A stretch of 64,000 bases of DNA from Bacteroidota bacterium (GTDB taxonomy: Bacteria; Bacteroidota; Bacteroidia; JAHEXY01). The notes under the pieces are model-generated. The model ran no database searches and was not told the origin of the DNA. It saw only the letters and a program-made list of their open reading frames with translations. Where the stretch lies: positions 1-64,000 of the forward strand of contig JAHEXY010000007.1 of the NCBI GenBank assembly GCA_023251875.1. The letters run 5' to 3'. Shown here one piece after another: positions 1 to 64,000 of this stretch (its first letter is position 1; every line of letters begins with the position of its first letter). The position numbers and the translations under genes were made by a program.

Positions 1-50
1 GCTTTTTGCTTGATTGACTCGTAGTCAAATTTCTTTTCGGTTGATTCCAT
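1..50 (-). CDS. Transposase N-terminus, IS256-like (partial)
   Basis: Only the first codons are present. They begin with the ATG at 50 and read MESTEKKFDYESIKQKA before leaving the window. A short charged start followed by FDYE and a lysine-rich helix is what I would expect at the N-terminus of Bacteroidota IS256-family DDE transposases. The nearby end-like sequence at 90-118 agrees with that. Seventeen residues are too few for certainty; another small lysine-rich protein is possible. Confidence 0.45.
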   Translation of the reverse strand, partial: MESTEKKFDYESIKQK

Positions 51-119
51 TTTACTGTGTGTTTAAGGTTTATTAATTTAATAAATTTTCCTTTTGACAC
101 AGTTTACTTTACACTCTCT
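1..119. mobile_element. End of an IS256-like insertion sequence (partial)
   Basis: The window opens inside a mobile element. Read on the minus strand, the sequence around 90-118 (GAGAGTGTAAAGTAAACTGT, then GTC and an A-run) resembles the terminal inverted repeat of IS256-family elements, which carry a TGTAAA...TGTGT core at their tips. The gene starting at 50 and reading left has a transposase-like N-terminus. The outer boundary is therefore near 118, and any target duplication would begin at about 119. The other end lies outside the window, so neither the inverted-repeat match nor the duplication can be confirmed here. Confidence 0.45.
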
Positions 120-122
120 TGC

Positions 123-139
123 AAATCAATAATTGATTT
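123..139. repeat. 17-bp perfect palindrome
   Basis: AAATCAATAATTGATTT is a perfect palindrome with 8-bp arms and a one-base centre. It touches the stop codon of the small gene at 139-372 and lies just outside the IS boundary. It may be a weak transcript end for the small minus-strand genes, or a preferred insertion target. There is no T-tract to support a strong terminator. Confidence 0.4.
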
Positions 140-372
140 TATTGTTTACCCATATTTCTAAATATTTCCTTCTCGTTATGATTATTTATTTCTAATAAAA
201 GTATGCGAGGACGGTTTATTACTTCTTCTTTTTTATAAATCTTTCCTGTTTTTTCATCTTCTACAACATCTTCTCCTTTTACTAAAAAATATGACCGGAT
301 GAGGCCATCGTCAAATGGCTCTCCATTTAAGTAATCTTGAATAAGTTTTATTTTTTCTTTTCTAGTTTTCAT
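139..372 (-). CDS. Small charged protein, paralogue of its upstream neighbour
   Basis: This is a 77-residue protein starting MKTRKEKIKLIQDYLNGEPF. I do not recognise a named family. It shares a layout with the gene upstream (369-563): an N-terminal (K/R)xEKIK helix, a short G-containing turn, and a TGxIxxKE(V/L) motif in the middle (TGKIYKKEEV here). A further ATG at 405 is possible, but the start at 372 is preferred. It aligns with the paralogue's start and overlaps the upstream stop in an ATGA, the usual sign of translational coupling. The setting of broken phage or integrase genes suggests phage or mobile-element cargo of unknown function. Confidence 0.5.
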   Translation of the reverse strand: MKTRKEKIKLIQDYLNGEPFDDGLIRSYFLVKGEDVVEDEKTGKIYKKEEVINRPRILLLEINNHNEKEIFRNMGKQ

Positions 373-563
373 TTTGATATATCCATAGTTATTGAATAGG
401 TGCATTTAGGTAACTGCTCCTTAGTTAATATTCTTCCAGTAATATTTTCAGTATAAGTTCTGCCTTCATCAAAGGACATGTAAATAAGTATTTGTTGGTC
501 TTCTAGTGAAATTCTACCCTCCAATAAATCAATTAGGTATTTAATTTTCTCTCGCCTCTTCAT
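369..563 (-). CDS. Small charged protein, paralogue of its downstream neighbour
   Basis: This is a 64-residue protein beginning MKRREKIKYLIDLLEGRISL and carrying TGRILTKEQL in the middle, the counterpart of TGKIYKKEEV in the next gene. The ORF could also start nine bases upstream at 572; 563 is preferred because the two paralogues then align from the first residue. Its stop overlaps the downstream start by four bases. Its 5' end overlaps the phage-gene fragment at 541-744. No domain is recognised. It looks like half of a tandem duplication in a mobile-element remnant. Confidence 0.5.
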   Translation of the reverse strand: MKRREKIKYLIDLLEGRISLEDQQILIYMSFDEGRTYTENITGRILTKEQLPKCTYSITMDISK

Positions 564-744
564 ACTTACCATTTTTAATGCGATTAATTAATTCATCTAG
601 TTGGTCATCAGGCAAACGATCAAATTCGGTTTCAAGCTGCATGGTAGAAAGTGTTGGAACAGCATATTTCAATAAATCCTTATAAAAGGAAAGTTTATCT
701 TTTCCTTCTAGTTTTTGCCATTCAGCTATTATACTAATTGCCAT
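541..744 (-). pseudogene. Fragment of a phage-like gene, possibly the C-terminus of a terminase small subunit-like protein
   Basis: The open frame encodes about 67 residues with the pattern W-x-K-L-x-G-K-D, an acidic/aromatic helix, LLKYAVPTLS, then LPDDQLDELINRIKNG. From memory this resembles the C-terminal ends of small Bacteroidota phage packaging-type proteins (a helix, 'LPKL', then a 'L..EQLD.II..L' helix). The assignment is by pattern only. The frame has no start of its own: its first ATG lies inside the truncated recombinase at 729-1777. The simplest reading is a deletion that joined the recombinase at about 730 to the 3' part of a phage gene. Confidence 0.35.
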
Positions 745-1777
745 TTTTCAAAAACCCCTGATTCTTTACGGTTTGTTGTTGCATTTTTTCTACTGCCATT
801 AATCTGCTCAGTTAATTTTGCTAATTGGCAAACCTCTTTTACATAATCATTATACTTTTGAGAACTTATTTTTCGTGGAAAGTTTCCATTCCTTTTCTCA
901 AGTATATTTATTACTCTTTTGCTTAAAGGTATAGTCATTATTTTACCAGTTTTTACCTGAGTAAATTCAATTAATGGCTTACCACATTCATATCTTATTT
1001 GTTCTTTGGTAAAACGCATAAAGTCTGAAACCCGTTGACCCGTTTCACAGCTAATAAGTAGCCAATCCCTTGAGTTAGACAAATAATCTTTATCAGTTAA
1101 ATTTGCATTTTCTATTAAAGTAATTTCATCAGATGTTAAATAGATATTTTCAACTTTTTGAATATCCATTTTTATAGATTCCAGTAAATGATTCGTTTCT
1201 ATTTTATTTGTTCGGGCATGGTAACAAATTGTTTTAATATATTTCATTAAGCGAGCAATAGTATTCGGTGCATAATTTTGCTCTATGCAATATGATTCAA
1301 ACTTTAATTTAAAATTAGAATCTACATCTTTAATAAAATATTCCCTCTTAGTTGCTTCCTGAAAACGTTCAATAAGATGCTTATTAACCATCAGCTTTGA
1401 ATATGAAGCTTTTTTGATGCTGTTTTTCTTGTGAAGGCATAGTAATCTATGTATTCAACAAGTTTATTAGAAATTTCTTTGGGGCGTTGAGATGGGTTTA
1501 TAAATTCCTTTAACCATTGAGAATTAATTGTAGTATTTTCAATATTATTATTAAATGCCTTTAATAAATCGGTTTTTAGGTTTTCTAAATCACAATGAAG
1601 TTTTTTGAAACTTTCATCCTTAAGATTTTTAGGTTGCCCCTTTGTGGTACTCCAATCTTCGGGATTAATTGCAAACTTAGTTTTAGTTTTCGCATCAATT
1701 TTTACACCGTCCCTTAATCGGACATAAATTCCTGCCGGTTTATTAGAGCTTTGGATATAAAAATTTATAGTTGCCAT
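729..1777 (-). pseudogene. Tyrosine recombinase (phage/transposon integrase), frameshifted and truncated
   Basis: Two frames together make most of a Bacteroidota tyrosine recombinase. The part at 1391-1777 is an arm-type DNA-binding domain (MATINFYIQSSNKPAGIYVR, 128 residues). The part at 729-1391 holds the SAM-like core-binding domain and the start of the catalytic domain, including the first catalytic arginine (ETGQRVSDFMR) and the beta-hairpin lysine (VKTGKIMTIPL). The parts overlap in TGATG at 1389-1393, which suggests a one-base indel in the linker. The second part ends at EKWQLV, exactly where family members continue into the HxxR motif, so HxxR, the second His/Trp and the nucleophilic Tyr are absent. 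The enzyme cannot be active as encoded unless the missing part is supplied in trans. Confidence 0.8.
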
Positions 1778-1794
1778 TTCTTCAAAGATAAGAA

Positions 1795-1824
1795 TTAGCC
1801 CACATTTAGTCCATAGTTAGTCCA
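1795..1824. promoter_or_regulatory. Three TTAGYCCA iterons with 11-bp spacing upstream of the integrase
   Basis: TTAGCCCA at 1795, TTAGTCCA at 1806 and TTAGTCCA at 1817 form three direct repeats at an exact 11-bp period, about one helical turn. They end 18 bp upstream of the integrase start at 1777. The integrase has an N-terminal arm-binding domain, so these could be arm-type sites; they could equally be an operator for the integrase gene. The 1778-2069 stretch holds nothing else I can assign apart from these, the palindrome at 1988-2013 and the terminator at 2015-2052. Confidence 0.45.
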
Positions 1825-1987
1825 TCTTTTTAGATTTATTTAAATATCATTCAATAAATATTATCTTTACAAAATCATTGACAGTATTGATTTTACTAAG
1901 GACAAGTAAGTTTTATATTGTGAAATGAAAAGTGAAGATTGAATGTTTTGTGGAACCACCAACTCCACTTCTATATAATTCAAATAC

Positions 1988-2013
1988 TTTCTTAAAACTT
2001 TAGTTTTAAGAAA
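1988..2013. repeat. 26-bp perfect palindrome
   Basis: TTTCTTAAAACT at 1988-1999 and AGTTTTAAGAAA at 2002-2013 are perfect inverted arms of 12 bp around a two-base centre. The palindrome lies right beside the terminator of the T9SS protein gene and 170 bp upstream of the integrase remnant. It may be a second transcript-end hairpin, a DNA-binding site, or a leftover of the integration event. Confidence 0.4.
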
Positions 2014-2014
2014 T

Positions 2015-2052
2015 AAAAAAGGCTGAATATCGAGAGATACTCAGCCTTTTTC
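2015..2052 (-). terminator. Rho-independent terminator of the 2070-2855 gene
   Basis: On the minus strand, a stem starting GGCTGAGTATC pairs with GATATTCAGCC and is followed by a T-rich tract. It lies about 20 bp beyond the stop codon of the secreted protein gene. On the plus strand the stem is also flanked by T residues, so it may work in both directions. Confidence 0.75.
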
Positions 2053-2069
2053 TATTTTAAATGAAATGT

Positions 2070-2855
2070 TTATTCACTTACCGTCATTTTCTTTATCACT
2101 TTATTTTTATCATTACCTAAACTATATAAGTATACTCCTTCTTTAAAATTGGAGCTATTAAGAGAGAATTTATTCATTCCCTTTTTTGCTTCTATAGTTT
2201 TAAAATAAACTTTTTCACCAAGCATATTATATACCTCAAATTGGTAATTGCTTGAACTTGGGGAAGCAAATTCAATTGAAGTTGTAGTACTAAATGGATT
2301 AGGTGTATTTTGTAATACTTGTAATTTAGTAACATCAATAAGCGAAAAAATTCCAGATCCACTACCTGTTGTCGTATCTTTAATAATGATACTAAAATCG
2401 GTTATGTCTTGAGCCGTATCAAGAGGGAATATATTAAATACCTTAACATAATACTTCAAATGAACAACAAGCGGATAGGTTCCCGCCATATCTTTGGTAG
2501 GTGCAGTAGCACTATGAAAAGTTACGCAACCAAATGAACCACCAAGAAATGTACAATTATTAGGATTACACTCATAAGTAAAGCCTTTTGCATCTAAACC
2601 ATTCCAATCAACACCTAATACACTAATAGAATCAATAGTAGCATCAATTTGATTGCCATTATCAATATAGGTTGTATCTGGCGGTACTAAAAAATACAAA
2701 GTTTGACTATAGTCAACTCCAACATAAGCAGTATCCAAGTACTCTGGTTTTATACCAGGCGAAGTCATTGAAGAGTCTGGTGTACATTGTGCTGATGCTA
2801 GATCTATAGCAACAAGTATTACAAATATTATAATTGATAATGTTTTTTTTAACAT
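2070..2855 (-). CDS. Secreted protein with T9SS type A sorting domain
   Basis: The 261-residue protein has a signal peptide (MLKKTLSIIIFVILVAIDLA, cleavage near ASAQ-C) and a C-terminal T9SS type A sorting domain from about residue 183 (LQNTPNPFSTTTSIEF, then GEKVY, then GVYLYSLGNDKNKVIKKMTV). The middle, rich in Tyr, Asp and Pro, belongs to no family I recognise. It is a close structural paralogue of the next gene upstream: both have CTPxxxxTxxGxxPxxLxxAxVxVxYSQ after the signal peptide and a GGSxGCVxF(H/N) segment. It is predicted to be exported by Sec, then passed through the T9SS and anchored at or released from the cell surface. A terminator follows the stop codon. Confidence 0.8.
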   Translation of the reverse strand: MLKKTLSIIIFVILVAIDLASAQCTPDSSMTSPGIKPEYLDTAYVGVDYSQTLYFLVPPDTTYIDNGNQIDATIDSISVLGVDWNGLDAKGFTYECNPNNCTFLGGSFGCVTFHSATAPTKDMAGTYPLVVHLKYYVKVFNIFPLDTAQDITDFSIIIKDTTTGSGSGIFSLIDVTKLQVLQNTPNPFSTTTSIEFASPSSSNYQFEVYNMLGEKVYFKTIEAKKGMNKFSLNSSNFKEGVYLYSLGNDKNKVIKKMTVSE

Positions 2856-2906
2856 GGGAAAATTTGATTTTTGAAAAACAGTAAGTTAAAATAGGTATCA
2901 ACAAAT

Positions 2907-3704
2907 TTATTTTGATACAGTCATTATTTTAGTCGTTTTAACATCAGCATTACCTATACTATAAGTATACATTCCGCTTTTTAATATTGAACCATCAAAA
3001 ACAATACTGTTTAAACCTCTTTTTGCATCTGTTTTTTGGCTGTAAACAACTTCTCCTACCATATTGTATACTGTAAAAGTATAAGTATCAGATTTTGGAG
3101 AAATAAAATCAACTTTAGATGTTCCATTAAAAGGATTAGGAGAGTTTTGTAACAATTGAAAACTATTGCTACTCACAACTGAAATACCTGCAGCTTTATC
3201 TACTATCAATGAATAACTTGTAATAGTATCATAGGTATCGTATCCTTTAATACCAAAATCTGGTATATCAGCATTGTATTTTACATAAATAGCTACGGGA
3301 TAATTTCCTACAGGAGCACCATTAGAAGCTGGAGCATTAAAGAATACACAACCTTCGGAACCTCCCGGAAAATGGGTGTTATCTCCATTAGGATCTTGAG
3401 AAACTGTAGCATAAGAAAAACTATAAGTAGTTAAAGATCCTAAATCAAGGTTGATAAGATCAACATAATTAACAGTTGCATTAACAGGTGTAGATAATTG
3501 CTGACCATTAAATTCAGTAATTGCAGTATCAGAAGGAACCAACATTTGAATCACTTGTGAATAGGCTACATTTACTGTTGCATGTGGTAATGAATCCGGG
3601 TCTAAGCCTGCAACTGTACCGGTATAATTGGGAGTACATTGTGCCGAAACCATTGTAATTCCTAAAAAAGGAACACTCGCGATGAAAAGTAATTTTTTAA
3701 TCAT
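2907..3704 (-). CDS. Secreted protein with T9SS type A sorting domain (paralogue)
   Basis: The 265-residue protein has a signal peptide (MIKKLLFIASVPFLGITMVS, cleavage near AQ-C) and a C-terminal type A sorting domain (LLQNSPNPFNGTSKVDF ... GMYTYSIGNADVKTTKIMTV). The segments CTPNYTGTVAGLDP, VNVAYSQVIQMLVPSDT and GGSEGCVFF match the downstream paralogue in the same order, so the pair arose by tandem duplication. The gap to the downstream gene is 51 bp, compatible with co-transcription. The mature function is unknown; a surface or released protein is expected. Confidence 0.8.
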   Translation of the reverse strand: MIKKLLFIASVPFLGITMVSAQCTPNYTGTVAGLDPDSLPHATVNVAYSQVIQMLVPSDTAITEFNGQQLSTPVNATVNYVDLINLDLGSLTTYSFSYATVSQDPNGDNTHFPGGSEGCVFFNAPASNGAPVGNYPVAIYVKYNADIPDFGIKGYDTYDTITSYSLIVDKAAGISVVSSNSFQLLQNSPNPFNGTSKVDFISPKSDTYTFTVYNMVGEVVYSQKTDAKRGLNSIVFDGSILKSGMYTYSIGNADVKTTKIMTVSK

Positions 3705-3757
3705 AATAATAAAGTTTTAGTTTAATAATTTATTTTTTAAAAGAGTTAGGGGTCAGT

Positions 3758-4132
3758 TTATTTACTCCCATTTACATCACGTTCTACTTCTTCCATTTTA
3801 ACAAAATCAATACTTTCTGCTACTGATGGGAGAATATTTAAAACGCTATCTAACTGAGAAATTTGAATCAATTTCATAACAGAATTTTGAAGCCCTGTTA
3901 TTACGAAAGTTCCAGTAGCTTCTTTAGCCAATCGGTTTCCTACTAAAATTGCACTTAAGCCAGACGAATCGCAATATTTTGTAACAGCAAGATCAACTAT
4001 TACATTACGTACTCCTTCTGCATTTAATAATACAAATTGAGACTTTAAGGCGGGGGAAATGTTACTATCAAGTTTTTCAACATGCAGTGTTACCACCGTG
4101 TAAGCATTTTGTTTGTCAACTGAAAAGTTCAT
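3758..4132 (-). CDS. STAS-domain protein (anti-sigma factor antagonist-like)
   Basis: The 124-residue protein is essentially a single STAS domain. It has beta-strand VTLHVEKLDSNISPALK, then NVIVDLAVTKYCDSSGLSAIL. The serine in DSSGL sits where SpoIIAA-type antagonists are phosphorylated. The family works as a phosphorylation-controlled partner of anti-sigma kinases or other switch proteins in the cytoplasm. No kinase partner is visible in the window. It has its own well-formed promoter at 4152-4180, so it need not depend on pyrB upstream. The C-terminal acidic tail (KMEEVERDVNGSK) extends past the domain. Confidence 0.8.
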   Translation of the reverse strand: MNFSVDKQNAYTVVTLHVEKLDSNISPALKSQFVLLNAEGVRNVIVDLAVTKYCDSSGLSAILVGNRLAKEATGTFVITGLQNSVMKLIQISQLDSVLNILPSVAESIDFVKMEEVERDVNGSK

Positions 4133-4151
4133 AAATCTTAAAGATTTTAGG

Positions 4152-4180
4152 CAAATTTATAAATAAAAGTATTTAGGCAA
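4152..4180 (-). promoter_or_regulatory. Bacteroidota-type promoter for the STAS gene
   Basis: On the minus strand, TTG (4178-4180) is followed after 18 bp by TAAATTTG (4152-4159), matching the phylum's -33 TTG / -7 TAnnTTTG consensus with normal spacing. Transcription would begin about 14 bp upstream of the STAS start at 4132. It lies in the short gap after pyrB. Confidence 0.55.
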
Positions 4181-4202
4181 GATAACATTTTTATGGTAAT
4201 TA

Positions 4203-5147
4203 TCAGCTAAAATTGCTTATTGTAATATTTCCGGCTAATAAATAGATAATTGCCATGCGAATGGCCACCCCATTTTCAACCTGGGTTAATATTAGAGAAT
4301 GCTTAGAATCAGCCGCATCGCTACTTAATTCAACGCCTCTATTGATAGGACCCGGATGCATAATAGTAATAGGACGTTCAATTTTATTGAGTGTATCTAA
4401 ATTTACTCCAAAAGTCATTGCATATTCTCTTAAAGAGGGGATAAAATTTACTCCCTGTCTTTCTAATTGTATTCGAAGTAGCATGGCTACATCGCACCAA
4501 TTAAGAGTTTCCTTAAGATTATGGTTTACTTTTACTCCTAATTCTTGTATATATTGCGGAATAAGGGTTGCAGGGCCGCAAACAGTTACTTCTGCTCCTA
4601 GCTTATTCAAACAGAATATATTAGAAAGTGCTACACGTGAGTGTAATACATCTCCAATAATGGCAATTTTCTTGCCTTTTACATCTCCATATTTTTCTCT
4701 TATGGTATAGGCATCTAACAATGCTTGGGTAGGATGCTCATGCGCACCATCTCCAGCATTAACAATACTTGCATTAATATGTTTGGATAAAAAAACGGCA
4801 GCTCCTGGGTTGGGATGGCGCATTACCACCATATCAACCTTCATTGCTAAAATATTTTTTACGGTGTCTATTAAAGTTTCTCCTTTTGATACAGAAGATT
4901 GAGAGGCCGAAAAATTAATGATATCAGCAGAAAGTCGCCTTTCGGCTAATTCAAATGAGATTCTGGTACGGGTTGAATTTTCGAAAAAAAGATTGACAAT
5001 AGTAATATCTCTAAGTGAGGGTATCTTTTTTATGGGCCTATTGATTACTTCTTTAAAATGATCGGCAGTTTTAAAAATTAATTGAATATCATCAAGCGTA
5101 AGATGCTTGATACCTAATAAATGTTTTACACTTAAATTTTCCGCCAT
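4203..5147 (-). CDS. pyrB: Aspartate carbamoyltransferase catalytic subunit
   Basis: This 314-residue enzyme joins carbamoyl phosphate and L-aspartate to N-carbamoyl-L-aspartate, the first committed step of pyrimidine synthesis. The carbamoyl-phosphate motif FFENSTRTRISFELAERRL is at residues 53-71, HPTQALLDAYTI is in the middle, and the aspartate-loop region LLRIQLERQG and MHPGPINRGVE follow. The length is normal for the catalytic chain. The start codon directly abuts the pyrR stop (TAA-ATG), so the two are translationally linked. No regulatory subunit gene (pyrI) is beside it; this is common in the phylum, where pyrI may be elsewhere or absent. Confidence 0.95.
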   Translation of the reverse strand: MAENLSVKHLLGIKHLTLDDIQLIFKTADHFKEVINRPIKKIPSLRDITIVNLFFENSTRTRISFELAERRLSADIINFSASQSSVSKGETLIDTVKNILAMKVDMVVMRHPNPGAAVFLSKHINASIVNAGDGAHEHPTQALLDAYTIREKYGDVKGKKIAIIGDVLHSRVALSNIFCLNKLGAEVTVCGPATLIPQYIQELGVKVNHNLKETLNWCDVAMLLRIQLERQGVNFIPSLREYAMTFGVNLDTLNKIERPITIMHPGPINRGVELSSDAADSKHSLILTQVENGVAIRMAIIYLLAGNITISNFS

Positions 5148-5696
5148 TTATTTATCGCTTTTGGAGTAAAGAATAATTCTGTCTTCTCCTTCTTTTTCTT
5201 TCCATTCTACTTTTACTTTTTCTGATACAATGGTATCGACCATTTTACCAATATAATTGGCTTGTATTGGCAAATGCCTGCTAAATCTTCTGTCTATTAA
5301 AACTAATAATTCTACATCTTTAGGTCTTCCAAAAGCTAATAATGCATCCATGCCTGCACGTACTGAACGGCCAGTGTACAACACGTCATCTACCAAGATT
5401 ACCCTTTTATTTTCTAACACTACATTTATTTCAGTTGCATTAGGAATTAATATTTCGTCACGTCTTCTAAAATCGTCACGATAAAAAGTAAGATCTAGTT
5501 TTCCACTTGGGATAATAGACACATTTAATATTTGCTGTAATCTTTTTGTTAAACGATTGGCAAGATGAATTCCTTTGGGTTGAAGACCAATAATAACAGA
5601 TTCCTCAAAACGATTATGGTTCTCTATCAATTGTTGGCAAAGCCTATTGATAATGATTTCGAAAAGAGGTGTACTTACAATTATTTTGGGTTGCAT
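5148..5696 (-). CDS. pyrR: PyrR: uracil phosphoribosyltransferase / pyrimidine regulator
   Basis: The 182-residue type I phosphoribosyltransferase carries the PRPP-binding motif VILVDDVLYTGRSVRAGMDA. IGLQPKGIHLANRL lies near the N-terminus and VDTIVSEKVKVEWKEKEGED near the C-terminus. In Gram-positives PyrR binds pyr mRNA to control attenuation and also has UPRTase activity. Here the leader before the gene is short and I see neither a pyr-type attenuator nor an anti-terminator, so regulation by RNA binding is not supported by the sequence. Salvage activity or a different regulatory mode is likely. It is transcribed with pyrB. Confidence 0.9.
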   Translation of the reverse strand: MQPKIIVSTPLFEIIINRLCQQLIENHNRFEESVIIGLQPKGIHLANRLTKRLQQILNVSIIPSGKLDLTFYRDDFRRRDEILIPNATEINVVLENKRVILVDDVLYTGRSVRAGMDALLAFGRPKDVELLVLIDRRFSRHLPIQANYIGKMVDTIVSEKVKVEWKEKEGEDRIILYSKSDK

Positions 5697-5737
5697 GCTG
5701 TATTGAATTAGCTAAAATTAGTAATAAGCATGTAAAT

Positions 5738-5777
5738 AAAAAATCCCCTTGGCAATTTTATACCAAAGGGATTTTTT
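5738..5777 (-). terminator. Terminator downstream of dnaK
   Basis: Read on the minus strand, AAAAAATCCCTTTGG pairs with CCAAGGGGATTTTTT around a 10-base loop and ends in a T-run. It lies between the dnaK stop (5824) and the pyrR start (5696), so it ends dnaK transcription. Its symmetry means it could also stop plus-strand transcription. Confidence 0.75.
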
Positions 5778-5783
5778 GTGTAC

Positions 5784-5821
5784 CTACCCCCCCTTCCCTT
5801 TGTGAAGGGTTGGGGATGGGC
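5784..5821. repeat. GGGGAGGG-type palindromic repeat, copy A
   Basis: One of eight copies of an interspersed repeat with the core CCCTYCCCnAAAGGGgAGGG, preceded by a CCCTC half-site. This copy is in reverse orientation (CTTCCCTTTGTGAAGGG followed by TTGGGGATGGGC) and sits two bases past the dnaK stop codon. The other copies are at 16701, 28934, 36685, 49621, 52110, 52242 and 55575. Confidence 0.6.
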
Positions 5822-5823
5822 TT

Positions 5824-7725
5824 TTATTTCTTCACTTCTTCATAATCTACATCAGTTACTTCAGATTCAGCATTGGTTGTGTTTTCAGCTCCATTATTTT
5901 GTGGTTGCTGTTGTTGAGCACCACCGGTTTGCTGATACATTTCTTGTGCTGCAGTTTGGAAAACTGTTTGTAGAGCTTCCATAGTGCTATCAATAGCTGT
6001 TAAGTCTTTTGCTTCGTATGCTTTTTTGAGAGCCGTTAAAGCATCTTCGATAGGTTGTTTTTTATCTGCAGGTAATTTATCTCCAAATTCTTTTAATTGT
6101 TTTTCTGTTTGGAAAATTAATGTGTCAGCTGCATTTAATTTGTCAACCATTTCTTTTGCTTTTTTATCAGAATCAGCATTCATTTCAGCCTCTTTCTTCA
6201 TTTTTTCAATATCTTCTTTAGAGATACCTGATGAACTTTCAATTCTAATTTTTTGCTCTTTGTTGGTGGCTTTATCTTTAGCCGTTACATGTAAAATACC
6301 ATTGGCATCAATATCAAAAGTAACTTCAATTTGAGGCACTCCTCTTGGTGCTGGCGGAATGCCATCTAAGTGAAACCGTCCTATTTCACGGTTGTCTTTT
6401 GCCATAGCTCTTTCTCCTTGCAATACTCTAATTTCAACCGAAGGTTGATTATCAGATGCTGTAGAAAAAGTTTCTGATTTTTTAGATGGTATAGTTGTAT
6501 TGGCTTCAATTAGTTTTGTAAATACACCTCCCATGGTTTCAATACCTAATGAAAGTGGTGTAACATCTAACAACAATACATCTTTAATTTCACCTGTTAG
6601 TACGGCACCTTGAATGGCTGCACCTACAGCAACTACTTCATCCGGATTCACTCCTTTTGAAGGCGTTTTTCCAAAGAAATCTTCAACAGCTTTTTGAATA
6701 GCAGGTATACGAGTTGAACCTCCCACTAAAATAATTTCATCAATATCTTTTGTTGTTAGGCCTGCATTTTTTAATGCACTTTTACAAGGTTCAATAGTTC
6801 TCTTAATAAGGCTATCTGCCAATTGTTCGAATTTTGCTCTGCTCAATGATTTTACCAAGTGTTTTGGAATACCATTCACAGGCATAATGTATGGCAAATT
6901 GATTTCGCTACTTGTAGTGCTTGAAAGTTCAATTTTTGCTTTTTCAGCAGCATCTTTTAAACGTTGCAATGCCATTGGATCTTGACGCAAGTCAATGCCT
7001 TCTTCTGATTTAAATTCATCAGCTAGCCAGTCGATAATTACCTGGTCAAAATCGTCACCACCAAGGTGTGTATCACCATCAGTAGATTTTACTTCAAAAA
7101 CGCCATCGCCTAACTCCAAAACAGAAACATCATGCGTACCACCACCGCAATCGAACACTACAATTTTTTGTTCTTTATTTTTTTTATCTAAACCATAAGC
7201 CAAAGCAGCAGCAGTAGGTTCATTAATAATTCTTCTCACTTTTAAACCTGCAATTTCACCCGCTTCTTTTGTAGCCTGACGTTGCGCATCATTAAAATAA
7301 GCAGGAACAGTAATAACAGCTTCCGTTACTTCATGACCCAAATAATCTTCAGCAGTTTTTTTCATTTTTTGAAGAATCATGGCAGAAATTTCTTGAGGCG
7401 TATACATTCTATCATCAGCCTTAACACGGGGTGTATTGTTTTCACCTTTTACTACTTCGTATGGCACACGGCTACCTTCTTTTTTCGATTCGTCATAATT
7501 TTGTCCCATAAAACGTTTTATAGAATAAACCGTTTTTTTAGGATTCGTAATTGCCTGGCGTTTTGCCGGGTCACCAACTTTTCTTTCACCTTTGTCAACA
7601 AAAGCTACTACAGAAGGAGTGGTTCTTTTCCCTTCGCTATTAGGTATTACAACTACTTCTGTACCTTCCATAACGGCAACGCAAGAGTTGGTTGTTCCTA
7701 AGTCAATTCCAATAATTTTTCCCAT
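5824..7725 (-). CDS. dnaK: Chaperone DnaK (Hsp70)
   Basis: The 633-residue ATP-dependent chaperone starts [20 protein letters not shown], with the phosphate-1 loop at residues 7-15. The ATPase domain runs to about residue 380 ([15 protein letters not shown], then [15 protein letters not shown], at their usual places). The peptide-binding domain follows ([15 protein letters not shown]). The helical lid ends in the poly-Gln/Asn stretch and the acidic tail [12 protein letters not shown], the normal DnaK ending. One small departure is [11 protein letters not shown], where most DnaKs have FDLGGGTFDVS. It appears monocistronic: no dnaJ or grpE is adjacent, and a terminator follows. The upstream region has a sigma-54-like promoter at 7777-7792. 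Confidence 0.97.
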
Positions 7726-7776
7726 TGTATTATATTTTTAGGTTTTTAATTCGTTTTTTAAATACGGATAGCCTTT

Positions 7777-7792
7777 GGCAATGATTATGCCA
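7777..7792 (-). promoter_or_regulatory. Sigma-54-like -24/-12 promoter for dnaK
   Basis: On the minus strand, TGGCATAATCATTGCC matches the sigma-54 consensus TGGCAC-N5-TTGCW at 14 of 16 conserved positions, with the required GG-N10-GC spacing. A start site about 12 bp downstream would give a dnaK leader of roughly 40 bases. I found no convincing TAnnTTTG box in the same region. Confidence 0.4.
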
Positions 7793-7815
7793 GTAGAAAA
7801 CAACGCATGTTTTGC

Positions 7816-7848
7816 GACATTATGTCATTATGGGTAATTTACCCCATT
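7816..7848. promoter_or_regulatory. Two palindromes upstream of the dnaK promoter
   Basis: GACATTATGTC (7816-7826) is a perfect 11-bp palindrome. ATGGGTAATTTACCCCAT (about 7829-7848) is a near-perfect inverted repeat just upstream of it with respect to dnaK. Sigma-54 promoters need an activator bound upstream, and heat-shock genes often carry repressor operators. These palindromes could be either, but no factor can be named. Confidence 0.35.
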
Positions 7849-7883
7849 TAATACTGACATAAATAGTGGCAAAAAGGCGTATT

Positions 7884-7986
7884 TTTAATACAGAGGGCAC
7901 AGAGATTGAAGGGTTACACAGAGGTAGTTTTTAGAAAAATAAACTCTTTGAAACTCTTTTATATTCTCAGTGGTCTTTGTATTAAA
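7884..7986. repeat. MITE-like imperfect inverted repeat (CACAGAG type)
   Basis: TTTAATACAGAGGGCACAGAG at 7884-7904 is mirrored by the sequence at 7964-7986, whose reverse complement begins TTTAATACAAAGACCACTGA. The arms flank about 60 bp containing a further ACACAGAG. This CACAGAG...CTCTGTG design is a known type of interspersed non-coding repeat in environmental bacteria. Together with the dnaK promoter region, it accounts for the gene-free interval 7726-8033. Confidence 0.5.
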
Positions 7987-8033
7987 AAAACAATTTAAAA
8001 TTCAGGTTAAATAAGCTCGATAGATTATAGAAA

Positions 8034-8681
8034 ATGTTTTTGATGATTGAATTTGGCAATCATATCTTTAGATATAAAATTAAACGTGTGATTAAGCGCT
8101 CCATTATTAACTTTTTATTTTTATTTGGCTTGCTAATAAATGCAAGTGGAGCATTTGCACAAAATATTATTGCAAAAAATGATACGATAAAACAAAATAT
8201 TTCGAATACGCATTTGATAAATAAGATTATCCTAGAAGGAGTTGTTACAGATGAAGACAGTAAAACAAATGATCCAATACCATTTGCTAATGTTATTCTT
8301 TGTAAAGGGACAAATATAATTGCTACTACTACTGACTTTGATGGTAAGTATAAAATAAGTTTAGAGTATGAGACTTCCGTTCAATATTTATTAAAAGTAA
8401 ACTATATAAGCTATGATACTGCTAGCATTGCTATTAATATACCAAAAGTGATACTTCGGAATGATAAAATGCCACTATATTGCTTAAATTACAACGTAGC
8501 ACTAGAGTGGGATGGGGAAATAATTGGATGTCCAGTAATATCAACACCAGAAGTAGGAATAGATATTACAATAAATAGGAGCTATGATAAATATGGACCA
8601 TCTCCAGAGCATTTTGAATTAGAGCCCACCTCATCCGGAAAAACATTTTATGAAGATGATTTAAGGCATATACCACATTAA
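8034..8681 (+). CDS. Secreted/surface protein with carboxypeptidase regulatory-like domain
   Basis: The 215-residue protein has a long, basic N-region and a hydrophobic stretch ending in an Ala-rich cleavage site (FLFLFGLLINASGAFA-Q, about residues 27-43). A single CarboxypepD_reg-like beta-sandwich follows (about residues 66-135), with LEGVVTDEDSKTNDPIPFAN and TDFDGKYKISL, the usual G-V-x-D...P-x-A-N...D-x-x-G-x-Y pattern. The C-terminal 75 residues are not recognised. The last 20 residues (PTSSGKTFYEDDLRHIPH) are echoed by a relic at 9411-9488, showing that a second copy once existed. There is no T9SS sorting domain, so an outer-membrane or periplasmic location is most likely. Confidence 0.6.
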   Translation: MFLMIEFGNHIFRYKIKRVIKRSIINFLFLFGLLINASGAFAQNIIAKNDTIKQNISNTHLINKIILEGVVTDEDSKTNDPIPFANVILCKGTNIIATTTDFDGKYKISLEYETSVQYLLKVNYISYDTASIAINIPKVILRNDKMPLYCLNYNVALEWDGEIIGCPVISTPEVGIDITINRSYDKYGPSPEHFELEPTSSGKTFYEDDLRHIPH

Positions 8682-8707
8682 GTTTTGATATTGAATTTTA
8701 ATTATTA

Positions 8708-8740
8708 CTTGTTCATATCTTTCAAAATCCCTTACATTTG
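8708..8740 (+). promoter_or_regulatory. Promoter of the toxin-antitoxin pair
   Basis: TTG at 8709-8711 and TACATTTG at 8733-8740, separated by 21 bp, fit the -33 TTG / TAnnTTTG consensus. The antitoxin ATG is at 8759. This also argues for that start rather than an upstream TTG in the same frame at 8738, which lies inside the promoter. Confidence 0.5.
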
Positions 8741-8758
8741 ACATTAATTAAAGTAAGT

Positions 8759-8989
8759 ATGGAAAATCTTGTAATATCTGTTGATTCTAAAGAAGATAGT
8801 TTTTTGCTAATTCAATTGGCCAAAAAACTAGGCTATAAAATATTTAGCATATCTGAAAAAGAAAAACGTGTAATGGCAAAAAAGAAATTAGTTCAAATTG
8901 CCAATGAAAATAACAGCGAAACTATTTCGATGCAAGAAATTGATGATGTAGTATCAAAAGTACGCCAACAACGCTATGCTAAGAAATAA
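8759..8989 (+). CDS. Antitoxin of a PIN-type toxin-antitoxin pair
   Basis: The 76-residue protein (MENLVISVDSKEDSFLLIQL...) is placed directly before a PIN-domain toxin gene and overlaps it by 14 bp. Its pattern is a short beta start, a helix LLIQLAKKLGYK, a SEKEKR helix and an acidic C-terminal helix (MQEIDDVVSKVRQQRYAKK). This is typical of small antitoxins paired with COG1569-type PIN toxins, though no DNA-binding fold is obvious. It should neutralise the toxin and autorepress the operon from the promoter at 8708-8740. The assignment rests mainly on position and size. Confidence 0.65.
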   Translation: MENLVISVDSKEDSFLLIQLAKKLGYKIFSISEKEKRVMAKKKLVQIANENNSETISMQEIDDVVSKVRQQRYAKK

Positions 8990-9392
8990 AGTTAAAGTTG
9001 TTATTGATACCAATTGGTGGGTTAGTTTTTTAATTACAAAACAAAAAAGTCAATTAACGGAAGTTCTATACCATTCAAATATAGAGATCTACTCTTCTGA
9101 AGAATTAAAATCTGAGATTTTTGAAACCATCAAGGATCCTTCTCTTTCAAAATATATTAACCCATCAACTCTAAAAGAGTTTATTGAATGTTTTCCAGAT
9201 GCTGTTTTAACAATTAAGATTAAGTCTAAAGTAGAAATTTGTAGAGATGCCAAGGATAATTTTCTGCTTGCACTTTCAAAAGACGCAAAAGCAGATTTTT
9301 TAATTACCGGAGATAAAGATTTACTGATATTAAAAAAGTATGGCAAGACTATAATTTTAAAATTATCCGATTTCATTAAATTACTTACCTGA
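8976..9392 (+). CDS. PIN-domain toxin (putative ribonuclease)
   Basis: The 138-residue PIN-fold protein carries VVIDTNWWVSFL near the N-terminus (first catalytic Asp), EELKSEIFETI (central Glu), CRDAKDNFLLALS and DFLITGDKDLL (C-terminal acids). This layout is that of the PIN toxins annotated 'putative toxin-antitoxin system toxin component' (COG1569/PF13470). Such proteins cleave RNA when not bound by their antitoxin. The four acidic positions are all present, so it looks intact. It starts inside the 3' end of the antitoxin gene. The pair separates an intact surface-protein gene from the broken tail of its duplicate. Confidence 0.8.
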   Translation: MLRNKVKVVIDTNWWVSFLITKQKSQLTEVLYHSNIEIYSSEELKSEIFETIKDPSLSKYINPSTLKEFIECFPDAVLTIKIKSKVEICRDAKDNFLLALSKDAKADFLITGDKDLLILKKYGKTIILKLSDFIKLLT

Positions 9393-9410
9393 TTTTTAGT
9401 CATTGAATAT

Positions 9411-9488
9411 CGAGACCTTTTTTCTTTAAATCCTACTCATTCTGGAAAAATATTTAATACAAAAGATTTGAAGCGCATGCCCTATTAG
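9411..9488 (+). pseudogene. 3' relic of a duplicate of the 8034-8681 gene
   Basis: In the frame ending in TAG at 9486-9488 the sequence reads FSLNPTHSGKIFNTKDLKRM followed by PY and stop. The end of the protein at 8034-8681 reads FELEPTSSGKTFYEDDLRHI followed by PH and stop. About half the residues are identical with no gap, including the stop position, and the upstream frame is soon closed by a stop at 9405. It is the tail of a second paralogue whose 5' part is gone. The toxin-antitoxin pair now occupies the space between the intact gene and this tail. Confidence 0.6.
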
Positions 9489-9531
9489 TTTTTGATTGAT
9501 AGAATGGGTAAGTTTTGTTATTATTGCACCT

Positions 9532-10383
9532 ATGAAACAGCAAAACGCCATACAACTATTTGAAGACAAAAAAGTAAGAACCCTTTGGGATGCGGAACAA
9601 GAGAAATGGTATATATCTATTGTGGATGTAATTCAAATCTTGACAAATAGTCCCAACCCTCAGGTATATTGGAGGGTAATGAAAAAACGATTAAAAGATG
9701 AGGGAAACGAAACCGTTACAAATTGTAACGGTTTGAAAATGCAAGCTCCTGACGGAAAAATGCGGATGACTGATGTTGCAGATACCCAACAACTTTTTCG
9801 CCTTATACAATCTATACCATCGCCCAAAGCAGAGCCCTTTAAACTATGGCTTGCTCAAATTGCATCTGAAAGATTAGATGAAATGCAAGACCCTGAACTT
9901 ACTATTGACAGGGCATTAGAGCAGTATTTGCAATTGGGCTATTCAGAAAATTGGATTAACCAACGCTTAAAAAGTATTGAAATACGTAAAGAACTAACCG
10001 AGGAATGGAAAAGTAAAGGTCTAAAAGAAGGAGTACAATTTGCAACGCTTACCGATATTATTTCTAAAGCATGGTCAGATAAAACAACCAAAGAGTACAA
10101 AATTTTAAAGGGCTTGAAAAAAGAAAATTTACGAGATAACATGACCAATACTGAACTTATCTTGAATATGCTTGCAGAGGCTTCTACAAAAGATATTTCA
10201 CAAGCTGTAAACCCAAAAGATTTTGAAGAAAGTAAAAAAGTAGCGCAACAAGGTGGTAACGTAGCCAAAGTAGCTTTGAAGGAATTGGAAGCAAAAACAG
10301 GAAAAAAAGTTGTAACTGCATTAAATGCAAAATCAATTCTGATCAATTCGAAAACTGATACAAAATTGAATTCAAAAGAATAA
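9532..10383 (+). CDS. Bro-N domain protein (antirepressor/DinD-like)
   Basis: The 283-residue protein begins at the ATG at 9532 (MKQQNAIQLFEDKKVRTLWD). An upstream in-frame start would prepend a poorly supported hydrophobic segment. Residues 1-110 look like a Bro-N domain: VRTLWD, WYISIVDVIQILTNS and YWRVMKKRLKDEG are its usual signposts. The remainder is helical, with LEQYLQLGYSENWINQRLKS and a DinD-like block (DIISKAWSDKTTKEYKILKG and NMTNTELILNMLAEA). Bro-N proteins occur in phages and as stand-alone chromosomal genes; a role in DNA binding or the damage response is only inferred. Its stop overlaps the next start (TAATG), but the next gene is unrelated in function. Confidence 0.65.
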   Translation: MKQQNAIQLFEDKKVRTLWDAEQEKWYISIVDVIQILTNSPNPQVYWRVMKKRLKDEGNETVTNCNGLKMQAPDGKMRMTDVADTQQLFRLIQSIPSPKAEPFKLWLAQIASERLDEMQDPELTIDRALEQYLQLGYSENWINQRLKSIEIRKELTEEWKSKGLKEGVQFATLTDIISKAWSDKTTKEYKILKGLKKENLRDNMTNTELILNMLAEASTKDISQAVNPKDFEESKKVAQQGGNVAKVALKELEAKTGKKVVTALNAKSILINSKTDTKLNSKE

Positions 10384-11702
10384 TGAAAATCAATTCTGTA
10401 TTACCCATAAAAGCTCTTATTATCTGTCACGATTTTCCTCCCTTAAATTCTATTGGAGCCCAAAGGCCTTACCATTGGTTTAAGAATTTAAAAAAGTTTG
10501 GAATAGAGCCTACGGTGGTAACTAAAAACTGGAGCAATAACGCAGCAACGGTTAGTGAAGTTTTCACCGCAGAGCATCAAAAAGAAAATAGTGTAGAGAA
10601 TTTACCTGAAGGCAAAATTATTCGAGTTCCTATTGAACATATTTTGCCAGAAAAAATGATTGCTAAATATGGCATTAATAAGTATGTATTGCCTCGCAAA
10701 GTACTGACTTTTTTATACAGAACATTAGCCCACATTTTTTTTCTGTTTGATAGAAACGTATTCATGTATAAAGCCGCTAAAGAGGAACTGCAAAAAGAAA
10801 AATATGACATTATTATTACTACGGGCGAACCTTGGATTGTTTTTAAATATGCCTATTTACTAAAAAAGCAATTTAATATTCCATGGATAACCGATTATAG
10901 GGATGGCTGGTTTATTAATCAAGAACATGCTTTAAGAAGAGGGTTCTTTCATCAATTGATGAGGTATTATGAATATTATTTTGAAAAAAAATATACTGCA
11001 CTTGCCGATTTAGTAATTACGGTTGATCCTTTTATGGCTGAAAAATTAAACAAAGCTGTCATTAGGCCCGTAAAAATTATTTACAATGGCTTTGAAAAAT
11101 TTATTGATTTGACTGAATCTCCTAAAGCAAAAACACTTACTATTGTTCATACCGGAACTTTAAAAAACACACAGGACGTAGAATTTCTTTTGCGATCGAT
11201 ACAGGTATTGCATGAAAGCGGAAAAATTAAAGTGGGAGATTTGAAACTTATTTTTTTAGGATTAGAATATGAACAAATACAATTAAGTAGAGTAGTAAAT
11301 TTTAATATCTCAATTAAGCCATATATTGAAACTACAGCTCGATTACCCAAAGAAAAAGCAATGGAAATAAATGTTGGCGCAGATTATGGCATTACTTTTT
11401 CTGACCCTAATTGGACAGCTATTTATGCTAAAACATACGATTATGTGGCAACAAAAACACCTATTCTAATTATTCCATCTGACAATGGTTTATTAGATAA
11501 TTTTGTAAAAGAACTTAATTTTGGATTTTCATTTAAAACCGAAGATGAGTTACAACATTTTATTTGCAAATCTATTGAAGATAAAAAAACAGGAAAAGGA
11601 TTCTCTAAAAATGATTTAAATGTAGAGAAGGCCTTATTTTATACAAGAGAAAACCAAACAAAGGAATTGTCAACTATTATTAAAGATATTTTAAAATCAT
11701 AA
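10383..11702 (+). CDS. Glycosyltransferase, GT4-like
   Basis: The 439-residue protein has the two-domain layout of GT-B glycosyltransferases. The N-terminal acceptor domain is seen in ALIICHDFPPLNSIGAQRP. The C-terminal nucleotide-sugar domain starts near residue 245 (LTIVHTGTLKNTQDVEFLL) and continues to GADYGITFSDPNWTAIYAK and KTPILIIPS. It probably transfers a sugar to a lipid-linked or surface glycan in the cytoplasm; donor and acceptor cannot be told from sequence. It is followed after 10 bp by a TMEM175-type gene and then asnB, all on the plus strand, forming a likely transcription unit. It contains no transmembrane segment. Confidence 0.75.
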   Translation: MKINSVLPIKALIICHDFPPLNSIGAQRPYHWFKNLKKFGIEPTVVTKNWSNNAATVSEVFTAEHQKENSVENLPEGKIIRVPIEHILPEKMIAKYGINKYVLPRKVLTFLYRTLAHIFFLFDRNVFMYKAAKEELQKEKYDIIITTGEPWIVFKYAYLLKKQFNIPWITDYRDGWFINQEHALRRGFFHQLMRYYEYYFEKKYTALADLVITVDPFMAEKLNKAVIRPVKIIYNGFEKFIDLTESPKAKTLTIVHTGTLKNTQDVEFLLRSIQVLHESGKIKVGDLKLIFLGLEYEQIQLSRVVNFNISIKPYIETTARLPKEKAMEINVGADYGITFSDPNWTAIYAKTYDYVATKTPILIIPSDNGLLDNFVKELNFGFSFKTEDELQHFICKSIEDKKTGKGFSKNDLNVEKALFYTRENQTKELSTIIKDILKS

Positions 11703-11712
11703 ATAAGTATTT

Positions 11713-12393
11713 ATGTCACATAAACATTTTAAAGAATCTAACAGGCATCCTAAGCAAGATTTTCAAGTTGAAAGATTGGCTTTTTTTAGCGATGCTGTTT
11801 TTGCTATTGCAATTACTTTACTTATTCTTGAATTTAAAGTTCCTCATTTAACGGGCGACAGTACACTAGAAAGTATATGGGAGCAACTTTTTGATTTGCG
11901 ATTTCATTTCATTTCATTGCTATTGAGCTATACTTTAATTTCAATATTTTGGTTAAGGCATCATTTTTTGTTTAAACATATTAATGACTATAATAGAGAA
12001 ATTCTTGTGGCTAATTTATTTTTATTACTTCCCATTGTATTTTTTCCATTTTCAACTTCATTTTTATCAGAATCGATACATGCTCATTTAGCCTATGTGG
12101 GATATCGATTGTTTTCTTTAAATGTAATATTTGCTTCTGGGGCCATGTATATTTTATATTGGTTAGCACTAGAAAAATATAAAGAATTCTCTTTTGAATT
12201 AAATCCAGAAGAAAGATTAAATTTTAAATCTAAAACATTGTATTTGGTAATTACCTTCGTCATTATTTTTTTATCGACATTTTTTAATAATGATGATATT
12301 GTAATTTATACAATCCCTGTTGTTATTGTTGGGCAGCGTTTTTTTGTTTCATTAAGCAAGAGAAAACTCAAACAAAGTGAAGCAAAAAAATAA
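11713..12393 (+). CDS. TMEM175-family membrane protein (DUF1211)
   Basis: The 226-residue integral membrane protein carries the family signature in its first transmembrane helix (RLAFFSDAVFAIAITLLILE), followed by about five more hydrophobic helices. These include LLLSYTLISIFWLRHHFLFK, LFLLLPIVFFPFSTSFLSES and TLYLVITFVIIFLSTFF. Bacterial TMEM175 proteins form potassium channels whose filter lies on helix 1. The charged C-terminal tail (SKRKLKQSEAKK) is cytoplasmic. A second, distant family member is encoded at 27471-28058. Confidence 0.8.
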   Translation: MSHKHFKESNRHPKQDFQVERLAFFSDAVFAIAITLLILEFKVPHLTGDSTLESIWEQLFDLRFHFISLLLSYTLISIFWLRHHFLFKHINDYNREILVANLFLLLPIVFFPFSTSFLSESIHAHLAYVGYRLFSLNVIFASGAMYILYWLALEKYKEFSFELNPEERLNFKSKTLYLVITFVIIFLSTFFNNDDIVIYTIPVVIVGQRFFVSLSKRKLKQSEAKK

Positions 12394-12463
12394 ACTTAAA
12401 ATCTATTGTATCTTTAATCCTTCTTTTATAATCAATTTTAAACTATCAATTCTCAATTGATTT

Positions 12464-14326
12464 ATGTGCGGTATAGCTGGCTTTTATTCCTTTAATAACT
12501 CTTTGAAAAGAGATGATCTTCAAAAAATGACAGATCGCATCAGCCATCGCGGACCTGATGCTGAGGGAGCATTTGTTGAAAATAAAATTGCACTGGGGCA
12601 TAGAAGATTAAGCATTTTAGATTTATCTGAACGAAGCAATCAGCCTATGTATAGCGATTGTGGAAACTATGTAATTGTTTTTAATGGTGAAGTTTATAAT
12701 TATAGAGAAATTGCAAAAAAATATAATCTTGAAACCAAAACATCAAGTGATACAGAAGTTGTTTTAAAAGCCTATATAAAATTAGGCGCTAAATTTATTG
12801 ATGAATTAATTGGCATGTTTGCATTTGCCGTTTACGAAAAGCAAACAAAAAAGTTAATTGTTTATCGTGATAGAGTGGGAATAAAACCATTGTATTATTA
12901 TTGCGATAATGAAAATTTTGTTTTTGCTTCAGAAATAAAAGCAATACTTAGTATTCCGTCTATAAAATCAAAAATTGAAATTAATTCCGATATCATTAGT
13001 ACTTATTTGCATTTGGGATATATTCCAACACCGCATAGTATTTATAAAAATATTTTTAGGCAGGCCTCCGGATCTTGTTTGCAAATTAATGAAAATGGAA
13101 AATTAAATATTGAAAATTATTGGAAACCTGATCAGCAAATTTTATCTGAAACTAAAAAAACTGAAGCTGCCATTATAAAAGATGTAGATGAATTGGTGCA
13201 AAGTTCTGTTGCATATTGTATGATTGCAGATGTGCCTCTTGGATCATTTTTAAGTGGAGGAATAGATTCAAGTTTAATAGCAGCTATAGCGCAAAAGCAA
13301 AGCAATAAGCCCATCAATACTTTTTCAATTGGATTTAAAGAAGCTAAATACGATGAATCGGCACATGCTAAAAAAGTAGCGAAGCATATTGGATCACACC
13401 ATCATGAATTTATTGTTTCAACTAAGGAGGCTATTCCATTACTGGAGGATATCTTTTCTATTTATGATGAACCCATGACGTTTGCTTCAGCCATTCCCAC
13501 TTTATTGGTTTCAAAACTTACTAGGCAACATGTAACAGTTGCTTTGTCTGGCGATGGAGGAGATGAAGTTTTTGGTGGTTATGGATTTTACAACTGGGCA
13601 AAGCGATTATCCCATCCATTGATTAAAATAGGAAGGAAACCAATTTCAATGGCATTATCAATGATGGATTTGCGGGCACAAAGAGCAGCAAAAGTTTTTG
13701 ATTATCCGGAAGAAAAATATATCAAGAGCCATATTTTTTCGCAAGAGCAATATTATTTTTCCAGGCAAGAATTAGAAAAATTAATACATCCAAAATTGAA
13801 ACAAGAAATTTTAATCAATGAAAAATTTTCAAACTTAAAAAGAAAAATTACAGCACAAGAAGAACAATCTTTATTTGACATCAAGTATTATTTGCCAGAT
13901 GAAATGCTGCACAGGGTTGATATTGCCAGCATGAAATATTCTTTAGAAGTTAGAGTTCCCTTGCTCGATCACCGCATTATTGAATATGCTTTAAATATTG
14001 ATCCTACAATTAAGTTTAAAAATGGCACATTAAAACATGTTCTTAAACAAGTGCTCTATCAATACATGCCTAAAGAATACTTTGATCGCCCCAAGTGGGG
14101 ATTTACCATACCTATTGGCCAATGGCTAAAAACAGATTTAAAATATTTGATTGACGATTATTTAAACAAACAAATTATTGAAGAGGCGGGCTTTGTGCAA
14201 TTCAATAATGTTGAGCAATTGCTGAAACAATTTTTATCAGGAAAAGATTATTTACAGCAAAGAGTTTGGCTACTAGTGTTGTTACATAAATGGTATAAAT
14301 CTATTATTTATGAAACCGGCAAATAA
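12464..14326 (+). CDS. asnB: Asparagine synthetase (glutamine-hydrolysing)
   Basis: The 620-residue enzyme makes asparagine from aspartate, glutamine and ATP. The N-terminal glutaminase domain begins MCGIAGFYSF, with Cys2 as nucleophile, and continues with RISHRGPDAEG and HRRLSILDLS. The synthetase domain has the PP-loop GSFLSGGIDSSLIA (about residues 260-273). ALSGDGGDEVFGGYGFYNWA and a C-terminal VDIASMKYSLEVRVPLLDHR follow. The length and motifs are those of the AsnB-type proteins often found in exopolysaccharide loci, where they may modify a glycan rather than supply free asparagine. A glycosyltransferase and a membrane protein precede it. Confidence 0.9.
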   Translation: MCGIAGFYSFNNSLKRDDLQKMTDRISHRGPDAEGAFVENKIALGHRRLSILDLSERSNQPMYSDCGNYVIVFNGEVYNYREIAKKYNLETKTSSDTEVVLKAYIKLGAKFIDELIGMFAFAVYEKQTKKLIVYRDRVGIKPLYYYCDNENFVFASEIKAILSIPSIKSKIEINSDIISTYLHLGYIPTPHSIYKNIFRQASGSCLQINENGKLNIENYWKPDQQILSETKKTEAAIIKDVDELVQSSVAYCMIADVPLGSFLSGGIDSSLIAAIAQKQSNKPINTFSIGFKEAKYDESAHAKKVAKHIGSHHHEFIVSTKEAIPLLEDIFSIYDEPMTFASAIPTLLVSKLTRQHVTVALSGDGGDEVFGGYGFYNWAKRLSHPLIKIGRKPISMALSMMDLRAQRAAKVFDYPEEKYIKSHIFSQEQYYFSRQELEKLIHPKLKQEILINEKFSNLKRKITAQEEQSLFDIKYYLPDEMLHRVDIASMKYSLEVRVPLLDHRIIEYALNIDPTIKFKNGTLKHVLKQVLYQYMPKEYFDRPKWGFTIPIGQWLKTDLKYLIDDYLNKQIIEEAGFVQFNNVEQLLKQFLSGKDYLQQRVWLLVLLHKWYKSIIYETGK

Positions 14327-14430
14327 TACCTCCCATAAGCGCCATACTAACCGTCCAATATCCTGTGTTAATGGCTATATAAATACAATCCTTACATTCA
14401 AAAAAAATAATTCATCATTTTGAGTACATT

Positions 14431-14438
14431 TACTTTTG
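14431..14438 (+). promoter_or_regulatory. -7 box of the thioesterase gene
   Basis: TACTTTTG matches TAnnTTTG exactly and lies 15-21 bp upstream of the candidate ATGs. No clear TTG is found at the expected distance upstream. An in-frame TTG inside this box (14436) is therefore an unlikely translation start. Confidence 0.35.
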
Positions 14439-14453
14439 AATATAAAAATTCTA

Positions 14454-14981
14454 ATGCATATGGACAGAAAAAGAGTAACCGCCAAAGAAACTTTATCTAT
14501 AACAACTGAAATTGTTTTACCAAACGATACCAATACGCTTGGTAATTTAATGGGAGGGCGCTTATTGCATTGGATGGATGTTACGGCTGCAATTGCCGCA
14601 CATAGACATTGTAGAAGGGTTTGTGTAACAGCATCTGTTAATAATGTTTCTTTTAATAGGCCTATTAAATTAGGAGACATGGTAATTATTGAATCGAAAG
14701 TTTCGCGATCGTTTAGTTCATCTATGGAAGTGTTTATTGACGTTTGGCTTGAAGAGCATACTACCGGGGTAAAAATAAAATCGAATGAAGCCATTTATAC
14801 TTTTGTGGCCGTTGATCAATTGGGTAAACCTATTGATGTTCCGGAATTGATTCCCGAAACAGAAGAAGAAATTAAACGTTATGGAGGCGCCTTAAGAAGG
14901 CGTCAATTGAGTTTAATTTTGGCCGGTAAAATGAAACCCAATGATGCTACAGAATTAAAAGCATTGTTTACTTTCCCCTAA
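14454..14981 (+). CDS. Acyl-CoA thioesterase (hotdog fold)
   Basis: The protein (about 175 residues; ATG at 14454 or 14460) is a BACH/YciA-type hotdog thioesterase that hydrolyses acyl-CoA. It has VLPNDTNTLGNLMGGRLLHW (the N/D-containing active-site helix), a TASVNNVSFNRPIKLGDMV strand and WLEEHTTGVK...AIYTFVAVD. A C-terminal extension (LRRRQLSLILAGKMKPNDA) is usual for the family in this phylum. The asparagine and aspartate of the active-site loop are in place. It appears to be transcribed alone from the promoter at 14431. Confidence 0.85.
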   Translation: MHMDRKRVTAKETLSITTEIVLPNDTNTLGNLMGGRLLHWMDVTAAIAAHRHCRRVCVTASVNNVSFNRPIKLGDMVIIESKVSRSFSSSMEVFIDVWLEEHTTGVKIKSNEAIYTFVAVDQLGKPIDVPELIPETEEEIKRYGGALRRRQLSLILAGKMKPNDATELKALFTFP

Positions 14982-15005
14982 CATTATAAATTAATTTTTT
15001 TATTA

Positions 15006-15025
15006 GGCTTTGACTCCGCTCAGCC
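15006..15025. repeat. GGCTTnGA..GCTCAGCC-type short repeat
   Basis: GGCTTTGACTCCGCTCAGCC is a short imperfect palindrome of a second interspersed repeat family. A larger, folded version is at 55449-55524 and a weaker one at about 63602-63620. It lies just after the thioesterase gene. Similar GCTCAGCC elements are widespread in Bacteroidota genomes. Confidence 0.4.
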
Positions 15026-15091
15026 AATGTCATTTTTTAAGCAAGTAAAACCACATTCTACAAACACTATTGAAATAAGTATACTGAAAAC

Positions 15092-15128
15092 AAAAAAGCA
15101 GGCTCCAAAAAAAATTGAAAACCTGCTC
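15092..15128 (-). terminator. Probable terminator of the 15153-16676 gene
   Basis: On the minus strand AGCAGG and CCTGCT, separated by an A/T-rich loop, form a short stem followed by TTTTTTG. It is located 25-60 bp past the stop codon. The stem is only about six pairs, so strength is uncertain. Confidence 0.5.
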
Positions 15129-15152
15129 GTTTGGTCTTTTCACGAATTACCC

Positions 15153-16676
15153 TCAATAATCAGCATACCTTTTGATCGGACATATCTGAATACCCGCCAT
15201 AAAAAGCATGGTGTCTTCATTAATTATGGAAGAATATTTACGTCTGTCAATTACTTGAACAAAAAATCCCATTTGATTAGTCTTGTTAAAAACATAAGAA
15301 CATTTTAAGCTATTGTAAAAAATAAATGTGCGCAAACCTTGACCTACATAATTTCCAAATTCGTTTGTAAACGTAACATAACTTTCATATAAATCTGCAC
15401 CATAATTAAGCGTATCAATATTTTCGCCTTTCATAGCTACCATACATTCATATTCAAAATAAACTTTCTTGTATTTGTATTTAATAAAATTAACTGATTC
15501 AATAAAATTAGATCCTAATGGATGTGCCAATGGTTGATTATAATGTCCATAATTTTGCAATGTATTATAATGTGAGTAAGTAAAGGGCCTTACGTAATTT
15601 GCTTCCATTTGCACGTACAAATTTTTAATACGAAACAAATCATATACTTTAAATCCCAATTGCAGGCCTTGTTTATTTGCCCACCAACCATCTCTAGCAC
15701 GTATATGTTCAAGATAAAACTCATCCAATATAATTTGACTGTATAAAAAAGTATTTTTCCATAATCTCAATTTCACATTTGTTCCCATTAAAGCATTATC
15801 GGGTGAACCAATTGAAAACTCAACCGGACGATAAAATATAATCGGATTCAAATAATTAAAATTAAAACCACTCAATCCTTTTGTATTAGCAGCTTGCCAT
15901 ATAATGGTTTCAAATAGGCCCACCGTTAGGCGTTTGTTTACTTCCCAATCTAAATAATGAAAAGCTCCAAATTTTTTCTGAAACAAAGCACTATTGCCAT
16001 TTGCGTTTCGTATGTCATTAAACTCAGCATAAATATTTACATATTTCAATTTCCATACAGAAGTAACAAGTTTAAGAAATGGATAGTTAGATGCATTATC
16101 AGAAAGTAAAAGAGAACGGTAGCCATCTCCAATAAAATTTTTATCATAGCCCAATTGTAAATAAAAATACTTGGATGGCTTGTACCAAAAATTAGTTGCC
16201 AAATAATTATAGAAATAGCCATTCTTATATGCACGGGCATATCCCATTCCAGGAATCACTTCATGCTCCAGTGTATATTCATTTTGATAACCTGATAATT
16301 TTGTAAACCCTTTTGCAGCAGAAACATTAAAAACTATTTTTTTAGTACGTACTTCAGCCCTAACACCTCCAAATAAATCAAACGCTTTACTTTTTGTGAC
16401 ATTATCAATACCTCCATTCAATTGTAAAATCGGATCTATTTCAATTGCAACATCATGTTTTTTTATTCCAAAATGAAAATTAAGAACATGACCTCCCATT
16501 GTATCATTAGGAAAATTTTGCAATGAAGAATGTGGTACTTCATATAGAAACCCTGACTTTATTGGTGGTAGAACATTATATACTAATTGAGGATATAAGC
16601 CATCCCCAATCTGAGCAAATATTTTAGAATTAGCAAATAGCAAACCCAACAGAAAAAAAAGAAAGGGAGAAAGCAT
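15153..16676 (-). CDS. Outer-membrane barrel protein, RemB/Wzi-like
   Basis: The protein (507 residues from the ATG at 16676) has a signal peptide MLSPFLFFLLGLLFANSKIF, cleaved near AQ. An upstream start at 16748 would add residues encoded by a palindromic repeat (16701-16739) and is rejected. The body is rich in alternating aromatic strands, as in an outer-membrane barrel. It shares several blocks with the next gene upstream: GDGYRSLLLSDNA-NYPFLKL, the WQAA/S block and HYNQPLAHPLGSNF. From memory the GDGYRSLLLSD block is characteristic of proteins annotated RemB (gliding) and of Wzi-type capsule barrels. It could handle polysaccharide at the outer membrane, consistent with the adjacent sugar transferase. 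Confidence 0.6.
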   Translation of the reverse strand: MLSPFLFFLLGLLFANSKIFAQIGDGLYPQLVYNVLPPIKSGFLYEVPHSSLQNFPNDTMGGHVLNFHFGIKKHDVAIEIDPILQLNGGIDNVTKSKAFDLFGGVRAEVRTKKIVFNVSAAKGFTKLSGYQNEYTLEHEVIPGMGYARAYKNGYFYNYLATNFWYKPSKYFYLQLGYDKNFIGDGYRSLLLSDNASNYPFLKLVTSVWKLKYVNIYAEFNDIRNANGNSALFQKKFGAFHYLDWEVNKRLTVGLFETIIWQAANTKGLSGFNFNYLNPIIFYRPVEFSIGSPDNALMGTNVKLRLWKNTFLYSQIILDEFYLEHIRARDGWWANKQGLQLGFKVYDLFRIKNLYVQMEANYVRPFTYSHYNTLQNYGHYNQPLAHPLGSNFIESVNFIKYKYKKVYFEYECMVAMKGENIDTLNYGADLYESYVTFTNEFGNYVGQGLRTFIFYNSLKCSYVFNKTNQMGFFVQVIDRRKYSSIINEDTMLFMAGIQICPIKRYADY

Positions 16677-16700
16677 TCTTACCCTAAAAAATGCGTGTAT

Positions 16701-16739
16701 TTCCCTCTCCCCTTTGGGGAGAGCCGGAGAGGGGTGGTC
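16701..16739. repeat. GGGGAGGG-type palindromic repeat, copy B
   Basis: A reverse-orientation copy reading CCCTCTCCCCTTTGGGGAGA followed by GCCGGAGAGGGGTGG. It fills the junction between the two RemB-like genes, touching the stop of the upstream gene (16738). In one frame it is translatable as PSPALPKGEREI, which accounts for the spurious long N-terminus of the downstream ORF. Confidence 0.65.
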
Positions 16740-18339
16740 AAAAATCATGATACCTATTGGTTAAATTTGTTGCAATACCAAAATAAACATAATTGCTTTT
16801 CTGCGTTTCAATGCTTGAAACTTGCGTGCGATAAGAAAAACCTGCAATAAGATTAAGATTGGTTACAGGATTTATTAAATAGGCCACTCTAATATCTTTA
16901 TAACTAAGAACCGTTTTTACACCTTGTGCAATAGAATTGCCATAAGACAAAAATCCATTTTGTGCAGTATTATCAGAAAGAAAAATATCTTTGCCCCAAT
17001 TTGAATTATTGGTATCAGCTCCATAAACAGCATAGCTGGTTTTTAATTCTACAAAAATATTTTTATACCGGTATTGAACAAATACCAATCCTTCTCTAAA
17101 ATTAGCCCCTAATGGATGAGTCAGCGATTGGTTATAATGTGAATAATTTTGAACTGAAGATTCCTGCGCGTATGTATACGGACGTACTTGATTGTATTCT
17201 AATTGTAAATTCAAGGTTTTAAGAACTAAATTAAACCATCTCATCCCTACTTGAAATCCATTTTTATTTTGAAGATATCCATTTTTAAGTGAATTTATAT
17301 TTATATCATCAAGTACTAGCTGCCCATATACATGCATGTTATCAAGTATTTTTACTTTAGCATTAAGCCCAATAAGAGCATTATTGGATGAAGACAATGA
17401 ATATTGAATGGGCCTAAATAAAATAATTGGATTAAAATAATTAACATTAAATCCTCCCGCTCCTGTTGAATCAGATGCCTGCCAAATAATTCCTTCAAAT
17501 AATCCCACATGAATTCTTTTATTTACAATCCAGCTTAAATAATTAAAACTAGCTAACTTCTTTTTAAATCCTTCTTCATAAGAATGAGGTTCTCTCAAAT
17601 CCATAAATGAGGCATATAAATTTGTGTATTGAAAATGCCAAAAAGTAGATGTAATTTTTAAGAAGGGATAATTAAATGCATTATCAGAAAGCAATAGAGA
17701 ACGATAACCATCACCAACAAAATTCTTCCCATGTCCGAATTGAAAATTAAAATATTTATTGGGTGTATAGGAAACATAACCCGAAGCAATAGCATAATCA
17801 AATCCGGTTTCTTTAAATGGCTTTACCCAACCCTCTCCCGGCACAACCTGACTTTGGTTAACAAAATTGGTTATATAAGGCAAAAACGCAGATTGATTTT
17901 CATAGAAATTAGAATAAAAAGAAAACTTTTTTCCTATGCCTCCTTGAACTTGTATCCCACGTGTATTATTGTACAATAATCCTCCTGCTGAATCTGTCAA
18001 ATCTTTTCCAATACAAATATTCATCAAGGGATCAATATCCATACTAAAATCTTCTGATCTGATAGTAATAAATCTTTTATTAAATAAATCCTTCCAAATC
18101 CATTTGTATTTTCGCTTATCAATAAAAGAGGCATAACGTGTTGAATAATCTGTTAGCGAATCATAGTTACTTATTTTCGATTGCAAATAAGGCTTAAACG
18201 AAGAATGAAAATTTGAAGAAAGCTTGTTTACAGAACCATCAAATGAAGTTAAATAATCTCTACCCAAGGGCAGAAAAAATTGTTGCGCAAAAAGCTGGAC
18301 ACTAAAAAAAATGAGAAATAAAAGTAATCTAACCTGCAT
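16738..18339 (-). CDS. Outer-membrane barrel protein, RemB/Wzi-like (paralogue)
   Basis: The 533-residue protein has a signal peptide (MQVRLLLFLIFFSVQLFA-QQ) and a long barrel-like body of amphipathic aromatic strands. Its core blocks (GHGKNFVGDGYRSLLLSDNA, NVNYFNPIILFRPIQYSL, NYSHYNQSLTHPLGANFREG) match the downstream gene, so the two are tandem duplicates that have diverged mainly at the N-terminus. Proteins of this design are annotated RemB, an outer-membrane protein linked to gliding, or Wzi-like. Its 5' end overlaps the sugar-transferase gene by 11 bp, which ties it to surface-polysaccharide synthesis. Confidence 0.6.
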   Translation of the reverse strand: MQVRLLLFLIFFSVQLFAQQFFLPLGRDYLTSFDGSVNKLSSNFHSSFKPYLQSKISNYDSLTDYSTRYASFIDKRKYKWIWKDLFNKRFITIRSEDFSMDIDPLMNICIGKDLTDSAGGLLYNNTRGIQVQGGIGKKFSFYSNFYENQSAFLPYITNFVNQSQVVPGEGWVKPFKETGFDYAIASGYVSYTPNKYFNFQFGHGKNFVGDGYRSLLLSDNAFNYPFLKITSTFWHFQYTNLYASFMDLREPHSYEEGFKKKLASFNYLSWIVNKRIHVGLFEGIIWQASDSTGAGGFNVNYFNPIILFRPIQYSLSSSNNALIGLNAKVKILDNMHVYGQLVLDDININSLKNGYLQNKNGFQVGMRWFNLVLKTLNLQLEYNQVRPYTYAQESSVQNYSHYNQSLTHPLGANFREGLVFVQYRYKNIFVELKTSYAVYGADTNNSNWGKDIFLSDNTAQNGFLSYGNSIAQGVKTVLSYKDIRVAYLINPVTNLNLIAGFSYRTQVSSIETQKSNYVYFGIATNLTNRYHDF

Positions 18340-19735
18340 TTTCCTCCCCTCTTAGAATATTCCAAACAGTAAAAAAAACAATTTTAACATCCAACAACAA
18401 AGACCAGTTTTCAATATACCACACATCTGCTCTTACTCGGTTTTCCATTTGTCTTGGATCAGTTGTATCACCTCTATATCCTCTAATTTGCGCTGCTCCG
18501 GTAATTCCGGGTTTAACAAAATGCCTTACCATAAACTTATCAATAATTTGAGAATATTTTTCTGTATGTTTTAGCATGTGTGGCCTTGGCCCTACTACCG
18601 ACATATGTCCGAATAAAACATTAAAAAATTGAGGCAACTCATCTAAACTTGTTTTTCTTAATATATGTCCAATTTTAGTAATTCTAGGATCTGATTTAGT
18701 GGCCTGCAATTCGTCCGATAAACTATTTACCGTCATGGTGCGAAATTTATAACAGTAAAATTCTTCGTTGTCTTTTCCTGTTCTTAATTGTTTAAAAAAG
18801 ACAGGGCCTTTTGACGAAGTCATAATTAAAATTGCAATAACAGGCACCAAAAAAGGAAAAAGCAAAATAATAACCAATGCAGAAAAAACAATATCAAAAC
18901 TTCGCTTTAACACACGGTTTCTGAGATTTTCCAAGGGTTCTTTTCTAATGGTTAAAACCGGAACAAATCCATAAAACTGCATATCCACTCTTCTATTGAG
19001 AAACCCCCTAAAATCAGGAATAATTCTAAACCGAATCATGTTATTATCTGCATAGCTTTTTAATTCCATAATTTTAGTATTTGCAGATAAAGGCAAGGCG
19101 CAATAAATTTCATCTATTTCAATTCGTTTACAAAAATCTCCAACTTCCATTGTATTGCCTAATAACATTTCTTTAGGACATTTTATCTTGTGAGGATTGT
19201 CATCAAAAAAACCTACAAAATGATATCCTAAAGAAGAATCCGACATAAAATAATCAGCTATTTGCATACCAACAGGCCCTGCCCCAACTACAACAATTCT
19301 TCTATAATTATACCCCCATTTGCGATATAATTTAAGCATAAACCAAACAAAAATTCGCCAAAGGATAAGTACAATAAAAAATGCAACATAATGAATGAGA
19401 AAAAATATTCTTGAAGGATCGGTATCTGCTTTTATTACCCAAGTAACTGCAGATATAGTTAATACTTGAATAAAAACAGACCTGATTAAATTCCAAATTA
19501 CCTTTTCTAAATGCGTTACCCTTTCAATTTCATACAGATTAAAAATAAATACCAATAACATCCAACTTAAATTGGAAAACAAAAGCTCAGTAATATAATC
19601 TTGATTAAAACTATAATGATAAGTCGTTTCCATTAAATGAAAACGAACGTAAAAGGCGAAAAAGAAACAGATATTTAGGAGAAGTAAATCGCCAATGAAA
19701 TAAATAACCCCAATAAACTTGGAATATCTTCCCAT
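18329..19735 (-). CDS. Undecaprenyl-phosphate hexose phosphotransferase (WcaJ/WbaP-like)
   Basis: The 468-residue membrane enzyme would start a surface glycan by moving hexose-1-phosphate onto undecaprenyl phosphate. Four N-terminal hydrophobic helices span about residues 10-125. A central nucleotide-binding-like domain follows (RRIVVVGAGPVGMQIADYFM), then a further helix, and the catalytic bacterial sugar-transferase domain (about residues 275-468). The latter shows KRSFDIVFSALVI, FYCYKFRTMTVNS, LRKTSLDELPQFFNVLFGHM, SVVGPRPHM and KPGITGAAQIRGYRG. The motif set is complete. A good -7 box lies upstream at 19768. The two RemB/Wzi-like genes follow directly, suggesting one operon for polysaccharide assembly or attachment. 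Confidence 0.88.
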   Translation of the reverse strand: MGRYSKFIGVIYFIGDLLLLNICFFFAFYVRFHLMETTYHYSFNQDYITELLFSNLSWMLLVFIFNLYEIERVTHLEKVIWNLIRSVFIQVLTISAVTWVIKADTDPSRIFFLIHYVAFFIVLILWRIFVWFMLKLYRKWGYNYRRIVVVGAGPVGMQIADYFMSDSSLGYHFVGFFDDNPHKIKCPKEMLLGNTMEVGDFCKRIEIDEIYCALPLSANTKIMELKSYADNNMIRFRIIPDFRGFLNRRVDMQFYGFVPVLTIRKEPLENLRNRVLKRSFDIVFSALVIILLFPFLVPVIAILIMTSSKGPVFFKQLRTGKDNEEFYCYKFRTMTVNSLSDELQATKSDPRITKIGHILRKTSLDELPQFFNVLFGHMSVVGPRPHMLKHTEKYSQIIDKFMVRHFVKPGITGAAQIRGYRGDTTDPRQMENRVRADVWYIENWSLLLDVKIVFFTVWNILRGEENAG

Positions 19736-19767
19736 ATTTTTTCAGAAATTTAAGGATGACATTGAGC

Positions 19768-19776
19768 GCAAAATTA
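19768..19776 (-). promoter_or_regulatory. -7 box of the sugar-transferase operon
   Basis: TAATTTTGC on the minus strand is a full match to TAnnTTTGC, about 32 bp upstream of the start at 19735. A TTG at the usual distance was not found. Confidence 0.45.
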
Positions 19777-19869
19777 CAAAAAAATTACTGTTGATTACTT
19801 ATCGTTTACTAGGATCTGCCATTTATTTATTAAATGCAGCTAATGATTTATATAATGAAAAATAGAGAA

Positions 19870-19911
19870 AAAAAAACTCCCCACTGCATTAAAATCAGTG
19901 AGGAGTTTTTA
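19870..19911 (-). terminator. Terminator of the gld operon
   Basis: On the minus strand AAAAACTCCTCACTG pairs with CAGTGGGGAGTTTTTTTT around a 9-base loop with one mismatch, and a T-run follows. It lies 24 bp beyond the gldN stop codon and so marks the end of gldKLMN. Confidence 0.8.
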
Positions 19912-19934
19912 TACTTACAATTGGGATTTACTTT

Positions 19935-20780
19935 CTAGTAATTCCAAACATCGTGTTCCATATTAAAAATTTGTTCCTTTATTTGCTCAGCTTCCAAAAG
20001 CTGATCCATGGTATTGGTTTTGTAATCAGAAATTTGCCTATTAAAAGTATTCGACCATTTGTAAATATAGCTTGAAAATTTTCTTTTCATAAATATATCT
20101 TCTAGGGTTCGCCTTTCAGAATCATTCGTTGGATTGTATACTTCATTTTTTGCAAAAATGGGGCGCGCTTCCGGAAAATAAAACCAAAACAATGCTTCGT
20201 CTCCCCTGTATTCGCCTGTTGCATCATCAAATTTTTCACGAATAGGGCATATTCCAATTATTCTTACTTCCATCACAGATCTTTGTTTATCAAAAAACCA
20301 ATCTTCTTTTACCAAAAATGTTTTAACAGAAGATGGATCTAAGTTTTTCGGAACAACCTTTGGCTCCATAACATCGGGATTATCTGCATTGGGCACATAA
20401 ATAGTATCATTATGAGATAATAAGTCTTTTATTTCTTGAACGGTCATAGGTGCCTGAAATTCGTCATCAAATGCAGCATTCCCATATGCAGTTAATGACC
20501 CCTCACTTACAGATTGTAATATTACCTGCATCATACTTTTTCTATCCTTTATGGGCTCTGTAGGAAAATACAAAGGATGGTTCACTTTCTCTCTTAAATC
20601 AATTTTACGCCACACTCTTTTTGACCACATTACATCAGCTTCTCTTAGAAAAGGATAGGGAATATATTTTCTAGAAATGGAGTTTTCTTTAATATAATTC
20701 CCATCTAACACATTCTGCGACATCGACTTACCTGCAATCAAAACAATGCAAACAAGCAATACAATTTTTAGATTTTTCAT
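19935..20780 (-). CDS. gldN: Gliding motility / T9SS protein GldN
   Basis: The 281-residue periplasmic T9SS component (PorN homologue) follows gldM. It has a signal peptide (MKNLKIVLLVCIVLIAGKSM) and the conserved blocks KENSISRKYIPYPFLREADV, MWSKRVWRKIDLREKVNHPL, YFPTEPIKD and FWYFPEARP-type (FWFYFPEARPIFAKNEVYNP), with MKRKFSSYIYKWSN near the end. With GldK it forms the ring-shaped subcomplex on the periplasmic face of the outer membrane that meets the GldLM motor. The length is near normal. It is the last gene of the gldKLMN operon, with a terminator at 19870-19911. Confidence 0.93.
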   Translation of the reverse strand: MKNLKIVLLVCIVLIAGKSMSQNVLDGNYIKENSISRKYIPYPFLREADVMWSKRVWRKIDLREKVNHPLYFPTEPIKDRKSMMQVILQSVSEGSLTAYGNAAFDDEFQAPMTVQEIKDLLSHNDTIYVPNADNPDVMEPKVVPKNLDPSSVKTFLVKEDWFFDKQRSVMEVRIIGICPIREKFDDATGEYRGDEALFWFYFPEARPIFAKNEVYNPTNDSERRTLEDIFMKRKFSSYIYKWSNTFNRQISDYKTNTMDQLLEAEQIKEQIFNMEHDVWNY

Positions 20781-20871
20781 AGTTATGAATTTTAAATAGG
20801 CATTTAAAATCTACAATTCTAGGGTAATATACGTGAAAAACTGAAAAATGTTATAGTTTAACGAAAATAAA

Positions 20872-22494
20872 TTAGTTCCCACTAATGGTTATACTCATTG
20901 CACCTAATGTTCTAACAGTTTGATCACCACTCGACATTCTTGCTTTTACGTTTTCAATATATATTTTAGACCCTTTGCTTAATCTTCCAAATACATTTTT
21001 CATATCATCAGTAAATCTATTGCCAGTAGCTGATTTAGTTACTATAAAATCACCAACTTTAGCGGAAACATCAAAAGAAAGTACATCAAATTTTAAGTCA
21101 AAAGCAAAATTCTCTAATTCTGCTTGAATTCCACTTTGAGCACCTAATTCTGATTTTGATATTAAAAATGACCCATGTTTTTTGCCCATTGCCGGAGCAG
21201 GATCAGGAACAGCCTTAACCCTAAACTCTTGCTTGCCCATATTTACTTTAGTCCCATTTATTTCGGCAGAAACACTAATAGTAGCTATTTGGCCCGGAGA
21301 TGTTACCTTGGCAATATAATTTCCCTTTCCTTGAGAACTTAAAGTACAATTTGAAGGAGAAACCTGTACTTTATCTGAAGATACACCCGGAACTGAAATA
21401 GATAAAGGATTTTCAACACCGACATATAACACATTCATTTTAGTAGCCGCAACTGTAGCTGTAGGAGGAGAAACACTAAATTCTTTTTCAAAATCATATA
21501 AATTATATCCATTGCCTTCAGGGTTCTTTATTCTAATAATCCCTTTTAGTTTTTGAATACCCAATGAGCCAGATGGCATATCATAAATAGCGGAACCATC
21601 TACTACACGTAAGGCATTTTTAGCATCTAAACTAGCTGCACTCTCTTTTGTAGCACCAACAAATACTTCTGGAACCTGAGATTTATCCAATGCTCCTAAA
21701 AATATTTGGGCTTCACTTTTTGAATTTTGAAGAATAACATTGTCTGCAATTACAACGGGCGTCCACCCGGAAATTTTGTATGTCTTTCCCCCAATTTTAT
21801 CAAATAAGGCCTTAATAACATCCGATTCAGTTCCTTTTATATCACTTTGTATTTTTGAAAGTAAAGCTACGGAGGCACTAACAGGAGTATGATAAAATTG
21901 ACCGGCTTCCCAACTAATTTTTTCTTCTTTATTTTCAATAGAACGTAAATCTTCTGTATTGATAGTAAGATGCACCTTAATACTATCTGAAGTGGCTATT
22001 TTCTCTATCCCATCAACATAATCATTCAGTTTTTGCTTTAGCTCAGAAGCAGAATAATGATCTTTTCTTGGAACTGCAGGATCAGAGCCAATTAAAATAT
22101 TGGTTGGAGTATCATAATCATCTAGTTTTTCTATATCCTTTAAGGTCAGTTTGTTTTCTTTTATAGCAACAGTTGTGTCCAATTTTTCTGCTGTAGCCAA
22201 TAAAATAATTTTAAGCTTTCCAATAAAATTATAAAGTTCTTCCGATTTAGTTTTTACTTGCAAAGCATGTGTATAGCCTTCAGCATACTTACTATCTTTT
22301 GCACTTTGATCTTTAAACATATCCATAAGATCCTTATTTTTAGATTCAAAGGCCTTATTAGAAGTTTCAACTCCGTTATTAATAACTACAAATGCATTAA
22401 TGATTTCTTTAGAAACGTTTAGTGCTAATAGGGCAGTAAGCACTAGATACATCATCCCGATCATTTTTTGCCTCGGGCTTCCTTCAGCTGACAT
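20872..22494 (-). CDS. gldM: Gliding motility / T9SS motor protein GldM
   Basis: The 540-residue inner-membrane protein has one N-terminal transmembrane helix (KMIGMMYLVLTALLALNVSK, about residues 10-29) and a large periplasmic part. A helical region is followed by Ig-like domains near the C-terminus (TMNVLYVGVENPLSIS-type block, VRTLGAMSITISGN end). GldM is the rotor shaft that, with GldL, converts proton flow into movement to power secretion and gliding. The start MSAEGSPRQKM has a short cytoplasmic N-terminus, as expected. The gaps to gldL and gldN are each about 90 bp. Confidence 0.95.
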   Translation of the reverse strand: MSAEGSPRQKMIGMMYLVLTALLALNVSKEIINAFVVINNGVETSNKAFESKNKDLMDMFKDQSAKDSKYAEGYTHALQVKTKSEELYNFIGKLKIILLATAEKLDTTVAIKENKLTLKDIEKLDDYDTPTNILIGSDPAVPRKDHYSASELKQKLNDYVDGIEKIATSDSIKVHLTINTEDLRSIENKEEKISWEAGQFYHTPVSASVALLSKIQSDIKGTESDVIKALFDKIGGKTYKISGWTPVVIADNVILQNSKSEAQIFLGALDKSQVPEVFVGATKESAASLDAKNALRVVDGSAIYDMPSGSLGIQKLKGIIRIKNPEGNGYNLYDFEKEFSVSPPTATVAATKMNVLYVGVENPLSISVPGVSSDKVQVSPSNCTLSSQGKGNYIAKVTSPGQIATISVSAEINGTKVNMGKQEFRVKAVPDPAPAMGKKHGSFLISKSELGAQSGIQAELENFAFDLKFDVLSFDVSAKVGDFIVTKSATGNRFTDDMKNVFGRLSKGSKIYIENVKARMSSGDQTVRTLGAMSITISGN

Positions 22495-22588
22495 ATATAT
22501 CCTATAAAAGTATTATTAAAAATTTTAGTTTATCTATTTCAAATTTGCTCAATTAATTACAATTTTTAATCAAGCAACATTTATAAAT

Positions 22589-23470
22589 TTATCTTGAGGT
22601 AGTTCTTACATTTAAAGCAGTAAGCATATTGCCATATACATTATTCATAGCTTCAAGATTAGCGGCTAATTTTGAGATTTCATCTCTATATTTTTTCGTA
22701 TCATCAAGAGAGCTACTCAAATTTTCAACCATTTCACCAACACCCGAAAACATTTTTCTGCTTGCTTCAAATTGTTCATTTGCTTTTTGAAGTTGCATTT
22801 CATAAAGTGAATTTAATGCACCTAAGCTATTTGATACACTATTTATGTTCGAAGCATAATTTTTGCCATCTTCTGCAGCCAAATTTAACGAAGATAAAGC
22901 ATCACTTGCCTTTTGATAGGATTGTTTTAATTCGTCATTTGATGAATGTAATGTCTGAGAAGCATTTTCATATGTTTGAGATAAGTTTTCTACAGACTTT
23001 GAAGCATCTTTCATATTTACAACAAACTCATTTGTAGCAAGAGAAGCATCCGAAATAGAATTCATTTTATTTGCAGATTCACTAAGATTTTTGAATCCTT
23101 CTCCCAAACTATTTAAAAGCTCAGGACCAATTTTTGCTTCTTCTAACATTAAATCTAAGTGTTGAGAAGTACTTATTTCTTTATTCACTTTTTCAGGATC
23201 CTCATCTATTGGGAGTCCTGCCAATTCTGGATAAACCAAACTCCAATCATACTCCTCATGCAATGGTTCAAATGCCGAGAAAAAGAAAATAACTGCTTCT
23301 GTAGATAGACCTAAGGTTAACAGAAATCCTGCTTGAAAGGGAAAAAAGAAATTCCAGTGCTGAATTTTAAACAAGGCGCCAATAATTACAATAGCTGCTC
23401 CAAAACCATAAAGTTTAGCCATAAAACTTTTCCAGGTTTTACCCTCGGTGTCCATTCCAAGTACTTTCAT
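22589..23470 (-). CDS. gldL: Gliding motility / T9SS motor protein GldL
   Basis: The 293-residue inner-membrane component has two transmembrane helices near the N-terminus (KLYGFGAAIVIIGALFKIQH and FQAGFLLTLGLSTEAVIFFF, residues about 19-62). The conserved segment FSAFEPLHEEYDWSLVYPEL follows, then a long cytoplasmic coiled-coil rich in Ser, Asn and Gln. The helix-2 glutamate (STEAV) is the likely proton-carrying residue in the family. GldL pentamers surround a GldM dimer as a rotary motor. The gene sits between gldK and gldM in the standard order. Confidence 0.95.
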   Translation of the reverse strand: MKVLGMDTEGKTWKSFMAKLYGFGAAIVIIGALFKIQHWNFFFPFQAGFLLTLGLSTEAVIFFFSAFEPLHEEYDWSLVYPELAGLPIDEDPEKVNKEISTSQHLDLMLEEAKIGPELLNSLGEGFKNLSESANKMNSISDASLATNEFVVNMKDASKSVENLSQTYENASQTLHSSNDELKQSYQKASDALSSLNLAAEDGKNYASNINSVSNSLGALNSLYEMQLQKANEQFEASRKMFSGVGEMVENLSSSLDDTKKYRDEISKLAANLEAMNNVYGNMLTALNVRTTSR

Positions 23471-23588
23471 AATGATAAAAATGAATTAAATAGGTTAAAC
23501 GAAAACTTGAGTTATAATTATTATTAAAAGGGGAGCAAAATAAGAAAATAGATGTATATACACAAAGACAATTTGTAGACAATTTTGA

Positions 23589-24866
23589 TTAAAAATCAGT
23601 TTTATCTCTGCCTAAGAAACTCATAACACATCTAAAACCAACATAACACTTAGAGGTATCTTGATATTCATATGTACGACTTCCTGTTTGCATATAATAG
23701 CCAATATCTTTCCAAGATCCTCCTCTAATTACTTTACGTTTTAATGCAGCAGGATCAGATTCTGTAGCTTCATATTCATAATCAGGATTAAGATCATGTG
23801 AGAAATTATAAGCAGATTCTTCAAAGGCATTACTAGTCCATTCCGATACATTACCTGCCATATCATATAAACCAAAATCATTAGGAGCATAGGTTCTTAC
23901 TCTTAGGGTATGAAAACCTCCATCACAAACATAATTTCCCCTCATTGGCTTAAAGTTGCCAAGAAAACAACCTTTATCATTTCTAATATATGGCCCCCCC
24001 CAAGGAAAAGGAGATCCATCAAGCCCACCACGAGCAGCATATTCCCATTCTGTTTCAGTTGGAAGCCTAAACTCTTGAACCGTTGGTCTCTCACTTTCAG
24101 AAAAAAAACTATTTAATAACCTAGATCTCCAAATACAAAAAGCTCTAGCTTGCTTCCAACTCACTCCAACTACAGGATATTCATCATAAGAAGGATGCCA
24201 AAAATACATATTTGTCATTGGATCATTATATGAATATGTATATTCATGAATCCAGCACAAAGTATCCGGAAAAATATTTAAGACATCTTTTTTAATGAAC
24301 ACAGAACGGTCTTTTTGTCCCTGTTCTCTATTTGCTCTTTGGGCTGCAGATTTTAAATCAATCCAGTAGTATTCAAAATTTAATCTACGCGTATCTATTT
24401 CTCTTTTCTTATAAAATCTTTCATGTTCTGGAAGATACATTTCTTCCAAAGTTTCCTTATTTGTTTCATCATCATATTTTATCTTCAAACTCCAATCAAT
24501 TCTTTCACCATATTCTCCTTCATCTAATATATGCTCATCTCCAATTAATTTATGGGCAATAGAATCCTTTACCCAATCTACAAATTGTCGATATTCATTA
24601 TTTGTAATTTCAGTATCATCCATATAAAATGCTTGAACAGAAACCGTTCTTTGTGGGGCCGTTTGGGCATAAGGAACATCTTGTTCACTAGCACCCATAA
24701 CAAAACTTCCTTGCGGAATAAAAACAGTTCCAAAAGGATCTGCTTGATACCATTTAGTTCGTCCTTGTGTACCTATTAATTCTCCATTTCCTGAATTTCC
24801 ACAACCAGAAAAAAAGAGCACAACAATAGATGCACATGCTAGTAAATATATTTTTTTATTTTTCAT
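23589..24866 (-). CDS. gldK: Gliding motility / T9SS lipoprotein GldK
   Basis: The 425-residue lipoprotein starts MKNKKIYLLACASIVVLFFS and has a lipobox ending in Cys at about residue 22 (FFSGC), then a sulfatase-modifying-factor (FGE) fold. Landmarks are GSFVMGASEQDVPYAQTAPQ, YMDDTEITNNEYRQFVDW, YPVVGVSWKQARAFCIWRSR, FRLPTETEWEYAARGG, MAGNVSEWTS, VIRGGSWKD and CYVGFRCVMSF. In GldK this fold is structural and not enzymatic. The protein forms the outer-membrane-associated ring with GldN. A 10-bp stem hairpin lies upstream at 24935-24960, between it and the porP/sprF gene. Confidence 0.95.
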   Translation of the reverse strand: MKNKKIYLLACASIVVLFFSGCGNSGNGELIGTQGRTKWYQADPFGTVFIPQGSFVMGASEQDVPYAQTAPQRTVSVQAFYMDDTEITNNEYRQFVDWVKDSIAHKLIGDEHILDEGEYGERIDWSLKIKYDDETNKETLEEMYLPEHERFYKKREIDTRRLNFEYYWIDLKSAAQRANREQGQKDRSVFIKKDVLNIFPDTLCWIHEYTYSYNDPMTNMYFWHPSYDEYPVVGVSWKQARAFCIWRSRLLNSFFSESERPTVQEFRLPTETEWEYAARGGLDGSPFPWGGPYIRNDKGCFLGNFKPMRGNYVCDGGFHTLRVRTYAPNDFGLYDMAGNVSEWTSNAFEESAYNFSHDLNPDYEYEATESDPAALKRKVIRGGSWKDIGYYMQTGSRTYEYQDTSKCYVGFRCVMSFLGRDKTDF

Positions 24867-24934
24867 AGGCCCTAAAATTTGGGTTTAGGTTCGGGTATAA
24901 TCTTGCAATTAATTAAAAACTTCTTAATAAAACA

Positions 24935-24960
24935 AGTTGTAAAACGTGAATTTTACAACT
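24935..24960 (-). other. Perfect 10-bp stem hairpin between porP/sprF and gldK
   Basis: AGTTGTAAAA (24935-24944) and TTTTACAACT (24951-24960) form perfect arms around a six-base loop. On the minus strand the stem is followed by TGTTTTATT, too weak for a convincing terminator. It may partly terminate porP/sprF transcription, stabilise an mRNA end, or act as an operator for gldK. Confidence 0.45.
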
Positions 24961-25004
24961 CTTAGTATACTTTAACGGAGAATTTTTTATTTAGTTACAA
25001 AAAA

Positions 25005-25934
25005 CTATAAAAATCTTACGTCTTTATGAATATGTGTAGGAGGATTTGTATTCATTTTCATGCAATAACCCAACATAATTTCAACACTTCCACTACTATA
25101 GCTTCTTAATTTAGATGTAGTTACATCATACGCAACGCCAAAACGCAAACCATTATTAAGATTTAAACCTACATGTGGGACAACTGCATCTCCCAATCTA
25201 TAAGATACGCCTCCCCATACTAAATTATTGTAAAGAAGGTTAATGTTTGCATCAACCTGAGCAGTATGGCTATCTGATTTAATAAATACTGATGGACGTA
25301 AAACTAATGAAGGAACCGGTAATTGATAATCATAACCCAATGTTACATAATAATGACGAACCAATGAAAGATCAAGACTGCTAGTACTTAATTTATAACT
25401 TAAGTCCATTTGAGGAATATGTGTAGTAGAAATGCCTGCATATAAATTATTTGTATTATAATAAATACCTAAACCTAAATCAAACGTAGTAGCACTTACT
25501 TGTGATGTTGGAACTAAAGGATCATTTGATTGGATAGCAACAAAGCCTGATTTTAAGCTTTTATTATACATGCCTACTTCTGCTCCAATACCTAACTGGC
25601 CTGGACCCACATTTAAACGGAATGAATAAGCTAATTTAGCTCCAAAAGAAGACTCTAATCCTAATTGGTCTGAATAAACTGTTCCTCCAATACCACCATG
25701 TAATTTTGAAACATAAGTTTCAACACTTAATAAGCCTGTTTTAGGGGCTCCATCAAATCCCATCCATTGAGATCTACCTAAAAGAGTAGCACACAAAGCT
25801 TTATTACTACCTGCATAACCAGGATTGGTAAAAAGTTTGTTATACATATTTTGACTGAATTGAGGATCTTGTTGTGCGTACGACACAACTGATAAAATCA
25901 CAGAAAAGGAAATGAGAGTAAAAATTTTCTTCAT
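25005..25934 (-). CDS. PorP/SprF-family T9SS outer-membrane protein
   Basis: The 309-residue protein has a signal peptide (MKKIFTLISFSVILSVVSYA-QQ) followed by the family hallmark DPQFSQNMYNKLFTNPGYAG. SQWMGFDGAPKT and a series of barrel strands ending LRSYSSGSVEIMLGYCM follow. PorP/SprF proteins are outer-membrane barrels of the T9SS; SprF is needed for secretion and attachment of SprB-like adhesins that use type B signals. Genomes carry many paralogues, but this copy directly precedes gldKLMN, the position of the canonical porP. A -7 box lies at 26008-26015. Confidence 0.9.
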   Translation of the reverse strand: MKKIFTLISFSVILSVVSYAQQDPQFSQNMYNKLFTNPGYAGSNKALCATLLGRSQWMGFDGAPKTGLLSVETYVSKLHGGIGGTVYSDQLGLESSFGAKLAYSFRLNVGPGQLGIGAEVGMYNKSLKSGFVAIQSNDPLVPTSQVSATTFDLGLGIYYNTNNLYAGISTTHIPQMDLSYKLSTSSLDLSLVRHYYVTLGYDYQLPVPSLVLRPSVFIKSDSHTAQVDANINLLYNNLVWGGVSYRLGDAVVPHVGLNLNNGLRFGVAYDVTTSKLRSYSSGSVEIMLGYCMKMNTNPPTHIHKDVRFL

Positions 25935-26007
25935 AAATGAAAGGTTTTGAAGCGCTAAGTTAATGAATTATCAGGGCTCTTGCAATAGTTTTATTACATA
26001 TACTATA

Positions 26008-26015
26008 CAAAAATA
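26008..26015 (-). promoter_or_regulatory. -7 box of the porP/sprF-gldKLMN unit
   Basis: TATTTTTG on the minus strand fits TAnnTTTG and lies about 75 bp upstream of the porP/sprF start. No TTG was found at the usual -33 distance, so the call is tentative. Confidence 0.35.
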
Positions 26016-26063
26016 GCATTTTAATGAATTTTGGCTATATACACTTTTGAAATAAAATCAATT

Positions 26064-26099
26064 TTGAAATTGAAAATTGAAAATTGAAAATTGAAAATT
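26064..26099. repeat. TTGAAAA tandem repeat
   Basis: Four exact copies of the 7-bp unit TTGAAAA occupy 26070-26097, with one shortened copy before them. The array lies in the gap between the arginase-like gene and porP/sprF. Short A/T-rich tandem tracts of this kind are common between Bacteroidota genes and may vary in copy number. Confidence 0.6.
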
Positions 26100-26134
26100 A
26101 AATCAAGTAACATATTGTTAGTTAATGCCTTAAA

Positions 26135-27307
26135 TTATATTAATTTTTGAAAGGTTTGCCACCATTTATCGGGCATTTCTTCATTACATGCCAGTTGATA
26201 ATCATTATAAGAACAAGGGACTAGATGATGGCGTTCGTATTTTGATTTGGGAGATTGATTAGGGTAAGGCACATCCATCCACCAACGATCTGTTTTATTG
26301 CTTTTATAAAATACAATTTCATATTTATTATTTTCAAGGCTCACTCTGTATTTAACATGGCTAGAAGAATTAGGTGAAGGCAAATCATGTTTTCGACTAT
26401 AAAATCCATCTATAAAACACCAAATCATTTCAGCTATAAGATAGGCTGTTTGTTCATGGGTATCTAATTGAGGATTGTATTCAAAAATACCAATAGATGA
26501 AAGTTTTTCACTTAAGCCTGCATAACGCATCATTTGGCAAACATCCTCTCCATTAAAGCCATTAGGAGATGTAAAAGCAGTGGCGGGGGCATCGGCAAAA
26601 CGAATAGCTGAAATATCTACACTTAACATATCGGCATTTCGTACAATGGGTTCTACTTCTTCAATATTAGAACGAACCCAACCTAAACGGTAAGCATCAA
26701 AAAATAATTTTTGCAGGAGGTTAAGGGTACTTTGATCAACCAAATAAGTTTGGTAGCCAATATTACTGTAGTTAAACAAGTAGCAGGGTTGGTGTAAAAT
26801 AATTTTATCTAAATACGACTGGGAATTTATTTCAGAAAGTTCGCTATTAAAATCGAAACGAGGATCAATTGCTACAAGGTTAATAATTTGTTCCAGCTTT
26901 TCGTAAGCTCTATACATGGGGTAAGTGAGATCTTGGCCTCCTCCAATAACAATTGGAATAATATTATTTTTTATGAGTTGTTCTACTACTGATGTAAGTG
27001 CAAAATAGGTATCCTTAATTTCATATCCGGCTTTGATGTTTCCGAGGTCTACCATTTTTAAATTAAAATCGCCTTGATACAATGCATATAACTTTTTTCT
27101 AATAACATCAGGTCCATTGGCACAAGCGTGATTATTTATGGATTGCCGCCCTTCTTTTACGCCAATAAGTGCAAGTTGTACGCCTTCGCAATTGGGGAAC
27201 TGATTAGGATTATCAAAAATTTGAATCAATTTTCCAATTGCAGATTGGGGTAATTCTTGAATGTATTCGCTAAAATTGATGGGCTGAAAAAAGACTGATA
27301 AATCCAT
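26135..27307 (-). CDS. Arginase/formimidoylglutamase-fold protein lacking metal ligands
   Basis: The 390-residue protein has the ureohydrolase fold: LALIGVKEGRQSINNHACAN, GPDVIRKKLYAL, PIVIGGGQDLTYP, LVAIDPRFDF and MLSVDISAIRFADAP. Each metal-binding motif is degraded. GGGQD replaces GGGHD, DPRFD replaces DxHxD, and SVDIS replaces SxDxD. About three of six manganese ligands are gone, so ureohydrolase activity is unlikely. The C-terminal 80 residues (RWWMDVPYPNQ, HHLVPCSYNDY) are an extra domain. Homologues annotated formimidoylglutamase are, from memory, often found beside gld genes in this phylum, which suggests a structural or regulatory role in T9SS function. Confidence 0.75.
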   Translation of the reverse strand: MDLSVFFQPINFSEYIQELPQSAIGKLIQIFDNPNQFPNCEGVQLALIGVKEGRQSINNHACANGPDVIRKKLYALYQGDFNLKMVDLGNIKAGYEIKDTYFALTSVVEQLIKNNIIPIVIGGGQDLTYPMYRAYEKLEQIINLVAIDPRFDFNSELSEINSQSYLDKIILHQPCYLFNYSNIGYQTYLVDQSTLNLLQKLFFDAYRLGWVRSNIEEVEPIVRNADMLSVDISAIRFADAPATAFTSPNGFNGEDVCQMMRYAGLSEKLSSIGIFEYNPQLDTHEQTAYLIAEMIWCFIDGFYSRKHDLPSPNSSSHVKYRVSLENNKYEIVFYKSNKTDRWWMDVPYPNQSPKSKYERHHLVPCSYNDYQLACNEEMPDKWWQTFQKLI

Positions 27308-27470
27308 TTTTTTAATTGAAAGATTGGGAAACTAAAAATTGAAAAATTATTTTTTTCAAAGTAAAGAAATTATTCTTAAACAAAAATAATCTCCGTAAAG
27401 CTCAACAAGAATGGAAACAATGGCCATCAGAAGATAGTCTCACTATTTAGAGTAAATCATATTTACTGCT

Positions 27471-28058
27471 TTATTGTTCAGTTTCATTCATCGCCTTTTC
27501 AATTGCCTTTTCAGGAAAAAGCCAAATAAAAAAAATAATTATGAAAATCATAGCGGAGAGTATTATACTAAAATAGGCTGAAGGTATTAAGGCTAAATAG
27601 CCAATAGTTGAAATTGCACACTTTATTCGCAAATTTTTGAAGGCTATTTTAATTTCACTTTTATGAATAGATTTTTTTTCTATAAACCTTAAAAAAATAT
27701 AAAACGATATGCCTGTTATTAATAACAATATCCCATAAATAGCCACAGTATTGGGCTCAAAATGGTTTTCACCCATCCATGCTGTAGCAAATGGAGTAAG
27801 TGACAGCCAAAATAATAAATTAAGATTTGACAAAAGTATACCAGGGCTAATGTTTTTTATCATATGTAATATATGATGGTGATTTCCCCAATAAATACCG
27901 ATATAAATAAAACTCAACACATAACTGATAAAAACAGGAATGAGTGGTTTTAACGCTTCAAAATCACTAGAATGAGGGACTTTAAGCTCTAATACCATTA
28001 TAGTAATTATTATTGCTATAACACCATCACTAAAGGTTTCTAACCTAGTTTTATTCAT
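27471..28058 (-). CDS. TMEM175-family membrane protein (DUF1211), second copy
   Basis: The 195-residue protein starts at the ATG at 28058 (MNKTRLETFSDGVIAIIITI). The longer ORF upstream (to 28118) lacks family similarity. Helix 1 has the DUF1211 signature RLETFSDGVIAIIITIMVLE, and further helices include VFISYVLSFIYIGIYWGNHH and LLFWLSLTPFATAWMG. The WGNHH and P-F-A-T-A-W residues are typical of the subfamily with a potassium-channel fold. It differs clearly from the copy at 11713-12393, so the two are not recent duplicates. Confidence 0.8.
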   Translation of the reverse strand: MNKTRLETFSDGVIAIIITIMVLELKVPHSSDFEALKPLIPVFISYVLSFIYIGIYWGNHHHILHMIKNISPGILLSNLNLLFWLSLTPFATAWMGENHFEPNTVAIYGILLLITGISFYIFLRFIEKKSIHKSEIKIAFKNLRIKCAISTIGYLALIPSAYFSIILSAMIFIIIFFIWLFPEKAIEKAMNETEQ

Positions 28059-28119
28059 ATTTAATTTTATTAAAATTCTTATATTAATTTTCAAATAAGT
28101 ATTCAAATAAGTAATCAAC

Positions 28120-28500
28120 TTACTTTTGAGGTGAAGAAATTATCTTAAAGAGAAATAATCCCAATAATGCTCCACATGTATTGGCTATAAAATCAAAAAT
28201 ATCTGAAGAACGTTCTACAAAAACCGATCCTTGCAAAAGTTCAATAATGCCACCGTAGCTTATACTTATAAGAAGAGAAAAGATAATTGCATTTTTTTCT
28301 AGCAATAATGTGTTATTCTTTTTTGAAAAACCCCATAGAATAAGCCACTCAAAAATTAAATATAGGGAAAGATGCACACATTTATCAAAACCGGGAAACT
28401 CGTACCAAGAATCTTGAGGTAAATCACTACCCGGAATTGCACATAAATACAAAATAATAAGAGCCCAGCTTATAGAGGGTAAATAATAGCGAAAGCTCAT
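28120..28500 (-). CDS. VanZ-like membrane protein
   Basis: The 126-residue protein has three or four hydrophobic helices and the VanZ-family landmarks: W...YLCAIPGSDLP, FDKCVHLSLYLIFEWLILW (family K-x-x-H) and YGGIIELLQGSVFVERSSDI (family E-x-x-Q...R-x-x-x-x-D). VanZ in vancomycin clusters gives teicoplanin resistance, but stand-alone chromosomal members have no known function. It starts 12 bp after gcvH, the gene upstream, so the two are probably co-transcribed. A cell-envelope role is only inferred. Confidence 0.8.
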   Translation of the reverse strand: MSFRYYLPSISWALIILYLCAIPGSDLPQDSWYEFPGFDKCVHLSLYLIFEWLILWGFSKKNNTLLLEKNAIIFSLLISISYGGIIELLQGSVFVERSSDIFDFIANTCGALLGLFLFKIISSPQK

Positions 28501-28512
28501 TTATTCATTTTT

Positions 28513-28893
28513 TTATTTACCAATCAAAGACTGGTATTGCCCAGAAGAGAGCAATGTACTTACATCAGCAAGATTTGAAATGGAGGCTTTAATCATCCAG
28601 CCCTTTCCATAAGGATCTTGATTCACATATTCAGGATGAGCTTCCAGTTCAGGATTGATTTCAAGAACAGTTCCACTAAGGGGCATAAATAAATCTGATA
28701 CTGTTTTAACAGCTTCAACTGTTCCAAAAATATCTTCTTGATTTAAATCTTCTCCTTTTGTTTCAATTTCAACAAATACGATATCTCCCAATTCGCTTTG
28801 AGCAAAATCTGTGATACCAATAATGGCATGATCTCCCTCTATTTTAACCCATTCGTGGTCTTTTGTATATTTCAAATCTGCTGGAATGTTCAT
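28513..28893 (-). CDS. gcvH: Glycine cleavage system H protein
   Basis: The 126-residue lipoyl carrier moves the aminomethyl group between the P and T proteins of the glycine cleavage system. It starts MNIPADLKYTKDHEWVKIEG and has the lipoylation site in FGTVEAVKTVSDLFMPLSG, with the modified Lys at about residue 63. The length and C-terminus (GKGWMIKASISNL) are normal. No gcvP or gcvT is in the window. It is separated from sprA upstream by a repeat copy at 28934-28969. Confidence 0.95.
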   Translation of the reverse strand: MNIPADLKYTKDHEWVKIEGDHAIIGITDFAQSELGDIVFVEIETKGEDLNQEDIFGTVEAVKTVSDLFMPLSGTVLEINPELEAHPEYVNQDPYGKGWMIKASISNLADVSTLLSSGQYQSLIGK

Positions 28894-28933
28894 AAGCTAG
28901 TTAAAAGTTTAATGTTAGAAAATTAAAAGTTAA

Positions 28934-28969
28934 GCCCTCACCCTACCCTCTCCCAAAGGGAGAGGGAGT
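28934..28969. repeat. GGGGAGGG-type palindromic repeat, copy C
   Basis: This forward copy, GCCCTCACCCTACCCTCTCC followed by CAAAGGGAGAGGG, contains a perfect CCCTCTCCC/GGGAGAGGG hairpin. It lies between the sprA stop and the gcvH start. The stem could act as an RNA 3' end stabiliser for sprA, but it has no T-run. Confidence 0.65.
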
Positions 28970-29009
28970 AAAAGGAAGTTATATTTAATTGCAAAAATAC
29001 ATTTTCTAT

Positions 29010-32000
29010 TTATTGTGACAAAGTAAATCTGAAAGTAAGTCCGGAACTTGCTGTAACTGTTCTAAAGCTTGAAGGTACAAATGGATTTGTTGCAGTTCTA
29101 TCAAAAAACAAACGAATGCTTAAACGTTTACTTACCATATAATCTGCAGAAAGATTAATGGTAAAAATCTTTCCTCCAGAAAATTCTTGGTTACTATTTT
29201 CTATAAATCTACGCAAAACCACTTTTTCATCTTTTACAGAAACATTTGCTTTTAGATCAAGATCGCTTTTTAATTTTTTCTTTATGCCTTGTAATTTATA
29301 AGGTATCACTACATCTTTTATTTTATACCCCATACCAATTACAACCTCATTGTAATTTCTTTCATTAATTTGATAATTAGAAAGACTCATGCCCAAAGTA
29401 CGTTCTTTTCTGTATTCAACTTTTATGGTCATACTATTATTCATAGTAAGATTTACTCCTACTAATGGACTAAATTGTTCTGTTAATAGAACATCATAAA
29501 TAAGATATTTTGAAACAAAATTACCCGTTGTATTATAGGTACTTGAATAGCCACTGTACTCATCATAATTAAGATCGCTTGTAAATGAACTTACACTGTA
29601 AGTAGATTTATAGCCATGCGTTAAAGAAACTTTACTGAAAAATTTCTTAATAAATTCAATGTTTGATAATCCATCGTAGGTAAAATTCCAGTTGGGCATA
29701 GGAATTTGTGGAAATGGAGAAAGTGAAAATTTTGGATTGTTAGGATCTTTACCTGAATAGGCCGCAATAAAAGCAGGTATTAATACTTCTTGAGAGCTCA
29801 AGCCATATCCAATTGGATAGCCAACAGAATCAACCGGATTTCCAACATAATTTGGGTTCTTTTTAGAAAGAAGGTTGGCAATGGTTTTTGTATAAGCAAT
29901 AAAATTTTGGAAGGTTTTATTACCATCTTTTTTATAGGGTTGAAAAGCACTGTTTATTGGAAGAAAGGTAATGGTAAAATTACCACTTTCAGTAGGGCTA
30001 AACGATTGATAGTTTCCATATGCATCGGCTCTAAAATATTCTTGGTGGTTGAGCGAATAATTTCTATCGGCAGTAAGATCAATTTTAAAATTAGGAATAG
30101 GCTCAATGGTAGCTTTTAGATTTAGATTTTTAGTAAGTGTTGTATGGTACAATGAATTTAAAGTAGAATCTTTGGTGATCCATTCGTTTTCAATAGCCAA
30201 GGGGCGAATGTCTTTTTCACTGCCAAAAAGAAAAGGTAAACCGGGAGCATTGGCATTCCAATCTTGGCCAATAATTTGTGATTGGGGTTGATAACCGGGC
30301 ATATATATACCATGCGTTTCGCTATAATTAATAGATACATTTCTAAGTCCCATTAAAATTCTAAAAGTATAATCAATTAGAGAGGGCCCAGGTTCTTTTT
30401 TAGCTTTTTTAGGCGTTGCAGAAGAATCTGATGCGGCAGCTTCTTTTTCTTCAGCACCTTTTTTGAGCAGGTTAGCAGCAGGTTTTCTTTTGCTAGTCAT
30501 TTTTTGATCGATCTTATTTAAGTATTTAATTTTTTTATAGAGTTTATCAAATTGAAACTGACCATTGATTTGTTTTGTATTAGAATTTTGAATGGCATTA
30601 CCGTACTGCGTTATTGCTGGAGGGGCTGCTATCCAATCGTAGTTTGCACTGTACTTTGCAGTTGAAGTAATCCAATTGGTTAAAGGAGTTTTATTAATGG
30701 GTAAATTATAACTCACATTTAGTGTATGGTGGTAGGTAAGATTACGACCAAATGATTCTATATTTTTCCATAACGAATCTCGTTTTTCAGGAGTATCAAT
30801 ACGGCCATCGGGCTCATCAATTCTGGCAGCATTGGTTGCTGTAAAATCTACTTTAAAGGCTGTGGTAAGATCGTATTTTAGGCTGTAAACACGATTCCAA
30901 TTAAATTGTTTGTTATAGGTTGGGTAAATAAGTAAATCGGCAGTGCTGGTGTTTCTACGTAAATTTTCTTCAAAATAACGATCTAAATCATTTTGTACAG
31001 TAATGCTACCGGGAACCAAATAAAAATTAACATCCTTAACGGGTTGCCACCATCCAGAGGCAAGAAACTTTTTAGAAAACTTATCGAAACTTTGTTTTTT
31101 CTTGCCTACCTCTTCTATGTCTTTTTCGAGTTGTTTTATTTCGGTTTGGCTTTTATTTTCTGTTTTTAATATTTGTAATTGCGTTTTTAATGTTTTTTCT
31201 TTTTCAGTATAGTTGGTACTAATACTTTTTGTTATGGAAGTCATTAATGGTAATTTTTTAAATGGAGCATAATTAGGCCTGCTTGGCGCCCATGCATAAG
31301 CAATAGATCCCTTATGTGTTTTTATCATATCATGATCGGTTGTAATATCTCTACTATAACCTTCGGTATAGGCATAAGTAAAAGTAAAATTGGAAGGATC
31401 GAATGGTAAACTTATAGGCCCCTTTGGCTTTTGAGGAGTTTTAGCATTCTTTAAATCTACTTTTGCATTCGGGTCAGGCTTTTTTTCTTTTTTAGGTTTG
31501 TTTACTTTATTAAATTTTACGTTAGTAAAATTGATACTTTGCATTTTATGATAGGTTTGAGCAATCTTTTTTAAGGAATCTTGTTGTGCAGCAGATAGGC
31601 TGGCCAAAGCATCCGAAAATTTAATATCGGGGTCAAGTGGATTATACTGCGGATTACTAATTGTTTCTGTTTGCCCTATATACATGGGTATTGTAACCGG
31701 TATTTTATCGGGGAGAAATTTCTTTAAGTCAATACTTGAAGAAACATCATATTGGTATACATTATCTCTACTGCGTTCGCTTACATTTTTATCAATACTA
31801 CCAAAACCAAAAGTGGTAATATTACCTGCCATATTTAAGGTTCCTAAATCAGCCAATTTAGTATTTATATTCATAGTAGCAGCCCAACCTCCCGATTCAT
31901 CAAAATCACTTACACGAAGTTCGTTTACCCATACCTCAGCACATTTTGATAAATAATCTCCACCTGTAGGGTTTCTTACTCCAATCATAATGGTTTTAAC

Positions 32001-35000
32001 ATTGGTTAGATTAGGATTTCCCACAATTGAAATTTTGTTACCCCCATCTACAACTACATAAGGTATATTTACTTTAACACCCGAATTAGGATCTTGCAAT
32101 AATTTATTTCTATCAATTTTAGCATCGTATAATTTTTGTAATTCAAGGTTTAATTCATTTTCAAGTGGCCATACGAGTCTGCTTTGAGTAGTATCATCAG
32201 AATTATAATTTCCGGGAGAGGTAACCTTAAGCGGAATTTCGTATTCATAATAGTTATCAATAAAATCACTTCCTAAGCGAATAAAAGCAGTAACATCACC
32301 GTTGTTTAACGTTTCTTCGCCTGAAGCTTCGGCATGTATATACATTCTTAATCTCTTATACGAACGGAAATCAAATTCTGTATTTTTATACGCTGCACGA
32401 GCATCACCATCTTCCAAATTACAAACTTTATATTGCAAAGCTTGTTCATTTTGGTGTACCAATTGATTTAAAGAATAATCTTGTTCTCGTGAAATTCCGG
32501 GAGGTAAAACGTAATTTACAGGATCTTTTTGACCGTGCTCTTCGTAATTTACGTTTGCAATATTAAAGGTTGTAGGATCATCGTCATTGGGAATATATTC
32601 ACCTGGCGCACGTAAATCGAAATTATATTTTCTCCATTCACCCCTTATCAATTGCAGTGTAGCAAACCTAAGAACAACTGAATCTTGAAATCCTTTTAAA
32701 AACATACGCATAAAACGAATGGAACGAAAATCTTGAATACCGCCAATGGCTACATCGGGTTCATTTAATGGTATTCTGAATTGGTACCAAGTTACTTCGT
32801 CAGTTTTGTTATCGGTAAAAGTTACTGTTCTTTTTTCTGCATCAACAATGTAATTTTTACCCACTACCATATCAGCAGGGCTTAAATCTACTTTATACTG
32901 AAAATAGCTTTCAGATTCACTTAAGTTTTTATCATTGTTTACATCTTCATCATTGGGAAGATTAGTTGCTTGTGTAACATATTTTCCGGCAGAAATATCG
33001 GCATCCATGGTAGTGGTATTGGTGTTACCATCCATTCCATTGTATTTTTTATAGCGTTGAAGAATGGAAACTTGCGCATTATCCCAATCATCGCCTAAAA
33101 AATAATGGTAGTTATCAGAAGATGGATCGTCACTTGCACTTATGTATGCTTGAGATGATGTGCCATATGTTGTTGAAATGGCATCTATAAATTGTTGTTT
33201 AAAAAATGAAGACTCGTCAGCATCATTCAATCCATCAATTCCTGCATCTTGATATTGGCGCGAACTCTCATCACTATTAAAAACATCCACCAATTCAATG
33301 GTATTAGAAACCCTACCCCAGCTAGTAGTATCAACATTTTCAACAGTTGATGATCCGGGCAATCCATTTTCAAAACTTCTGCGAGAATCTTTTAAAACAT
33401 CTTCAGAAATATTACCCACGTTAAAATACAATTGCCCTCCTTGCGAATTGGTATTGTAAATAAAAGGATCCATTACCCAAAACTCAATAAACTGAACGTT
33501 GGCGGCCTCAAAATCATTGGTTTGAATTTCCCTGGTAATACCAGCCCAACGGGAAGATGCGTCTTTTAATTTTCCATCAGCATCAATTCCTGCAGAATAA
33601 CCACCCACGCCATTTACATCATAGTTATAAGGCCCTCTTTCTTTTGGATAATAAGCTAAATCGAGCACAGGAATATTGGTAAGTGTACCCGAAGGGTTTT
33701 CTTTTTTAGGATAAATTTCTTTTTCAAAAACGAGACGCTGATAGTGATTTTTTTCTGCATCATCAATGGTATAATAACTTGGCCTTTTTCCATCTTCAGT
33801 AAGAATGGGATCGATATTATACCATGCTAATTTGGCTCTGTTAAATCCTGTAGTAATATCATCGTTTAAAGATGCTTCAGGAAAAAGAGAAGCTTGACCT
33901 TGTGGGACACTTGAAATTTTCCAAGCAGATACGGTTTTTAAATCTATACCCGATTGGCTTCCTTCAAAGTCATCAACATAGGCATTTCCTTCGTCACCAA
34001 TTACATTATTGTGGCCGGGAATGAGATCAGCAAATTCTCCTTTTATAGCAATAGTAGAAGGCGTTTTAGTATTATAAAAAGGCAGTTTATCTAAAATTTT
34101 GGTTAACAAACGTGACTCCGTATAATAATCGCCATTTAAACCCCAAATGGTATTATTAATAGGCTCATCTCCAATATTTACTTTATACGTGAATGGTTTT
34201 TCACGCAAATTAAGAGCCGTTGCGCCCAAATTAAAATTATCGGATACTTTATAATCCAAATGAGTACCCATAAAAGTTTTAGAGGTAAAACTGAACATGC
34301 TGGTATTTTCATACGAAACATTAATATTGGCTCCAGAATTCAATAGGCCATTATTAATAATGGTTACCTGCCCAATGGTATAATCAACTGTATAGTCAAC
34401 ATTTTCTGTTAAGGTTGTTCCATTAGCAGTAACCGTTACAGAACCCTGAGGAACATTCATTGCATTCAGTGAAATTCTATTGCTAAAAGTAGATTGATAG
34501 GTACCCCCTACACGAAATTTATTTTTGTCGGGAAATTGTTGAGCGGCAGTTTGAGTTTGGCTATAAAGTTCATCGTAAGTATATTTATCTGCAGTAGTAG
34601 AACTTTTAAACTTGCTTCGCAAATAATCTCCAAAAGGTTCTAGAACAGGGAAATAAATTCTTCCATTGGCAGAGTTAATGGTTACTCCTTCAACAAAATC
34701 AAATAAGCCATCCGATTTTGCTTCTTGATTATAATTTAAATTATCTAAGCCCAATACTTTTAACAAGGGAGTAGAGGTAAGGTTGGGTTCACTTGATTCG
34801 GGAATATAATTGATATTGGTACCTGTTTCATCATTGGTATAGAGCACATCTAAATGAAAATTATCTTTATTGATTTGATAGGAACCTAAAGAGTAAACGT
34901 TTTTCATCATTAAATCCCAAGTAGGCAGGCTTGTATTTACATTGGTACTTTTTAAAAGTTTTACGATAATGGAACTTTCACTGGAAATATCGGTAGAAAA

Positions 35001-36491
35001 TTCACCCACTTGATAGGTTTGTCCTCCCAACGTATATTGAAAAGCCACCGCCAATACTTCATCTGAGTTAAGTGTTGTACTTAAAGAGATATAACCCAAT
35101 TGTGAATTAAATGTATATTCTGATTCTGATAGTTTACGGGCCAAGGTAACTTTTTCATAATCTTGAACCGACAAAAAGCCTTTTGCGGTAACAGCTGTTG
35201 TGCCTAATACTTTTGTAACATTATTAATGTCTCTAATACCCGAATAGGTTGATGTCATTAAACTATACTCATCATTAACATCATTAGAGGGATACAAATA
35301 AGACGCGGTACCGGCCCCAATTAATCCAATAAAGCCTTGATCTTTTTTATACCAATTGGCTTCTCCAAGATCCATAAAAGCAACAATGTTACGCGTATTG
35401 GTTGTAGCTCCGGTAGTGTTGGTAACCCAAACTTCCATCTTGGTTATATTAATCATCGAATTGATATAGGGAAGATTTGAAAGAGCATTATCATAATTAT
35501 CTCTAAAATACTGTGCAACGAAATAATGTTTATTGGCTTCATATTCATTGGCAGAAATATTAAACTTATTGGTTTGAGCACCACCTTTTAACTGAATTTC
35601 TTTTTTCTCACCTTGGCTTCTTGATAATACTGAAGTAACCGTAAGTTTACCAAATTGCAATTGTGTTTTTATTCCCATTAGTGTTTGGCTTCCGGTAATT
35701 AAGGAACCGGTTAAGGGCATGGTTACATTTCCTGCTTCAACCAATTTTATGATATCATCTTCTTCACCCTCGTATTTCAAATTCATTTTATTATCAATGG
35801 TAGGCATCAGTGATTCTGTATTAAAATTGGCTTTCATTTCCATTCGGTCACCAATTTTACCCACTACACTGAGCTGAATTTTTTGATCAAAATTAAAAGC
35901 CGTTTGGGTTTGTTGCCTGATGGTATAAGCAGGATTTTCATTTTTACTGTAGTTGACTCCTAGGGTAATTTCGGCTGAACCGGATGGACGTATTTCTACT
36001 TTTGATCCACCTAGTATCTTATCCATCAAATCATTTTTACTCGATTCTATTTGAGGAACCAAGGCTTTTTGTTTTGAAAAATCATCGGCTTGTGCGCGTT
36101 GGCGCCAATAGTCTTTTACTGCTTTATCGATATCATAATTAACATATTCATCAAAAGTCATGTAAGTAGGATTACGATAATTCATATCCCCTACTTTTTG
36201 TGTAATATCATAATTACCTGTTTTAGGATTATAATCTACTGAAGTTTTAACGTTTGAGGGATCGTTAAGATACAAACTGCTTTTTGATGATGTATCGGGC
36301 TGGGCCGAATTAGAATTTTGAAATTGGTACGGTAAACTTATTGCATTTGAATTACCTGTTATTGGAGTATCTGCAGGAAAGAGAAGTGTATTCGTATATT
36401 TGCCAACCTTGTTTGCGCTTCCAACCCAAGTTCCGGAAAAAAGAACCAATGCTATAATTGAAAAAAGAGAGTATTTAATCCAGTGCTTCAA
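29010..36491 (-). CDS. sprA: T9SS translocon / gliding protein SprA (Sov)
   Basis: At 2,493 residues this is the largest gene in the window and matches the size of SprA/Sov (about 2,400-2,500). It starts MKHWIKYSLFSIIALVLFSG, a signal peptide. Conserved stretches include YWRQRAQADDFSKQKALVPQ, GSAEITLGVNYSKNENPAYT and DDIIKLVEAGNVTMPLTGSL. Others are ITGSQTLMGIKTQLQFGKLT, NAYVDDFEGSQSGIDLKTVS and EVWVNELRVSDFDESGGWAA. SprA forms the 36-strand outer-membrane barrel through which folded T9SS substrates leave the cell. A lysine-rich stretch (about residues 1600-1640) and a coiled-coil segment (about 1720-1750) lie in the C-terminal half. A -7 box is at 36560. Confidence 0.95.
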   Translation of the reverse strand: MKHWIKYSLFSIIALVLFSGTWVGSANKVGKYTNTLLFPADTPITGNSNAISLPYQFQNSNSAQPDTSSKSSLYLNDPSNVKTSVDYNPKTGNYDITQKVGDMNYRNPTYMTFDEYVNYDIDKAVKDYWRQRAQADDFSKQKALVPQIESSKNDLMDKILGGSKVEIRPSGSAEITLGVNYSKNENPAYTIRQQTQTAFNFDQKIQLSVVGKIGDRMEMKANFNTESLMPTIDNKMNLKYEGEEDDIIKLVEAGNVTMPLTGSLITGSQTLMGIKTQLQFGKLTVTSVLSRSQGEKKEIQLKGGAQTNKFNISANEYEANKHYFVAQYFRDNYDNALSNLPYINSMINITKMEVWVTNTTGATTNTRNIVAFMDLGEANWYKKDQGFIGLIGAGTASYLYPSNDVNDEYSLMTSTYSGIRDINNVTKVLGTTAVTAKGFLSVQDYEKVTLARKLSESEYTFNSQLGYISLSTTLNSDEVLAVAFQYTLGGQTYQVGEFSTDISSESSIIVKLLKSTNVNTSLPTWDLMMKNVYSLGSYQINKDNFHLDVLYTNDETGTNINYIPESSEPNLTSTPLLKVLGLDNLNYNQEAKSDGLFDFVEGVTINSANGRIYFPVLEPFGDYLRSKFKSSTTADKYTYDELYSQTQTAAQQFPDKNKFRVGGTYQSTFSNRISLNAMNVPQGSVTVTANGTTLTENVDYTVDYTIGQVTIINNGLLNSGANINVSYENTSMFSFTSKTFMGTHLDYKVSDNFNLGATALNLREKPFTYKVNIGDEPINNTIWGLNGDYYTESRLLTKILDKLPFYNTKTPSTIAIKGEFADLIPGHNNVIGDEGNAYVDDFEGSQSGIDLKTVSAWKISSVPQGQASLFPEASLNDDITTGFNRAKLAWYNIDPILTEDGKRPSYYTIDDAEKNHYQRLVFEKEIYPKKENPSGTLTNIPVLDLAYYPKERGPYNYDVNGVGGYSAGIDADGKLKDASSRWAGITREIQTNDFEAANVQFIEFWVMDPFIYNTNSQGGQLYFNVGNISEDVLKDSRRSFENGLPGSSTVENVDTTSWGRVSNTIELVDVFNSDESSRQYQDAGIDGLNDADESSFFKQQFIDAISTTYGTSSQAYISASDDPSSDNYHYFLGDDWDNAQVSILQRYKKYNGMDGNTNTTTMDADISAGKYVTQATNLPNDEDVNNDKNLSESESYFQYKVDLSPADMVVGKNYIVDAEKRTVTFTDNKTDEVTWYQFRIPLNEPDVAIGGIQDFRSIRFMRMFLKGFQDSVVLRFATLQLIRGEWRKYNFDLRAPGEYIPNDDDPTTFNIANVNYEEHGQKDPVNYVLPPGISREQDYSLNQLVHQNEQALQYKVCNLEDGDARAAYKNTEFDFRSYKRLRMYIHAEASGEETLNNGDVTAFIRLGSDFIDNYYEYEIPLKVTSPGNYNSDDTTQSRLVWPLENELNLELQKLYDAKIDRNKLLQDPNSGVKVNIPYVVVDGGNKISIVGNPNLTNVKTIMIGVRNPTGGDYLSKCAEVWVNELRVSDFDESGGWAATMNINTKLADLGTLNMAGNITTFGFGSIDKNVSERSRDNVYQYDVSSSIDLKKFLPDKIPVTIPMYIGQTETISNPQYNPLDPDIKFSDALASLSAAQQDSLKKIAQTYHKMQSINFTNVKFNKVNKPKKEKKPDPNAKVDLKNAKTPQKPKGPISLPFDPSNFTFTYAYTEGYSRDITTDHDMIKTHKGSIAYAWAPSRPNYAPFKKLPLMTSITKSISTNYTEKEKTLKTQLQILKTENKSQTEIKQLEKDIEEVGKKKQSFDKFSKKFLASGWWQPVKDVNFYLVPGSITVQNDLDRYFEENLRRNTSTADLLIYPTYNKQFNWNRVYSLKYDLTTAFKVDFTATNAARIDEPDGRIDTPEKRDSLWKNIESFGRNLTYHHTLNVSYNLPINKTPLTNWITSTAKYSANYDWIAAPPAITQYGNAIQNSNTKQINGQFQFDKLYKKIKYLNKIDQKMTSKRKPAANLLKKGAEEKEAAASDSSATPKKAKKEPGPSLIDYTFRILMGLRNVSINYSETHGIYMPGYQPQSQIIGQDWNANAPGLPFLFGSEKDIRPLAIENEWITKDSTLNSLYHTTLTKNLNLKATIEPIPNFKIDLTADRNYSLNHQEYFRADAYGNYQSFSPTESGNFTITFLPINSAFQPYKKDGNKTFQNFIAYTKTIANLLSKKNPNYVGNPVDSVGYPIGYGLSSQEVLIPAFIAAYSGKDPNNPKFSLSPFPQIPMPNWNFTYDGLSNIEFIKKFFSKVSLTHGYKSTYSVSSFTSDLNYDEYSGYSSTYNTTGNFVSKYLIYDVLLTEQFSPLVGVNLTMNNSMTIKVEYRKERTLGMSLSNYQINERNYNEVVIGMGYKIKDVVIPYKLQGIKKKLKSDLDLKANVSVKDEKVVLRRFIENSNQEFSGGKIFTINLSADYMVSKRLSIRLFFDRTATNPFVPSSFRTVTASSGLTFRFTLSQ

Positions 36492-36559
36492 ATCTAATGC
36501 TATTTCCGAAAATTATATATGTTAATAAATACCCAATATAAAAAGTATGTTGCAAACGG

Positions 36560-36567
36560 CAAATGTA
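36560..36567 (-). promoter_or_regulatory. -7 box of sprA
   Basis: TACATTTG on the minus strand is an exact TAnnTTTG match about 70 bp upstream of the sprA start. A TTG at the expected spacing was not found. Repeat copy D (36685-36709) separates it from ruvA, so sprA probably has its own promoter. Confidence 0.4.
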
Positions 36568-36684
36568 ATTACTTTTTTATGCGTAAAAATACATCTTCTC
36601 TTTAGAGAAAAAGAGTATTTATAAACCTATTTTAATTTTCTTTTGTTGAAGTAGAGTTATACCATCAATTTTTGTTTAAATTAA

Positions 36685-36709
36685 GCCCTCTCCCAAAGGG
36701 AGAGGAGAT
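36685..36709. repeat. GGGGAGGG-type palindromic repeat, copy D
   Basis: This short forward copy, GCCCTCTCCCAAAGGGAGAG followed by GAGAT, is located 15 bp beyond the ruvA stop and upstream of the sprA promoter. It lacks the extra CCCTC half-site seen in copies C, E and F. Confidence 0.6.
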
Positions 36710-36723
36710 CAAAGGAAATATTA

Positions 36724-37308
36724 TTATAATTGTTTTAGTGCTGCTTTAATTAATTTTTCAACTGAATTAATAGCAGTATCAGATTTTAAAGCCGTTTCAA
36801 TAGCTTTATTAGCAACAGGATTTGCAAAGCCTAACATTATTAAAGCAGATAACGCTTCGTTTTTAAAAGTATTGTTTGAAGAGCTCGTTGATAATGGTTT
36901 ATACCCCTCTTTTTCAAGTTTATCTTTTAAATCAATTACAATACGCTCTGCAGATTTAGGCCCTACTCCTTTTACTGATTTTAAGAGCGCTATATTTTTA
37001 TCTACAATAGCCTGATGCAATTCAGATGTACTTAGAGAAGAAAGTATCATGCGTGCAGTACTAGGTCCAATACCCGAAACTGAAATTAATTGGCGAAACA
37101 AATGCCTTTCACTTTGTTGTGCAAAACCAAATAATACATGGGCATCTTCGCGAATTGCCAAATGAGTATAAAGTTTGGCTTCCGTTTTATTTTCTAAAAA
37201 GCTATATGTATTTAAAGATATATTAATAAAATACCCCAAGCCACCTATATCAATTACAGCATAAGTAGGACTCTTTTCAGTTAACTTTCCGGAAACAAAT
37301 TCAATCAT
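36724..37308 (-). CDS. ruvA: Holliday junction branch migration protein RuvA
   Basis: The 194-residue DNA-repair protein binds Holliday junctions as a tetramer and loads RuvB. The OB-fold N-terminal domain (MIEFVSGKLTEKSPTYAVID) is followed by two helix-hairpin-helix motifs, ISVSGIGPSTARMIL and KGVGPKSAERIVIDLKDKL. The C-terminal RuvB-interacting helices form domain III (SALIMLGFANPVANKAIETA). The length is typical. The gene upstream, a secreted protein of unknown function, ends only three bases before the start. Confidence 0.95.
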   Translation of the reverse strand: MIEFVSGKLTEKSPTYAVIDIGGLGYFINISLNTYSFLENKTEAKLYTHLAIREDAHVLFGFAQQSERHLFRQLISVSGIGPSTARMILSSLSTSELHQAIVDKNIALLKSVKGVGPKSAERIVIDLKDKLEKEGYKPLSTSSSNNTFKNEALSALIMLGFANPVANKAIETALKSDTAINSVEKLIKAALKQL

Positions 37309-37311
37309 AGA

Positions 37312-38097
37312 TTATTCATTATAGCCAATAGTTACATAGCCAGCATTAATAAATATACTGTTACTATTGTATACCTTAAACATATAATGGCCTTCTTTAT
37401 AAAAAGTATAGGGAAATTTAAAACTAGCCCAATCAGATGTAATATCAAATATTTTTGTTTCAACAAATTCAGAGTAGTCTCCTCCCTTATAAATATCAAC
37501 ATACATTTTATTTGTTTTAAATGCTTTATTATTATTTTTTACTAATACATACACATAGCCCCCCAATGAAGGAGAAATATTGAAAGTACTGTTGGCTCCA
37601 ACAGCCTCATAATTATCATCTACACTAGTACAAAACTTAACTGAAGAATATGTATAATAGTACGTATCTATAATTTCACTACTAGTGGCGGCAATACTAG
37701 CAGTTGCCGTTTCCATTTTTATGGTACAATATTCTGTAGCTAAAGTTTGGTAATCTTGGTTCAAGAAACGAACCTTATAATACCCAGGCTCAGTAAATGT
37801 ATAGTTATAAACAGCCCATGTTGAATTTTCATCGGTATTGATTGAAAGTGTTTTGTATGCAACATAATCATTGCTTGACTGCTTATCGATGTATATGTAT
37901 AGTTTTGATGAATACAAATGATTCGCATTATTATTAAATAACAAATAAACATATCCCCCGTTTGATTTAATATTCCAAGTACTATTTGTTCCAATAGGTT
38001 CACCATTATCAGTATAGTTTTCGCAAAAATAAATTTTTTGCGAAAAGACAAAGCTCGTTAAAAGGGTAAATACTAAGAGGGTAAAAATCTTTTTCAT
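37312..38097 (-). CDS. Secreted protein with two homologous domains, no sorting signal
   Basis: The 261-residue protein has a signal peptide (MKKIFTLLVFTLLTSFVFSQ). Two copies of a domain of about 115 residues follow. Copy 1 begins KIYFCENYTDNGEPIGTNST with GGYVYLLFNNNANHLYSSKL; copy 2 begins VKFCTSVDDNYEAVGANSTF with GGYVYVLVKNNNKAFKTNKM. Each repeat ends in a (Y/F)T(F)...GYY/HY(K/M)(V/F)(R/K)(F/V) strand. I do not recognise the domain family; the pattern suggests a beta-sandwich. There is no T9SS C-terminal domain, so it is expected in the periplasm or secreted by another route. It ends three bases before ruvA, a purely positional link. Confidence 0.6.
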   Translation of the reverse strand: MKKIFTLLVFTLLTSFVFSQKIYFCENYTDNGEPIGTNSTWNIKSNGGYVYLLFNNNANHLYSSKLYIYIDKQSSNDYVAYKTLSINTDENSTWAVYNYTFTEPGYYKVRFLNQDYQTLATEYCTIKMETATASIAATSSEIIDTYYYTYSSVKFCTSVDDNYEAVGANSTFNISPSLGGYVYVLVKNNNKAFKTNKMYVDIYKGGDYSEFVETKIFDITSDWASFKFPYTFYKEGHYMFKVYNSNSIFINAGYVTIGYNE

Positions 38098-38365
38098 ATG
38101 TATATAATTTAATTTTTAATAGTCATATGGAATACGCCATGTTATATTCATTTGTGTTTGCGCACGTTCGATGCATGGCTATTTCATATTTGTTTCAATT
38201 TAAATAAATGAATAAAATACCAAACGTAATTTTCTGAATAAGGGAATTATACTTATGTATTTTTATGAATAAAAAATCATTTGCAAATTTACTCATTATA
38301 TTAAAGTTTAACAACATAAACCGTATTTTCCTATTTTTAGGATTGTTTATTAATTATTTTACTAC

Positions 38366-40477
38366 GTGCAAAACTATTGGTGTGTGAATAACCGATTTAT
38401 ATACATATTAACGATCATCTGTTTTGTATTCTTAAGACTTGGTCTATTTAATTCTTATTCACAAGCCTTGGTATTAGATACCAATAAAACCTTAGGGGGT
38501 AATAGTAAAGATAAAATGGTATCGGTATATGAAATTTCTGATAACAATATAATTATGGGAGGAAGCACGGAATCTTCTGTAAGTGGGGAGTTAACTGATG
38601 TAAATAATGGGGGCTCTGATTATTGGATAATATTACTTGATTCCAGTACCATGAAACCCATTTGGAACAAAACATATGGCGGCAGCAAAGACGATGTTTT
38701 AGCACATCTTAAACTTTTAAGTGACGGTAATTATTTATTAACAGGGTCTTCTAAATCAGATGTTGGAGGAGACAAAACACAAAATTCAAAAGGAGGTTGG
38801 GATTATTGGGTGGTAAAAATAAAGCCTGATGGAACTAAAATTTGGGATAAAACCTATGGAGGCAGTGCTGATGATGTTTTGGAAGCAGCTGCCGAATCAT
38901 GGGATGGCGGATATATTATTGGAGGGTATTCTAGTTCTCCAAAAAGTGGCGATAAAACCGAGAACTCGAAAGGGGGTACTGATTATTGGATACTTAAAAT
39001 TGATGCAAATGGAAATTTTAAATGGGATAAAACTTTTGGAGGCTCTTTAGCAGATACTTTGACCACCGTTTTAAGTGATGATGTAAAAAAACGATATTTC
39101 ATTGGAGGATATTCTTCATCACCTGCTGATAATGACAAAACTGCGTCTAATGTTGGGGCTGAAGATTATTGGGCTGTGCTAATTGATAATAAGGGTAATA
39201 AAATTTGGGATAAAACTTATGGAGGTGGACAAACCGATGTTCTAGCTTCTTCAGAAATGAGTCTTACTCAAAATGGATATTTGATGGTTGGCTACTCTAA
39301 TTCAAATGCAGGAGGAAGTAAATCTGAAAATTCAATAGGGGGCTATGACTACTGGATTGTAAGTACAGATTCAGCAGGAAATGTTGTGTGGGATAATACC
39401 CTTGGAGGAAATAGAGATGACATAGCAACCTGTGTTTTGTTTTCTATTGAAGGCTCTTATGTTATTGGCGGGTATTCTATTTCTGATGGTGGTGTTGGAG
39501 ATAAATTATTGGGTTCAAATGGAGAGTATGATTATTGGCTACTAAAAATAGATTCTTTGGGTAAAAAAATTTATGATTATGATTTGGGGGCCTCAGATAA
39601 TGATTATATGTTTTGCCTAAGTCAATCTTGTAATAGAGGGTTCTATGTTGGGGGAGAATCCTATTCAGGCAAGGATTTTGATAAATCAGAATCCAATAGA
39701 GGCGTAAGCGATTATTGGTTAGTAAAATTAAATAGCCCCACTATTCCTTCTTTCACTTTTAATGTTGCCTGCGAAGGAGAAGTCACACTTTTTTACGATA
39801 AAACAGAAGTTTTTCCGGATTTTTGGTATTGGACTTTTGATGATCCGTCCTCTGGATCTGAGAATAGTTCATACGAGCAATATCCTTCTCATACTTTTAA
39901 TAAACCCGGCACCTATAATATTACATTGGTTGTAAAAGAGGGGTGCCAAAAAGACACTACTATTACGGTACAAGTTGTAATCCCCGAAAATCGTTTACGT
40001 GGTTTAATTGAATTGGGAAAAGATACTATTTTGTGTGAAGGAGATGTAATGCAATTATCAGTGCCCTATGATTCAAGTTATATTTATTTATGGAACACCG
40101 GAGCAACAAGCAATAAAATTCTTATTGGTGCGCCTGGCACCTATTCAATAACGGCAACAGATGGAATATGCTCCAATACTGATGAGATATTAATTGGTGA
40201 TTGCCCAAGATTATTTACGCCTAATATTTTTAGTCCGGATGGAGATGGAAGCAATGATTATTTCTATGTATACGGACTAGGGGTTACAGATCTAGATCTT
40301 ATTGTTTTTGACCGATGGGGTCAAAAAGTATTTGAAACAAAAGACATGAATGTAGGTTGGGATGGCACCCTTAATGGCCATCAATTACCTATAGACACCT
40401 ATGTTTATAAAGTATTTTACAAAGGCATTGGCTCAACTGAATTTAAAAAAGTTGGGAGTATTAGTCTTGTGCGTTAA
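38366..40477 (+). CDS. Surface protein: seven propeller repeats, PKD domain, type B sorting domain
   Basis: The 703-residue protein (GTG start at 38366 or 38384) has a signal-like N-terminus ending ...LGLFNSYSQ. Seven repeats of about 55 residues follow, each with the core W-(D/N)-(K/N)-T-(Y/L/F)-G-G-x-x-x-D. They run from NKTLGGNSKDKM to DYDLGASDNDYM, a count that fits a seven-bladed beta-propeller. A PKD-like domain (FWYWTFDDPSSGSENSS) and an Ig-like domain (LGKDTILCEGDVM) follow. The type B gliding-associated C-terminal domain (FTPNIFSPDGDGSNDYFYVY, then WDGTLNGHQLPIDTYVYKVF) ends the protein. It should be exported by the T9SS and displayed on the surface. It is convergent with the next gene, with a seven-base gap. 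Confidence 0.75.
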   Translation: MQNYWCVNNRFIYILTIICFVFLRLGLFNSYSQALVLDTNKTLGGNSKDKMVSVYEISDNNIIMGGSTESSVSGELTDVNNGGSDYWIILLDSSTMKPIWNKTYGGSKDDVLAHLKLLSDGNYLLTGSSKSDVGGDKTQNSKGGWDYWVVKIKPDGTKIWDKTYGGSADDVLEAAAESWDGGYIIGGYSSSPKSGDKTENSKGGTDYWILKIDANGNFKWDKTFGGSLADTLTTVLSDDVKKRYFIGGYSSSPADNDKTASNVGAEDYWAVLIDNKGNKIWDKTYGGGQTDVLASSEMSLTQNGYLMVGYSNSNAGGSKSENSIGGYDYWIVSTDSAGNVVWDNTLGGNRDDIATCVLFSIEGSYVIGGYSISDGGVGDKLLGSNGEYDYWLLKIDSLGKKIYDYDLGASDNDYMFCLSQSCNRGFYVGGESYSGKDFDKSESNRGVSDYWLVKLNSPTIPSFTFNVACEGEVTLFYDKTEVFPDFWYWTFDDPSSGSENSSYEQYPSHTFNKPGTYNITLVVKEGCQKDTTITVQVVIPENRLRGLIELGKDTILCEGDVMQLSVPYDSSYIYLWNTGATSNKILIGAPGTYSITATDGICSNTDEILIGDCPRLFTPNIFSPDGDGSNDYFYVYGLGVTDLDLIVFDRWGQKVFETKDMNVGWDGTLNGHQLPIDTYVYKVFYKGIGSTEFKKVGSISLVR

Positions 40478-40484
40478 TATTATT

Positions 40485-43400
40485 CTATTCTTTTACCAAT
40501 TGCTTATTTAAAATCTGATTACCTGAATATATTTTTACCAAATAAATTCCATCAGATAAATGATCTATAGCAATAGACTTATTCAATAATTCCGATTTAT
40601 TAAACTCATTTACTTTTTTACCATATACATCTATAATTTCTAATTTATCAAGTTTTGCCGATGTTTGAATGTTCAATATGTTTTTTGCCGGATTAGGATA
40701 AATTGAAATGTTTTGATAATTACTGATTTCATTTATAGAAGATTGATTTTTAACCGCAACAACAATGGTATCGAAACATCCATTATCATCGGTAACCTTT
40801 AAGGTATAAGCACCAACAGAAATATTATTTAAGTCTTCGGTGTCATCATTATCTCCTGTACTATCATTATCCCAATCATATTGATATGGAGGTTGCCCAC
40901 TACTTACTGTTATATCAATAGCTCCATCATTATTATTAACAACATTTGTAACTATTGCATTAATTGTAGGCAATTCATTTACTGTAATTGTTATAGTATC
41001 TGAATTTGCACAACCATTACTGTCGGTTCCACTAATAATATAATTGTTAGTAGCAATTGGTATAAAACCAATACTATCTTTCACATTATTGTTCCAAGCA
41101 TAAGTTTGAGCTCCATTGCCATAAAGAATAACAGAATTACCTTTGCATATACTAACAACACTTGCATTAGCAATTACATTTGGTAGACTATAAACGAATA
41201 CATTAAGAAATGCAGTATCCTTACAGCCCAAACCATTATCTCCTATAACTGTATAAATCTGGCTACTATCTGCATATACAATAGTTCCATTATTAATTCC
41301 ATTGTTCCAAGTCAAATTATATGCACCATAAGTTTTCAATAATATTCCATCATTTGTACAAATTTTTATTGTATCGCCATTAAGATTCCGAATATTTATA
41401 TTTTGGTTATTTTGATAATATTTAATTTTGCCATCATCGTTACCAATAAAGGCATCCATATCTCCATCTTTATCAATATCTGCAAAAGTAGTGACAGGAT
41501 CATATGGTACTAGTGTACCGTCAAATGGATTTGAAGAAGATGTTTGTTGATTAAATACAGGACTATTAACTGTACCTGAGTTTTTATAAAAGTAAATGCG
41601 ACCTAAACTTTCTCCTATAAAAACATCAAAGTCCTTATCATTATCTATATCAACAAAAATAGGAGCTGAATATGATGCTACATATACACTATCCAATGGA
41701 TTTAAGGAAGATAATTGTTGAGTAAATACAGGAATATAAGCTGTTCCTGTATTTTGAAAATAATTAATATATCCATCTTTTTCTCCAATAAATGCATCCA
41801 TATCTCCGTCATTATCTATATCACAAAAAGCTATAATCGATTTCGTTCCTACATCAACTGCATCAAAAGGATTATTGGAAGATAATTGCATTGCAAACAA
41901 AGGACTGTAATTCGTTCCTTCATTTTTGTAATAAAAAATTTTACCACTTTCAGATCCCACAAACACATCTAAATCTCCATCACTATCAATATCTGCAAAA
42001 GCAGGAGTTGCATAATACCCCACTTTTACGTTATCCAAAGGATTTTGAATTCCTGTTTGATGAATAAACAAAGAATTGTATGCAGTTCCAATATTTTCAT
42101 AATAATAAATATATCCGTCCATTTGCCCAACAAAAGCATCCAAATCTCCATCATTATCAATGTCTGCAAAAGCCGGAGCAGAATATCCTAATGCATTAAC
42201 CTGATTTAATGAATTTGCAGAAGAAGTTTCTAAAAAAAATGAAGGAGCAGAAGCTGTGCCATAATTTTTATAGTAGTAAATATGTCCTGAAGATTCGCCA
42301 ATAAAGACATCTTGATCTCCATCCGAATCAATGTCAACGAAGGTAGGAGTAGCATTAGCTCCAACATCCATACCATTAAAAGGTGAGGAATAAATTTGAT
42401 TTGTAAATATTGCTGAAGAATTATTACCTGTATTTGTATAATAATAAATAGTTCCATCAGAAGCCCCTACAAAACAATCAAAATCTCCATCAATATCGAT
42501 GTCAATAAAGCTAGGTTTTGAATTACTTCCAACATTGATTCCATCCAATGGGTTTGATGAAGAAATTTGTTCAATAAATGCTGGATTAGAAATTGTACCT
42601 ATATTTTCATAATAATCACTAGTTCCATTATATGTTCCTATAAAAACATCTTTATCACTATCATTGTCAATATCTACAAAAGAAGGAGAAGAATTATACC
42701 CCACATCAAAACCATTAAATGGATTATTGGCCCCAAGTTGTTGAGTAAATACTGGATTAATAACTGTTCCTGTGTTTTTGAAATAATACACTACTCCATC
42801 AAACCCACCAATATATGCATCTTGGTCACCATCATTATCAATATCTATAAAAGCAGGAGTTGCATTCTCTCCTACATCTATTCCATCTAAAGGATTATCA
42901 GAAAATAATTGCAGTGTATAAATTGGAGTATTTGAGGTACTAGTATTTTTATAAAATCGAATAGTCCCGTCAAATTCTCCAATAAATAAGTCGAGATCCA
43001 TATCACTATCGATATCAATAAAAGTAGGCTTGGGAAAACTATCTATTTCTATACCATCCATATTAGTAAGAATAATTTGCTGTGTAAAAATTGGTTTGGA
43101 TGGGGAGCCTGTATTCTGGAAGTAATTAAGCTGTCCATCAAGTGATCCTATCACAATATCAGCATCGCCATCAGTATCAATATCTACAAAAAAAGGTGAT
43201 GCATTATTTGAAACATCAAGCCAGCCCAATACATTAGCTAAAGAACTTTGGAGAACAAACACTGGATTAGATGAAGATCCTACATTTTTGCAATAATAAA
43301 TTTTCCCGTAATTTGCTCCAATAAAAACATCATAATCACTATCAGAATCAATATCAACAAATGCAGGAACTGAACTGCCAACAACGTCTATTCCATTAAA

Positions 43401-44024
43401 TGGATTGAGAGTAGAAGTTTGTAAAGTAAATATTGGACTAACAGATGTCCCCATATTTTTATAATAGTAAATAGTCCCATCCTGATTTCCTATAAAAGCA
43501 TCTTGATCTCCATCTTTATCTATATCAATAAATATAAGAGCTATGTCAATAAATAAAGTTAAGTTATAAAGTGGATTATCATTTGGGCTTTGTAAAGTAA
43601 ATACTGGAGTTAAAGCTGTCCCAATATTTTTATAATAACTTATCGTTCCAAAATACTCTCCAATAAATGCATCATAATCACCATCGTTATCAATATCTAC
43701 AAATGCTGGAGCAGAATTATTTCCTACATCAATTCCATTAAATGGATTGTCATTAGAGATTTGTAAGGTAAATATCGAATTGGAAGCACTTCCTGTATTT
43801 TTATAATAATATATATATCCATTATTTGATCCTGAAAACAAATCCATGTCTCCATCACCATCAATATCTACCAAACAAGGTTTAGAATATGATAGGCCGG
43901 AAGGAATTACAAAATCTGTAAATTTGTTATTAGTATTAACAAAAAAAGGCTGGTCACATTGACTATAAACATCTATCGAAAGAGCATACAATCCAATTAA
44001 CAACCAAAGTAAAAAAAATTTCAC
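40485..44024 (-). CDS. Surface protein with 15 FG-GAP/VCBS repeats and type A sorting domain
   Basis: The 1,179-residue protein has a signal peptide (MKFFLLWLLIGLYALSIDVY, then SQ). I count 15 FG-GAP/VCBS-type repeats, each with a core like FVDIDNDGDQDAFIGxxxGxIYYYKNTG, spaced about 60 residues apart from about residue 45 to 905. The DxDxDGDxD cores are calcium-binding loops. An Ig-like segment (NLTWNNGINNGTIVYADSS) and SprB-like repeats (PPYQYDWDNDSTGDNDDTED) follow. The C-terminal type A sorting domain is SIYPNPAKNILNIQTSAKLD. It is a probable calcium-dependent adhesin or surface binding protein. The gene ends seven bases from the convergent seven-repeat protein. Confidence 0.85.
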   Translation of the reverse strand: MKFFLLWLLIGLYALSIDVYSQCDQPFFVNTNNKFTDFVIPSGLSYSKPCLVDIDGDGDMDLFSGSNNGYIYYYKNTGSASNSIFTLQISNDNPFNGIDVGNNSAPAFVDIDNDGDYDAFIGEYFGTISYYKNIGTALTPVFTLQSPNDNPLYNLTLFIDIALIFIDIDKDGDQDAFIGNQDGTIYYYKNMGTSVSPIFTLQTSTLNPFNGIDVVGSSVPAFVDIDSDSDYDVFIGANYGKIYYCKNVGSSSNPVFVLQSSLANVLGWLDVSNNASPFFVDIDTDGDADIVIGSLDGQLNYFQNTGSPSKPIFTQQIILTNMDGIEIDSFPKPTFIDIDSDMDLDLFIGEFDGTIRFYKNTSTSNTPIYTLQLFSDNPLDGIDVGENATPAFIDIDNDGDQDAYIGGFDGVVYYFKNTGTVINPVFTQQLGANNPFNGFDVGYNSSPSFVDIDNDSDKDVFIGTYNGTSDYYENIGTISNPAFIEQISSSNPLDGINVGSNSKPSFIDIDIDGDFDCFVGASDGTIYYYTNTGNNSSAIFTNQIYSSPFNGMDVGANATPTFVDIDSDGDQDVFIGESSGHIYYYKNYGTASAPSFFLETSSANSLNQVNALGYSAPAFADIDNDGDLDAFVGQMDGYIYYYENIGTAYNSLFIHQTGIQNPLDNVKVGYYATPAFADIDSDGDLDVFVGSESGKIFYYKNEGTNYSPLFAMQLSSNNPFDAVDVGTKSIIAFCDIDNDGDMDAFIGEKDGYINYFQNTGTAYIPVFTQQLSSLNPLDSVYVASYSAPIFVDIDNDKDFDVFIGESLGRIYFYKNSGTVNSPVFNQQTSSSNPFDGTLVPYDPVTTFADIDKDGDMDAFIGNDDGKIKYYQNNQNINIRNLNGDTIKICTNDGILLKTYGAYNLTWNNGINNGTIVYADSSQIYTVIGDNGLGCKDTAFLNVFVYSLPNVIANASVVSICKGNSVILYGNGAQTYAWNNNVKDSIGFIPIATNNYIISGTDSNGCANSDTITITVNELPTINAIVTNVVNNNDGAIDITVSSGQPPYQYDWDNDSTGDNDDTEDLNNISVGAYTLKVTDDNGCFDTIVVAVKNQSSINEISNYQNISIYPNPAKNILNIQTSAKLDKLEIIDVYGKKVNEFNKSELLNKSIAIDHLSDGIYLVKIYSGNQILNKQLVKE

Positions 44025-44222
44025 ACTACTATTTTTGAATTATCAATCAATTTATAGAATTTCCATAAGCTTTTTTATTAAACAACTCTTGCATTAAACT
44101 CTCTAATTCTATTGTTAATACCGCTCCCTAGACTTGTTTTGTATCTCTTTAAGAAGAGCCTTAAATAAATTCAGAATAAGATATTTAATTGATCAACTAG
44201 TAAAACAACCCTAGAATTTTCT

Positions 44223-46298
44223 CTATTTTTCTTTTACCAATTGCTTATTTAAAATCTGCTTACCTGAATATATTTTTACCAAATAAATTCCATTTGAAAC
44301 ATTATCTAATAAAATAGATTTATTTGCCAAATCAACTTTGGTAAATTCGCTTACTTTTTTACCACAAACATCAATAATTTCTAATTTATTAAGCTTTGCA
44401 GATGATTGAATGTTCAATATGTTTTTTGCCGGATTGGGATAAAGATTTACAGTTATTGCATCATCTAAATCTTGTATATCCGTATGAATACATTGTGAAA
44501 TAATTATTGTATCTGACGAAGTACATCCATTAACATCAGTAACATTTACCCAATACGTTCCACTATCTGAAACAAAAGTTAAAGAATCTTTTGAGCCGGT
44601 ACTCCATGAATAGAAAATATAGTTTGGCCCTGCATGCAAGGTCATCTCAAAATCACCGCATTTGGTTGTGTCCTTTCCTAAATCAACAGGATTTGAAGAT
44701 ATACTTACATTTACAACTATTGTAATAGTATCGGCATTTGTTAATCCATCAGTAACAATTAAGCTTACATTATAATTTCCATTTGCACTAAATACATGGG
44801 AAGGATTTTGTGCACTAGAAGTATTGCTTGAAGAATTCGGATCTCCAAAATTCCATGCCCAAGTTGATGCATTATAAGATTGATCAGTAAAAGAAACTGT
44901 ACCACCGGCACAAGCAGAACCTGAATAAGTATAATAGGCAGAGAGTTGACTTATGTTAAGACAATACATAGAATCGGTATAAGAACTGTACGAATCTATT
45001 GATACTCCTGAAAAAGTTTTAATTGAAAGTAAAGAATCTGTAATGCCTATATTTGTAAGTGAAATTGAAGCTGCAGCTTCTGTTGGCAAAATGCTATTAC
45101 TTTGACATGGAACATTGCCTAAATTATCCGTTTTTATAATAAGCCAATCGTAGTCTTTTCCGGCAAATACTTTTTGTGCTTGTCCGGTTAAAATTATGCC
45201 ACCATCATTTGCTAAACTAGCATAGCCTCCATAATCAAAAGAAGTATCAAAACCATATCTATTGCTCCATTGCACAATGCCGGTATTGTCTGTTTTAATC
45301 ATCATTAAATCGTACTGGCCAGTACCATAGCTATTGGTTTCGCCACTTAATAAATATCCATCGCTCATTACAACAACTTTATAAGCAATATCATTTGTTA
45401 AATTTTCTCCATATAATTTGCTCCATTCTTCATCTCCATTTTTATCTAATTTAATTAAATAAGCATTATCTGTATTATAGGTTGAATTACCACTTGTGTA
45501 AGGCTTTCGAGATTTTCCGGCAATTACCACTCCACCGTCAGATGTGGCTTTTACATCATATCCATAATCACTATCATCATCACCTACAGCTTTTGCCCAC
45601 AGTACATCTCCAGATGAATTTGTTTTTATTACAACAATATCTAAACTAATTCCAAAACTAGATGAATGACCTACAATAACAAAACTTCCATCAGATAATT
45701 CACATACACTGTAAGCATAATCAGAACTTGAACCCCCATACGATTTTGCCCAAATTATATTACCCTCTACATCCGTTCGAACAAAGCTAATATTATCGTC
45801 ACCGGAAACGGTATCCCGCATACTACCGATAAGAGCAAAACCTTTATCTGCGGTTTGAATCATATTTTGCGCATAATCCTGACTTCCAAAACCGTACATG
45901 CGCGTCCAAAGAGTATCTCCTTTATCACTTAATGTTGATAAAAACATATCGTTTGACCCCAAACCAAAACCATTAACATAACCGGCTACTGTATAAGTGG
46001 TATCTGACGATTGCACTATTTTAGTTCCATAGTCCCCACTCCCCCCGCCTAAGGTCTTTGTCCATTCTACAGCGCCTATCTTATCCATTTTTATTACAGA
46101 TACATCATAAGAACCTTGCCCTTGACAAGATGTTATACCTGCCGCAATATATCCTCCATCTTTGGTTTGAATACCGGAATAGGAATTTTCACTGTTACCA
46201 CAAAGGCCATCAATTTTTTCGAGAAAGGTAGTTTGGGCAAATATTTGTTGCGAACACATAATACAGCATACTATTGCTATACTTAAATAATTTTTCAT
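44223..46298 (-). CDS. Surface protein: seven propeller repeats, PKD domain, type A sorting domain
   Basis: The 691-residue protein has a signal peptide (MKNYLSIAIVCCIMCSQQIF, then AQ). Seven repeats of about 55 residues carry the motif W-(T/A/S)-K-x-(L/Y)-G-G-x-x-x-D-Y; examples are TKTLGGGSGDYG, AKSYGGSSSDYA and SKLYGENLTNDI. Together they suggest a seven-bladed propeller. A PKD domain (STWAWNFGDPNSSSNTSSAQ) and an Ig-like domain (VDLGKDTTKCGDFEMTLHAG) come next. The type A sorting domain is VNLYPNPAKNILNIQSSAKL. Up to the sorting domain the layout matches the protein at 38366-40477, which instead has a type B domain. The final 70 residues are nearly identical to those of the FG-GAP protein at 40485-44024. 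Confidence 0.8.
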   Translation of the reverse strand: MKNYLSIAIVCCIMCSQQIFAQTTFLEKIDGLCGNSENSYSGIQTKDGGYIAAGITSCQGQGSYDVSVIKMDKIGAVEWTKTLGGGSGDYGTKIVQSSDTTYTVAGYVNGFGLGSNDMFLSTLSDKGDTLWTRMYGFGSQDYAQNMIQTADKGFALIGSMRDTVSGDDNISFVRTDVEGNIIWAKSYGGSSSDYAYSVCELSDGSFVIVGHSSSFGISLDIVVIKTNSSGDVLWAKAVGDDDSDYGYDVKATSDGGVVIAGKSRKPYTSGNSTYNTDNAYLIKLDKNGDEEWSKLYGENLTNDIAYKVVVMSDGYLLSGETNSYGTGQYDLMMIKTDNTGIVQWSNRYGFDTSFDYGGYASLANDGGIILTGQAQKVFAGKDYDWLIIKTDNLGNVPCQSNSILPTEAAASISLTNIGITDSLLSIKTFSGVSIDSYSSYTDSMYCLNISQLSAYYTYSGSACAGGTVSFTDQSYNASTWAWNFGDPNSSSNTSSAQNPSHVFSANGNYNVSLIVTDGLTNADTITIVVNVSISSNPVDLGKDTTKCGDFEMTLHAGPNYIFYSWSTGSKDSLTFVSDSGTYWVNVTDVNGCTSSDTIIISQCIHTDIQDLDDAITVNLYPNPAKNILNIQSSAKLNKLEIIDVCGKKVSEFTKVDLANKSILLDNVSNGIYLVKIYSGKQILNKQLVKEK

Positions 46299-46373
46299 TG
46301 TTTTAAGGTATAAAGGGTTTTAATTTACCAATATAATTGTTTTCATAAAGGGGTTTGATTACAGTTTATATTG

Positions 46374-46412
46374 ATTATCAGCAAAAATGATAATTGCTAT
46401 TTTTAGCAAAAA
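46374..46412. promoter_or_regulatory. Overlapping inverted repeats in a divergent promoter region
   Basis: ATTATCA (46374-46380) pairs with TGATAAT (46388-46394). TTGCTA (46394-46399) pairs with TAGCAA (46404-46409). The two stems share one base. AGCAAAAA occurs twice, at 46380 and 46405. They lie between the divergent starts at 46298 and 46473, a natural position for an operator, but no regulator can be named. Confidence 0.35.
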
Positions 46413-46472
46413 CAAAGCAGTTTTTATTCTAATATTGCTTTACCTTTAATCGCTTTTTATCTGTTAAATGAA

Positions 46473-47576
46473 ATGAGCCTGTTCATGCGAAACTTAAAAA
46501 TGATAACGGTGCTAGGGGCTCGTCCACAGTTTGTAAAAGCTGCTTTAGTGAGTCGTGAAATGAAATTAAGAAAGGTTATTGATGAGATTATTGTTCATAC
46601 CGGCCAACATTTTGATGAAAACATGTCGGATATATTTTTTACAGAACTAAATATCCCCCAACCTCATTATAATTTACAAATTCATGGATTACCTCATGCC
46701 AGCATGATAGGCCGGATGATGGAAGGAATTGAACCCATTATTGAAAAAGAAAAACCGGATCTATTGATGGTTTATGGAGATGCCAATTCAACATTGGCAG
46801 GAGCATTAGCTGCAAAAAAAATGAAGGTAAAATTAGCTCATGTTGAAGCCGGTTTGCGTTCGTTTAATAACGAAATGCCTGAAGAAATAAACAGAATACT
46901 TACGGATAGGGTTTCAGATATTTTATTTTGCCCTACTGATACTGCTGTTCAAAATTTAAAAAAAGAAGGCTTTGAAAATTCCTCCTGCAAAATAATAAAG
47001 GTAGGGGATGTAATGCAAGATGCAGCTTTGTTTTATACCAAACAATCAGCCAAAGAATCAAAAATTATTTCACAATTAAATCTCGAGAATAAAAAATTTG
47101 TTCTATGCACCATTCACCGCCAGGAAAATACTGATGTATTGGAGAATCTGAATGCTATTATTAGGGGATTAAATAAAATTTCTGCTGAAACGCTTATCGT
47201 TTTTCCTGCACATCCTAGAATACAACAAATTCTAAAAAGAGAAAAAATTCCTTTGCAGTTTACAACTATTGCCCCCATTGGCTACTTAGATATGGTAGCG
47301 CTACTCAAACAATGCTCTTTGGTGATAACAGATAGTGGTGGCTTACAAAAAGAAGCTTTCTTTTTTAAAAAACATTGTATTATTGTTCGTGAACAAACAG
47401 AATGGCTTGAATTAATTGACCATGGCTTTAGCACATTAGTTGGCACAGATGAAACTAAAATGTTTGATGCTTATAAAATATTATGTACAAAAGAAATAAA
47501 TTTTAATGTTGATTTATACGGAAAGGGAAAAGCTTGTGAAAGAATAGTAGATGAATTATTAGAGATTAAAAAATAA
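46473..47576 (+). CDS. wecB: UDP-N-acetylglucosamine 2-epimerase (non-hydrolysing)
   Basis: The 367-residue enzyme interconverts UDP-GlcNAc and UDP-ManNAc for surface polysaccharides. Landmarks are MITVLGARPQFVKAALVSRE near the N-terminus, HTGQHFDENMSDIFFTEL, AHVEAGLRSFNNEMPEEINR, TIHRQENTD and ITDSGGLQKEAFFFKKHCII. The size is right for the family. In-frame ATGs at 46473, 46485 and 46500 are all possible; the last gives the family's usual N-terminus. It leads a plus-strand run with two small exported proteins, with only three bases to the next start. Confidence 0.93.
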   Translation: MSLFMRNLKMITVLGARPQFVKAALVSREMKLRKVIDEIIVHTGQHFDENMSDIFFTELNIPQPHYNLQIHGLPHASMIGRMMEGIEPIIEKEKPDLLMVYGDANSTLAGALAAKKMKVKLAHVEAGLRSFNNEMPEEINRILTDRVSDILFCPTDTAVQNLKKEGFENSSCKIIKVGDVMQDAALFYTKQSAKESKIISQLNLENKKFVLCTIHRQENTDVLENLNAIIRGLNKISAETLIVFPAHPRIQQILKREKIPLQFTTIAPIGYLDMVALLKQCSLVITDSGGLQKEAFFFKKHCIIVREQTEWLELIDHGFSTLVGTDETKMFDAYKILCTKEINFNVDLYGKGKACERIVDELLEIKK

Positions 47577-47579
47577 AAA

Positions 47580-48056
47580 ATGAGATCCATTATTTTAATA
47601 GTAAGTTTTATTCTAGGGGCGATAATACATCTTTATTCTCAGAATAATACAGCTACAAGTGGAGGACAAGCCAGCGGAATAGATGGCACAATAGATTATT
47701 CAATTGGACAAATAGATTACATTACCGAAATAGGTATTGGAGGAACAAGCAGCCAAGGAATTCAACAACCCTATGAGTTTTTTGATATGGGGATTGAAGA
47801 AAATAAAAATATAAGCCTTACTATAAGTGCTTACCCCATTCCTACTCTTAAGAACCTTAATTTGAAAATTGAAAATCAACCCACCCTAAATTTATTTTAT
47901 CAACTTTATGATTTAAATGGAAATCTAATTTTTAGCAAAAAAATGGCTGATAAAGATATTTGCATCCCAATGGAAAAATTACCTTCGGCTACTTACTTTT
48001 TAAAAATCATGAACAATAAATTAGAATTAAAGAACTTTAAGATTATTAAGAATTAG
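47580..48056 (+). CDS. Small exported protein with a T9SS type A-like C-terminal domain
   Basis: The 158-residue protein has a signal peptide (MRSIILIVSFILGAIIHLYS-Q). A Gly/Ser-rich N-terminal part follows (ATSGGQASGIDGTIDYSIGQ, GGTSSQGIQQPYEFF). The C-terminal 80 residues resemble a degenerate type A sorting domain: SAYPIPTLKNLNLKIENQ, then LYDLNGNLIF, LPSATYFLKIMNNKLELKNF. Proteins with the 'TSSQGIQQPYE' segment are common small surface proteins in this phylum, with unknown function. Spacing indicates co-transcription with the epimerase upstream and the C1q-like protein four bases downstream. Confidence 0.65.
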   Translation: MRSIILIVSFILGAIIHLYSQNNTATSGGQASGIDGTIDYSIGQIDYITEIGIGGTSSQGIQQPYEFFDMGIEENKNISLTISAYPIPTLKNLNLKIENQPTLNLFYQLYDLNGNLIFSKKMADKDICIPMEKLPSATYFLKIMNNKLELKNFKIIKN

Positions 48057-48060
48057 AATT

Positions 48061-48900
48061 ATGAGAACATCAATTTTTATTATAGCCATATTCATATTAA
48101 GTATTCATTTATTTGCACAAGCACCGCAAAAAATGAGTTATCAAGCAGTGCTGCGTAGTTCTAATAACTCCCTTGTTGCATCAACAACAGTTGGGATGAG
48201 GATAAGCATATTGCAAGGCTCTATAATTGGCACTTCTATTTACACAGAAATACAAACACCAATAAGTAATTCGAATGGTTTGGTAAGTATACAAATTGGA
48301 GAAGGGACTATAGTTTCTGGAATATTTGAAACAATTGATTGGTCTGCCGGCCCCTATTTTATTAAAACTGAAACTGACATTACAGGAGGCACAAATTATA
48401 CTATAATAGGCACAAGCCAATTATTGAGCGTGCCGTATGCTCTTTATTCAGCAGTAGCAGATTCAGTAATTGTAAAACGCACATATTTATATATTAGAAA
48501 AAAAGCAACTGTTCAAAGTGTTGCCAATAATACCAATACTATCATTAGTAATTACGATAGTATTTCATCAAATAATATTGCATTGGATAATAATACAGGC
48601 CTTATTACATTTAACCGATCTGGAGTATATATGATCACAGGTCACAATTCATTTTCAGCCACTAATCAGGGAAGAAAACTTATTTGGTTTAACTGCACAT
48701 CTTCTAAACATCCAGATAGAATTGCTTGTAATGAAATGTCAGATGATGCTAATCGTATTTCAACATCTATTATTGGTGAATTTGATGCAGGTGATCAAAT
48801 ATCACTTGCAGCCTATCAGAATACCGGAAGCAGTACCGATTGCCCTAATACTTCTCAAACATTTGATGAAGTTCAGGTAAATATTGAAAAGATATATTAA
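48061..48900 (+). CDS. Exported protein with C1q/TNF-like C-terminal domain
   Basis: The 279-residue protein has a signal peptide (MRTSIFIIAIFILSIHLFAQ). An N-terminal domain often seen in Bacteroidota exported proteins follows (PQKMSYQAVLRSSNNSLVAS ... GTSQLLSVPYALYSAVADS, residues about 22-135). The C-terminal 140 residues resemble a C1q/TNF-like jelly roll: LYIRKKATVQSV, DNNTGLITFNRSGVYMITGH, GDQISLAAYQNTGSS, FDEVQVNIEKIY. Such domains form trimers and often bind ligands. There is no sorting domain. It ends four bases from the convergent methyltransferase gene. Confidence 0.65.
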   Translation: MRTSIFIIAIFILSIHLFAQAPQKMSYQAVLRSSNNSLVASTTVGMRISILQGSIIGTSIYTEIQTPISNSNGLVSIQIGEGTIVSGIFETIDWSAGPYFIKTETDITGGTNYTIIGTSQLLSVPYALYSAVADSVIVKRTYLYIRKKATVQSVANNTNTIISNYDSISSNNIALDNNTGLITFNRSGVYMITGHNSFSATNQGRKLIWFNCTSSKHPDRIACNEMSDDANRISTSIIGEFDAGDQISLAAYQNTGSSTDCPNTSQTFDEVQVNIEKIY

Positions 48901-48904
48901 GCCA

Positions 48905-49606
48905 CTAATACCATTTCGAAATTAAATGTTTGTAAATAAGCCTATGTCTGGGTTTAAAAGTTACTTCGGGATATTCTTTGTTTGGCTTTAATACTATAGC
49001 CTGGTAATCGGATTGCTCTGCAGAAAGTGTGTAGGAATCTAATGAATATAAATACAAATCATTCGGATAAACATTTGCTAATAATTCGTCTGTCGAAATG
49101 GATTGATCAATAATTTGTAATAATTCTGGCTTGTTTTTACGCACCCATTTTAAATACCATGGATTGGGAATATGAATAAAAACAGTAGCATCTTCATGAA
49201 TGTGTTTACGAATAGTAGCAAATAAAGGCTTATGTTGACTAATAGGAATATGCTCTAAAACATCGGGCAATACAACAAAATCAAATTTCATTGTCGAAGA
49301 AAAATCGCTCATATCAGAAACCTTATATTCTATATTTGAAAAGTCTTTACTAAGAGCTTTAGCATCATTTATACTTTCCGGACTAATATCAACAGCAACA
49401 ATTTTTCCATTATTGGAATAAGCGGCAAGTAATCTGGTTACAGTTCCAATGCCACAACCAATTTCTAAAATTTTAGAGTCTTTTTTTAAACCACATTTTT
49501 TTACGAGTTTAAGAATAGTTCTGTGTCTTACATTGGTCCCCACTTTTCCTTGTCGGGTTTTATATTGATCGTAAAAATTAGCAACTTCTTTTTTTTCTAC
49601 TTCCAT
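48905..49606 (-). CDS. Class I SAM-dependent methyltransferase
   Basis: The 233-residue protein has the Rossmann SAM-binding motif I ILEIGCGIGTVTRLLAAYSN (about residues 45-64). VAVDISPESINDAKA follows as the acidic loop, and FDFVVLPDVLEHIPIS as motif IV. The C-terminal half (YPNDLYLYSLDSYTLSAEQS) is specific to the subfamily and may set the substrate. The substrate is unknown. It follows murF-alr on the minus strand, with repeat copy E (49621-49662) in the gap. Confidence 0.85.
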   Translation of the reverse strand: MEVEKKEVANFYDQYKTRQGKVGTNVRHRTILKLVKKCGLKKDSKILEIGCGIGTVTRLLAAYSNNGKIVAVDISPESINDAKALSKDFSNIEYKVSDMSDFSSTMKFDFVVLPDVLEHIPISQHKPLFATIRKHIHEDATVFIHIPNPWYLKWVRKNKPELLQIIDQSISTDELLANVYPNDLYLYSLDSYTLSAEQSDYQAIVLKPNKEYPEVTFKPRHRLIYKHLISKWY

Positions 49607-49620
49607 AAAATTATTTTCTA

Positions 49621-49662
49621 GCCCTCATCCCATCCTTCTCCCAAGGGAGAAGGGGTTTTGGG
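49621..49662. repeat. GGGGAGGG-type palindromic repeat, copy E
   Basis: This forward copy, GCCCTCATCCCATCCTTCTC followed by CCAAGGGAGAAGGGG, is located just beyond the murF-alr stop codon and before the methyltransferase start. It has the extended half-site typical of copies C and F. Confidence 0.6.
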
Positions 49663-49683
49663 AATTAATTTAATATGTAAATT

Positions 49684-52233
49684 CTATTCCTGAAAATATA
49701 TTCTCTTTACTCTTGATGAAATTCCCGTAAGTATTTCATAAGAAATAGTATTGAGTTTTTTAGCAAGTTCCTTAATGTGTGTATGCTCATTAAAAATAAT
49801 TACCTCATCACCTTCTAGTGCTTTTATATGGGTAATATCCAGCATACACATATCCATACACACATCTCCAATAATGGGAGCTTTTTGATTGTTAATATAA
49901 AAGCAAGCATTTCTATTGCCTAATTTTCTGTTCAGTCCATCTGCATAACCAATGGGAATTGTAGCAATAATCATATCCTTTTTTGCTTTTTCTCTTCTGT
50001 TATAGCCAATAGTTTCGTTTTTAGAAACAAATTTTATTTGAGAAATAACGGATTTTAGTGAACCTACATTTTCTAAATGTTGTTGATACATAGTGCCCGA
50101 AGCTATTCCATACAAACCAATACCCAAACGCACCATATCATATTGAGCTTTTGAATGCCGCAATACACCACCCGAATTTAATATATGCTTCATTACTTTA
50201 TAACCTACTACTTTCATTATGTCAATACTCATACTTTCGAATCTTTTAATTTGCTGAGCAGTAAAATTATCATGCTTTGCATCATCACTTGCTGCTAAAT
50301 GAGAAAATATAGATTGTATTTTAAAAAAGGGATAGGATATAATTTTATTTTTTAATGCTTCAATATCTTTTTCTTCAAAACCCAAACGATGCATACCAGT
50401 ATCCAATTTTATATGGATAGGAGATTGGGTAAATGAAGTATGATCGTACAATTTTGTTTTATTAAAAATGAAACGGTTTACCGTTTCAATCAATTGCTGA
50501 AGCACCCTAAAATTATACACTTCAGGCTCTAATTTATAAAACAACATGTTTTCAAAACTGTGTTCTTCCGGACTCATTACCAATATGGGCAAAGTAATAC
50601 CGGCTTTTCGTAGTTCAATACCTTCATCAGCATAGGCAACAGCTAAATAATCTACTTTTTGAAATTGCAGCACATTAGCAATTTCATAGCTTCCACTTCC
50701 ATACGAAAATGCTTTTACCATTGCCATTATTTTTGTTTGCGGCTTTAGTTTTGAGCGAAAATAATTAAGATTGTTTACCAGGGCATTTAAGTTAATTTCT
50801 AAAATAGTTTCATGAGATTTTTTTTGCAATGCACTACTAATTTGCTCAAACTTAAATGAACGTGAACCTTTAATTAAAATGGTTTCATCATTGAATTGTG
50901 ATGCTCCCAACTGATCTAGGAATTTTTGTGTTGATGGATAAAAAATTTGCTCTTTACATTTGAATAGCTTCTTTTCCCTGGTAATTTCATGTCCAATACC
51001 AATTAAACGATCTACTCCTTTTCTATCAATTATTTCAGCAATTTCTTTATACAGTTCTTTTCTGCTTTTTCCGGACTGAAGTATGTCTGATAAAATCAGC
51101 GTGTTTTTTGTTTTCTTATTTTGCTGATTCAAAAAATCCAATGCAATTGATAGCGATTCAATATCTGAATTATAACTGTCGTTAATAATTGTACAAGCAC
51201 TAATGCCTTCTTTTAATTCAAGCCGCATGGCAACAGGTTGCAATTGTAACATGCGTTTTTGAATGAGTTCTTGTTCATAGCCCATTACTAACATAAAAAG
51301 CCAACAAGTAATAGCATTATCAACGGAAGCATGATCAGTATAAGGAATAATAATATCAATATTTTTATTTTTATATAAGGCGCTAATACAAGAAAATCCA
51401 TCTTGTTGTTTTATATTTTGAATTTGTAAACTTGCTTTACTTTGTTTTGACCAAGAGTAAATACTTGCCTTATTTAATGTTTTATCATTTGTAATAAGCT
51501 TATCAAGAACATCAAAATCTTTACAATAAATGATATACTTGCAATGAGAAAATAGTTTTAGCTTTTCTTTTGCTTTTTGTTCAATGTTAGCAAAATTTTC
51601 ATGATGTGCTTGGCCAATGGTTGTAATAATACCAATGGTAGGTTGAATAACAGCTTGGAGCTTTTGCATTTCGTTTGGCTCTGAAATACCAGCTTCAAAT
51701 AATGCCAATTTGTGCTTTGCTTTTAATTGCCAAACAGATAAAGGAACTCCCACTTGCGAATTGTAACTCTTAGGACTTCTAACAATTACTTTATCTTGAT
51801 GCAACAATTGAAAAAGCCATTCTTTCACCACTGTTTTACCATTGCTTCCGGTTATAGCTACTACCGGCATTTGAAATTGTTCACGATGGTGGGCGGCTAA
51901 TAATTGAAGAGCTTGTAATGTGTTTTTTACAAGAATAAAATTTGCCTCTGTACAAATTGAAATATAATAAGAAGCATTTTCTGAAATGATAAAATTTCGT
52001 ACCCCTTTTTTATATAACTCTTCGATATAATGATGGCCATTATTTCTTTCGCCTTTAATAGCAAAAAATAAAGTTGAATCAGGAGAGGATAATTTGCGGC
52101 TGTCGATTAACACCCCTCCTAGCCTCCCCAAAGGGGAGGGATCAGTTTTTAAAATCTTAGGTGCAAATAATTTTCCATTTACAATATTTGCAACAGATGG
52201 CATTGTGTAATATATATGTTGTTGTTTGCTCAT
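49684..52233 (-). CDS. murF-alr: Bifunctional MurF / alanine racemase
   Basis: The fused enzyme (about 849 residues from the ATG at 52233) is typical of the phylum. The N-terminal MurF ligase joins D-Ala-D-Ala to the UDP-MurNAc tripeptide. It shows SRKLSSPDSTLFFAIKGERN, the P-loop VVAITGSNGKTVVKEWLFQL, TIGIITTIGQAHHENFANIE and INDSYNSDIESLSIALDFL. The C-terminal PLP-dependent racemase makes D-Ala. Its PLP lysine is in AMVKAFSYGSG and its catalytic tyrosine in IGYNRREKAKKDMI, followed by IPIGYADGLNR. Residues about 31-41 ([11 protein letters not shown]) are encoded by a palindromic repeat, copy F. The longer ORF start at 52311 overlaps tdk and runs through copy G, so it is rejected. Confidence 0.9.
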   Translation of the reverse strand: MSKQQHIYYTMPSVANIVNGKLFAPKILKTDPSPLGRLGGVLIDSRKLSSPDSTLFFAIKGERNNGHHYIEELYKKGVRNFIISENASYYISICTEANFILVKNTLQALQLLAAHHREQFQMPVVAITGSNGKTVVKEWLFQLLHQDKVIVRSPKSYNSQVGVPLSVWQLKAKHKLALFEAGISEPNEMQKLQAVIQPTIGIITTIGQAHHENFANIEQKAKEKLKLFSHCKYIIYCKDFDVLDKLITNDKTLNKASIYSWSKQSKASLQIQNIKQQDGFSCISALYKNKNIDIIIPYTDHASVDNAITCWLFMLVMGYEQELIQKRMLQLQPVAMRLELKEGISACTIINDSYNSDIESLSIALDFLNQQNKKTKNTLILSDILQSGKSRKELYKEIAEIIDRKGVDRLIGIGHEITREKKLFKCKEQIFYPSTQKFLDQLGASQFNDETILIKGSRSFKFEQISSALQKKSHETILEINLNALVNNLNYFRSKLKPQTKIMAMVKAFSYGSGSYEIANVLQFQKVDYLAVAYADEGIELRKAGITLPILVMSPEEHSFENMLFYKLEPEVYNFRVLQQLIETVNRFIFNKTKLYDHTSFTQSPIHIKLDTGMHRLGFEEKDIEALKNKIISYPFFKIQSIFSHLAASDDAKHDNFTAQQIKRFESMSIDIMKVVGYKVMKHILNSGGVLRHSKAQYDMVRLGIGLYGIASGTMYQQHLENVGSLKSVISQIKFVSKNETIGYNRREKAKKDMIIATIPIGYADGLNRKLGNRNACFYINNQKAPIIGDVCMDMCMLDITHIKALEGDEVIIFNEHTHIKELAKKLNTISYEILTGISSRVKRIYFQE
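52110..52141. repeat. GGGGAGGG-type palindromic repeat, copy F, inside murF-alr
   Basis: ACACCCCTCCTAGCCTCCCC followed by AAAGGGGAGGG is the best-formed copy of the family and lies within the coding region of murF-alr. It is translated on the minus strand as [11 protein letters not shown], an in-frame addition in the N-terminal MurF domain between KIL and LIDSRKL. Confidence 0.75.
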
Positions 52234-52241
52234 GGCTTTAT

Positions 52242-52272
52242 TCCCCTCCCCGTTGGGGAGGTTAGGAGGTGT
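52242..52272. repeat. GGGGAGGG-type palindromic repeat, copy G, at the tdk/murF-alr junction
   Basis: In opposite orientation to copy F, this copy reads TTCCCCTCCCCGTTGGGGAG followed by GTTAGGAGGTGT. Its reverse complement matches copy F at nearly every position. It overlaps the last codons of tdk, encoding the final HTS and the stop codon. Confidence 0.7.
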
Positions 52273-52843
52273 GTTTTTGATTATTATAACAATCTCTGCA
52301 CAGTGCTTCATATTCTTGTTTTTCTCCCAATACTACCAATGATTCTTCTGAACCAATACGATAAGAATGGTGAGCTAAGTATCCACAACGAATACATATT
52401 GCATGAACTTTAGTTACATATTCTGCAACAGCCATTAGATTGGGTATTGGCCCAAATGGCAAACCTCTAAAATCGGTATCTAGTCCCGCAATAATAACCC
52501 TCACACCACGGTTAGCAAGTGTATTGCATACGTTCACCAATTCCATGTCAAAAAATTGAGCTTCGTCAATACCCACCACATCAATATCATTGGCGTATAA
52601 AAGTATGCTTGAAGAAGAAGTTACGGGTGTAGAACGAATCGCATTTTCATTGTGAGATACCACCATTTGTTCATGGTAGCGAGTGTCAATGGCAGGTTTA
52701 AAAATTTCTATTTTTTGTTTGGCATATTCAGCACGCTTTAACCTTCTGATCAATTCTTCGGTTTTTCCTGAAAACATAGAACCACAGATTACTTCAATCC
52801 ATCCTCTTTTTGATGCGCTATTTGCTGTATTTTCTAAAAACAT
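52262..52843 (-). CDS. tdk: Thymidine kinase
   Basis: The 193-residue type II thymidine kinase phosphorylates thymidine with ATP for salvage. The P-loop is in [20 protein letters not shown] (about residues 18-37). The Walker B-like segment is [20 protein letters not shown]. The lasso-domain zinc cysteines are in [11 protein letters not shown] and CRDCY. The C-terminal residues HTS and the stop codon come from repeat copy G, so the native end of the protein has been slightly altered. The 139-bp hairpin element lies directly upstream. Confidence 0.95.
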
Positions 52844-52861
52844 TTTTTACTTTCTTGTCAA

Positions 52862-53000
52862 ACCTCTACGAGGTATAGATTCAAACACATATTTTTTCTA
52901 CAATACTAAATGCCCTATGGGCAATAAATAGCAGATACGCCATAGGCGTTATATTATTGTAGAAATGTAAATATTATATAAAAACATACCGCATAGCGGT
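52862..53000. repeat. Composite element with four 13-bp hairpins in mirror order
   Basis: Four palindromes share the same geometry, a 5-bp stem and 3-base loop: ACCTC-TAC-GAGGT (52862), TGCCC-TAT-GGGCA (52911), ACGCC-ATA-GGCGT (52937) and ACCGC-ATA-GCGGT (52988). The stem sequences differ, but all pair perfectly. The spacers between 1-2 and 3-4 share TTCTACAATA and its reverse complement TATTGTAGAA. The whole is therefore two copies of one unit facing each other. It occupies the gap between the divergent tdk and M28 peptidase genes. Confidence 0.65.
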
Positions 53001-53068
53001 TAAATTGCAAACATCAAAGGTACGCAAAAAGATTTTCGTAATTTGTCATTAGTAATTAGTAATTCTTT

Positions 53069-54337
53069 ATGCGAATATTTTTTCCTTCTATAATAATAGT
53101 ATTGGTAAATCTTCATCTATTATATGCACAAGATCTCTATTATACTCACAATGTAATTGACACACTTACCTCCCCATACATGGCTGGTCGCGGTTATGTG
53201 CAAGAGGGGCACAATAAAGCAGCTTTGTATATAAAAAATCAATTTGAGCAAATTGGATTAAAACCTGTCAGCAATGAATTCTATCAAAAGTTTAGTTTTC
53301 CTATAAACACATTTCCAGAGGAAATTTCTCTTGAAATAGACCATCAAACTTTAGTTCCGGGAAAAGATTATTTAATTGGATCAGATGCTCCATCCATTAA
53401 GGGAAAATATAAACTCGTTTATGTAGATAGCACCATTAAAATAGACAGTAAAGCCAGAAATGATTTTTTTAAGAAAAAATATTCCCATTCTTTTTTAGTA
53501 ATAGATTTAAAAACTTTTGAAGGCAAACAAAACAAATCACTCTTAGATTCATTAGAAGAAAATATTTGTGGAGCTGATGGCATTGTTTTACTTGAGCCAA
53601 AAAAATTAACATGGCATCCGTCTCAAAACGAAAATAAATTTCCAAGTCTTTTTATTCTTAAAAGTGCGATGCCGGTTCTTGCAAAAAACATTTCAGTTTC
53701 GTTTACAAATACTTTTATCAAAAATCTTACTTCACAAAATATTATTGGTTTTGTAAAGGGAACAGCATACCCCGATTCTTTCATTGTACTTACTGCCCAT
53801 TATGATCATTTGGGCATGATGGGTGATAGTATTTATTTCCCTGGAGCCAATGATAACGCAAGTGGTACTTCTATGTTATTAAATCTCGCAAAATATTATG
53901 CATCACATCCACAAAAATATTCTATTTGCTTTATTGCTTTTAGTGCAGAAGAAGTTGGATTGCTGGGCTCAAAATATTTTTCGGAACATCCTTTATTTCC
54001 ATTGTCCAATATTAAATTTTTATTGAATATGGATTTACTGGGAACCGGTGATGATGGCTTAATGGTTGTAAACGGAAAAATTTATCCTGATTTGTATGAT
54101 AGTTTAGTTGCCATCAATAATCTCCACCATTATTTACCTGAAATCAAAAGTAGAGGCAAAGCCGCCAATAGTGATCATTATTGGTTTACTGAAAAGGGTG
54201 TAAAATCATTTTTCGTTTATACTCTTGGGGGTATTGCTGCCTATCATGATATTTACGACAAAGCTGAGACTTTGCCATTGACAAAATATACGGAGGTATA
54301 TAAATTGATTACTGAATTTATAGGCAAACTTCAATAA
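53069..54337 (+). CDS. Exported M28-family metallopeptidase
   Basis: The 422-residue protein has an N-terminal signal peptide (MRIFFPSIIIVLVNLHLLYA-Q). An M28 aminopeptidase-like zinc domain from about residue 230 shows VLTAHYDHLGMMGDS (first His), FPGANDNASGTSMLLNLA (bridging Asp) and FIAFSAEEVGLLGSKYF (Glu pair). Further family landmarks are LLNMDLLGTG and SDHYWFTEKGVKSFFVYT, the latter including the last His ligand. The N-terminal 200 residues include a PA-like insert typical of exported M28 enzymes. The site is complete. It lacks a T9SS sorting domain, so it probably works in the periplasm. Family members release N-terminal amino acids or process peptides; the precise substrate is unknown. 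Confidence 0.88.
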   Translation: MRIFFPSIIIVLVNLHLLYAQDLYYTHNVIDTLTSPYMAGRGYVQEGHNKAALYIKNQFEQIGLKPVSNEFYQKFSFPINTFPEEISLEIDHQTLVPGKDYLIGSDAPSIKGKYKLVYVDSTIKIDSKARNDFFKKKYSHSFLVIDLKTFEGKQNKSLLDSLEENICGADGIVLLEPKKLTWHPSQNENKFPSLFILKSAMPVLAKNISVSFTNTFIKNLTSQNIIGFVKGTAYPDSFIVLTAHYDHLGMMGDSIYFPGANDNASGTSMLLNLAKYYASHPQKYSICFIAFSAEEVGLLGSKYFSEHPLFPLSNIKFLLNMDLLGTGDDGLMVVNGKIYPDLYDSLVAINNLHHYLPEIKSRGKAANSDHYWFTEKGVKSFFVYTLGGIAAYHDIYDKAETLPLTKYTEVYKLITEFIGKLQ

Positions 54338-54426
54338 GTTTCTCATGATTTCGGTCTAAATCTGATCTTGTAATTATATTCTAATTGTAGGAATTTTGCA
54401 TCAAATTAACCTAACCCCCATTTGTA

Positions 54427-55449
54427 ATGAAAGCAGCTGTATTAGTAAAATTTGGAAGCGTAGAACAAGCATTTCAAATACAAGAATTACCTACCCCGGA
54501 ACCCAAATCTAATGAAGTATTAATAAAGGCAGAAGCATTTGGTCTTAACTATGCCGATATTATGGCAATAAAAGGTATGTATCAAGATTGTCCACCATTG
54601 CCTGCTGTTATTGGTTATGAAGTAGTGGGACATGTTGAAAAATTAGGACCAGAAGCAAAGGGAGTAAAGGTTGGAGACAGAGTAGTTGGCTTTAGCCGTT
54701 TTGGAGGTTATGCAACTCATGTAGTAACCCAAGATAGGGCAGTAGTTCAAATTTCTAATGAGATGGGTTTATCAGAGGCTGCAGCTTTGGCTACACAATA
54801 TTGTACAGCTTATTTTTGTGCTATTGAACAAGCAAATATTAAACAAGGTGAGCATATTCTTATTCAAGCAGCAGCAGGTGGAGTTGGAACAGCACTTGTA
54901 CAATTAGGTAAATGGAAAGGTTGTGTAATGTATGGTACTGCAGGTTCTGAGAAGAAATTACAATATCTAAAAGAACAAGGAGTACAACATCCCATTAATT
55001 ATCAAACAAGTGATTTTGCGGAAGAAATAAAAAAATTAAGAGGAGATAAAAAAATAGATGTCGTTTTTGACTCATTAGGAGGAAAAAGTTTTAAAAAAGG
55101 AGTGGGATTACTGGCTGCAGGAGGAAAAATTGTGGGTTTTGGAGCTGCAGAAATGTCGGGAGGAAGTAAAAGTATTTTTAAAATGATAAAATTAGGGCTC
55201 AATTTTGGCTTATACCATCCGGTTTATTTGATGATGAAAACCATTGGTATTTTTGGAGTAAATATGCTCCAAATTGCAGATAACAAACCTGAAATTCTAG
55301 AACGTTGTTTAAAATCTGTTGGAGAATTAGCCCGACAAGGAGTTTTAAAACCTGTTAGTGGTGGCGTATACTCAATTGATCAATTAGCAGAAGCGCATAA
55401 ACTTTTAGAATCGCGCCAATCTATTGGAAAAGTTGTGGTGAAGTGGTAG
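54427..55449 (+). CDS. Zinc-binding-dehydrogenase-superfamily quinone oxidoreductase (VAT-1-like)
   Basis: The 340-residue MDR-family protein starts MKAAVLVKFGSVEQAFQIQE. It has the GroES-like domain VLIKAEAFGLNYADIMAIKG and the PAVIGYEVVGHV catalytic-domain segment. The Rossmann motif is ILIQAAAGGVGTALVQLGKW, followed by DVVFDSLGGKSFKKGVGLLA. It lacks the zinc-ligand residues of true alcohol dehydrogenases, as expected for NADPH:quinone reductase or VAT-1-like members. It probably reduces a quinone or enone. It is followed at once by the hairpin element at 55449-55524 and a strong bidirectional terminator. Confidence 0.85.
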   Translation: MKAAVLVKFGSVEQAFQIQELPTPEPKSNEVLIKAEAFGLNYADIMAIKGMYQDCPPLPAVIGYEVVGHVEKLGPEAKGVKVGDRVVGFSRFGGYATHVVTQDRAVVQISNEMGLSEAAALATQYCTAYFCAIEQANIKQGEHILIQAAAGGVGTALVQLGKWKGCVMYGTAGSEKKLQYLKEQGVQHPINYQTSDFAEEIKKLRGDKKIDVVFDSLGGKSFKKGVGLLAAGGKIVGFGAAEMSGGSKSIFKMIKLGLNFGLYHPVYLMMKTIGIFGVNMLQIADNKPEILERCLKSVGELARQGVLKPVSGGVYSIDQLAEAHKLLESRQSIGKVVVKW

Positions 55450-55524
55450 GCTTCGAGAACCTCAGCAAACATTCGAGAGCCATAGCCAACTTTACAATCG
55501 CTGTTGGCTGAGGCTCTCGAAGCC
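55449..55524 (+). other. Switchable three-copy hairpin element downstream of the quinone oxidoreductase
   Basis: A 22-bp unit close to GGCTTCGAGAGCCTCAGCCA (plus AC) occurs three times: direct copies at 55449-55470 and about 55471-55490, and one inverted copy at 55503-55524. The inverted arm matches copy 1 at 20 of 22 positions and copy 2 at 17 of 20. The two possible hairpins use the same right arm and exclude each other. The stop codon of the upstream gene overlaps the first copy. Confidence 0.55.
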
Positions 55525-55527
55525 AAC

Positions 55528-55566
55528 AAAAAAAGCGTCCCGAAATTATTTTCAGGACGCTTTTTA
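55528..55566. terminator. Bidirectional rho-independent terminator
   Basis: AAAAAAAGCGTCC pairs with GGACGCTTTTT around a 14-base loop, with T-runs on both strands. It lies between convergent genes ending at 55449 (plus) and 55616 (minus), so it can end both transcripts. Confidence 0.8.
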
Positions 55567-55574
55567 TTTTTTCA

Positions 55575-55601
55575 AACCCCATCTCCTTTCAAGGAGAGAG
55601 A
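55575..55601. repeat. GGGGAGGG-type palindromic repeat, copy H (diverged)
   Basis: AAACCCCATCTCCTTTCAAG followed by GAGAGAGAAG is the most diverged copy, still with a CTCCTTT...AAGGAGA hairpin. It lies 15 bp beyond the stop of the 55616-57115 gene, again at a 3' end. Confidence 0.45.
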
Positions 55602-55615
55602 AGAATGATGTGGTT

Positions 55616-57115
55616 TTACTGAAGCACTACTCTTTGAGTAACTTGAATGTTTTTGAAAACAACTTTCATCAAATAAGAACCAGCTAAAAGATTTTCTCTA
55701 TTTAAAGTATACGTAAATGCATTGATATTACTTTCTTTTTGTACCATTCTTCCAGTAACATCATACATTTCAATTGCAATCATTGGATTGCTAGTATTTT
55801 TTGCTGTTATAGTAATGTTTTCTATTGCAGGGTTAGGAAATAAATTTACACCCTCTCCTTTTACCATTACTTCTTTAACACCAGATAAACCTAATGAATC
55901 CATAGCTTCTTCTTGTCCTAATACTACAGCAGCTCTTGGAGTTAAATAATCCATGATGGTATCAATGTAAGCTCTTCCTCTTTCCGGAGAACCAGATGGA
56001 TTAAAAGTGTAGCTTCCAACAAAATATGGATCTGATGCATTGTACCAACCCCAAGGATCGAACATTGAAGGTATACCAATTGTACTTGTGGTAAGAGGAT
56101 CTGTACCATCAAAAGCATATAAACCTTCAGTTGTTGTAGAATTGCTAAAACCTTGTATTGTTTCAAATTTTGAAGAATATTGTGTTAATACATCTTCATT
56201 ACCTAACATATTGGCTCTTTTCATAAAAGAATAAGAACCACTCACTTCAACAATTGGATCTTGAGTAGAAACTACAACCACAATTGAAGTGGCGTAAGGC
56301 GTAAATAAATCTGTTTTTGAATGAAACGCAATCATTGGTGTTTCACCAGCTTCTTGCCAAGAAGAATCTCCAATAGCACCACCCATATTTACAATTAACT
56401 GTACATCTGAACTGTGATTAGGATAATTGCTATAGGAATACATTCCTTCATACGTTCCATTAAATCCATCAAAATCACCCCAAATATGCCAATCAACAAA
56501 TGGTTGACCTAAAGAATCTAAAAATTTAAATTTCCACATTTCCAAGGTATCATTAAGAGCGCCTGCAGCAACTACAGTATAGCCACCAGAACCATCTCCC
56601 ACTAACATAATGCTATTGGTATCTACTGCATAAGTAGTAGCTTGTTCTTTAAAATAACGTACACAATTTTTAACGTCTTGCATACCTTTATAAACTGCAT
56701 TAATAATTGTACTTGCTTTTTCTTCTTGCGAACCAAGTGGATTCCAGCCTAAACGATAATCAATAGAAGCTGCCGTCCAACCACGTTTAGCAAAACGCAT
56801 AGCCATTTCAACTTCTGTAGAATCATATCTGTTTCCGGCAGCCATTTGATTAACACCTTTTGGTAAGAAACTTCCACCATGCACTAAAATTGCTAATGGA
56901 CGTTTTGTAGCAGTATCACCTGTTGGTGTATAAACTGTCATTGATAATGGTACAATCGTATTGTACAAAACATCAAAATTTTGTCCATATTGTACACTAT
57001 CTGTTACGGTAACAGAAGTGAAAACTTCATCGAGATAGCGCGTTTGTGCTACCATCATCTTACTTGACATACCAAGTAGGCAAGCCAATAAAGCAAAACG
57101 TAAAACTTGTTTCAT
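55616..57115 (-). CDS. Alpha/beta-hydrolase-fold protein with T9SS type A sorting domain
   Basis: The 499-residue protein has a signal peptide (MKQVLRFALLACLLGMSSKM, cleavage near VAQ). An esterase-like fold follows: PLAILVHGGSFLPKG (oxyanion hole HGG), GWTAASIDYRLGWNP, and DVKNCVRYFKEQATTY leading to SIMLVGDGSGGYTVVAAGAL. The type A sorting domain (VNLFPNPAIENITITAKNTS) ends the protein. At the nucleophile elbow the usual G-D-S-A-G-G is G-D-G-S-G-G, so the expected catalytic serine position is Gly. The protein may be a non-enzymatic or altered member. It is likely on the surface or released. Confidence 0.75.
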   Translation of the reverse strand: MKQVLRFALLACLLGMSSKMMVAQTRYLDEVFTSVTVTDSVQYGQNFDVLYNTIVPLSMTVYTPTGDTATKRPLAILVHGGSFLPKGVNQMAAGNRYDSTEVEMAMRFAKRGWTAASIDYRLGWNPLGSQEEKASTIINAVYKGMQDVKNCVRYFKEQATTYAVDTNSIMLVGDGSGGYTVVAAGALNDTLEMWKFKFLDSLGQPFVDWHIWGDFDGFNGTYEGMYSYSNYPNHSSDVQLIVNMGGAIGDSSWQEAGETPMIAFHSKTDLFTPYATSIVVVVSTQDPIVEVSGSYSFMKRANMLGNEDVLTQYSSKFETIQGFSNSTTTEGLYAFDGTDPLTTSTIGIPSMFDPWGWYNASDPYFVGSYTFNPSGSPERGRAYIDTIMDYLTPRAAVVLGQEEAMDSLGLSGVKEVMVKGEGVNLFPNPAIENITITAKNTSNPMIAIEMYDVTGRMVQKESNINAFTYTLNRENLLAGSYLMKVVFKNIQVTQRVVLQ

Positions 57116-57158
57116 AAGATTTTATTTGGTTAAAGATTAATTAAAAAAATAAGCAGGC

Positions 57159-57167
57159 GCAAAAGTA
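57159..57167 (-). promoter_or_regulatory. -7 box of the 55616-57115 gene
   Basis: TACTTTTGC on the minus strand matches TAnnTTTGC, giving a leader of about 35-40 bases before the ATG at 57115. No TTG was found at the expected upstream distance. Confidence 0.4.
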
Positions 57168-57225
57168 GTAATATTTTTGGTTAGTATTTGATATAGAAAC
57201 ATTTTTTTAACATCTAAAATAAACT

Positions 57226-58626
57226 CTATTTACTCAACTCTCTAAATTTTTGATAAAATAAAGGAATGGTTTCAATGCCTTTGTAATAATTAAACAAACC
57301 ATAATGTTCGTTTGGAGAATGAATATCATCTGAATCTAACCCAAAGCCCATTAAAATAGTTTTAAGACCCAGAATTTTTTCGAAAGCTGCCACAATAGGA
57401 ATACTTCCACCACCTCTTACAGGGATTGGATTAATACCAAAGGTTTGTTTCATGGCAAACATGGCTGCATGGTATGCAGGAATATCAGAAGGTGTTACGG
57501 CTGCTTCTCCCCCATGGTGCGGTTTCACTTTTACTTTTACAGATTTTGGAGCAATAGATTCAAAATGTTTTTGAAACAATTGCATTATTTTATCTGACTT
57601 TTGATTGGGTACCAAACGCATGGATATTTTTGCATAGGCTTTTGAAGGGAGCACTGTTTTTGCTCCTTCGCCAATATAACCACCCCAAATGCCATTTAAT
57701 TCAAGTGTTGGACGAATGGTGCAACGTTCCGTTGTAGAATACCCTTTTTCTCCTTCACCGGCATTTATATCTAAATCTTTAAAATAGGCTGTTTCATCAA
57801 ATGGAGCTTTTGCTAATTCTGCACGGTCGGCAGCAGAAAGTTCCTGCACATCGTCATAAAATCCGGCAATGGTAATGTGATTGTTTTCATCTTTTAAAGA
57901 TGTAATCATTTTAGCCAAAATTTGAATGGGATTAGGAACAGCTCCTCCATACACACCGGAATGCAAATCACGATTGGGGCCTGTAACTTCTACTTCTAAA
58001 TACGTTAATCCGCGTAAGCCCACAGTAAGTGAGGGAACATCATTGGCAAGAATGCTGGTGTCAGAAACCAATACCACATCTGCTTTTAAGCGTTCTTTAT
58101 TGACCATTAAAAAATTATCCAAATTGCTTGATCCCACTTCTTCTTCACCTTCAATTAAAAATTTTATGTTGCAAGCAAGCGTGTTGGTTTTCATCATCAA
58201 CTCAAATGCTTTTACATGCATGTAAATTTGGCCTTTATCATCAGCCGAACCGCGTGCATAAATATTTCCGTTTTTAACCACGGGTTCAAAAGGCGGTGAT
58301 GTCCATAAATTTAAAGGATCGGCAGGTTGCACATCGTAATGGCCGTATACCAAAACAGTAGGCAATTTTGCATCAACTATTTTTTCTCCGTATACAATGG
58401 GATGGCCGGGAGTAGGGCAAATTTCTACTTTATCAGCACCGGCTTCTTGCAATTTATTTTTTAAATATTCAGCTGTTTTTAATACATCTCCTTTGTATTT
58501 TGAATCGGCACTAACGGAGGGGAATTTTAAAAGTTCAATGAGCTCCGTTAAAAAACGATCCTTATTTTTTTCGATGTATGCATTTACGGTTTGGTGTGTT
58601 GTAGTTTTTTCGATAGTTGTTTCCAT
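57226..58626 (-). CDS. M20-family dipeptidase
   Basis: The 466-residue zinc peptidase of the M20 family cleaves dipeptides in the cytoplasm. It has VLVYGHYDVQPADPLNLWTS (His and Asp of the site), YARGSADDKGQIYMHVKAFE (bridging Asp), LIEGEEEVGSSNLDNFL (catalytic Glu pair) and SVSADSKYK at the start. LHSGVYGGAVPNPI marks the dimerisation lid. GLDSDDIHSPNEHY holds the C-terminal His. All the expected ligands are present. There is no signal peptide. A long inverted repeat lies upstream (58637-58741). Confidence 0.9.
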   Translation of the reverse strand: METTIEKTTTHQTVNAYIEKNKDRFLTELIELLKFPSVSADSKYKGDVLKTAEYLKNKLQEAGADKVEICPTPGHPIVYGEKIVDAKLPTVLVYGHYDVQPADPLNLWTSPPFEPVVKNGNIYARGSADDKGQIYMHVKAFELMMKTNTLACNIKFLIEGEEEVGSSNLDNFLMVNKERLKADVVLVSDTSILANDVPSLTVGLRGLTYLEVEVTGPNRDLHSGVYGGAVPNPIQILAKMITSLKDENNHITIAGFYDDVQELSAADRAELAKAPFDETAYFKDLDINAGEGEKGYSTTERCTIRPTLELNGIWGGYIGEGAKTVLPSKAYAKISMRLVPNQKSDKIMQLFQKHFESIAPKSVKVKVKPHHGGEAAVTPSDIPAYHAAMFAMKQTFGINPIPVRGGGSIPIVAAFEKILGLKTILMGFGLDSDDIHSPNEHYGLFNYYKGIETIPLFYQKFRELSK

Positions 58627-58636
58627 ATGAAATAAA

Positions 58637-58741
58637 TTAGCTGATTAGCCAATGTGATGATTAGCTAATGAGATTGTAAAACAATATTTATAATTATAAA
58701 ATTTCTATATCAGCTAATCATCACATCAGCTAATTATCTAA
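58637..58741. repeat. Long imperfect inverted repeat between kinase and dipeptidase genes
   Basis: The left arm (58637-58674) reads TTAGCTGATTAGCCAATGTG and so on. The right arm (58707-58741) reads as its near complement. About 35 bp align with GTGATGATTAGCT perfectly kept in the centre. The loop is an A/T-rich stretch of some 32 bases. The right arm ends at the stop codon of the deoxynucleoside kinase gene. It could end or stabilise that mRNA, or be a non-coding mobile repeat. Confidence 0.6.
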
Positions 58742-59356
58742 TTAGAATAATCCATGTATTAAAGAATCTACTTTCTCCACAATCCCGCCCAGGTCTTCTT
58801 TGCGATCAATAAAATTGATTTGATCTACTTCTATTACCAACAATTTGCCACCTTTGTATTTATCTATCCAAGCTTCGTAGCGTTCGTTTAAGCGTTTTAA
58901 ATAATCTAAACGAATGCTATTTTCGTATTCTCTTCCTCTATTTTGAATTTGCGCTACAAGTGTAGGTACAGAAGCTCTTAAATAAATAAGCAAATCAGGA
59001 GCCGGTAAAAACTGGGTCATTGAATCGAACAAAGAAATATAGTTATCAAAATCTTTTGATGTCATTAAGCCCATGGCATGAAGATTGGGTGCAAAAATAT
59101 AGGCATCTTCATAAATGGTACGATCCTGAATAATTGTTTTTCCGCTTTTGCGGATTTCTTGAACTTGTTTGAAACGGCTGTTCAAGAAAAAAATTTGCAG
59201 ATTGAACGACCAACGTTGCATGTCTTTATAAAAATCAGATAAGTAAGGATTATCATCTACTTCTTCGTATTGAGCTTCCCAATTATAATGTTTAGATAAA
59301 AGAGAAGTAAGGGTGGTTTTTCCGGAACCTATATTTCCTGCAATTGCAATATGCAT
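58742..59356 (-). CDS. Deoxynucleoside kinase
   Basis: The 204-residue enzyme phosphorylates deoxynucleosides for salvage. The P-loop MHIAIAGNIGSGKTTLTSLL is at the N-terminus. NPYLSDFYKDMQRWSFNLQI is the substrate-binding helix and QDRTIYEDAYIFAPNLHAMG contains the DR-type catalytic motif. LDYLKRLNERYEAWIDKYKG is the lid helix. The length and motif order match the dNK/dGK family. The base preference cannot be told from sequence. With tdk nearby, the window encodes two nucleoside salvage kinases. Confidence 0.92.
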   Translation of the reverse strand: MHIAIAGNIGSGKTTLTSLLSKHYNWEAQYEEVDDNPYLSDFYKDMQRWSFNLQIFFLNSRFKQVQEIRKSGKTIIQDRTIYEDAYIFAPNLHAMGLMTSKDFDNYISLFDSMTQFLPAPDLLIYLRASVPTLVAQIQNRGREYENSIRLDYLKRLNERYEAWIDKYKGGKLLVIEVDQINFIDRKEDLGGIVEKVDSLIHGLF

Positions 59357-59436
59357 TGTTTTAATTTAAAATTTAAGATTGCAAATTTAAGATTAATACT
59401 TGGTTTTTAGGGACATGTTGAAAAGAAAATGACACT

Positions 59437-59658
59437 CTACTTCATTTTCTTTATCGGCTTTAACAAATCTTCTAAACCATTTATTTTTATTTCATACACC
59501 GTAGCGAGCATCATACCCAATTTACCGGGAGGAAAACCTTCTCTCTGAAACCATTCTAAATAATTTACAGGCAAATCACAAAGCAAAGAGCCTTTGTGCT
59601 TGCCAAAAGGCATAGGCATTTTTGTGAGTTCGAGCAAGAGTTGAGGGTTGGGTTTCAA
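59437..59658 (-). CDS. DUF3820 family protein
   Basis: The 73-residue protein contains the family motif MPFGKHKGSLLCDLPVNYLE (about residues 16-35), then WFQREGFPPGKLGMMLATVY. DUF3820 proteins are small and widespread. The motif MxFGKHKGxxxxDxPxxYLxW also occurs near exonuclease domains, which hints at nucleic-acid metabolism, but no function is established. It is close to the deoxynucleoside kinase gene on the same strand. Confidence 0.8.
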   Translation of the reverse strand: MKPNPQLLLELTKMPMPFGKHKGSLLCDLPVNYLEWFQREGFPPGKLGMMLATVYEIKINGLEDLLKPIKKMK

Positions 59659-59683
59659 AATAACTAATTCAAATATTAATTTT

Positions 59684-59879
59684 CAATACGTATGAAGTGG
59701 ATTTTGTGAGTCATGCAGTTATTGGCACTATTGCAAATACCACAACCAACAATGAGCTTGAATTAAATTCAGCAAAAAACAAAAATATATACCCTCAAAA
59801 TGTTCCTAATAAGTTTGTGGTTATTGATGTTGCAAGCATGACAATTGATACAATTTTTGATTTAAGCGGAATGACATAA
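59684..59879 (+). pseudogene. Possible gene relic, plus strand
   Basis: An open stretch without a good start encodes NTYEVDFVSHAVIGTIANTT and then about 45 further residues, ending in a stop at 59877-59879. The composition looks protein-like and the stop is clean, but there is no ATG at its beginning and no family I recognise. It may be the tail of a decayed exported-protein gene, or a chance ORF. It fills most of the gap between the DUF3820 and ribE genes. Confidence 0.25.
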
Positions 59880-59913
59880 AATTACAAATACCATTCTGTA
59901 GATACAGACCGTT

Positions 59914-60522
59914 TTAATATTTTCTTTTTCGTTTCTCGCTTGCTAAAATGTATTTGCCCACTATATCAAATTCTAAATTTACTTGATCTCCCATTTTTAA
60001 ATATTGAAAAGTGGTATGTAAAAAAGTATAGGGAATAATGGCAACAGAAAAAGAAGATAATGTTTCCGAATCATTACAATCTACCACAGTTAAACTTACT
60101 CCATTAATACAAATAGACCCCTTTTTTACTACAAAATTTTCTTCTGAAGCATCATATTCAAAGGTAAAAATCCAACTACCATTTGTGTTTTCAATAGACT
60201 TACAAATGGATGTTTGATCAACATGGCCTTGTACAATATGTCCGTCTAATCTATCTCCTACTTTTAAACAACGTTCGAGATTTATTGCATCTCCAATTTT
60301 TAATTTTTCTAAATTGGTTTTATCTAAGGTTTCTTTAATAGCAGTTACTTTATACGTGTTATTTTTAATATCAACAACCGTTAAACAAACGCCATTATGA
60401 GCCACACTTTGGTCAATTTTTAATTCTTTTGCAAATGGAGATTCTACAAATAAATGAAGATTTGAGTCTTCTGCTTTTTTGTCAACCAATTGCCCTAATT
60501 GTTCTATGATTCCAGAAAACAT
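59914..60522 (-). CDS. ribE: Riboflavin synthase, alpha subunit
   Basis: The 202-residue enzyme converts two molecules of 6,7-dimethyl-8-ribityllumazine into riboflavin plus an aminopyrimidine product. It has the two lumazine-binding barrels. The first begins MFSGIIEQLGQLVDK with AHNGVCLTVVDIKNN. The second has GDRLDGHIVQGHVDQTSICK with GSICINGVSLTVVDCNDSET. The N-terminal MFSGII and both G-V-(C/S)-L-T-V motifs are intact. No FMN riboswitch is visible upstream; the TfoX-like gene ends only five bases before the start. Confidence 0.94.
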   Translation of the reverse strand: MFSGIIEQLGQLVDKKAEDSNLHLFVESPFAKELKIDQSVAHNGVCLTVVDIKNNTYKVTAIKETLDKTNLEKLKIGDAINLERCLKVGDRLDGHIVQGHVDQTSICKSIENTNGSWIFTFEYDASEENFVVKKGSICINGVSLTVVDCNDSETLSSFSVAIIPYTFLHTTFQYLKMGDQVNLEFDIVGKYILASEKRKRKY

Positions 60523-60527
60523 CTTAA

Positions 60528-60842
60528 CTATTGAGAAGATAATTGTACGTATTCAAATGCGGCTTTTGCATATCTGGGCCATTTGTCTCTGTGTTTAGCT
60601 GTAATCTGAACCCATTCTTTCATGGGTCGTCTTTTGCCTGATGGGTCAAATAACTCAGAGCCATCAAGACTTAGCGCCACATTAAGTATGTTGCCCGAAA
60701 GTTTAAACACCATGCTTTTTTCATAAAAGCAAATAAATGTTTTACCATTAATTTTAAAACAGGGTTTCCCAAACATTTGACTTTGTTCAGCTCCTAAATG
60801 CGACTGACCTATTTCTTCGTAAATTTTTTCTTCTTTAGTCAT
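60528..60842 (-). CDS. TfoX/YjbR-like small protein
   Basis: The 104-residue protein has the layout of TfoX N-terminal/MmcQ-like proteins: SQMFGKPCFKINGKTFICFY, a strand pair KSMVFKLSGN, then ALSLDGSELFDPSGKRRPMK leading to EWVQI. The MFGxPxF...GKxF...PSGK..PMKEW pattern is seen in small stand-alone TfoX_N proteins. In gammaproteobacteria TfoX controls competence, but a stand-alone protein like this has no proven role. It is transcribed with ribE, five bases apart, and follows the large cargo gene by four bases. Confidence 0.65.
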   Translation of the reverse strand: MTKEEKIYEEIGQSHLGAEQSQMFGKPCFKINGKTFICFYEKSMVFKLSGNILNVALSLDGSELFDPSGKRRPMKEWVQITAKHRDKWPRYAKAAFEYVQLSSQ

Positions 60843-60846
60843 GTTT

Positions 60847-63453
60847 TTAATTTCTAATCAAGTGAACAAATCCTGTCAGTGGTGTTGATTCAATACCCGA
60901 AAGGCGAACTTCATTTACATGACACACATAATAATATACTCCAGAAGAACAGTCTGTTCCTGTTAATTTATCTTTTCCATCCCATAAAATATCCGGATCT
61001 GTAGTTTTAAAAACAAGTGTTCCCCATCGGTTATAAATTTTCATGTCAATATCATGAATAAATTGAAAAGGAAAAGGAGAAAACACATCATTATTTCCAT
61101 CTCCATTTGGAGTAAACACATTGGGCAATTTATAATCCGGACAATTATCAACACAAATAATATTGCTAAAAGCACTTTCATTTGCAAATGAATCTACAGC
61201 AGTAATGGCATAACATCCTGCAATTGAATTTCCGTTATGATGAACATAAGATGTGTCTGAAATATCTGTAACGGTATAAATCAAACTCAAATCTGCATTA
61301 TCTGTAGCAGCATAATAAACATAAAATTTAACAACATCATCAGAACATGTGGTATTAGGATTTGTCCAAAACAAATGGTTTCTAATTACATTACAGGAGT
61401 CATATACGGTAAGAACAGGAGCACAAGGGGGTATTGTATCAAGCGGGCTACCACAATTAATTTGCGAATAATTAATAATAGGATTAATAAAACCTGTTGA
61501 AGAATATGAGCCTAGAGTTTTTACTTTATAGCAATAGGAAGTTCCGTTTACCAAACCCGTATCAGCAAATGCTGAATCAGTTGAATAACCAATAGAGTCA
61601 TATAGAAGTGTAATGGGATTTTGTCGGTATACTACAAAGGTGGTATTTGTCCATGGAACATAATTTTCCATAACCAAATCCAATTCGTTATCCGTTTCAT
61701 TTATATGAAGAAAAATAGATGATGCCAATTGACTTGATCCCACATAGGTTTGATTACTATCATACATTTCAACTTTGTATACATAAGGATTATTTTTTGT
61801 ATCCAGTAAAGTATCTGTATAAATAGTATCATTTAAATCATTAAAGGATTTTACAAATACCATGTTACTTCCTGCAAAATTATCGGCACGATACAAATCA
61901 TACCGATAGGGAGGTGGTGTTTGAATTGAATCTATTTCTGTTGGTTTTGACCATGCCACATAAATTGATCCATTTGTTACATCGGTATTGTTGATGCTTA
62001 CATTTGTAAGTACAGGAACATCCTTTTTTAGTTCAGTACAAGTTTCAAGAGAAGCATAACTTTCAGCACCATCAGGATAATAAGCCGTAATCATATAACA
62101 ATATTCAACACCGGGGACTAAACCAATACCATTATTATCATCTGAAAAAGTAGTAGTATTTATTCCGGATACGCTTCCTACAAAAGAATAACCGGTATAT
62201 CCAGGCACACCAATTTCGCAACTATCAGGAATAAACCCATAATAACCATTTTTTCGATAAATATTATACCCAATTGCTTCACTACATGCGCTTGCATCCC
62301 AAGTAAGTTTTACTGAATTACCAAGTGGACTTGTTAAAGGATTTTTAGGTGATGGACCTACCACATTTATTTCTAAACTATGCAAAGCAACCAATTGTAA
62401 TTGTTCATTATCATCTTCTGCTTTAAATACTATTTGATAGGGCTGTTTGCGCACATGAGAACATGCGGTTTGCCATTCGAAGGGAGAAGTAACTGTTCCT
62501 TTTCCGGTTATAGGCTGGGTAAAACTTGCCGGACTATTGCTTATTTCAAGAGGTCCTCCTGTAGCAGTTAAAGTAAGACCATCGTTATTAGGATCAGTAG
62601 CTGTAACATCAAAATTTATGAGAGTACCGGCATCAACGCATATTTGATCTGGAGCATCTATTAATGGAGGATCATTATCAATATCTGCAACAGTGATTTG
62701 CATATCTCTTATTAAAGATCCAATTACTGCTCCATGCCTCCATTCTGTAATTAATATGGCAACATTGTATTCGCCTATTTTATTAGGAGTATCCCAAATT
62801 AAATCTCCTGTAATTGCATCAATAGAAATTGAAGAAGTAGCCGTAGGGTAAGTATAATTTGGAATATTATTGCCCGATTCTCCTTTACATGGAATCAATT
62901 CATACGATAAACTATCTCCATCAATATCATAAGCACTGGGATTATGAATAAATAATTTATATAAAGCGGCATTATCAATTGGGGGATTTAATAAAATGGG
63001 AGAATTATTATATCCCAAAAATGGATTGATTTCTAAAACACTTTCAATATAAAATGGTGTATTTACTGAATTAGGAATATTTACAATCCCATCATCGCGA
63101 TTGGGATCTTCAACCGAAATAGTATAATTAGCGTTACCGGGATAAGTATGGGTTCCCAAATATATATTTTTTTGAATATTATTGCCCAAATCTTCTCCCG
63201 AAGGAATACCGGTAAATGTACTAGGAGGGCCGTTGGTTCTTTGAATAGTATCAGAAGATCCATCTCCCCATTTCACTTCTAATTCTTCTCTATCTGCGGG
63301 AGCATTTTCTTTTGTATAAGTAGTAACTGTTATTTGATAGGTTAATCCTGAAACATGTGTATACGTGATCTCTCCGGCTCTGTTGTGTGTTGCCCAAACT
63401 GCATTTGAAAATAAAACTGCGAGAATTAATATGGTAAAAATAATTCTATTCAT
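60847..63453 (-). CDS. Large surface protein with type B (gliding-associated) C-terminal domain
   Basis: The 868-residue protein has a signal peptide (MNRIIFTILILAVLFSNAVW, cleavage near A). It begins with the conserved ATHNRAGEITYTHVSGLTYQ segment seen in many Bacteroidota surface proteins. Cadherin/PKD-like and fibronectin type III-like domains follow; VAWSKPTEIDSIQTPPPYRY and YVAWSK-type strands repeat through the middle. The type B gliding-associated C-terminal domain is LPNVFTPNGDGNNDVFSPFP, with IYNRWGTLVFKTTDPDILWD and GTDCSSGVYYYVCHVNEVRL. It is predicted to be exported by the T9SS with the help of a PorP/SprF-type partner and displayed on the cell surface. Confidence 0.85.
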   Translation of the reverse strand: MNRIIFTILILAVLFSNAVWATHNRAGEITYTHVSGLTYQITVTTYTKENAPADREELEVKWGDGSSDTIQRTNGPPSTFTGIPSGEDLGNNIQKNIYLGTHTYPGNANYTISVEDPNRDDGIVNIPNSVNTPFYIESVLEINPFLGYNNSPILLNPPIDNAALYKLFIHNPSAYDIDGDSLSYELIPCKGESGNNIPNYTYPTATSSISIDAITGDLIWDTPNKIGEYNVAILITEWRHGAVIGSLIRDMQITVADIDNDPPLIDAPDQICVDAGTLINFDVTATDPNNDGLTLTATGGPLEISNSPASFTQPITGKGTVTSPFEWQTACSHVRKQPYQIVFKAEDDNEQLQLVALHSLEINVVGPSPKNPLTSPLGNSVKLTWDASACSEAIGYNIYRKNGYYGFIPDSCEIGVPGYTGYSFVGSVSGINTTTFSDDNNGIGLVPGVEYCYMITAYYPDGAESYASLETCTELKKDVPVLTNVSINNTDVTNGSIYVAWSKPTEIDSIQTPPPYRYDLYRADNFAGSNMVFVKSFNDLNDTIYTDTLLDTKNNPYVYKVEMYDSNQTYVGSSQLASSIFLHINETDNELDLVMENYVPWTNTTFVVYRQNPITLLYDSIGYSTDSAFADTGLVNGTSYCYKVKTLGSYSSTGFINPIINYSQINCGSPLDTIPPCAPVLTVYDSCNVIRNHLFWTNPNTTCSDDVVKFYVYYAATDNADLSLIYTVTDISDTSYVHHNGNSIAGCYAITAVDSFANESAFSNIICVDNCPDYKLPNVFTPNGDGNNDVFSPFPFQFIHDIDMKIYNRWGTLVFKTTDPDILWDGKDKLTGTDCSSGVYYYVCHVNEVRLSGIESTPLTGFVHLIRN

Positions 63454-63640
63454 TTTTTATAATACAGAAATTTATTAGACAGGATTATTAAATTATAGTT
63501 TAATGCTTCTTTCTTAAAAAGGCCAAGATAAACAAGATAATAAAATTATGGAATTAAGCCAATTTATATCGTTACCAACATTTTGTTTAGAATTGTACAG
63601 CCGTGGACTTCACTCAGCCTGACTTCATAAATTCAGCAAA

Positions 63641-64000
63641 TTATTTTAACTTCTCCTCCAGCGCCCCATCATAGCCTTTCTTAAACTCACTTACTTTCCC
63701 AAACGATTCATCATCAATGAAAATTTCACCATCTGTTACTTCACCAAGATTGGTAAACTCAACATCAAATTCAGTAAGTGCATCAAGAAATTGATCGAGT
63801 TTTTCTTCACTTATGCTAACCACAATTCTGCTTTGAGATTCTCCAAACAAGAAAGCATCCTTACGAATTTCGGCATCGGTAGAAATACTAAAGCCCAAAT
63901 TACCGGGCATAGCAGATTCTAATAGCGTAATGAATAAACCCCCATCCGATACATCATGCGCTGAAGAAATTAATCCTTTTTTAATAAGAGATAAAACCGC
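63641..64000 (-). CDS. purL: Phosphoribosylformylglycinamidine synthase PurL, C-terminal part (partial)
   Basis: The last 119 codons or so of a purine-biosynthesis enzyme are present. The gene enters from the right edge of the window. The landmark SSAHDVSDGGLFITLLESAM (about 63908-63967) belongs to the AIR-synthase-like C-terminal domain of FGAM synthetase. RKDAFLFGESQSRIVVSIS follows, then the strand LGEVTDGEIFIDD. The end, GYDGALEEKLK, fits the family. The N-terminal and glutaminase regions lie outside, so the single-chain or split form cannot be judged. Confidence 0.85.
   Translation of the reverse strand, partial: AVLSLIKKGLISSAHDVSDGGLFITLLESAMPGNLGFSISTDAEIRKDAFLFGESQSRIVVSISEEKLDQFLDALTEFDVEFTNLGEVTDGEIFIDDESFGKVSEFKKGYDGALEEKLK

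Follow-up and report, generated by a model that had tools for sequence, protein, structure and literature searches.

The window, as we term the whole 64,000-nucleotide stretch of Bacteroidota DNA analyzed here, encodes an arginase-fold protein (ARG) that belongs to a single clade in which the private ligands of one of the two metals have been lost in an ordered manner, whereas the positions of D124, D128, and D232 (arginase numbering) are held. ARG is present in most of the Bacteroidia genomes sampled, including some that have no SprA. The explanation we favor, at about an even chance of being right, is that ARG, a relative of the formimidoylglutamase branch of ureohydrolases, is non-hydrolytic and acts in the cytosol as a ligand-binding or scaffold protein.

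Table 1 Features of ARG and of its neighborhood in the window
Feature	Position	Strand	Evidence
gldN	19935..20780	minus	TIGR03523, 222.4 bits, over cut-off
gldM	20872..22494	minus	TIGR03517, 340.5 bits, over cut-off
gldL	22589..23470	minus	TIGR03513, 201.7 bits, over cut-off
gldK	23589..24866	minus	TIGR03525, 589 bits, over cut-off
porP/sprF	25005..25934	minus	TIGR03519, 241.7 bits, over cut-off
ARG-porP gap, 200 bp from stop to start codon, with a single TAnnTTTG promoter-like box (26008-26015)	25935..26134	minus	
ARG, arginase-fold protein with altered metal site, 390 aa	26135..27307	minus	ORF, Pfam, and predicted model
Added C-terminal domain (residues 308-390), in which four strands are followed by two helices	26138..26386	minus	model and alignment
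Ureohydrolase-fold domain, about residues 12-307	26387..27274	minus	residues spanned in at least 1/5 of structure-match rows; Pfam 45-298
EYNP, residues 276-279; E276 at canonical substrate-site Glu	26471..26482	minus	alignment; E in 95/111
SVDIS, residues 229-233; D231 kept, S233 at canonical second-metal Asp	26609..26623	minus	alignment
DPRFD, residues 148-152; D148 and D152 kept, R150 at canonical second-metal His	26852..26866	minus	alignment
GGGQD, residues 122-126; Q125 at canonical first His ligand	26930..26944	minus	alignment
sprA, 1.7 kb upstream of ARG	29010..36491	minus	TIGR04189

Within the window ARG lies directly upstream of porP/sprF and gldKLMN on the same strand, as the first-pass annotation had stated, and NCBIfam matches over cut-off bear out the identity of these genes. 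The window genes upstream of ARG are a TMEM175-like potassium channel gene (27471-28118, directly upstream), a VanZ-like gene, gcvH, and sprA, and not topA. Three large proteins with T9SS sorting domains are also encoded in the window (40485-44024, 44223-46298, and 60847-63453; two with Por_Secre_tail and one with CHU_C) and are likely cargo of the nearby-encoded T9SS. A single 875-residue open reading frame at 49684-52311 carries both Mur ligase and alanine racemase domains. On another contig the window genome has a second GldM over cut-off (G000:C11:472364-473995), and some 13 kb from it (486775) lies an arginase-family match.

The ureohydrolase scaffold proposed from the sequence was borne out. 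Pfam Arginase (PF00491) matched residues 45-298 of ARG (E 3.5e-26; 92.8 bits vs a cut-off of 22) and an AlphaFold2 model built from the window protein and 79 relatives had a mean pLDDT of 93.5 and a pTM of 0.93. The alignment used for the structure (A3) comprised 79 of the best 80 loci, L151 being excluded for its uncertain start, and alignment A4 held 14 loci plus the window. The best solved structure for the model was 4myn, the formiminoglutamase of T. cruzi (Z 37.6, rmsd 1.9 Å, 278 residues, 19% identity), and the B. subtilis formimidoylglutamase 3m1r gave Z 35.7. Overall 4myn, 4mxr, 2a0m, 3m1r, and their kin gave Z values of 35.4-37.6 at 17-19% identity, the match spanning about residues 13-307. 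As ARG has no obvious signal peptide, we take the protein to be cytosolic. In a 40-row tree all 21 ARG rows formed one clade with support of 100/99. At one locus (G444:C1:921211-922257) ARG was split into three matches, one of which contained two in-frame TAG stops, indicating either a pseudogene or an assembly error.

One reading of these matches would be that ARG is an ordinary formimidoylglutamase (HutG) of histidine breakdown. TIGR01227, the HutG model, was the top NCBIfam match of ARG and matched 63 of the 65 members of ARG alignment A1 at E 1e-5. However, ARG scored 88.3 bits against an equivalog cut-off of 229.15, its metal ligands are lost (see below), and a scan of five window neighbors of ARG found no hut gene. 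Moreover, some of the same genomes have a separate HutG. Among 54 chosen genomes nine had HutG over cut-off; seven of these (G406, G002, G422, G076, G012, G029, and G095) had a clear ARG beside it, and G064 and G158 had only weak ARG-profile matches. Given the score, the ligands, and the separate HutG, we rejected the HutG assignment, which we regard as extremely improbable.

The metal site was assessed by alignment with nine HutG proteins that score above the family cut-off. The six ligand columns are HDHDDD in six of them and HDHDCD in the other three (L205, L210, and L212), in which Cys thus replaces one of the bridging metal-ligand Asp residues. We take site A of arginase to be H101, D124, D128, and D232, and site B to be D124, H126, D232, and D234. 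ARG has Q-D-R-D-D-S in the six columns vs H-D-H-D-[D/C]-D in HutG, and hence the claim that GGGQD, DPRFD, and SVDIS stand in place of the canonical motifs with three of six ligands replaced was upheld. For counts across the family 178 rows were thinned at 80% identity to 118, from which L059-L068 were set aside (L059 and L060-L064 are very divergent, L065-L067 are an outgroup, and L068 is short) to leave a core of 111 relatives. The loss runs through the family: none of the 111 relatives (<80% identical) had all six ligands, and thus no six-ligand homologue was found at the same locus. An unthinned check of the 168 rows outside L059-L068 gave the same result, with Asp at residue 233 in none and six ligands in none.

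The loss was far from uniform along the site. The acidic residues of site A were retained, residue 148 (the D124 column) being D in 109 of the 111 relatives and G in two, residue 152 (D128) D in 99, N in 11, and H in one, and residue 231 (D232) D in 110 and E in one. Residue 125 (H101) was Q in 91, H in 15, N in three, P in one, and K in one. A complete site-A set of H-D-D-D was present in 13 of 111. The two columns private to site B behaved differently. Residue 150 (H126) was occupied by 17 residue types with H in only seven of 111, and 380 of the 390 columns were less variable, whereas residue 233 (D234) was S in 66, G in 18, T in 10, and otherwise one of eight other residues, but never D. 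These column counts argue that the family has lost the private ligands of site B and held on to site A.

The surroundings of the site were also altered and conserved. Residue 276, which we take to be in the column of the arginase substrate-site Glu (E277), was E in 95 of the relatives, G in 11, N in four, and S in one. Residue 54 was R in 107 of 111 ARG proteins vs E in all 12 HutG-like proteins, and residue 273 was G in 108 of 111 vs D in all 12; since each follows a strand in the model, both residues probably lie at the pocket. That the site-A acids, E276, and the altered rim have all been held argues against mere decay of ARG.

The same residues raise the main chemical rival to our favored explanation, that ARG is still an active enzyme that uses one metal in the kept half-site to act on a new substrate. 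With one metal bound by the kept Asp residues, catalysis could still take place, which counts against a non-hydrolytic protein, as do the retention of residues 148, 152, 231, and 276 in most relatives, the 13 relatives with a complete His-Asp-Asp-Asp site, and the altered but conserved pocket. The T. cruzi formiminoglutamase, the nearest enzyme fold, appears to have Asn at the position of the first His, judging from a PDB title ('N114H variant'), and hence Gln at residue 125 alone proves nothing. Set against one-metal catalysis are the failure to keep either of the second-site columns and, judging from PDB titles, the harm done to arginase by loss of first-shell metal ligands. Loci L060-L064 also speak against it, since in these the gene persists with every ligand lost except Asp at residue 233 (the L060/L062 pair lies on a long branch, 2.13, in the 40-row tree). 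On balance we consider a one-metal enzyme unlikely, at about one chance in five.

ARG also has an extra C-terminal domain, originally put at about 80 residues, and this was confirmed: the addition, counted with residue 310 as its first, is 81 residues in ARG vs 0-4 in the nine HutG proteins. Five residues of the domain (W342, W343, C365, Y370, and P379) were invariant in the 111 relatives. Searches with the domain alone gave no confident PDB match, which is not proof of a new fold. The SH3-like hints were weak (SH3b_P2 best E 0.0022, in two of 15 members; spectrin SH3 E 0.11), as were the structure matches (Foldseek best E 1.3; best Z 4.1, to 2fjt; PARP2 WGR Z 2.1-2.4). As the domain is without an assigned fold, any output role given to it is a guess.

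A protein lacking a complete metal site could pair, as a metal-free subunit, with an active enzyme of the arginase family. The metformin hydrolase MetCaCb provides a precedent (PMC11271267), and the window genome has two further arginase-family matches besides ARG. However, a search with TIGR01227 at E 1e-8 found ARG to be the only family member in genomes G099 and G359, and thus no active partner is needed there, although the other genomes mostly have further matches. Likewise, each of 98 loci contained a single open reading frame with a match to the window protein at E 1e-5. A partner-subunit role is therefore very unlikely in our view.

The first-pass annotation had described genes annotated as formimidoylglutamase as repeatedly placed near gld genes in this phylum, and had proposed from this a non-catalytic part in gliding or type IX secretion. 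The placement did recur, and the interpretation was sustained in part. In all 40 genomes of family f5 with an ARG match, GldM followed ARG on the same contig and strand at a distance of 2153-2459 bp, and topA-ARG-porP-gldKLMN was a frequent order among the best 80 of at least 590 loci, a sample that makes the counts lean to close relatives. The gene upstream of ARG in this order codes for type I DNA topoisomerase, the one member checked scoring 681 bits with TIGR01051 (cut-off 456). Yet among the 53 of these best 80 loci with both flanks longer than 3.5 kb, gld/porP adjoined ARG in only 22 and was absent next door in 31: topA and gld/porP were both present in 18, topA only in nine, gld/porP only in four, and neither in 22. 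At L060-L064 gldKLMN was absent from the 17 kb covered, and four of these five loci had topA upstream of ARG by one to three genes. In 13 other loci (L123, L146, L155, L160, L162-L164, L172-L176, and L178), several from named Sphingobacteriaceae, an opposite-strand gene of one sequence cluster precedes ARG instead of topA, and the one cluster member checked is a dTDP-glucose 4,6-dehydratase. The topA-ARG-porP-gldKLMN arrangement looks like an old gene order that some lineages have retained.

Spacing set ARG closer to topA than to the secretion genes. The distance from the topA stop to the ARG start had a median of 38 bp (range -59 to 508; 49 loci), whereas the ARG stop was separated from the first in-frame Met of porP or gldK by a median of 144 bp and never by fewer than 110 bp (37 loci), values that are lower bounds for the real gap. 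A single TAnnTTTG box was present in 12 of 38 ARG-porP/gldK gaps vs a mean of 6.8 and a maximum of 14 in shuffles, which is not significant; the two-box form, in six of 38 vs a mean of 1.2 and a maximum of 5, is suggestive. Within 150 nt upstream of ARG the single box occurred in 22 of 81 cases (shuffles mean 5.8, maximum 13) and the two-box form in three of 81 (mean 0.7, maximum 3). Given this over-representation of TAnnTTTG, ARG may often have a promoter of its own. The F. columnare operon is treated, by prediction, as gldKLMN alone in PMC5879114.

Distribution was examined in 395 Bacteroidia genomes with the ARG profile at E 1e-10 and GldM at E 1e-3. ARG matched 366 genomes, an upper figure because weak matches, down to E 1.6e-12, may represent other members of the family, and GldM matched 378 (369 over its cut-off). 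Both were found in 357 genomes, GldM only in 21, ARG only in nine, and neither in eight; for the 339 genomes with completeness of 90% or more and contamination of 5% or less the corresponding numbers were 316, 14, three, and six. As ARG and GldM are both near universal in the class, their co-occurrence is weak evidence of a link. The exceptions cut both ways: 14 of the 330 good GldM-bearing genomes lacked ARG, and some genomes had ARG without a SprA match. The SprA profile found no match in six of 15 chosen genomes, and G359, G002, and G445 of these six carry ARG. In G359 there was no match for SprA, GldM, GldD, or GldB, whereas G002 has GldM and no match for SprA, GldD, or GldB. G445 (95% complete; no GldM or SprA match) was not counted, since only 471 bases separate its ARG from a contig end, where the assembly is possibly truncated. 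A search of eight genomes added G730 (Sphingobacterium sp. B16; completeness not stated), which has ARG and no SprA match. Among nine ARG genes compared pN was 0.12-0.30; the synonymous sites were saturated, so no dN/dS ratio can be given and selection on ARG since the loss of SprA is not separable.

Gliding rather than secretion was considered as the trait linked to ARG, and 71 chosen genomes were searched for GldD and GldB. Five genomes without ARG (G410, G190, G249, G371, and G347) matched both proteins and, as noted, G002 and G359 have ARG and neither. ARG absence does not follow GldD or GldB, and these genomes give a gliding link no support.

These data bear on the main biological rival, that ARG is a dedicated accessory of the T9SS or of gliding, perhaps acting on the cytosolic part of GldL. 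In its favor are the position of ARG upstream of porP-gldKLMN in the window, the 22 well-flanked loci of like arrangement among the best 80, the joint occurrence with GldM in 316 of 339 good genomes, and the unbroken gldKLMN order in 40 of 40 f5 genomes, which favors some tie between ARG and the T9SS. The 14 good genomes with GldM and without ARG, the three with ARG and without a SprA match (G359, G002, and G730), the 31 loci where gld/porP does not adjoin ARG, and the gap of at least 110 bp argue otherwise, and the co-occurrence is confounded. T9SS-bearing genomes are not the only ones with ARG and can do without it, and a dedicated part in the T9SS or gliding was not supported. We think such an accessory improbable, if the least improbable of the alternatives. 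A functional tie is possible in those lineages that keep the porP-gldKLMN order, but it is not general.

Our favored explanation of ARG as a non-hydrolytic binding or scaffold protein would proceed as follows. ARG would no longer carry out the two-metal activation of water, the kept half-site and altered pocket would bind a small ligand or a single metal, and that binding would be passed on, or a scaffold role exerted, through the C-terminal domain. ARG may have the structural or sensory role suggested at the outset. A more specific version, in which a one-metal or metal-free sensor would use the C-terminal domain to couple T9SS motor expression or GldL activity to the nitrogen or guanidino status of the cytosol, strikes us as distinctly less probable than either main rival.

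We found no description of ARG in the open-licence PMC literature, where the one paper from a search for co-mentions of 'arginase' used the word for a biochemical test. The word is not mentioned in the available parts of PMC10936215, PMC12635249, PMC5879114, PMC8986121, and PMC8754138 and has two mentions in that of PMC9169529. As HutG is the closest curated family, ARG is apt to be read as a formimidoylglutamase, and metabolic models of Bacteroidia would then contain a false step. With a half-site lost in order over most of a class and a domain added, ARG constitutes a natural experiment in the repurposing of an enzyme fold, and the 13 relatives with one complete half-site vs L060-L064 with almost none provide a direct test set.

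Among known systems HutG (TIGR01227; 4myn, 4mxr, and 3m1r) is the closest to ARG, in fold over about residues 13-307 and as the best curated family by sequence, but ARG falls far below the family cut-off, has lost half of the ligands, carries the extra domain, and coexists with a separate HutG in some genomes. The PorP-GldKLMN core locus of the T9SS neighbors ARG in the window and in many relatives, but genomes with T9SS genes are not alone in having ARG, and some of them lack it. The arginase-like protein of T. brucei is an arginase-fold pseudoenzyme. So is MetCb of metformin hydrolase (PMC11271267); such pseudoenzymes are thus already known. ARG shares with both proteins the ureohydrolase fold and the lack of a complete binuclear site. 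It differs from them in that the loss is ordered and extends over most of a class, a half-site is kept, a domain has been gained, and two genomes show no evident active partner. Histone deacetylases, which have the same superfold, bind one metal with a retained Asp-His-Asp set, that of the other site. ARG would likewise have one metal site instead of two, but it keeps the opposite half.

Follow-up and report, generated by a model that had tools for sequence, protein, structure and literature searches.

The gap between tdk and the gene for an M28 family peptidase, in the 64,000-nt stretch of DNA analysed here (the window), holds a complete element of four hairpins, which is probably a non-autonomous copy of REPIN/BIME-like type, moved as single-stranded DNA by a cognate TnpA of subclass 1.2. 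We favour this reading because unlike halves are paired in every complete copy, the stems covary and a transposase gene lies between copies; because the HuH fold of the enzyme has structural matches and hairpins are enriched about 20-fold in the flanks of such genes, at 71 of 71 loci; and because the TAG offset is fixed, the loop polarity flips across the gene, repeats and gene track each other in 40 genomes, and filled and empty sites exist in Flavobacterium.

The four-hairpin element and its family

The initial annotation had described four palindromes of 5-3-5 geometry in the tdk/M28 gap, arranged in mirror image as two inverted units, and direct reading bore this out: all four are present and perfect, and the layout is as described (Table 1). 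The window contains 16 palindromes of 5-3-5 geometry with at least three G/C pairs, four of them in this gap, whereas in first-order Markov shuffles of the window no 135-bp span ever held more than two of them, which rules out a chance origin. When folded as single-stranded DNA, either strand gave exactly the four hairpins and a stem between the two motifs (z = -5.4). On the minus strand, 9 nt separate the GTAG of the left half from hairpin B, which precedes it, and 23 nt from hairpin A, which follows; in the right half, read on the plus strand, the corresponding distances are 9 nt (hairpin C before GTAG) and 25 nt (hairpin D after it). The window also holds a palindromic repeat of another kind (CCCTCTCCCaaaGGGAGAGG and TCCCCaaaGGGGA), at 16703-16723, 28946-28966, 36686-36706, 52125-52137 and 52247-52259; the last two copies are inside a long, murF-alr-like open reading frame (49684-52311) that reads through both.

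Table 1. Features of the window site and its neighbouring genes (positions in the window).
Feature	Position	Strand	Basis or remark
Complete four-hairpin element A-B-C-D, two inverted half-units	52857..53005	no strand	direct reading and copy comparison
Hairpin A, outer (hp2 type), ACCTC-tac-GAGGT	52862..52874	no strand	direct reading and half-unit alignment
Motif, TTCTACAATA on +, TATTGTAGAA on -	52896..52905	-	direct reading
Hairpin B, inner (hp1 type), TGCCC-tat-GGGCA	52911..52923	no strand	direct reading and half-unit alignment
Hairpin C, inner (hp1 type), ACGCC-ata-GGCGT	52937..52949	no strand	direct reading and half-unit alignment
Motif TATTGTAGAA (reverse complement of TTCTACAATA)	52955..52964	+	direct reading
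Hairpin D, outer (hp2 type), ACCGC-ata-GCGGT	52988..53000	no strand	direct reading and half-unit alignment
tdk, thymidine kinase (context only)	52262..52843	-	start codon 18 nt from hairpin A
M28 family peptidase (context only)	53069..54337	+	transcribed away from tdk

A covariance model of the half-unit, scanned over the 4.8-Mb source genome, revealed a dispersed family with covarying stems. It matched 48 places. Five of these were set aside, namely two (C5:73846-73996) from a related second family, two flanking another transposase gene on C17 and one weak match, which leaves about 43 half-units of the window family. Seventeen complete inverted pairs were present, the window copy among them, and in ten of these the spacing between the two model matches was exactly 7 nt. 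Within each half-unit the inner hairpin (hp1) is followed after 9 nt by GTAG and, about 23 nt further on, by the outer hairpin (hp2). Copies resemble each other up to a TNAA tag, about 5 nt outside the outer hairpins, and no further. All 22 loci checked were intergenic and the dispersed copies carry no gene; the copies have diverged, and no very recent identical pair was seen among those of the source genome.

The argument from covariation is based on an alignment of 20 half-units, all from the source genome, in which 97.5% of stem cells were paired and 38 cells carried double-sided changes; pairing fell to 27-41% when the partner was slid, and none of 500 shuffles reached as high a value. This supports the earlier suggestion that selection acts on structure, and copies examined for broken stems or loss of grouping had intact stems, with the four palindromes recurring together in the source genome and in other genomes. 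The view that the stems are unrelated in sequence did not survive the comparison. Hairpins A and D are two versions of an outer hairpin (ACC[T/G]C), and B and C of an inner one, the stem type being specific to its position across copies; most outer hairpins read ACC[T/G]C-tac-G[A/C]GGT, and inner ones are of the TGCCC or the AC[G/A]CC type. All 17 complete copies pair one TGCCC-type half with one ACRCC-type half, a result with a probability of 8e-6 under random pairing of types; therefore the entity that is inherited or spreads is the complete unit and not the half.

Two further families were noticed in the source genome. The second four-hairpin family, at L226 (C5:73846-73996) and at L222, L223, L224 and L225, has stems GCCCC, GCTCC and GCCAC and a TTTGTAGAAA motif, and no cognate transposase gene was seen beside its copies. 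The third, with 6-bp stems (AACCCT, AAGCCC and CCCAAT types), is dispersed (L234, L237, L238, L240), and its apparent cognate gene (L052, C5:316022-316366) is interrupted by stop codons.

A transposase gene flanked by hairpin repeats

A search of the source genome with Pfam Y1_Tnp (PF01797) gave its best match at C11:196448-196792, in a gene (C11:196433-196894, locus L041) that lies between copies of the element. Upstream, a complete element ends 18 nt before the start codon; downstream, a half-element begins 8 nt after the stop codon, with more halves 0.8 kb further on. The gene, encoded once for the window family, specifies a protein of 154 aa with an HuH motif and the sequence YIEDQEQHH. 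The protein scored 98 bits against PF01797 and 76 bits against NF033573 (cut-off 55), exceeding the cut-offs of these IS200 TnpA models, and 24.7 bits against the NCBIfam model REP_Tyr_transpos, below its cut-off of 80. Its predicted structure (pLDDT 93.6) has a fold that matches the TnpA proteins of ISDra2 and IS608 and, more weakly, the REP transposase of E. coli. Quentin et al. (2018, PMC6006769) give HuH plus Y---Q--HH (YxxxQxxHH) as the signature of TnpA-Y1 subclass 1.2 and, judged by this motif, the C11 protein belongs to that subclass. The same survey tabulated subclass 1.2 as 'REP: no' and described it as generally lacking typical IS200 terminal structures (PMC6006769). Other subclass 1.2 genes of the source genome also have their own hairpins, on both sides for those on C17 and C22 and a broken copy at C5:316 and upstream only for that on C15, and the hairpin design at the C5:134 gene is divergent. 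The genome thus carries several independent gene-hairpin sets, with one gene per repeat type.

The association extends beyond the source genome. At 80 named homologous loci (mostly from Bacteroidota, some from Ignavibacteria), which are the nearest among at least 567 relatives and may differ from divergent members, hairpin density was 1.1-1.5 per 100 bp beside the gene and 0.06 far from it, an enrichment of about 20-fold. All 71 loci with both flanks had at least two hairpins in the two 500-bp flanks together, compared with 13% of distant 1-kb windows, and 58 of the 71 had at least four, compared with 1.5%. The common layout is hp1 - 9 nt - [G/A]TAG - about 23 nt - hp2 - gene - hp2' - ... - hp1', and in 65 of 113 units of other species TAG is at offset 10 from hp1. 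Upstream of the gene most loops are GN(N)A with a closing C-G pair, and downstream most are TN(N)C, so that strand polarity is fixed and flips across the gene; C(GNA)G loops form unusually stable DNA mini-hairpins. The 8 nt that follow hp1 and those that follow hp2 are more similar within a unit (0.60) than between units (0.46; 0 of 2000 permutations), as are the stems of the two hairpins, and hp1 and hp2 therefore look like copies of one monomer. The units of a further alignment (A4) were chosen as perfect palindromes, which makes its figure of 100% pairing circular.

Among 40 genomes of the same class, scanned with a general model of the repeat (R2) and compared with no correction for kinship, 26 have a homologue of the transposase gene. 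R2 matched 17 of these 26 and one of the 14 gene-negative genomes (Fisher p = 6e-4), including 14 of 14 genomes whose gene scores above 140 bits; the nine gene-positive genomes in which R2 found no match are mostly those with divergent genes. Genome G022 (another family) has the same layout, hp2-CTACAAT-hp1-hp1-ATTGTAG-hp2, again with unlike stems. Four Flavobacterium genomes have 74-108 R2 matches each, and in this genus the hp2 hairpins are commonly central instead. In F. flabelliforme, a search with the dispersed-copy pattern gave three matches and one with a GTTA-loop pattern gave one, both patterns being narrower than R2.

Mobility and competing explanations

One element site of F. ginsenosidimutans was searched for in 61 genomes of Flavobacterium. 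The orthologous site is filled in two species (G045 and G066) and lacks the element in four (G100, G093, G105 and G104), where its place is taken by a short hairpin of ordinary terminator type. At a second orthologous site the arrays are of unequal length, about 870 and 220 bp (L258, L260). These differences show gain or loss of the element without identifying the enzyme responsible; gain is the direction that we infer. The first of these sites lies at a convergent gene pair (L272-L274, L277, L278, L282); as the hairpin found in its place in the four other species resembles an intrinsic terminator, the element may have taken over termination there.

The likely enzyme for the window family would be the product of the C11 gene, a TnpA-Y1 protein (HuH, single catalytic tyrosine) of subclass 1.2. 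When the DNA becomes single-stranded, for example as lagging-strand template, the short hairpins would fold and be bound by TnpA, which would cut beside a short tag and join the end to another site, so that the unit of about 140 nt would be moved or copied whole. The unlike stems would keep the two mirror-image halves from folding together as a single long hairpin. Movement by subclass 1.2 TnpA, its contact with the element, the position and strand of the cut and the single-stranded route are all inferred. The initial annotation had offered, as an alternative to selection, a copying mechanism that regenerates palindromes, and it was right in spirit, in that a single-strand DNA transposase is associated with the copies.

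A rival idea is that the hairpins act in mRNA, as a terminator or structural element that ends or stabilises transcripts, the DNA having merely diverged. Three terminator-like matches occur in the region, where shuffles give none, and at one Flavobacterium site the element occupies the position that an ordinary terminator has in relatives. However, the window copy is upstream of two divergent genes, the T-runs are weak, and the 21 copies with both neighbours occur in all contexts (5 convergent, 4 divergent and 12 co-directional); given this gene context, an RNA or terminator function was set aside as the main role. A search of Rfam gave no match, only a sub-threshold GcvB that we took as chance. 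Since this explanation also leaves the transposase association, the fixed pairing of unlike halves and the loop polarity relative to the gene unaccounted for, we consider it unlikely; some copies may terminate transcription as a side effect. It seems equally improbable that TnpA and its repeats are a domesticated system that serves the host, kept for replication, repair or nucleoid structure and no longer moving. Such a system would fit with one gene per repeat type, with strictly intergenic copies and with the similar position of the gene in two Flavobacterium species (L150, L180), and it is compatible with past movement, but presence/absence and array-length differences at orthologous sites speak against it, as do several independent gene-hairpin sets in one genome.

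The possibility that the hairpins are passengers in a miniature derivative of a classical insertion sequence with terminal inverted repeats arises from units with AGAG[A/C]CTGTTTAAATTT inverted ends, which enclose hairpin elements at L225 and L238 in the source genome and at L202-L208 in G005; identical hairpin stretches occur there in unlike flanks, and the nested copies of G005, some of them at contig ends, are identical. The hairpin element may hitch-hike in such a mobile element, and another transposase may move some of these copies. The window copy and the rest of its family have no such ends, their similarity stopping about 5 nt past the outer hairpins, and the transposase whose gene accompanies the repeats is of Y1 type; the passenger explanation is thus disfavoured for the window copy, and we regard it as very improbable.

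The REPIN/BIME-like reading matters for the enzyme as well as for the repeats. Subclass 1.2 was previously described as close to IS200/IS605 transposases without the properties of either IS or REP, which left its DNA substrate to be identified, and our data supply a candidate, defined by its geometry, tag and polarity and present in many genomes. The Flavobacterium species with 74-108 model matches each make its function directly testable. If correct, the reading would also explain a frequent type of short, unannotated intergenic repeat in Bacteroidota.

Comparison with known systems

The initial annotation could name no family of this design, a statement to be qualified, as REP/BIME/REPIN sequences with their TnpA-REP (RAYT) are the same kind of system, although the design does depart from their definition. 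Dispersed intergenic palindromes, inverted pairs, GTAG and short perfect stems are common to both (PMC6006769; PMC8266576), stems of 5 bp being known from one Marinomonas REPtron (Quentin et al., 2018, PMC6006769; PMC8266576), and as in a REPtron a single HuH-Y1 gene is flanked by its own repeat type (L041 here, and 71 of 71 named loci). The family is dispersed, intergenic and present in many copies, as REPs are (about 43 half-units; 22/22), and has two inverted units, as BIMEs and REPINs do (17 inverted pairs). In contrast, a canonical REP has GT[A/G]G 0-2 nt 5' of the hairpin foot, whereas here GTAG follows hp1 by 9 nt and precedes hp2 by 23-25 nt; each half has two hairpins with different stems; and RAYT/TnpA-REP enzymes are of class 2 (Y---NP), whereas this one is of subclass 1.2 (YIEDQEQHH).

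IS200/IS605 elements (IS608, ISDra2) share the hairpins at the ends and the HuH single-tyrosine TnpA and include the closest solved enzyme structures. They have one subterminal hairpin per end, an adjacent guide tetranucleotide and a gene in each copy, whereas here there are two hairpins per end and gene-free dispersed copies, each end is an inverted copy of the other, and the gene itself does not occur as a large set of identical copies. The enzyme resembles TnpA-Y1 subclass 1.2 in its Y---Q--HH motif, length of about 150 aa, low copy number and occurrence in Bacteroidota, but differs from the survey's 'REP: no' in having cognate hairpin repeats at 71 of 71 testable loci. The repeats of TnpA-REP subclass 2.6 (Bacteroidetes, atypical secondary structures), in the accessible part of their description, come from the same phylum, are gene-adjacent and fall outside the canonical REP rule; that enzyme has the motif YIH[QN]NP, unlike here. 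A Cardinium MITE was rejected as the same element, being IS982-derived and different. No description of the present repeats was found in one survey and partial open-access coverage of the literature, and the accessible part of a Chryseobacterium paper uses 'RayT' and describes no repeats.

We therefore regard the element as a variant of the REPIN/BIME-type system that is not a member of the canonical REP/RAYT or IS200 families. Tentatively, subclass 1.2 TnpA and its hairpin elements could form a single-strand DNA mobility system of their own in Bacteroidota and Ignavibacteria. Each end would carry two hairpins with a TAG set between them at a constant distance, only one strand would have stable loops of GNA type, and the stems of the two halves would stay unlike, so that the mirror-image unit folds into four hairpins and not one.
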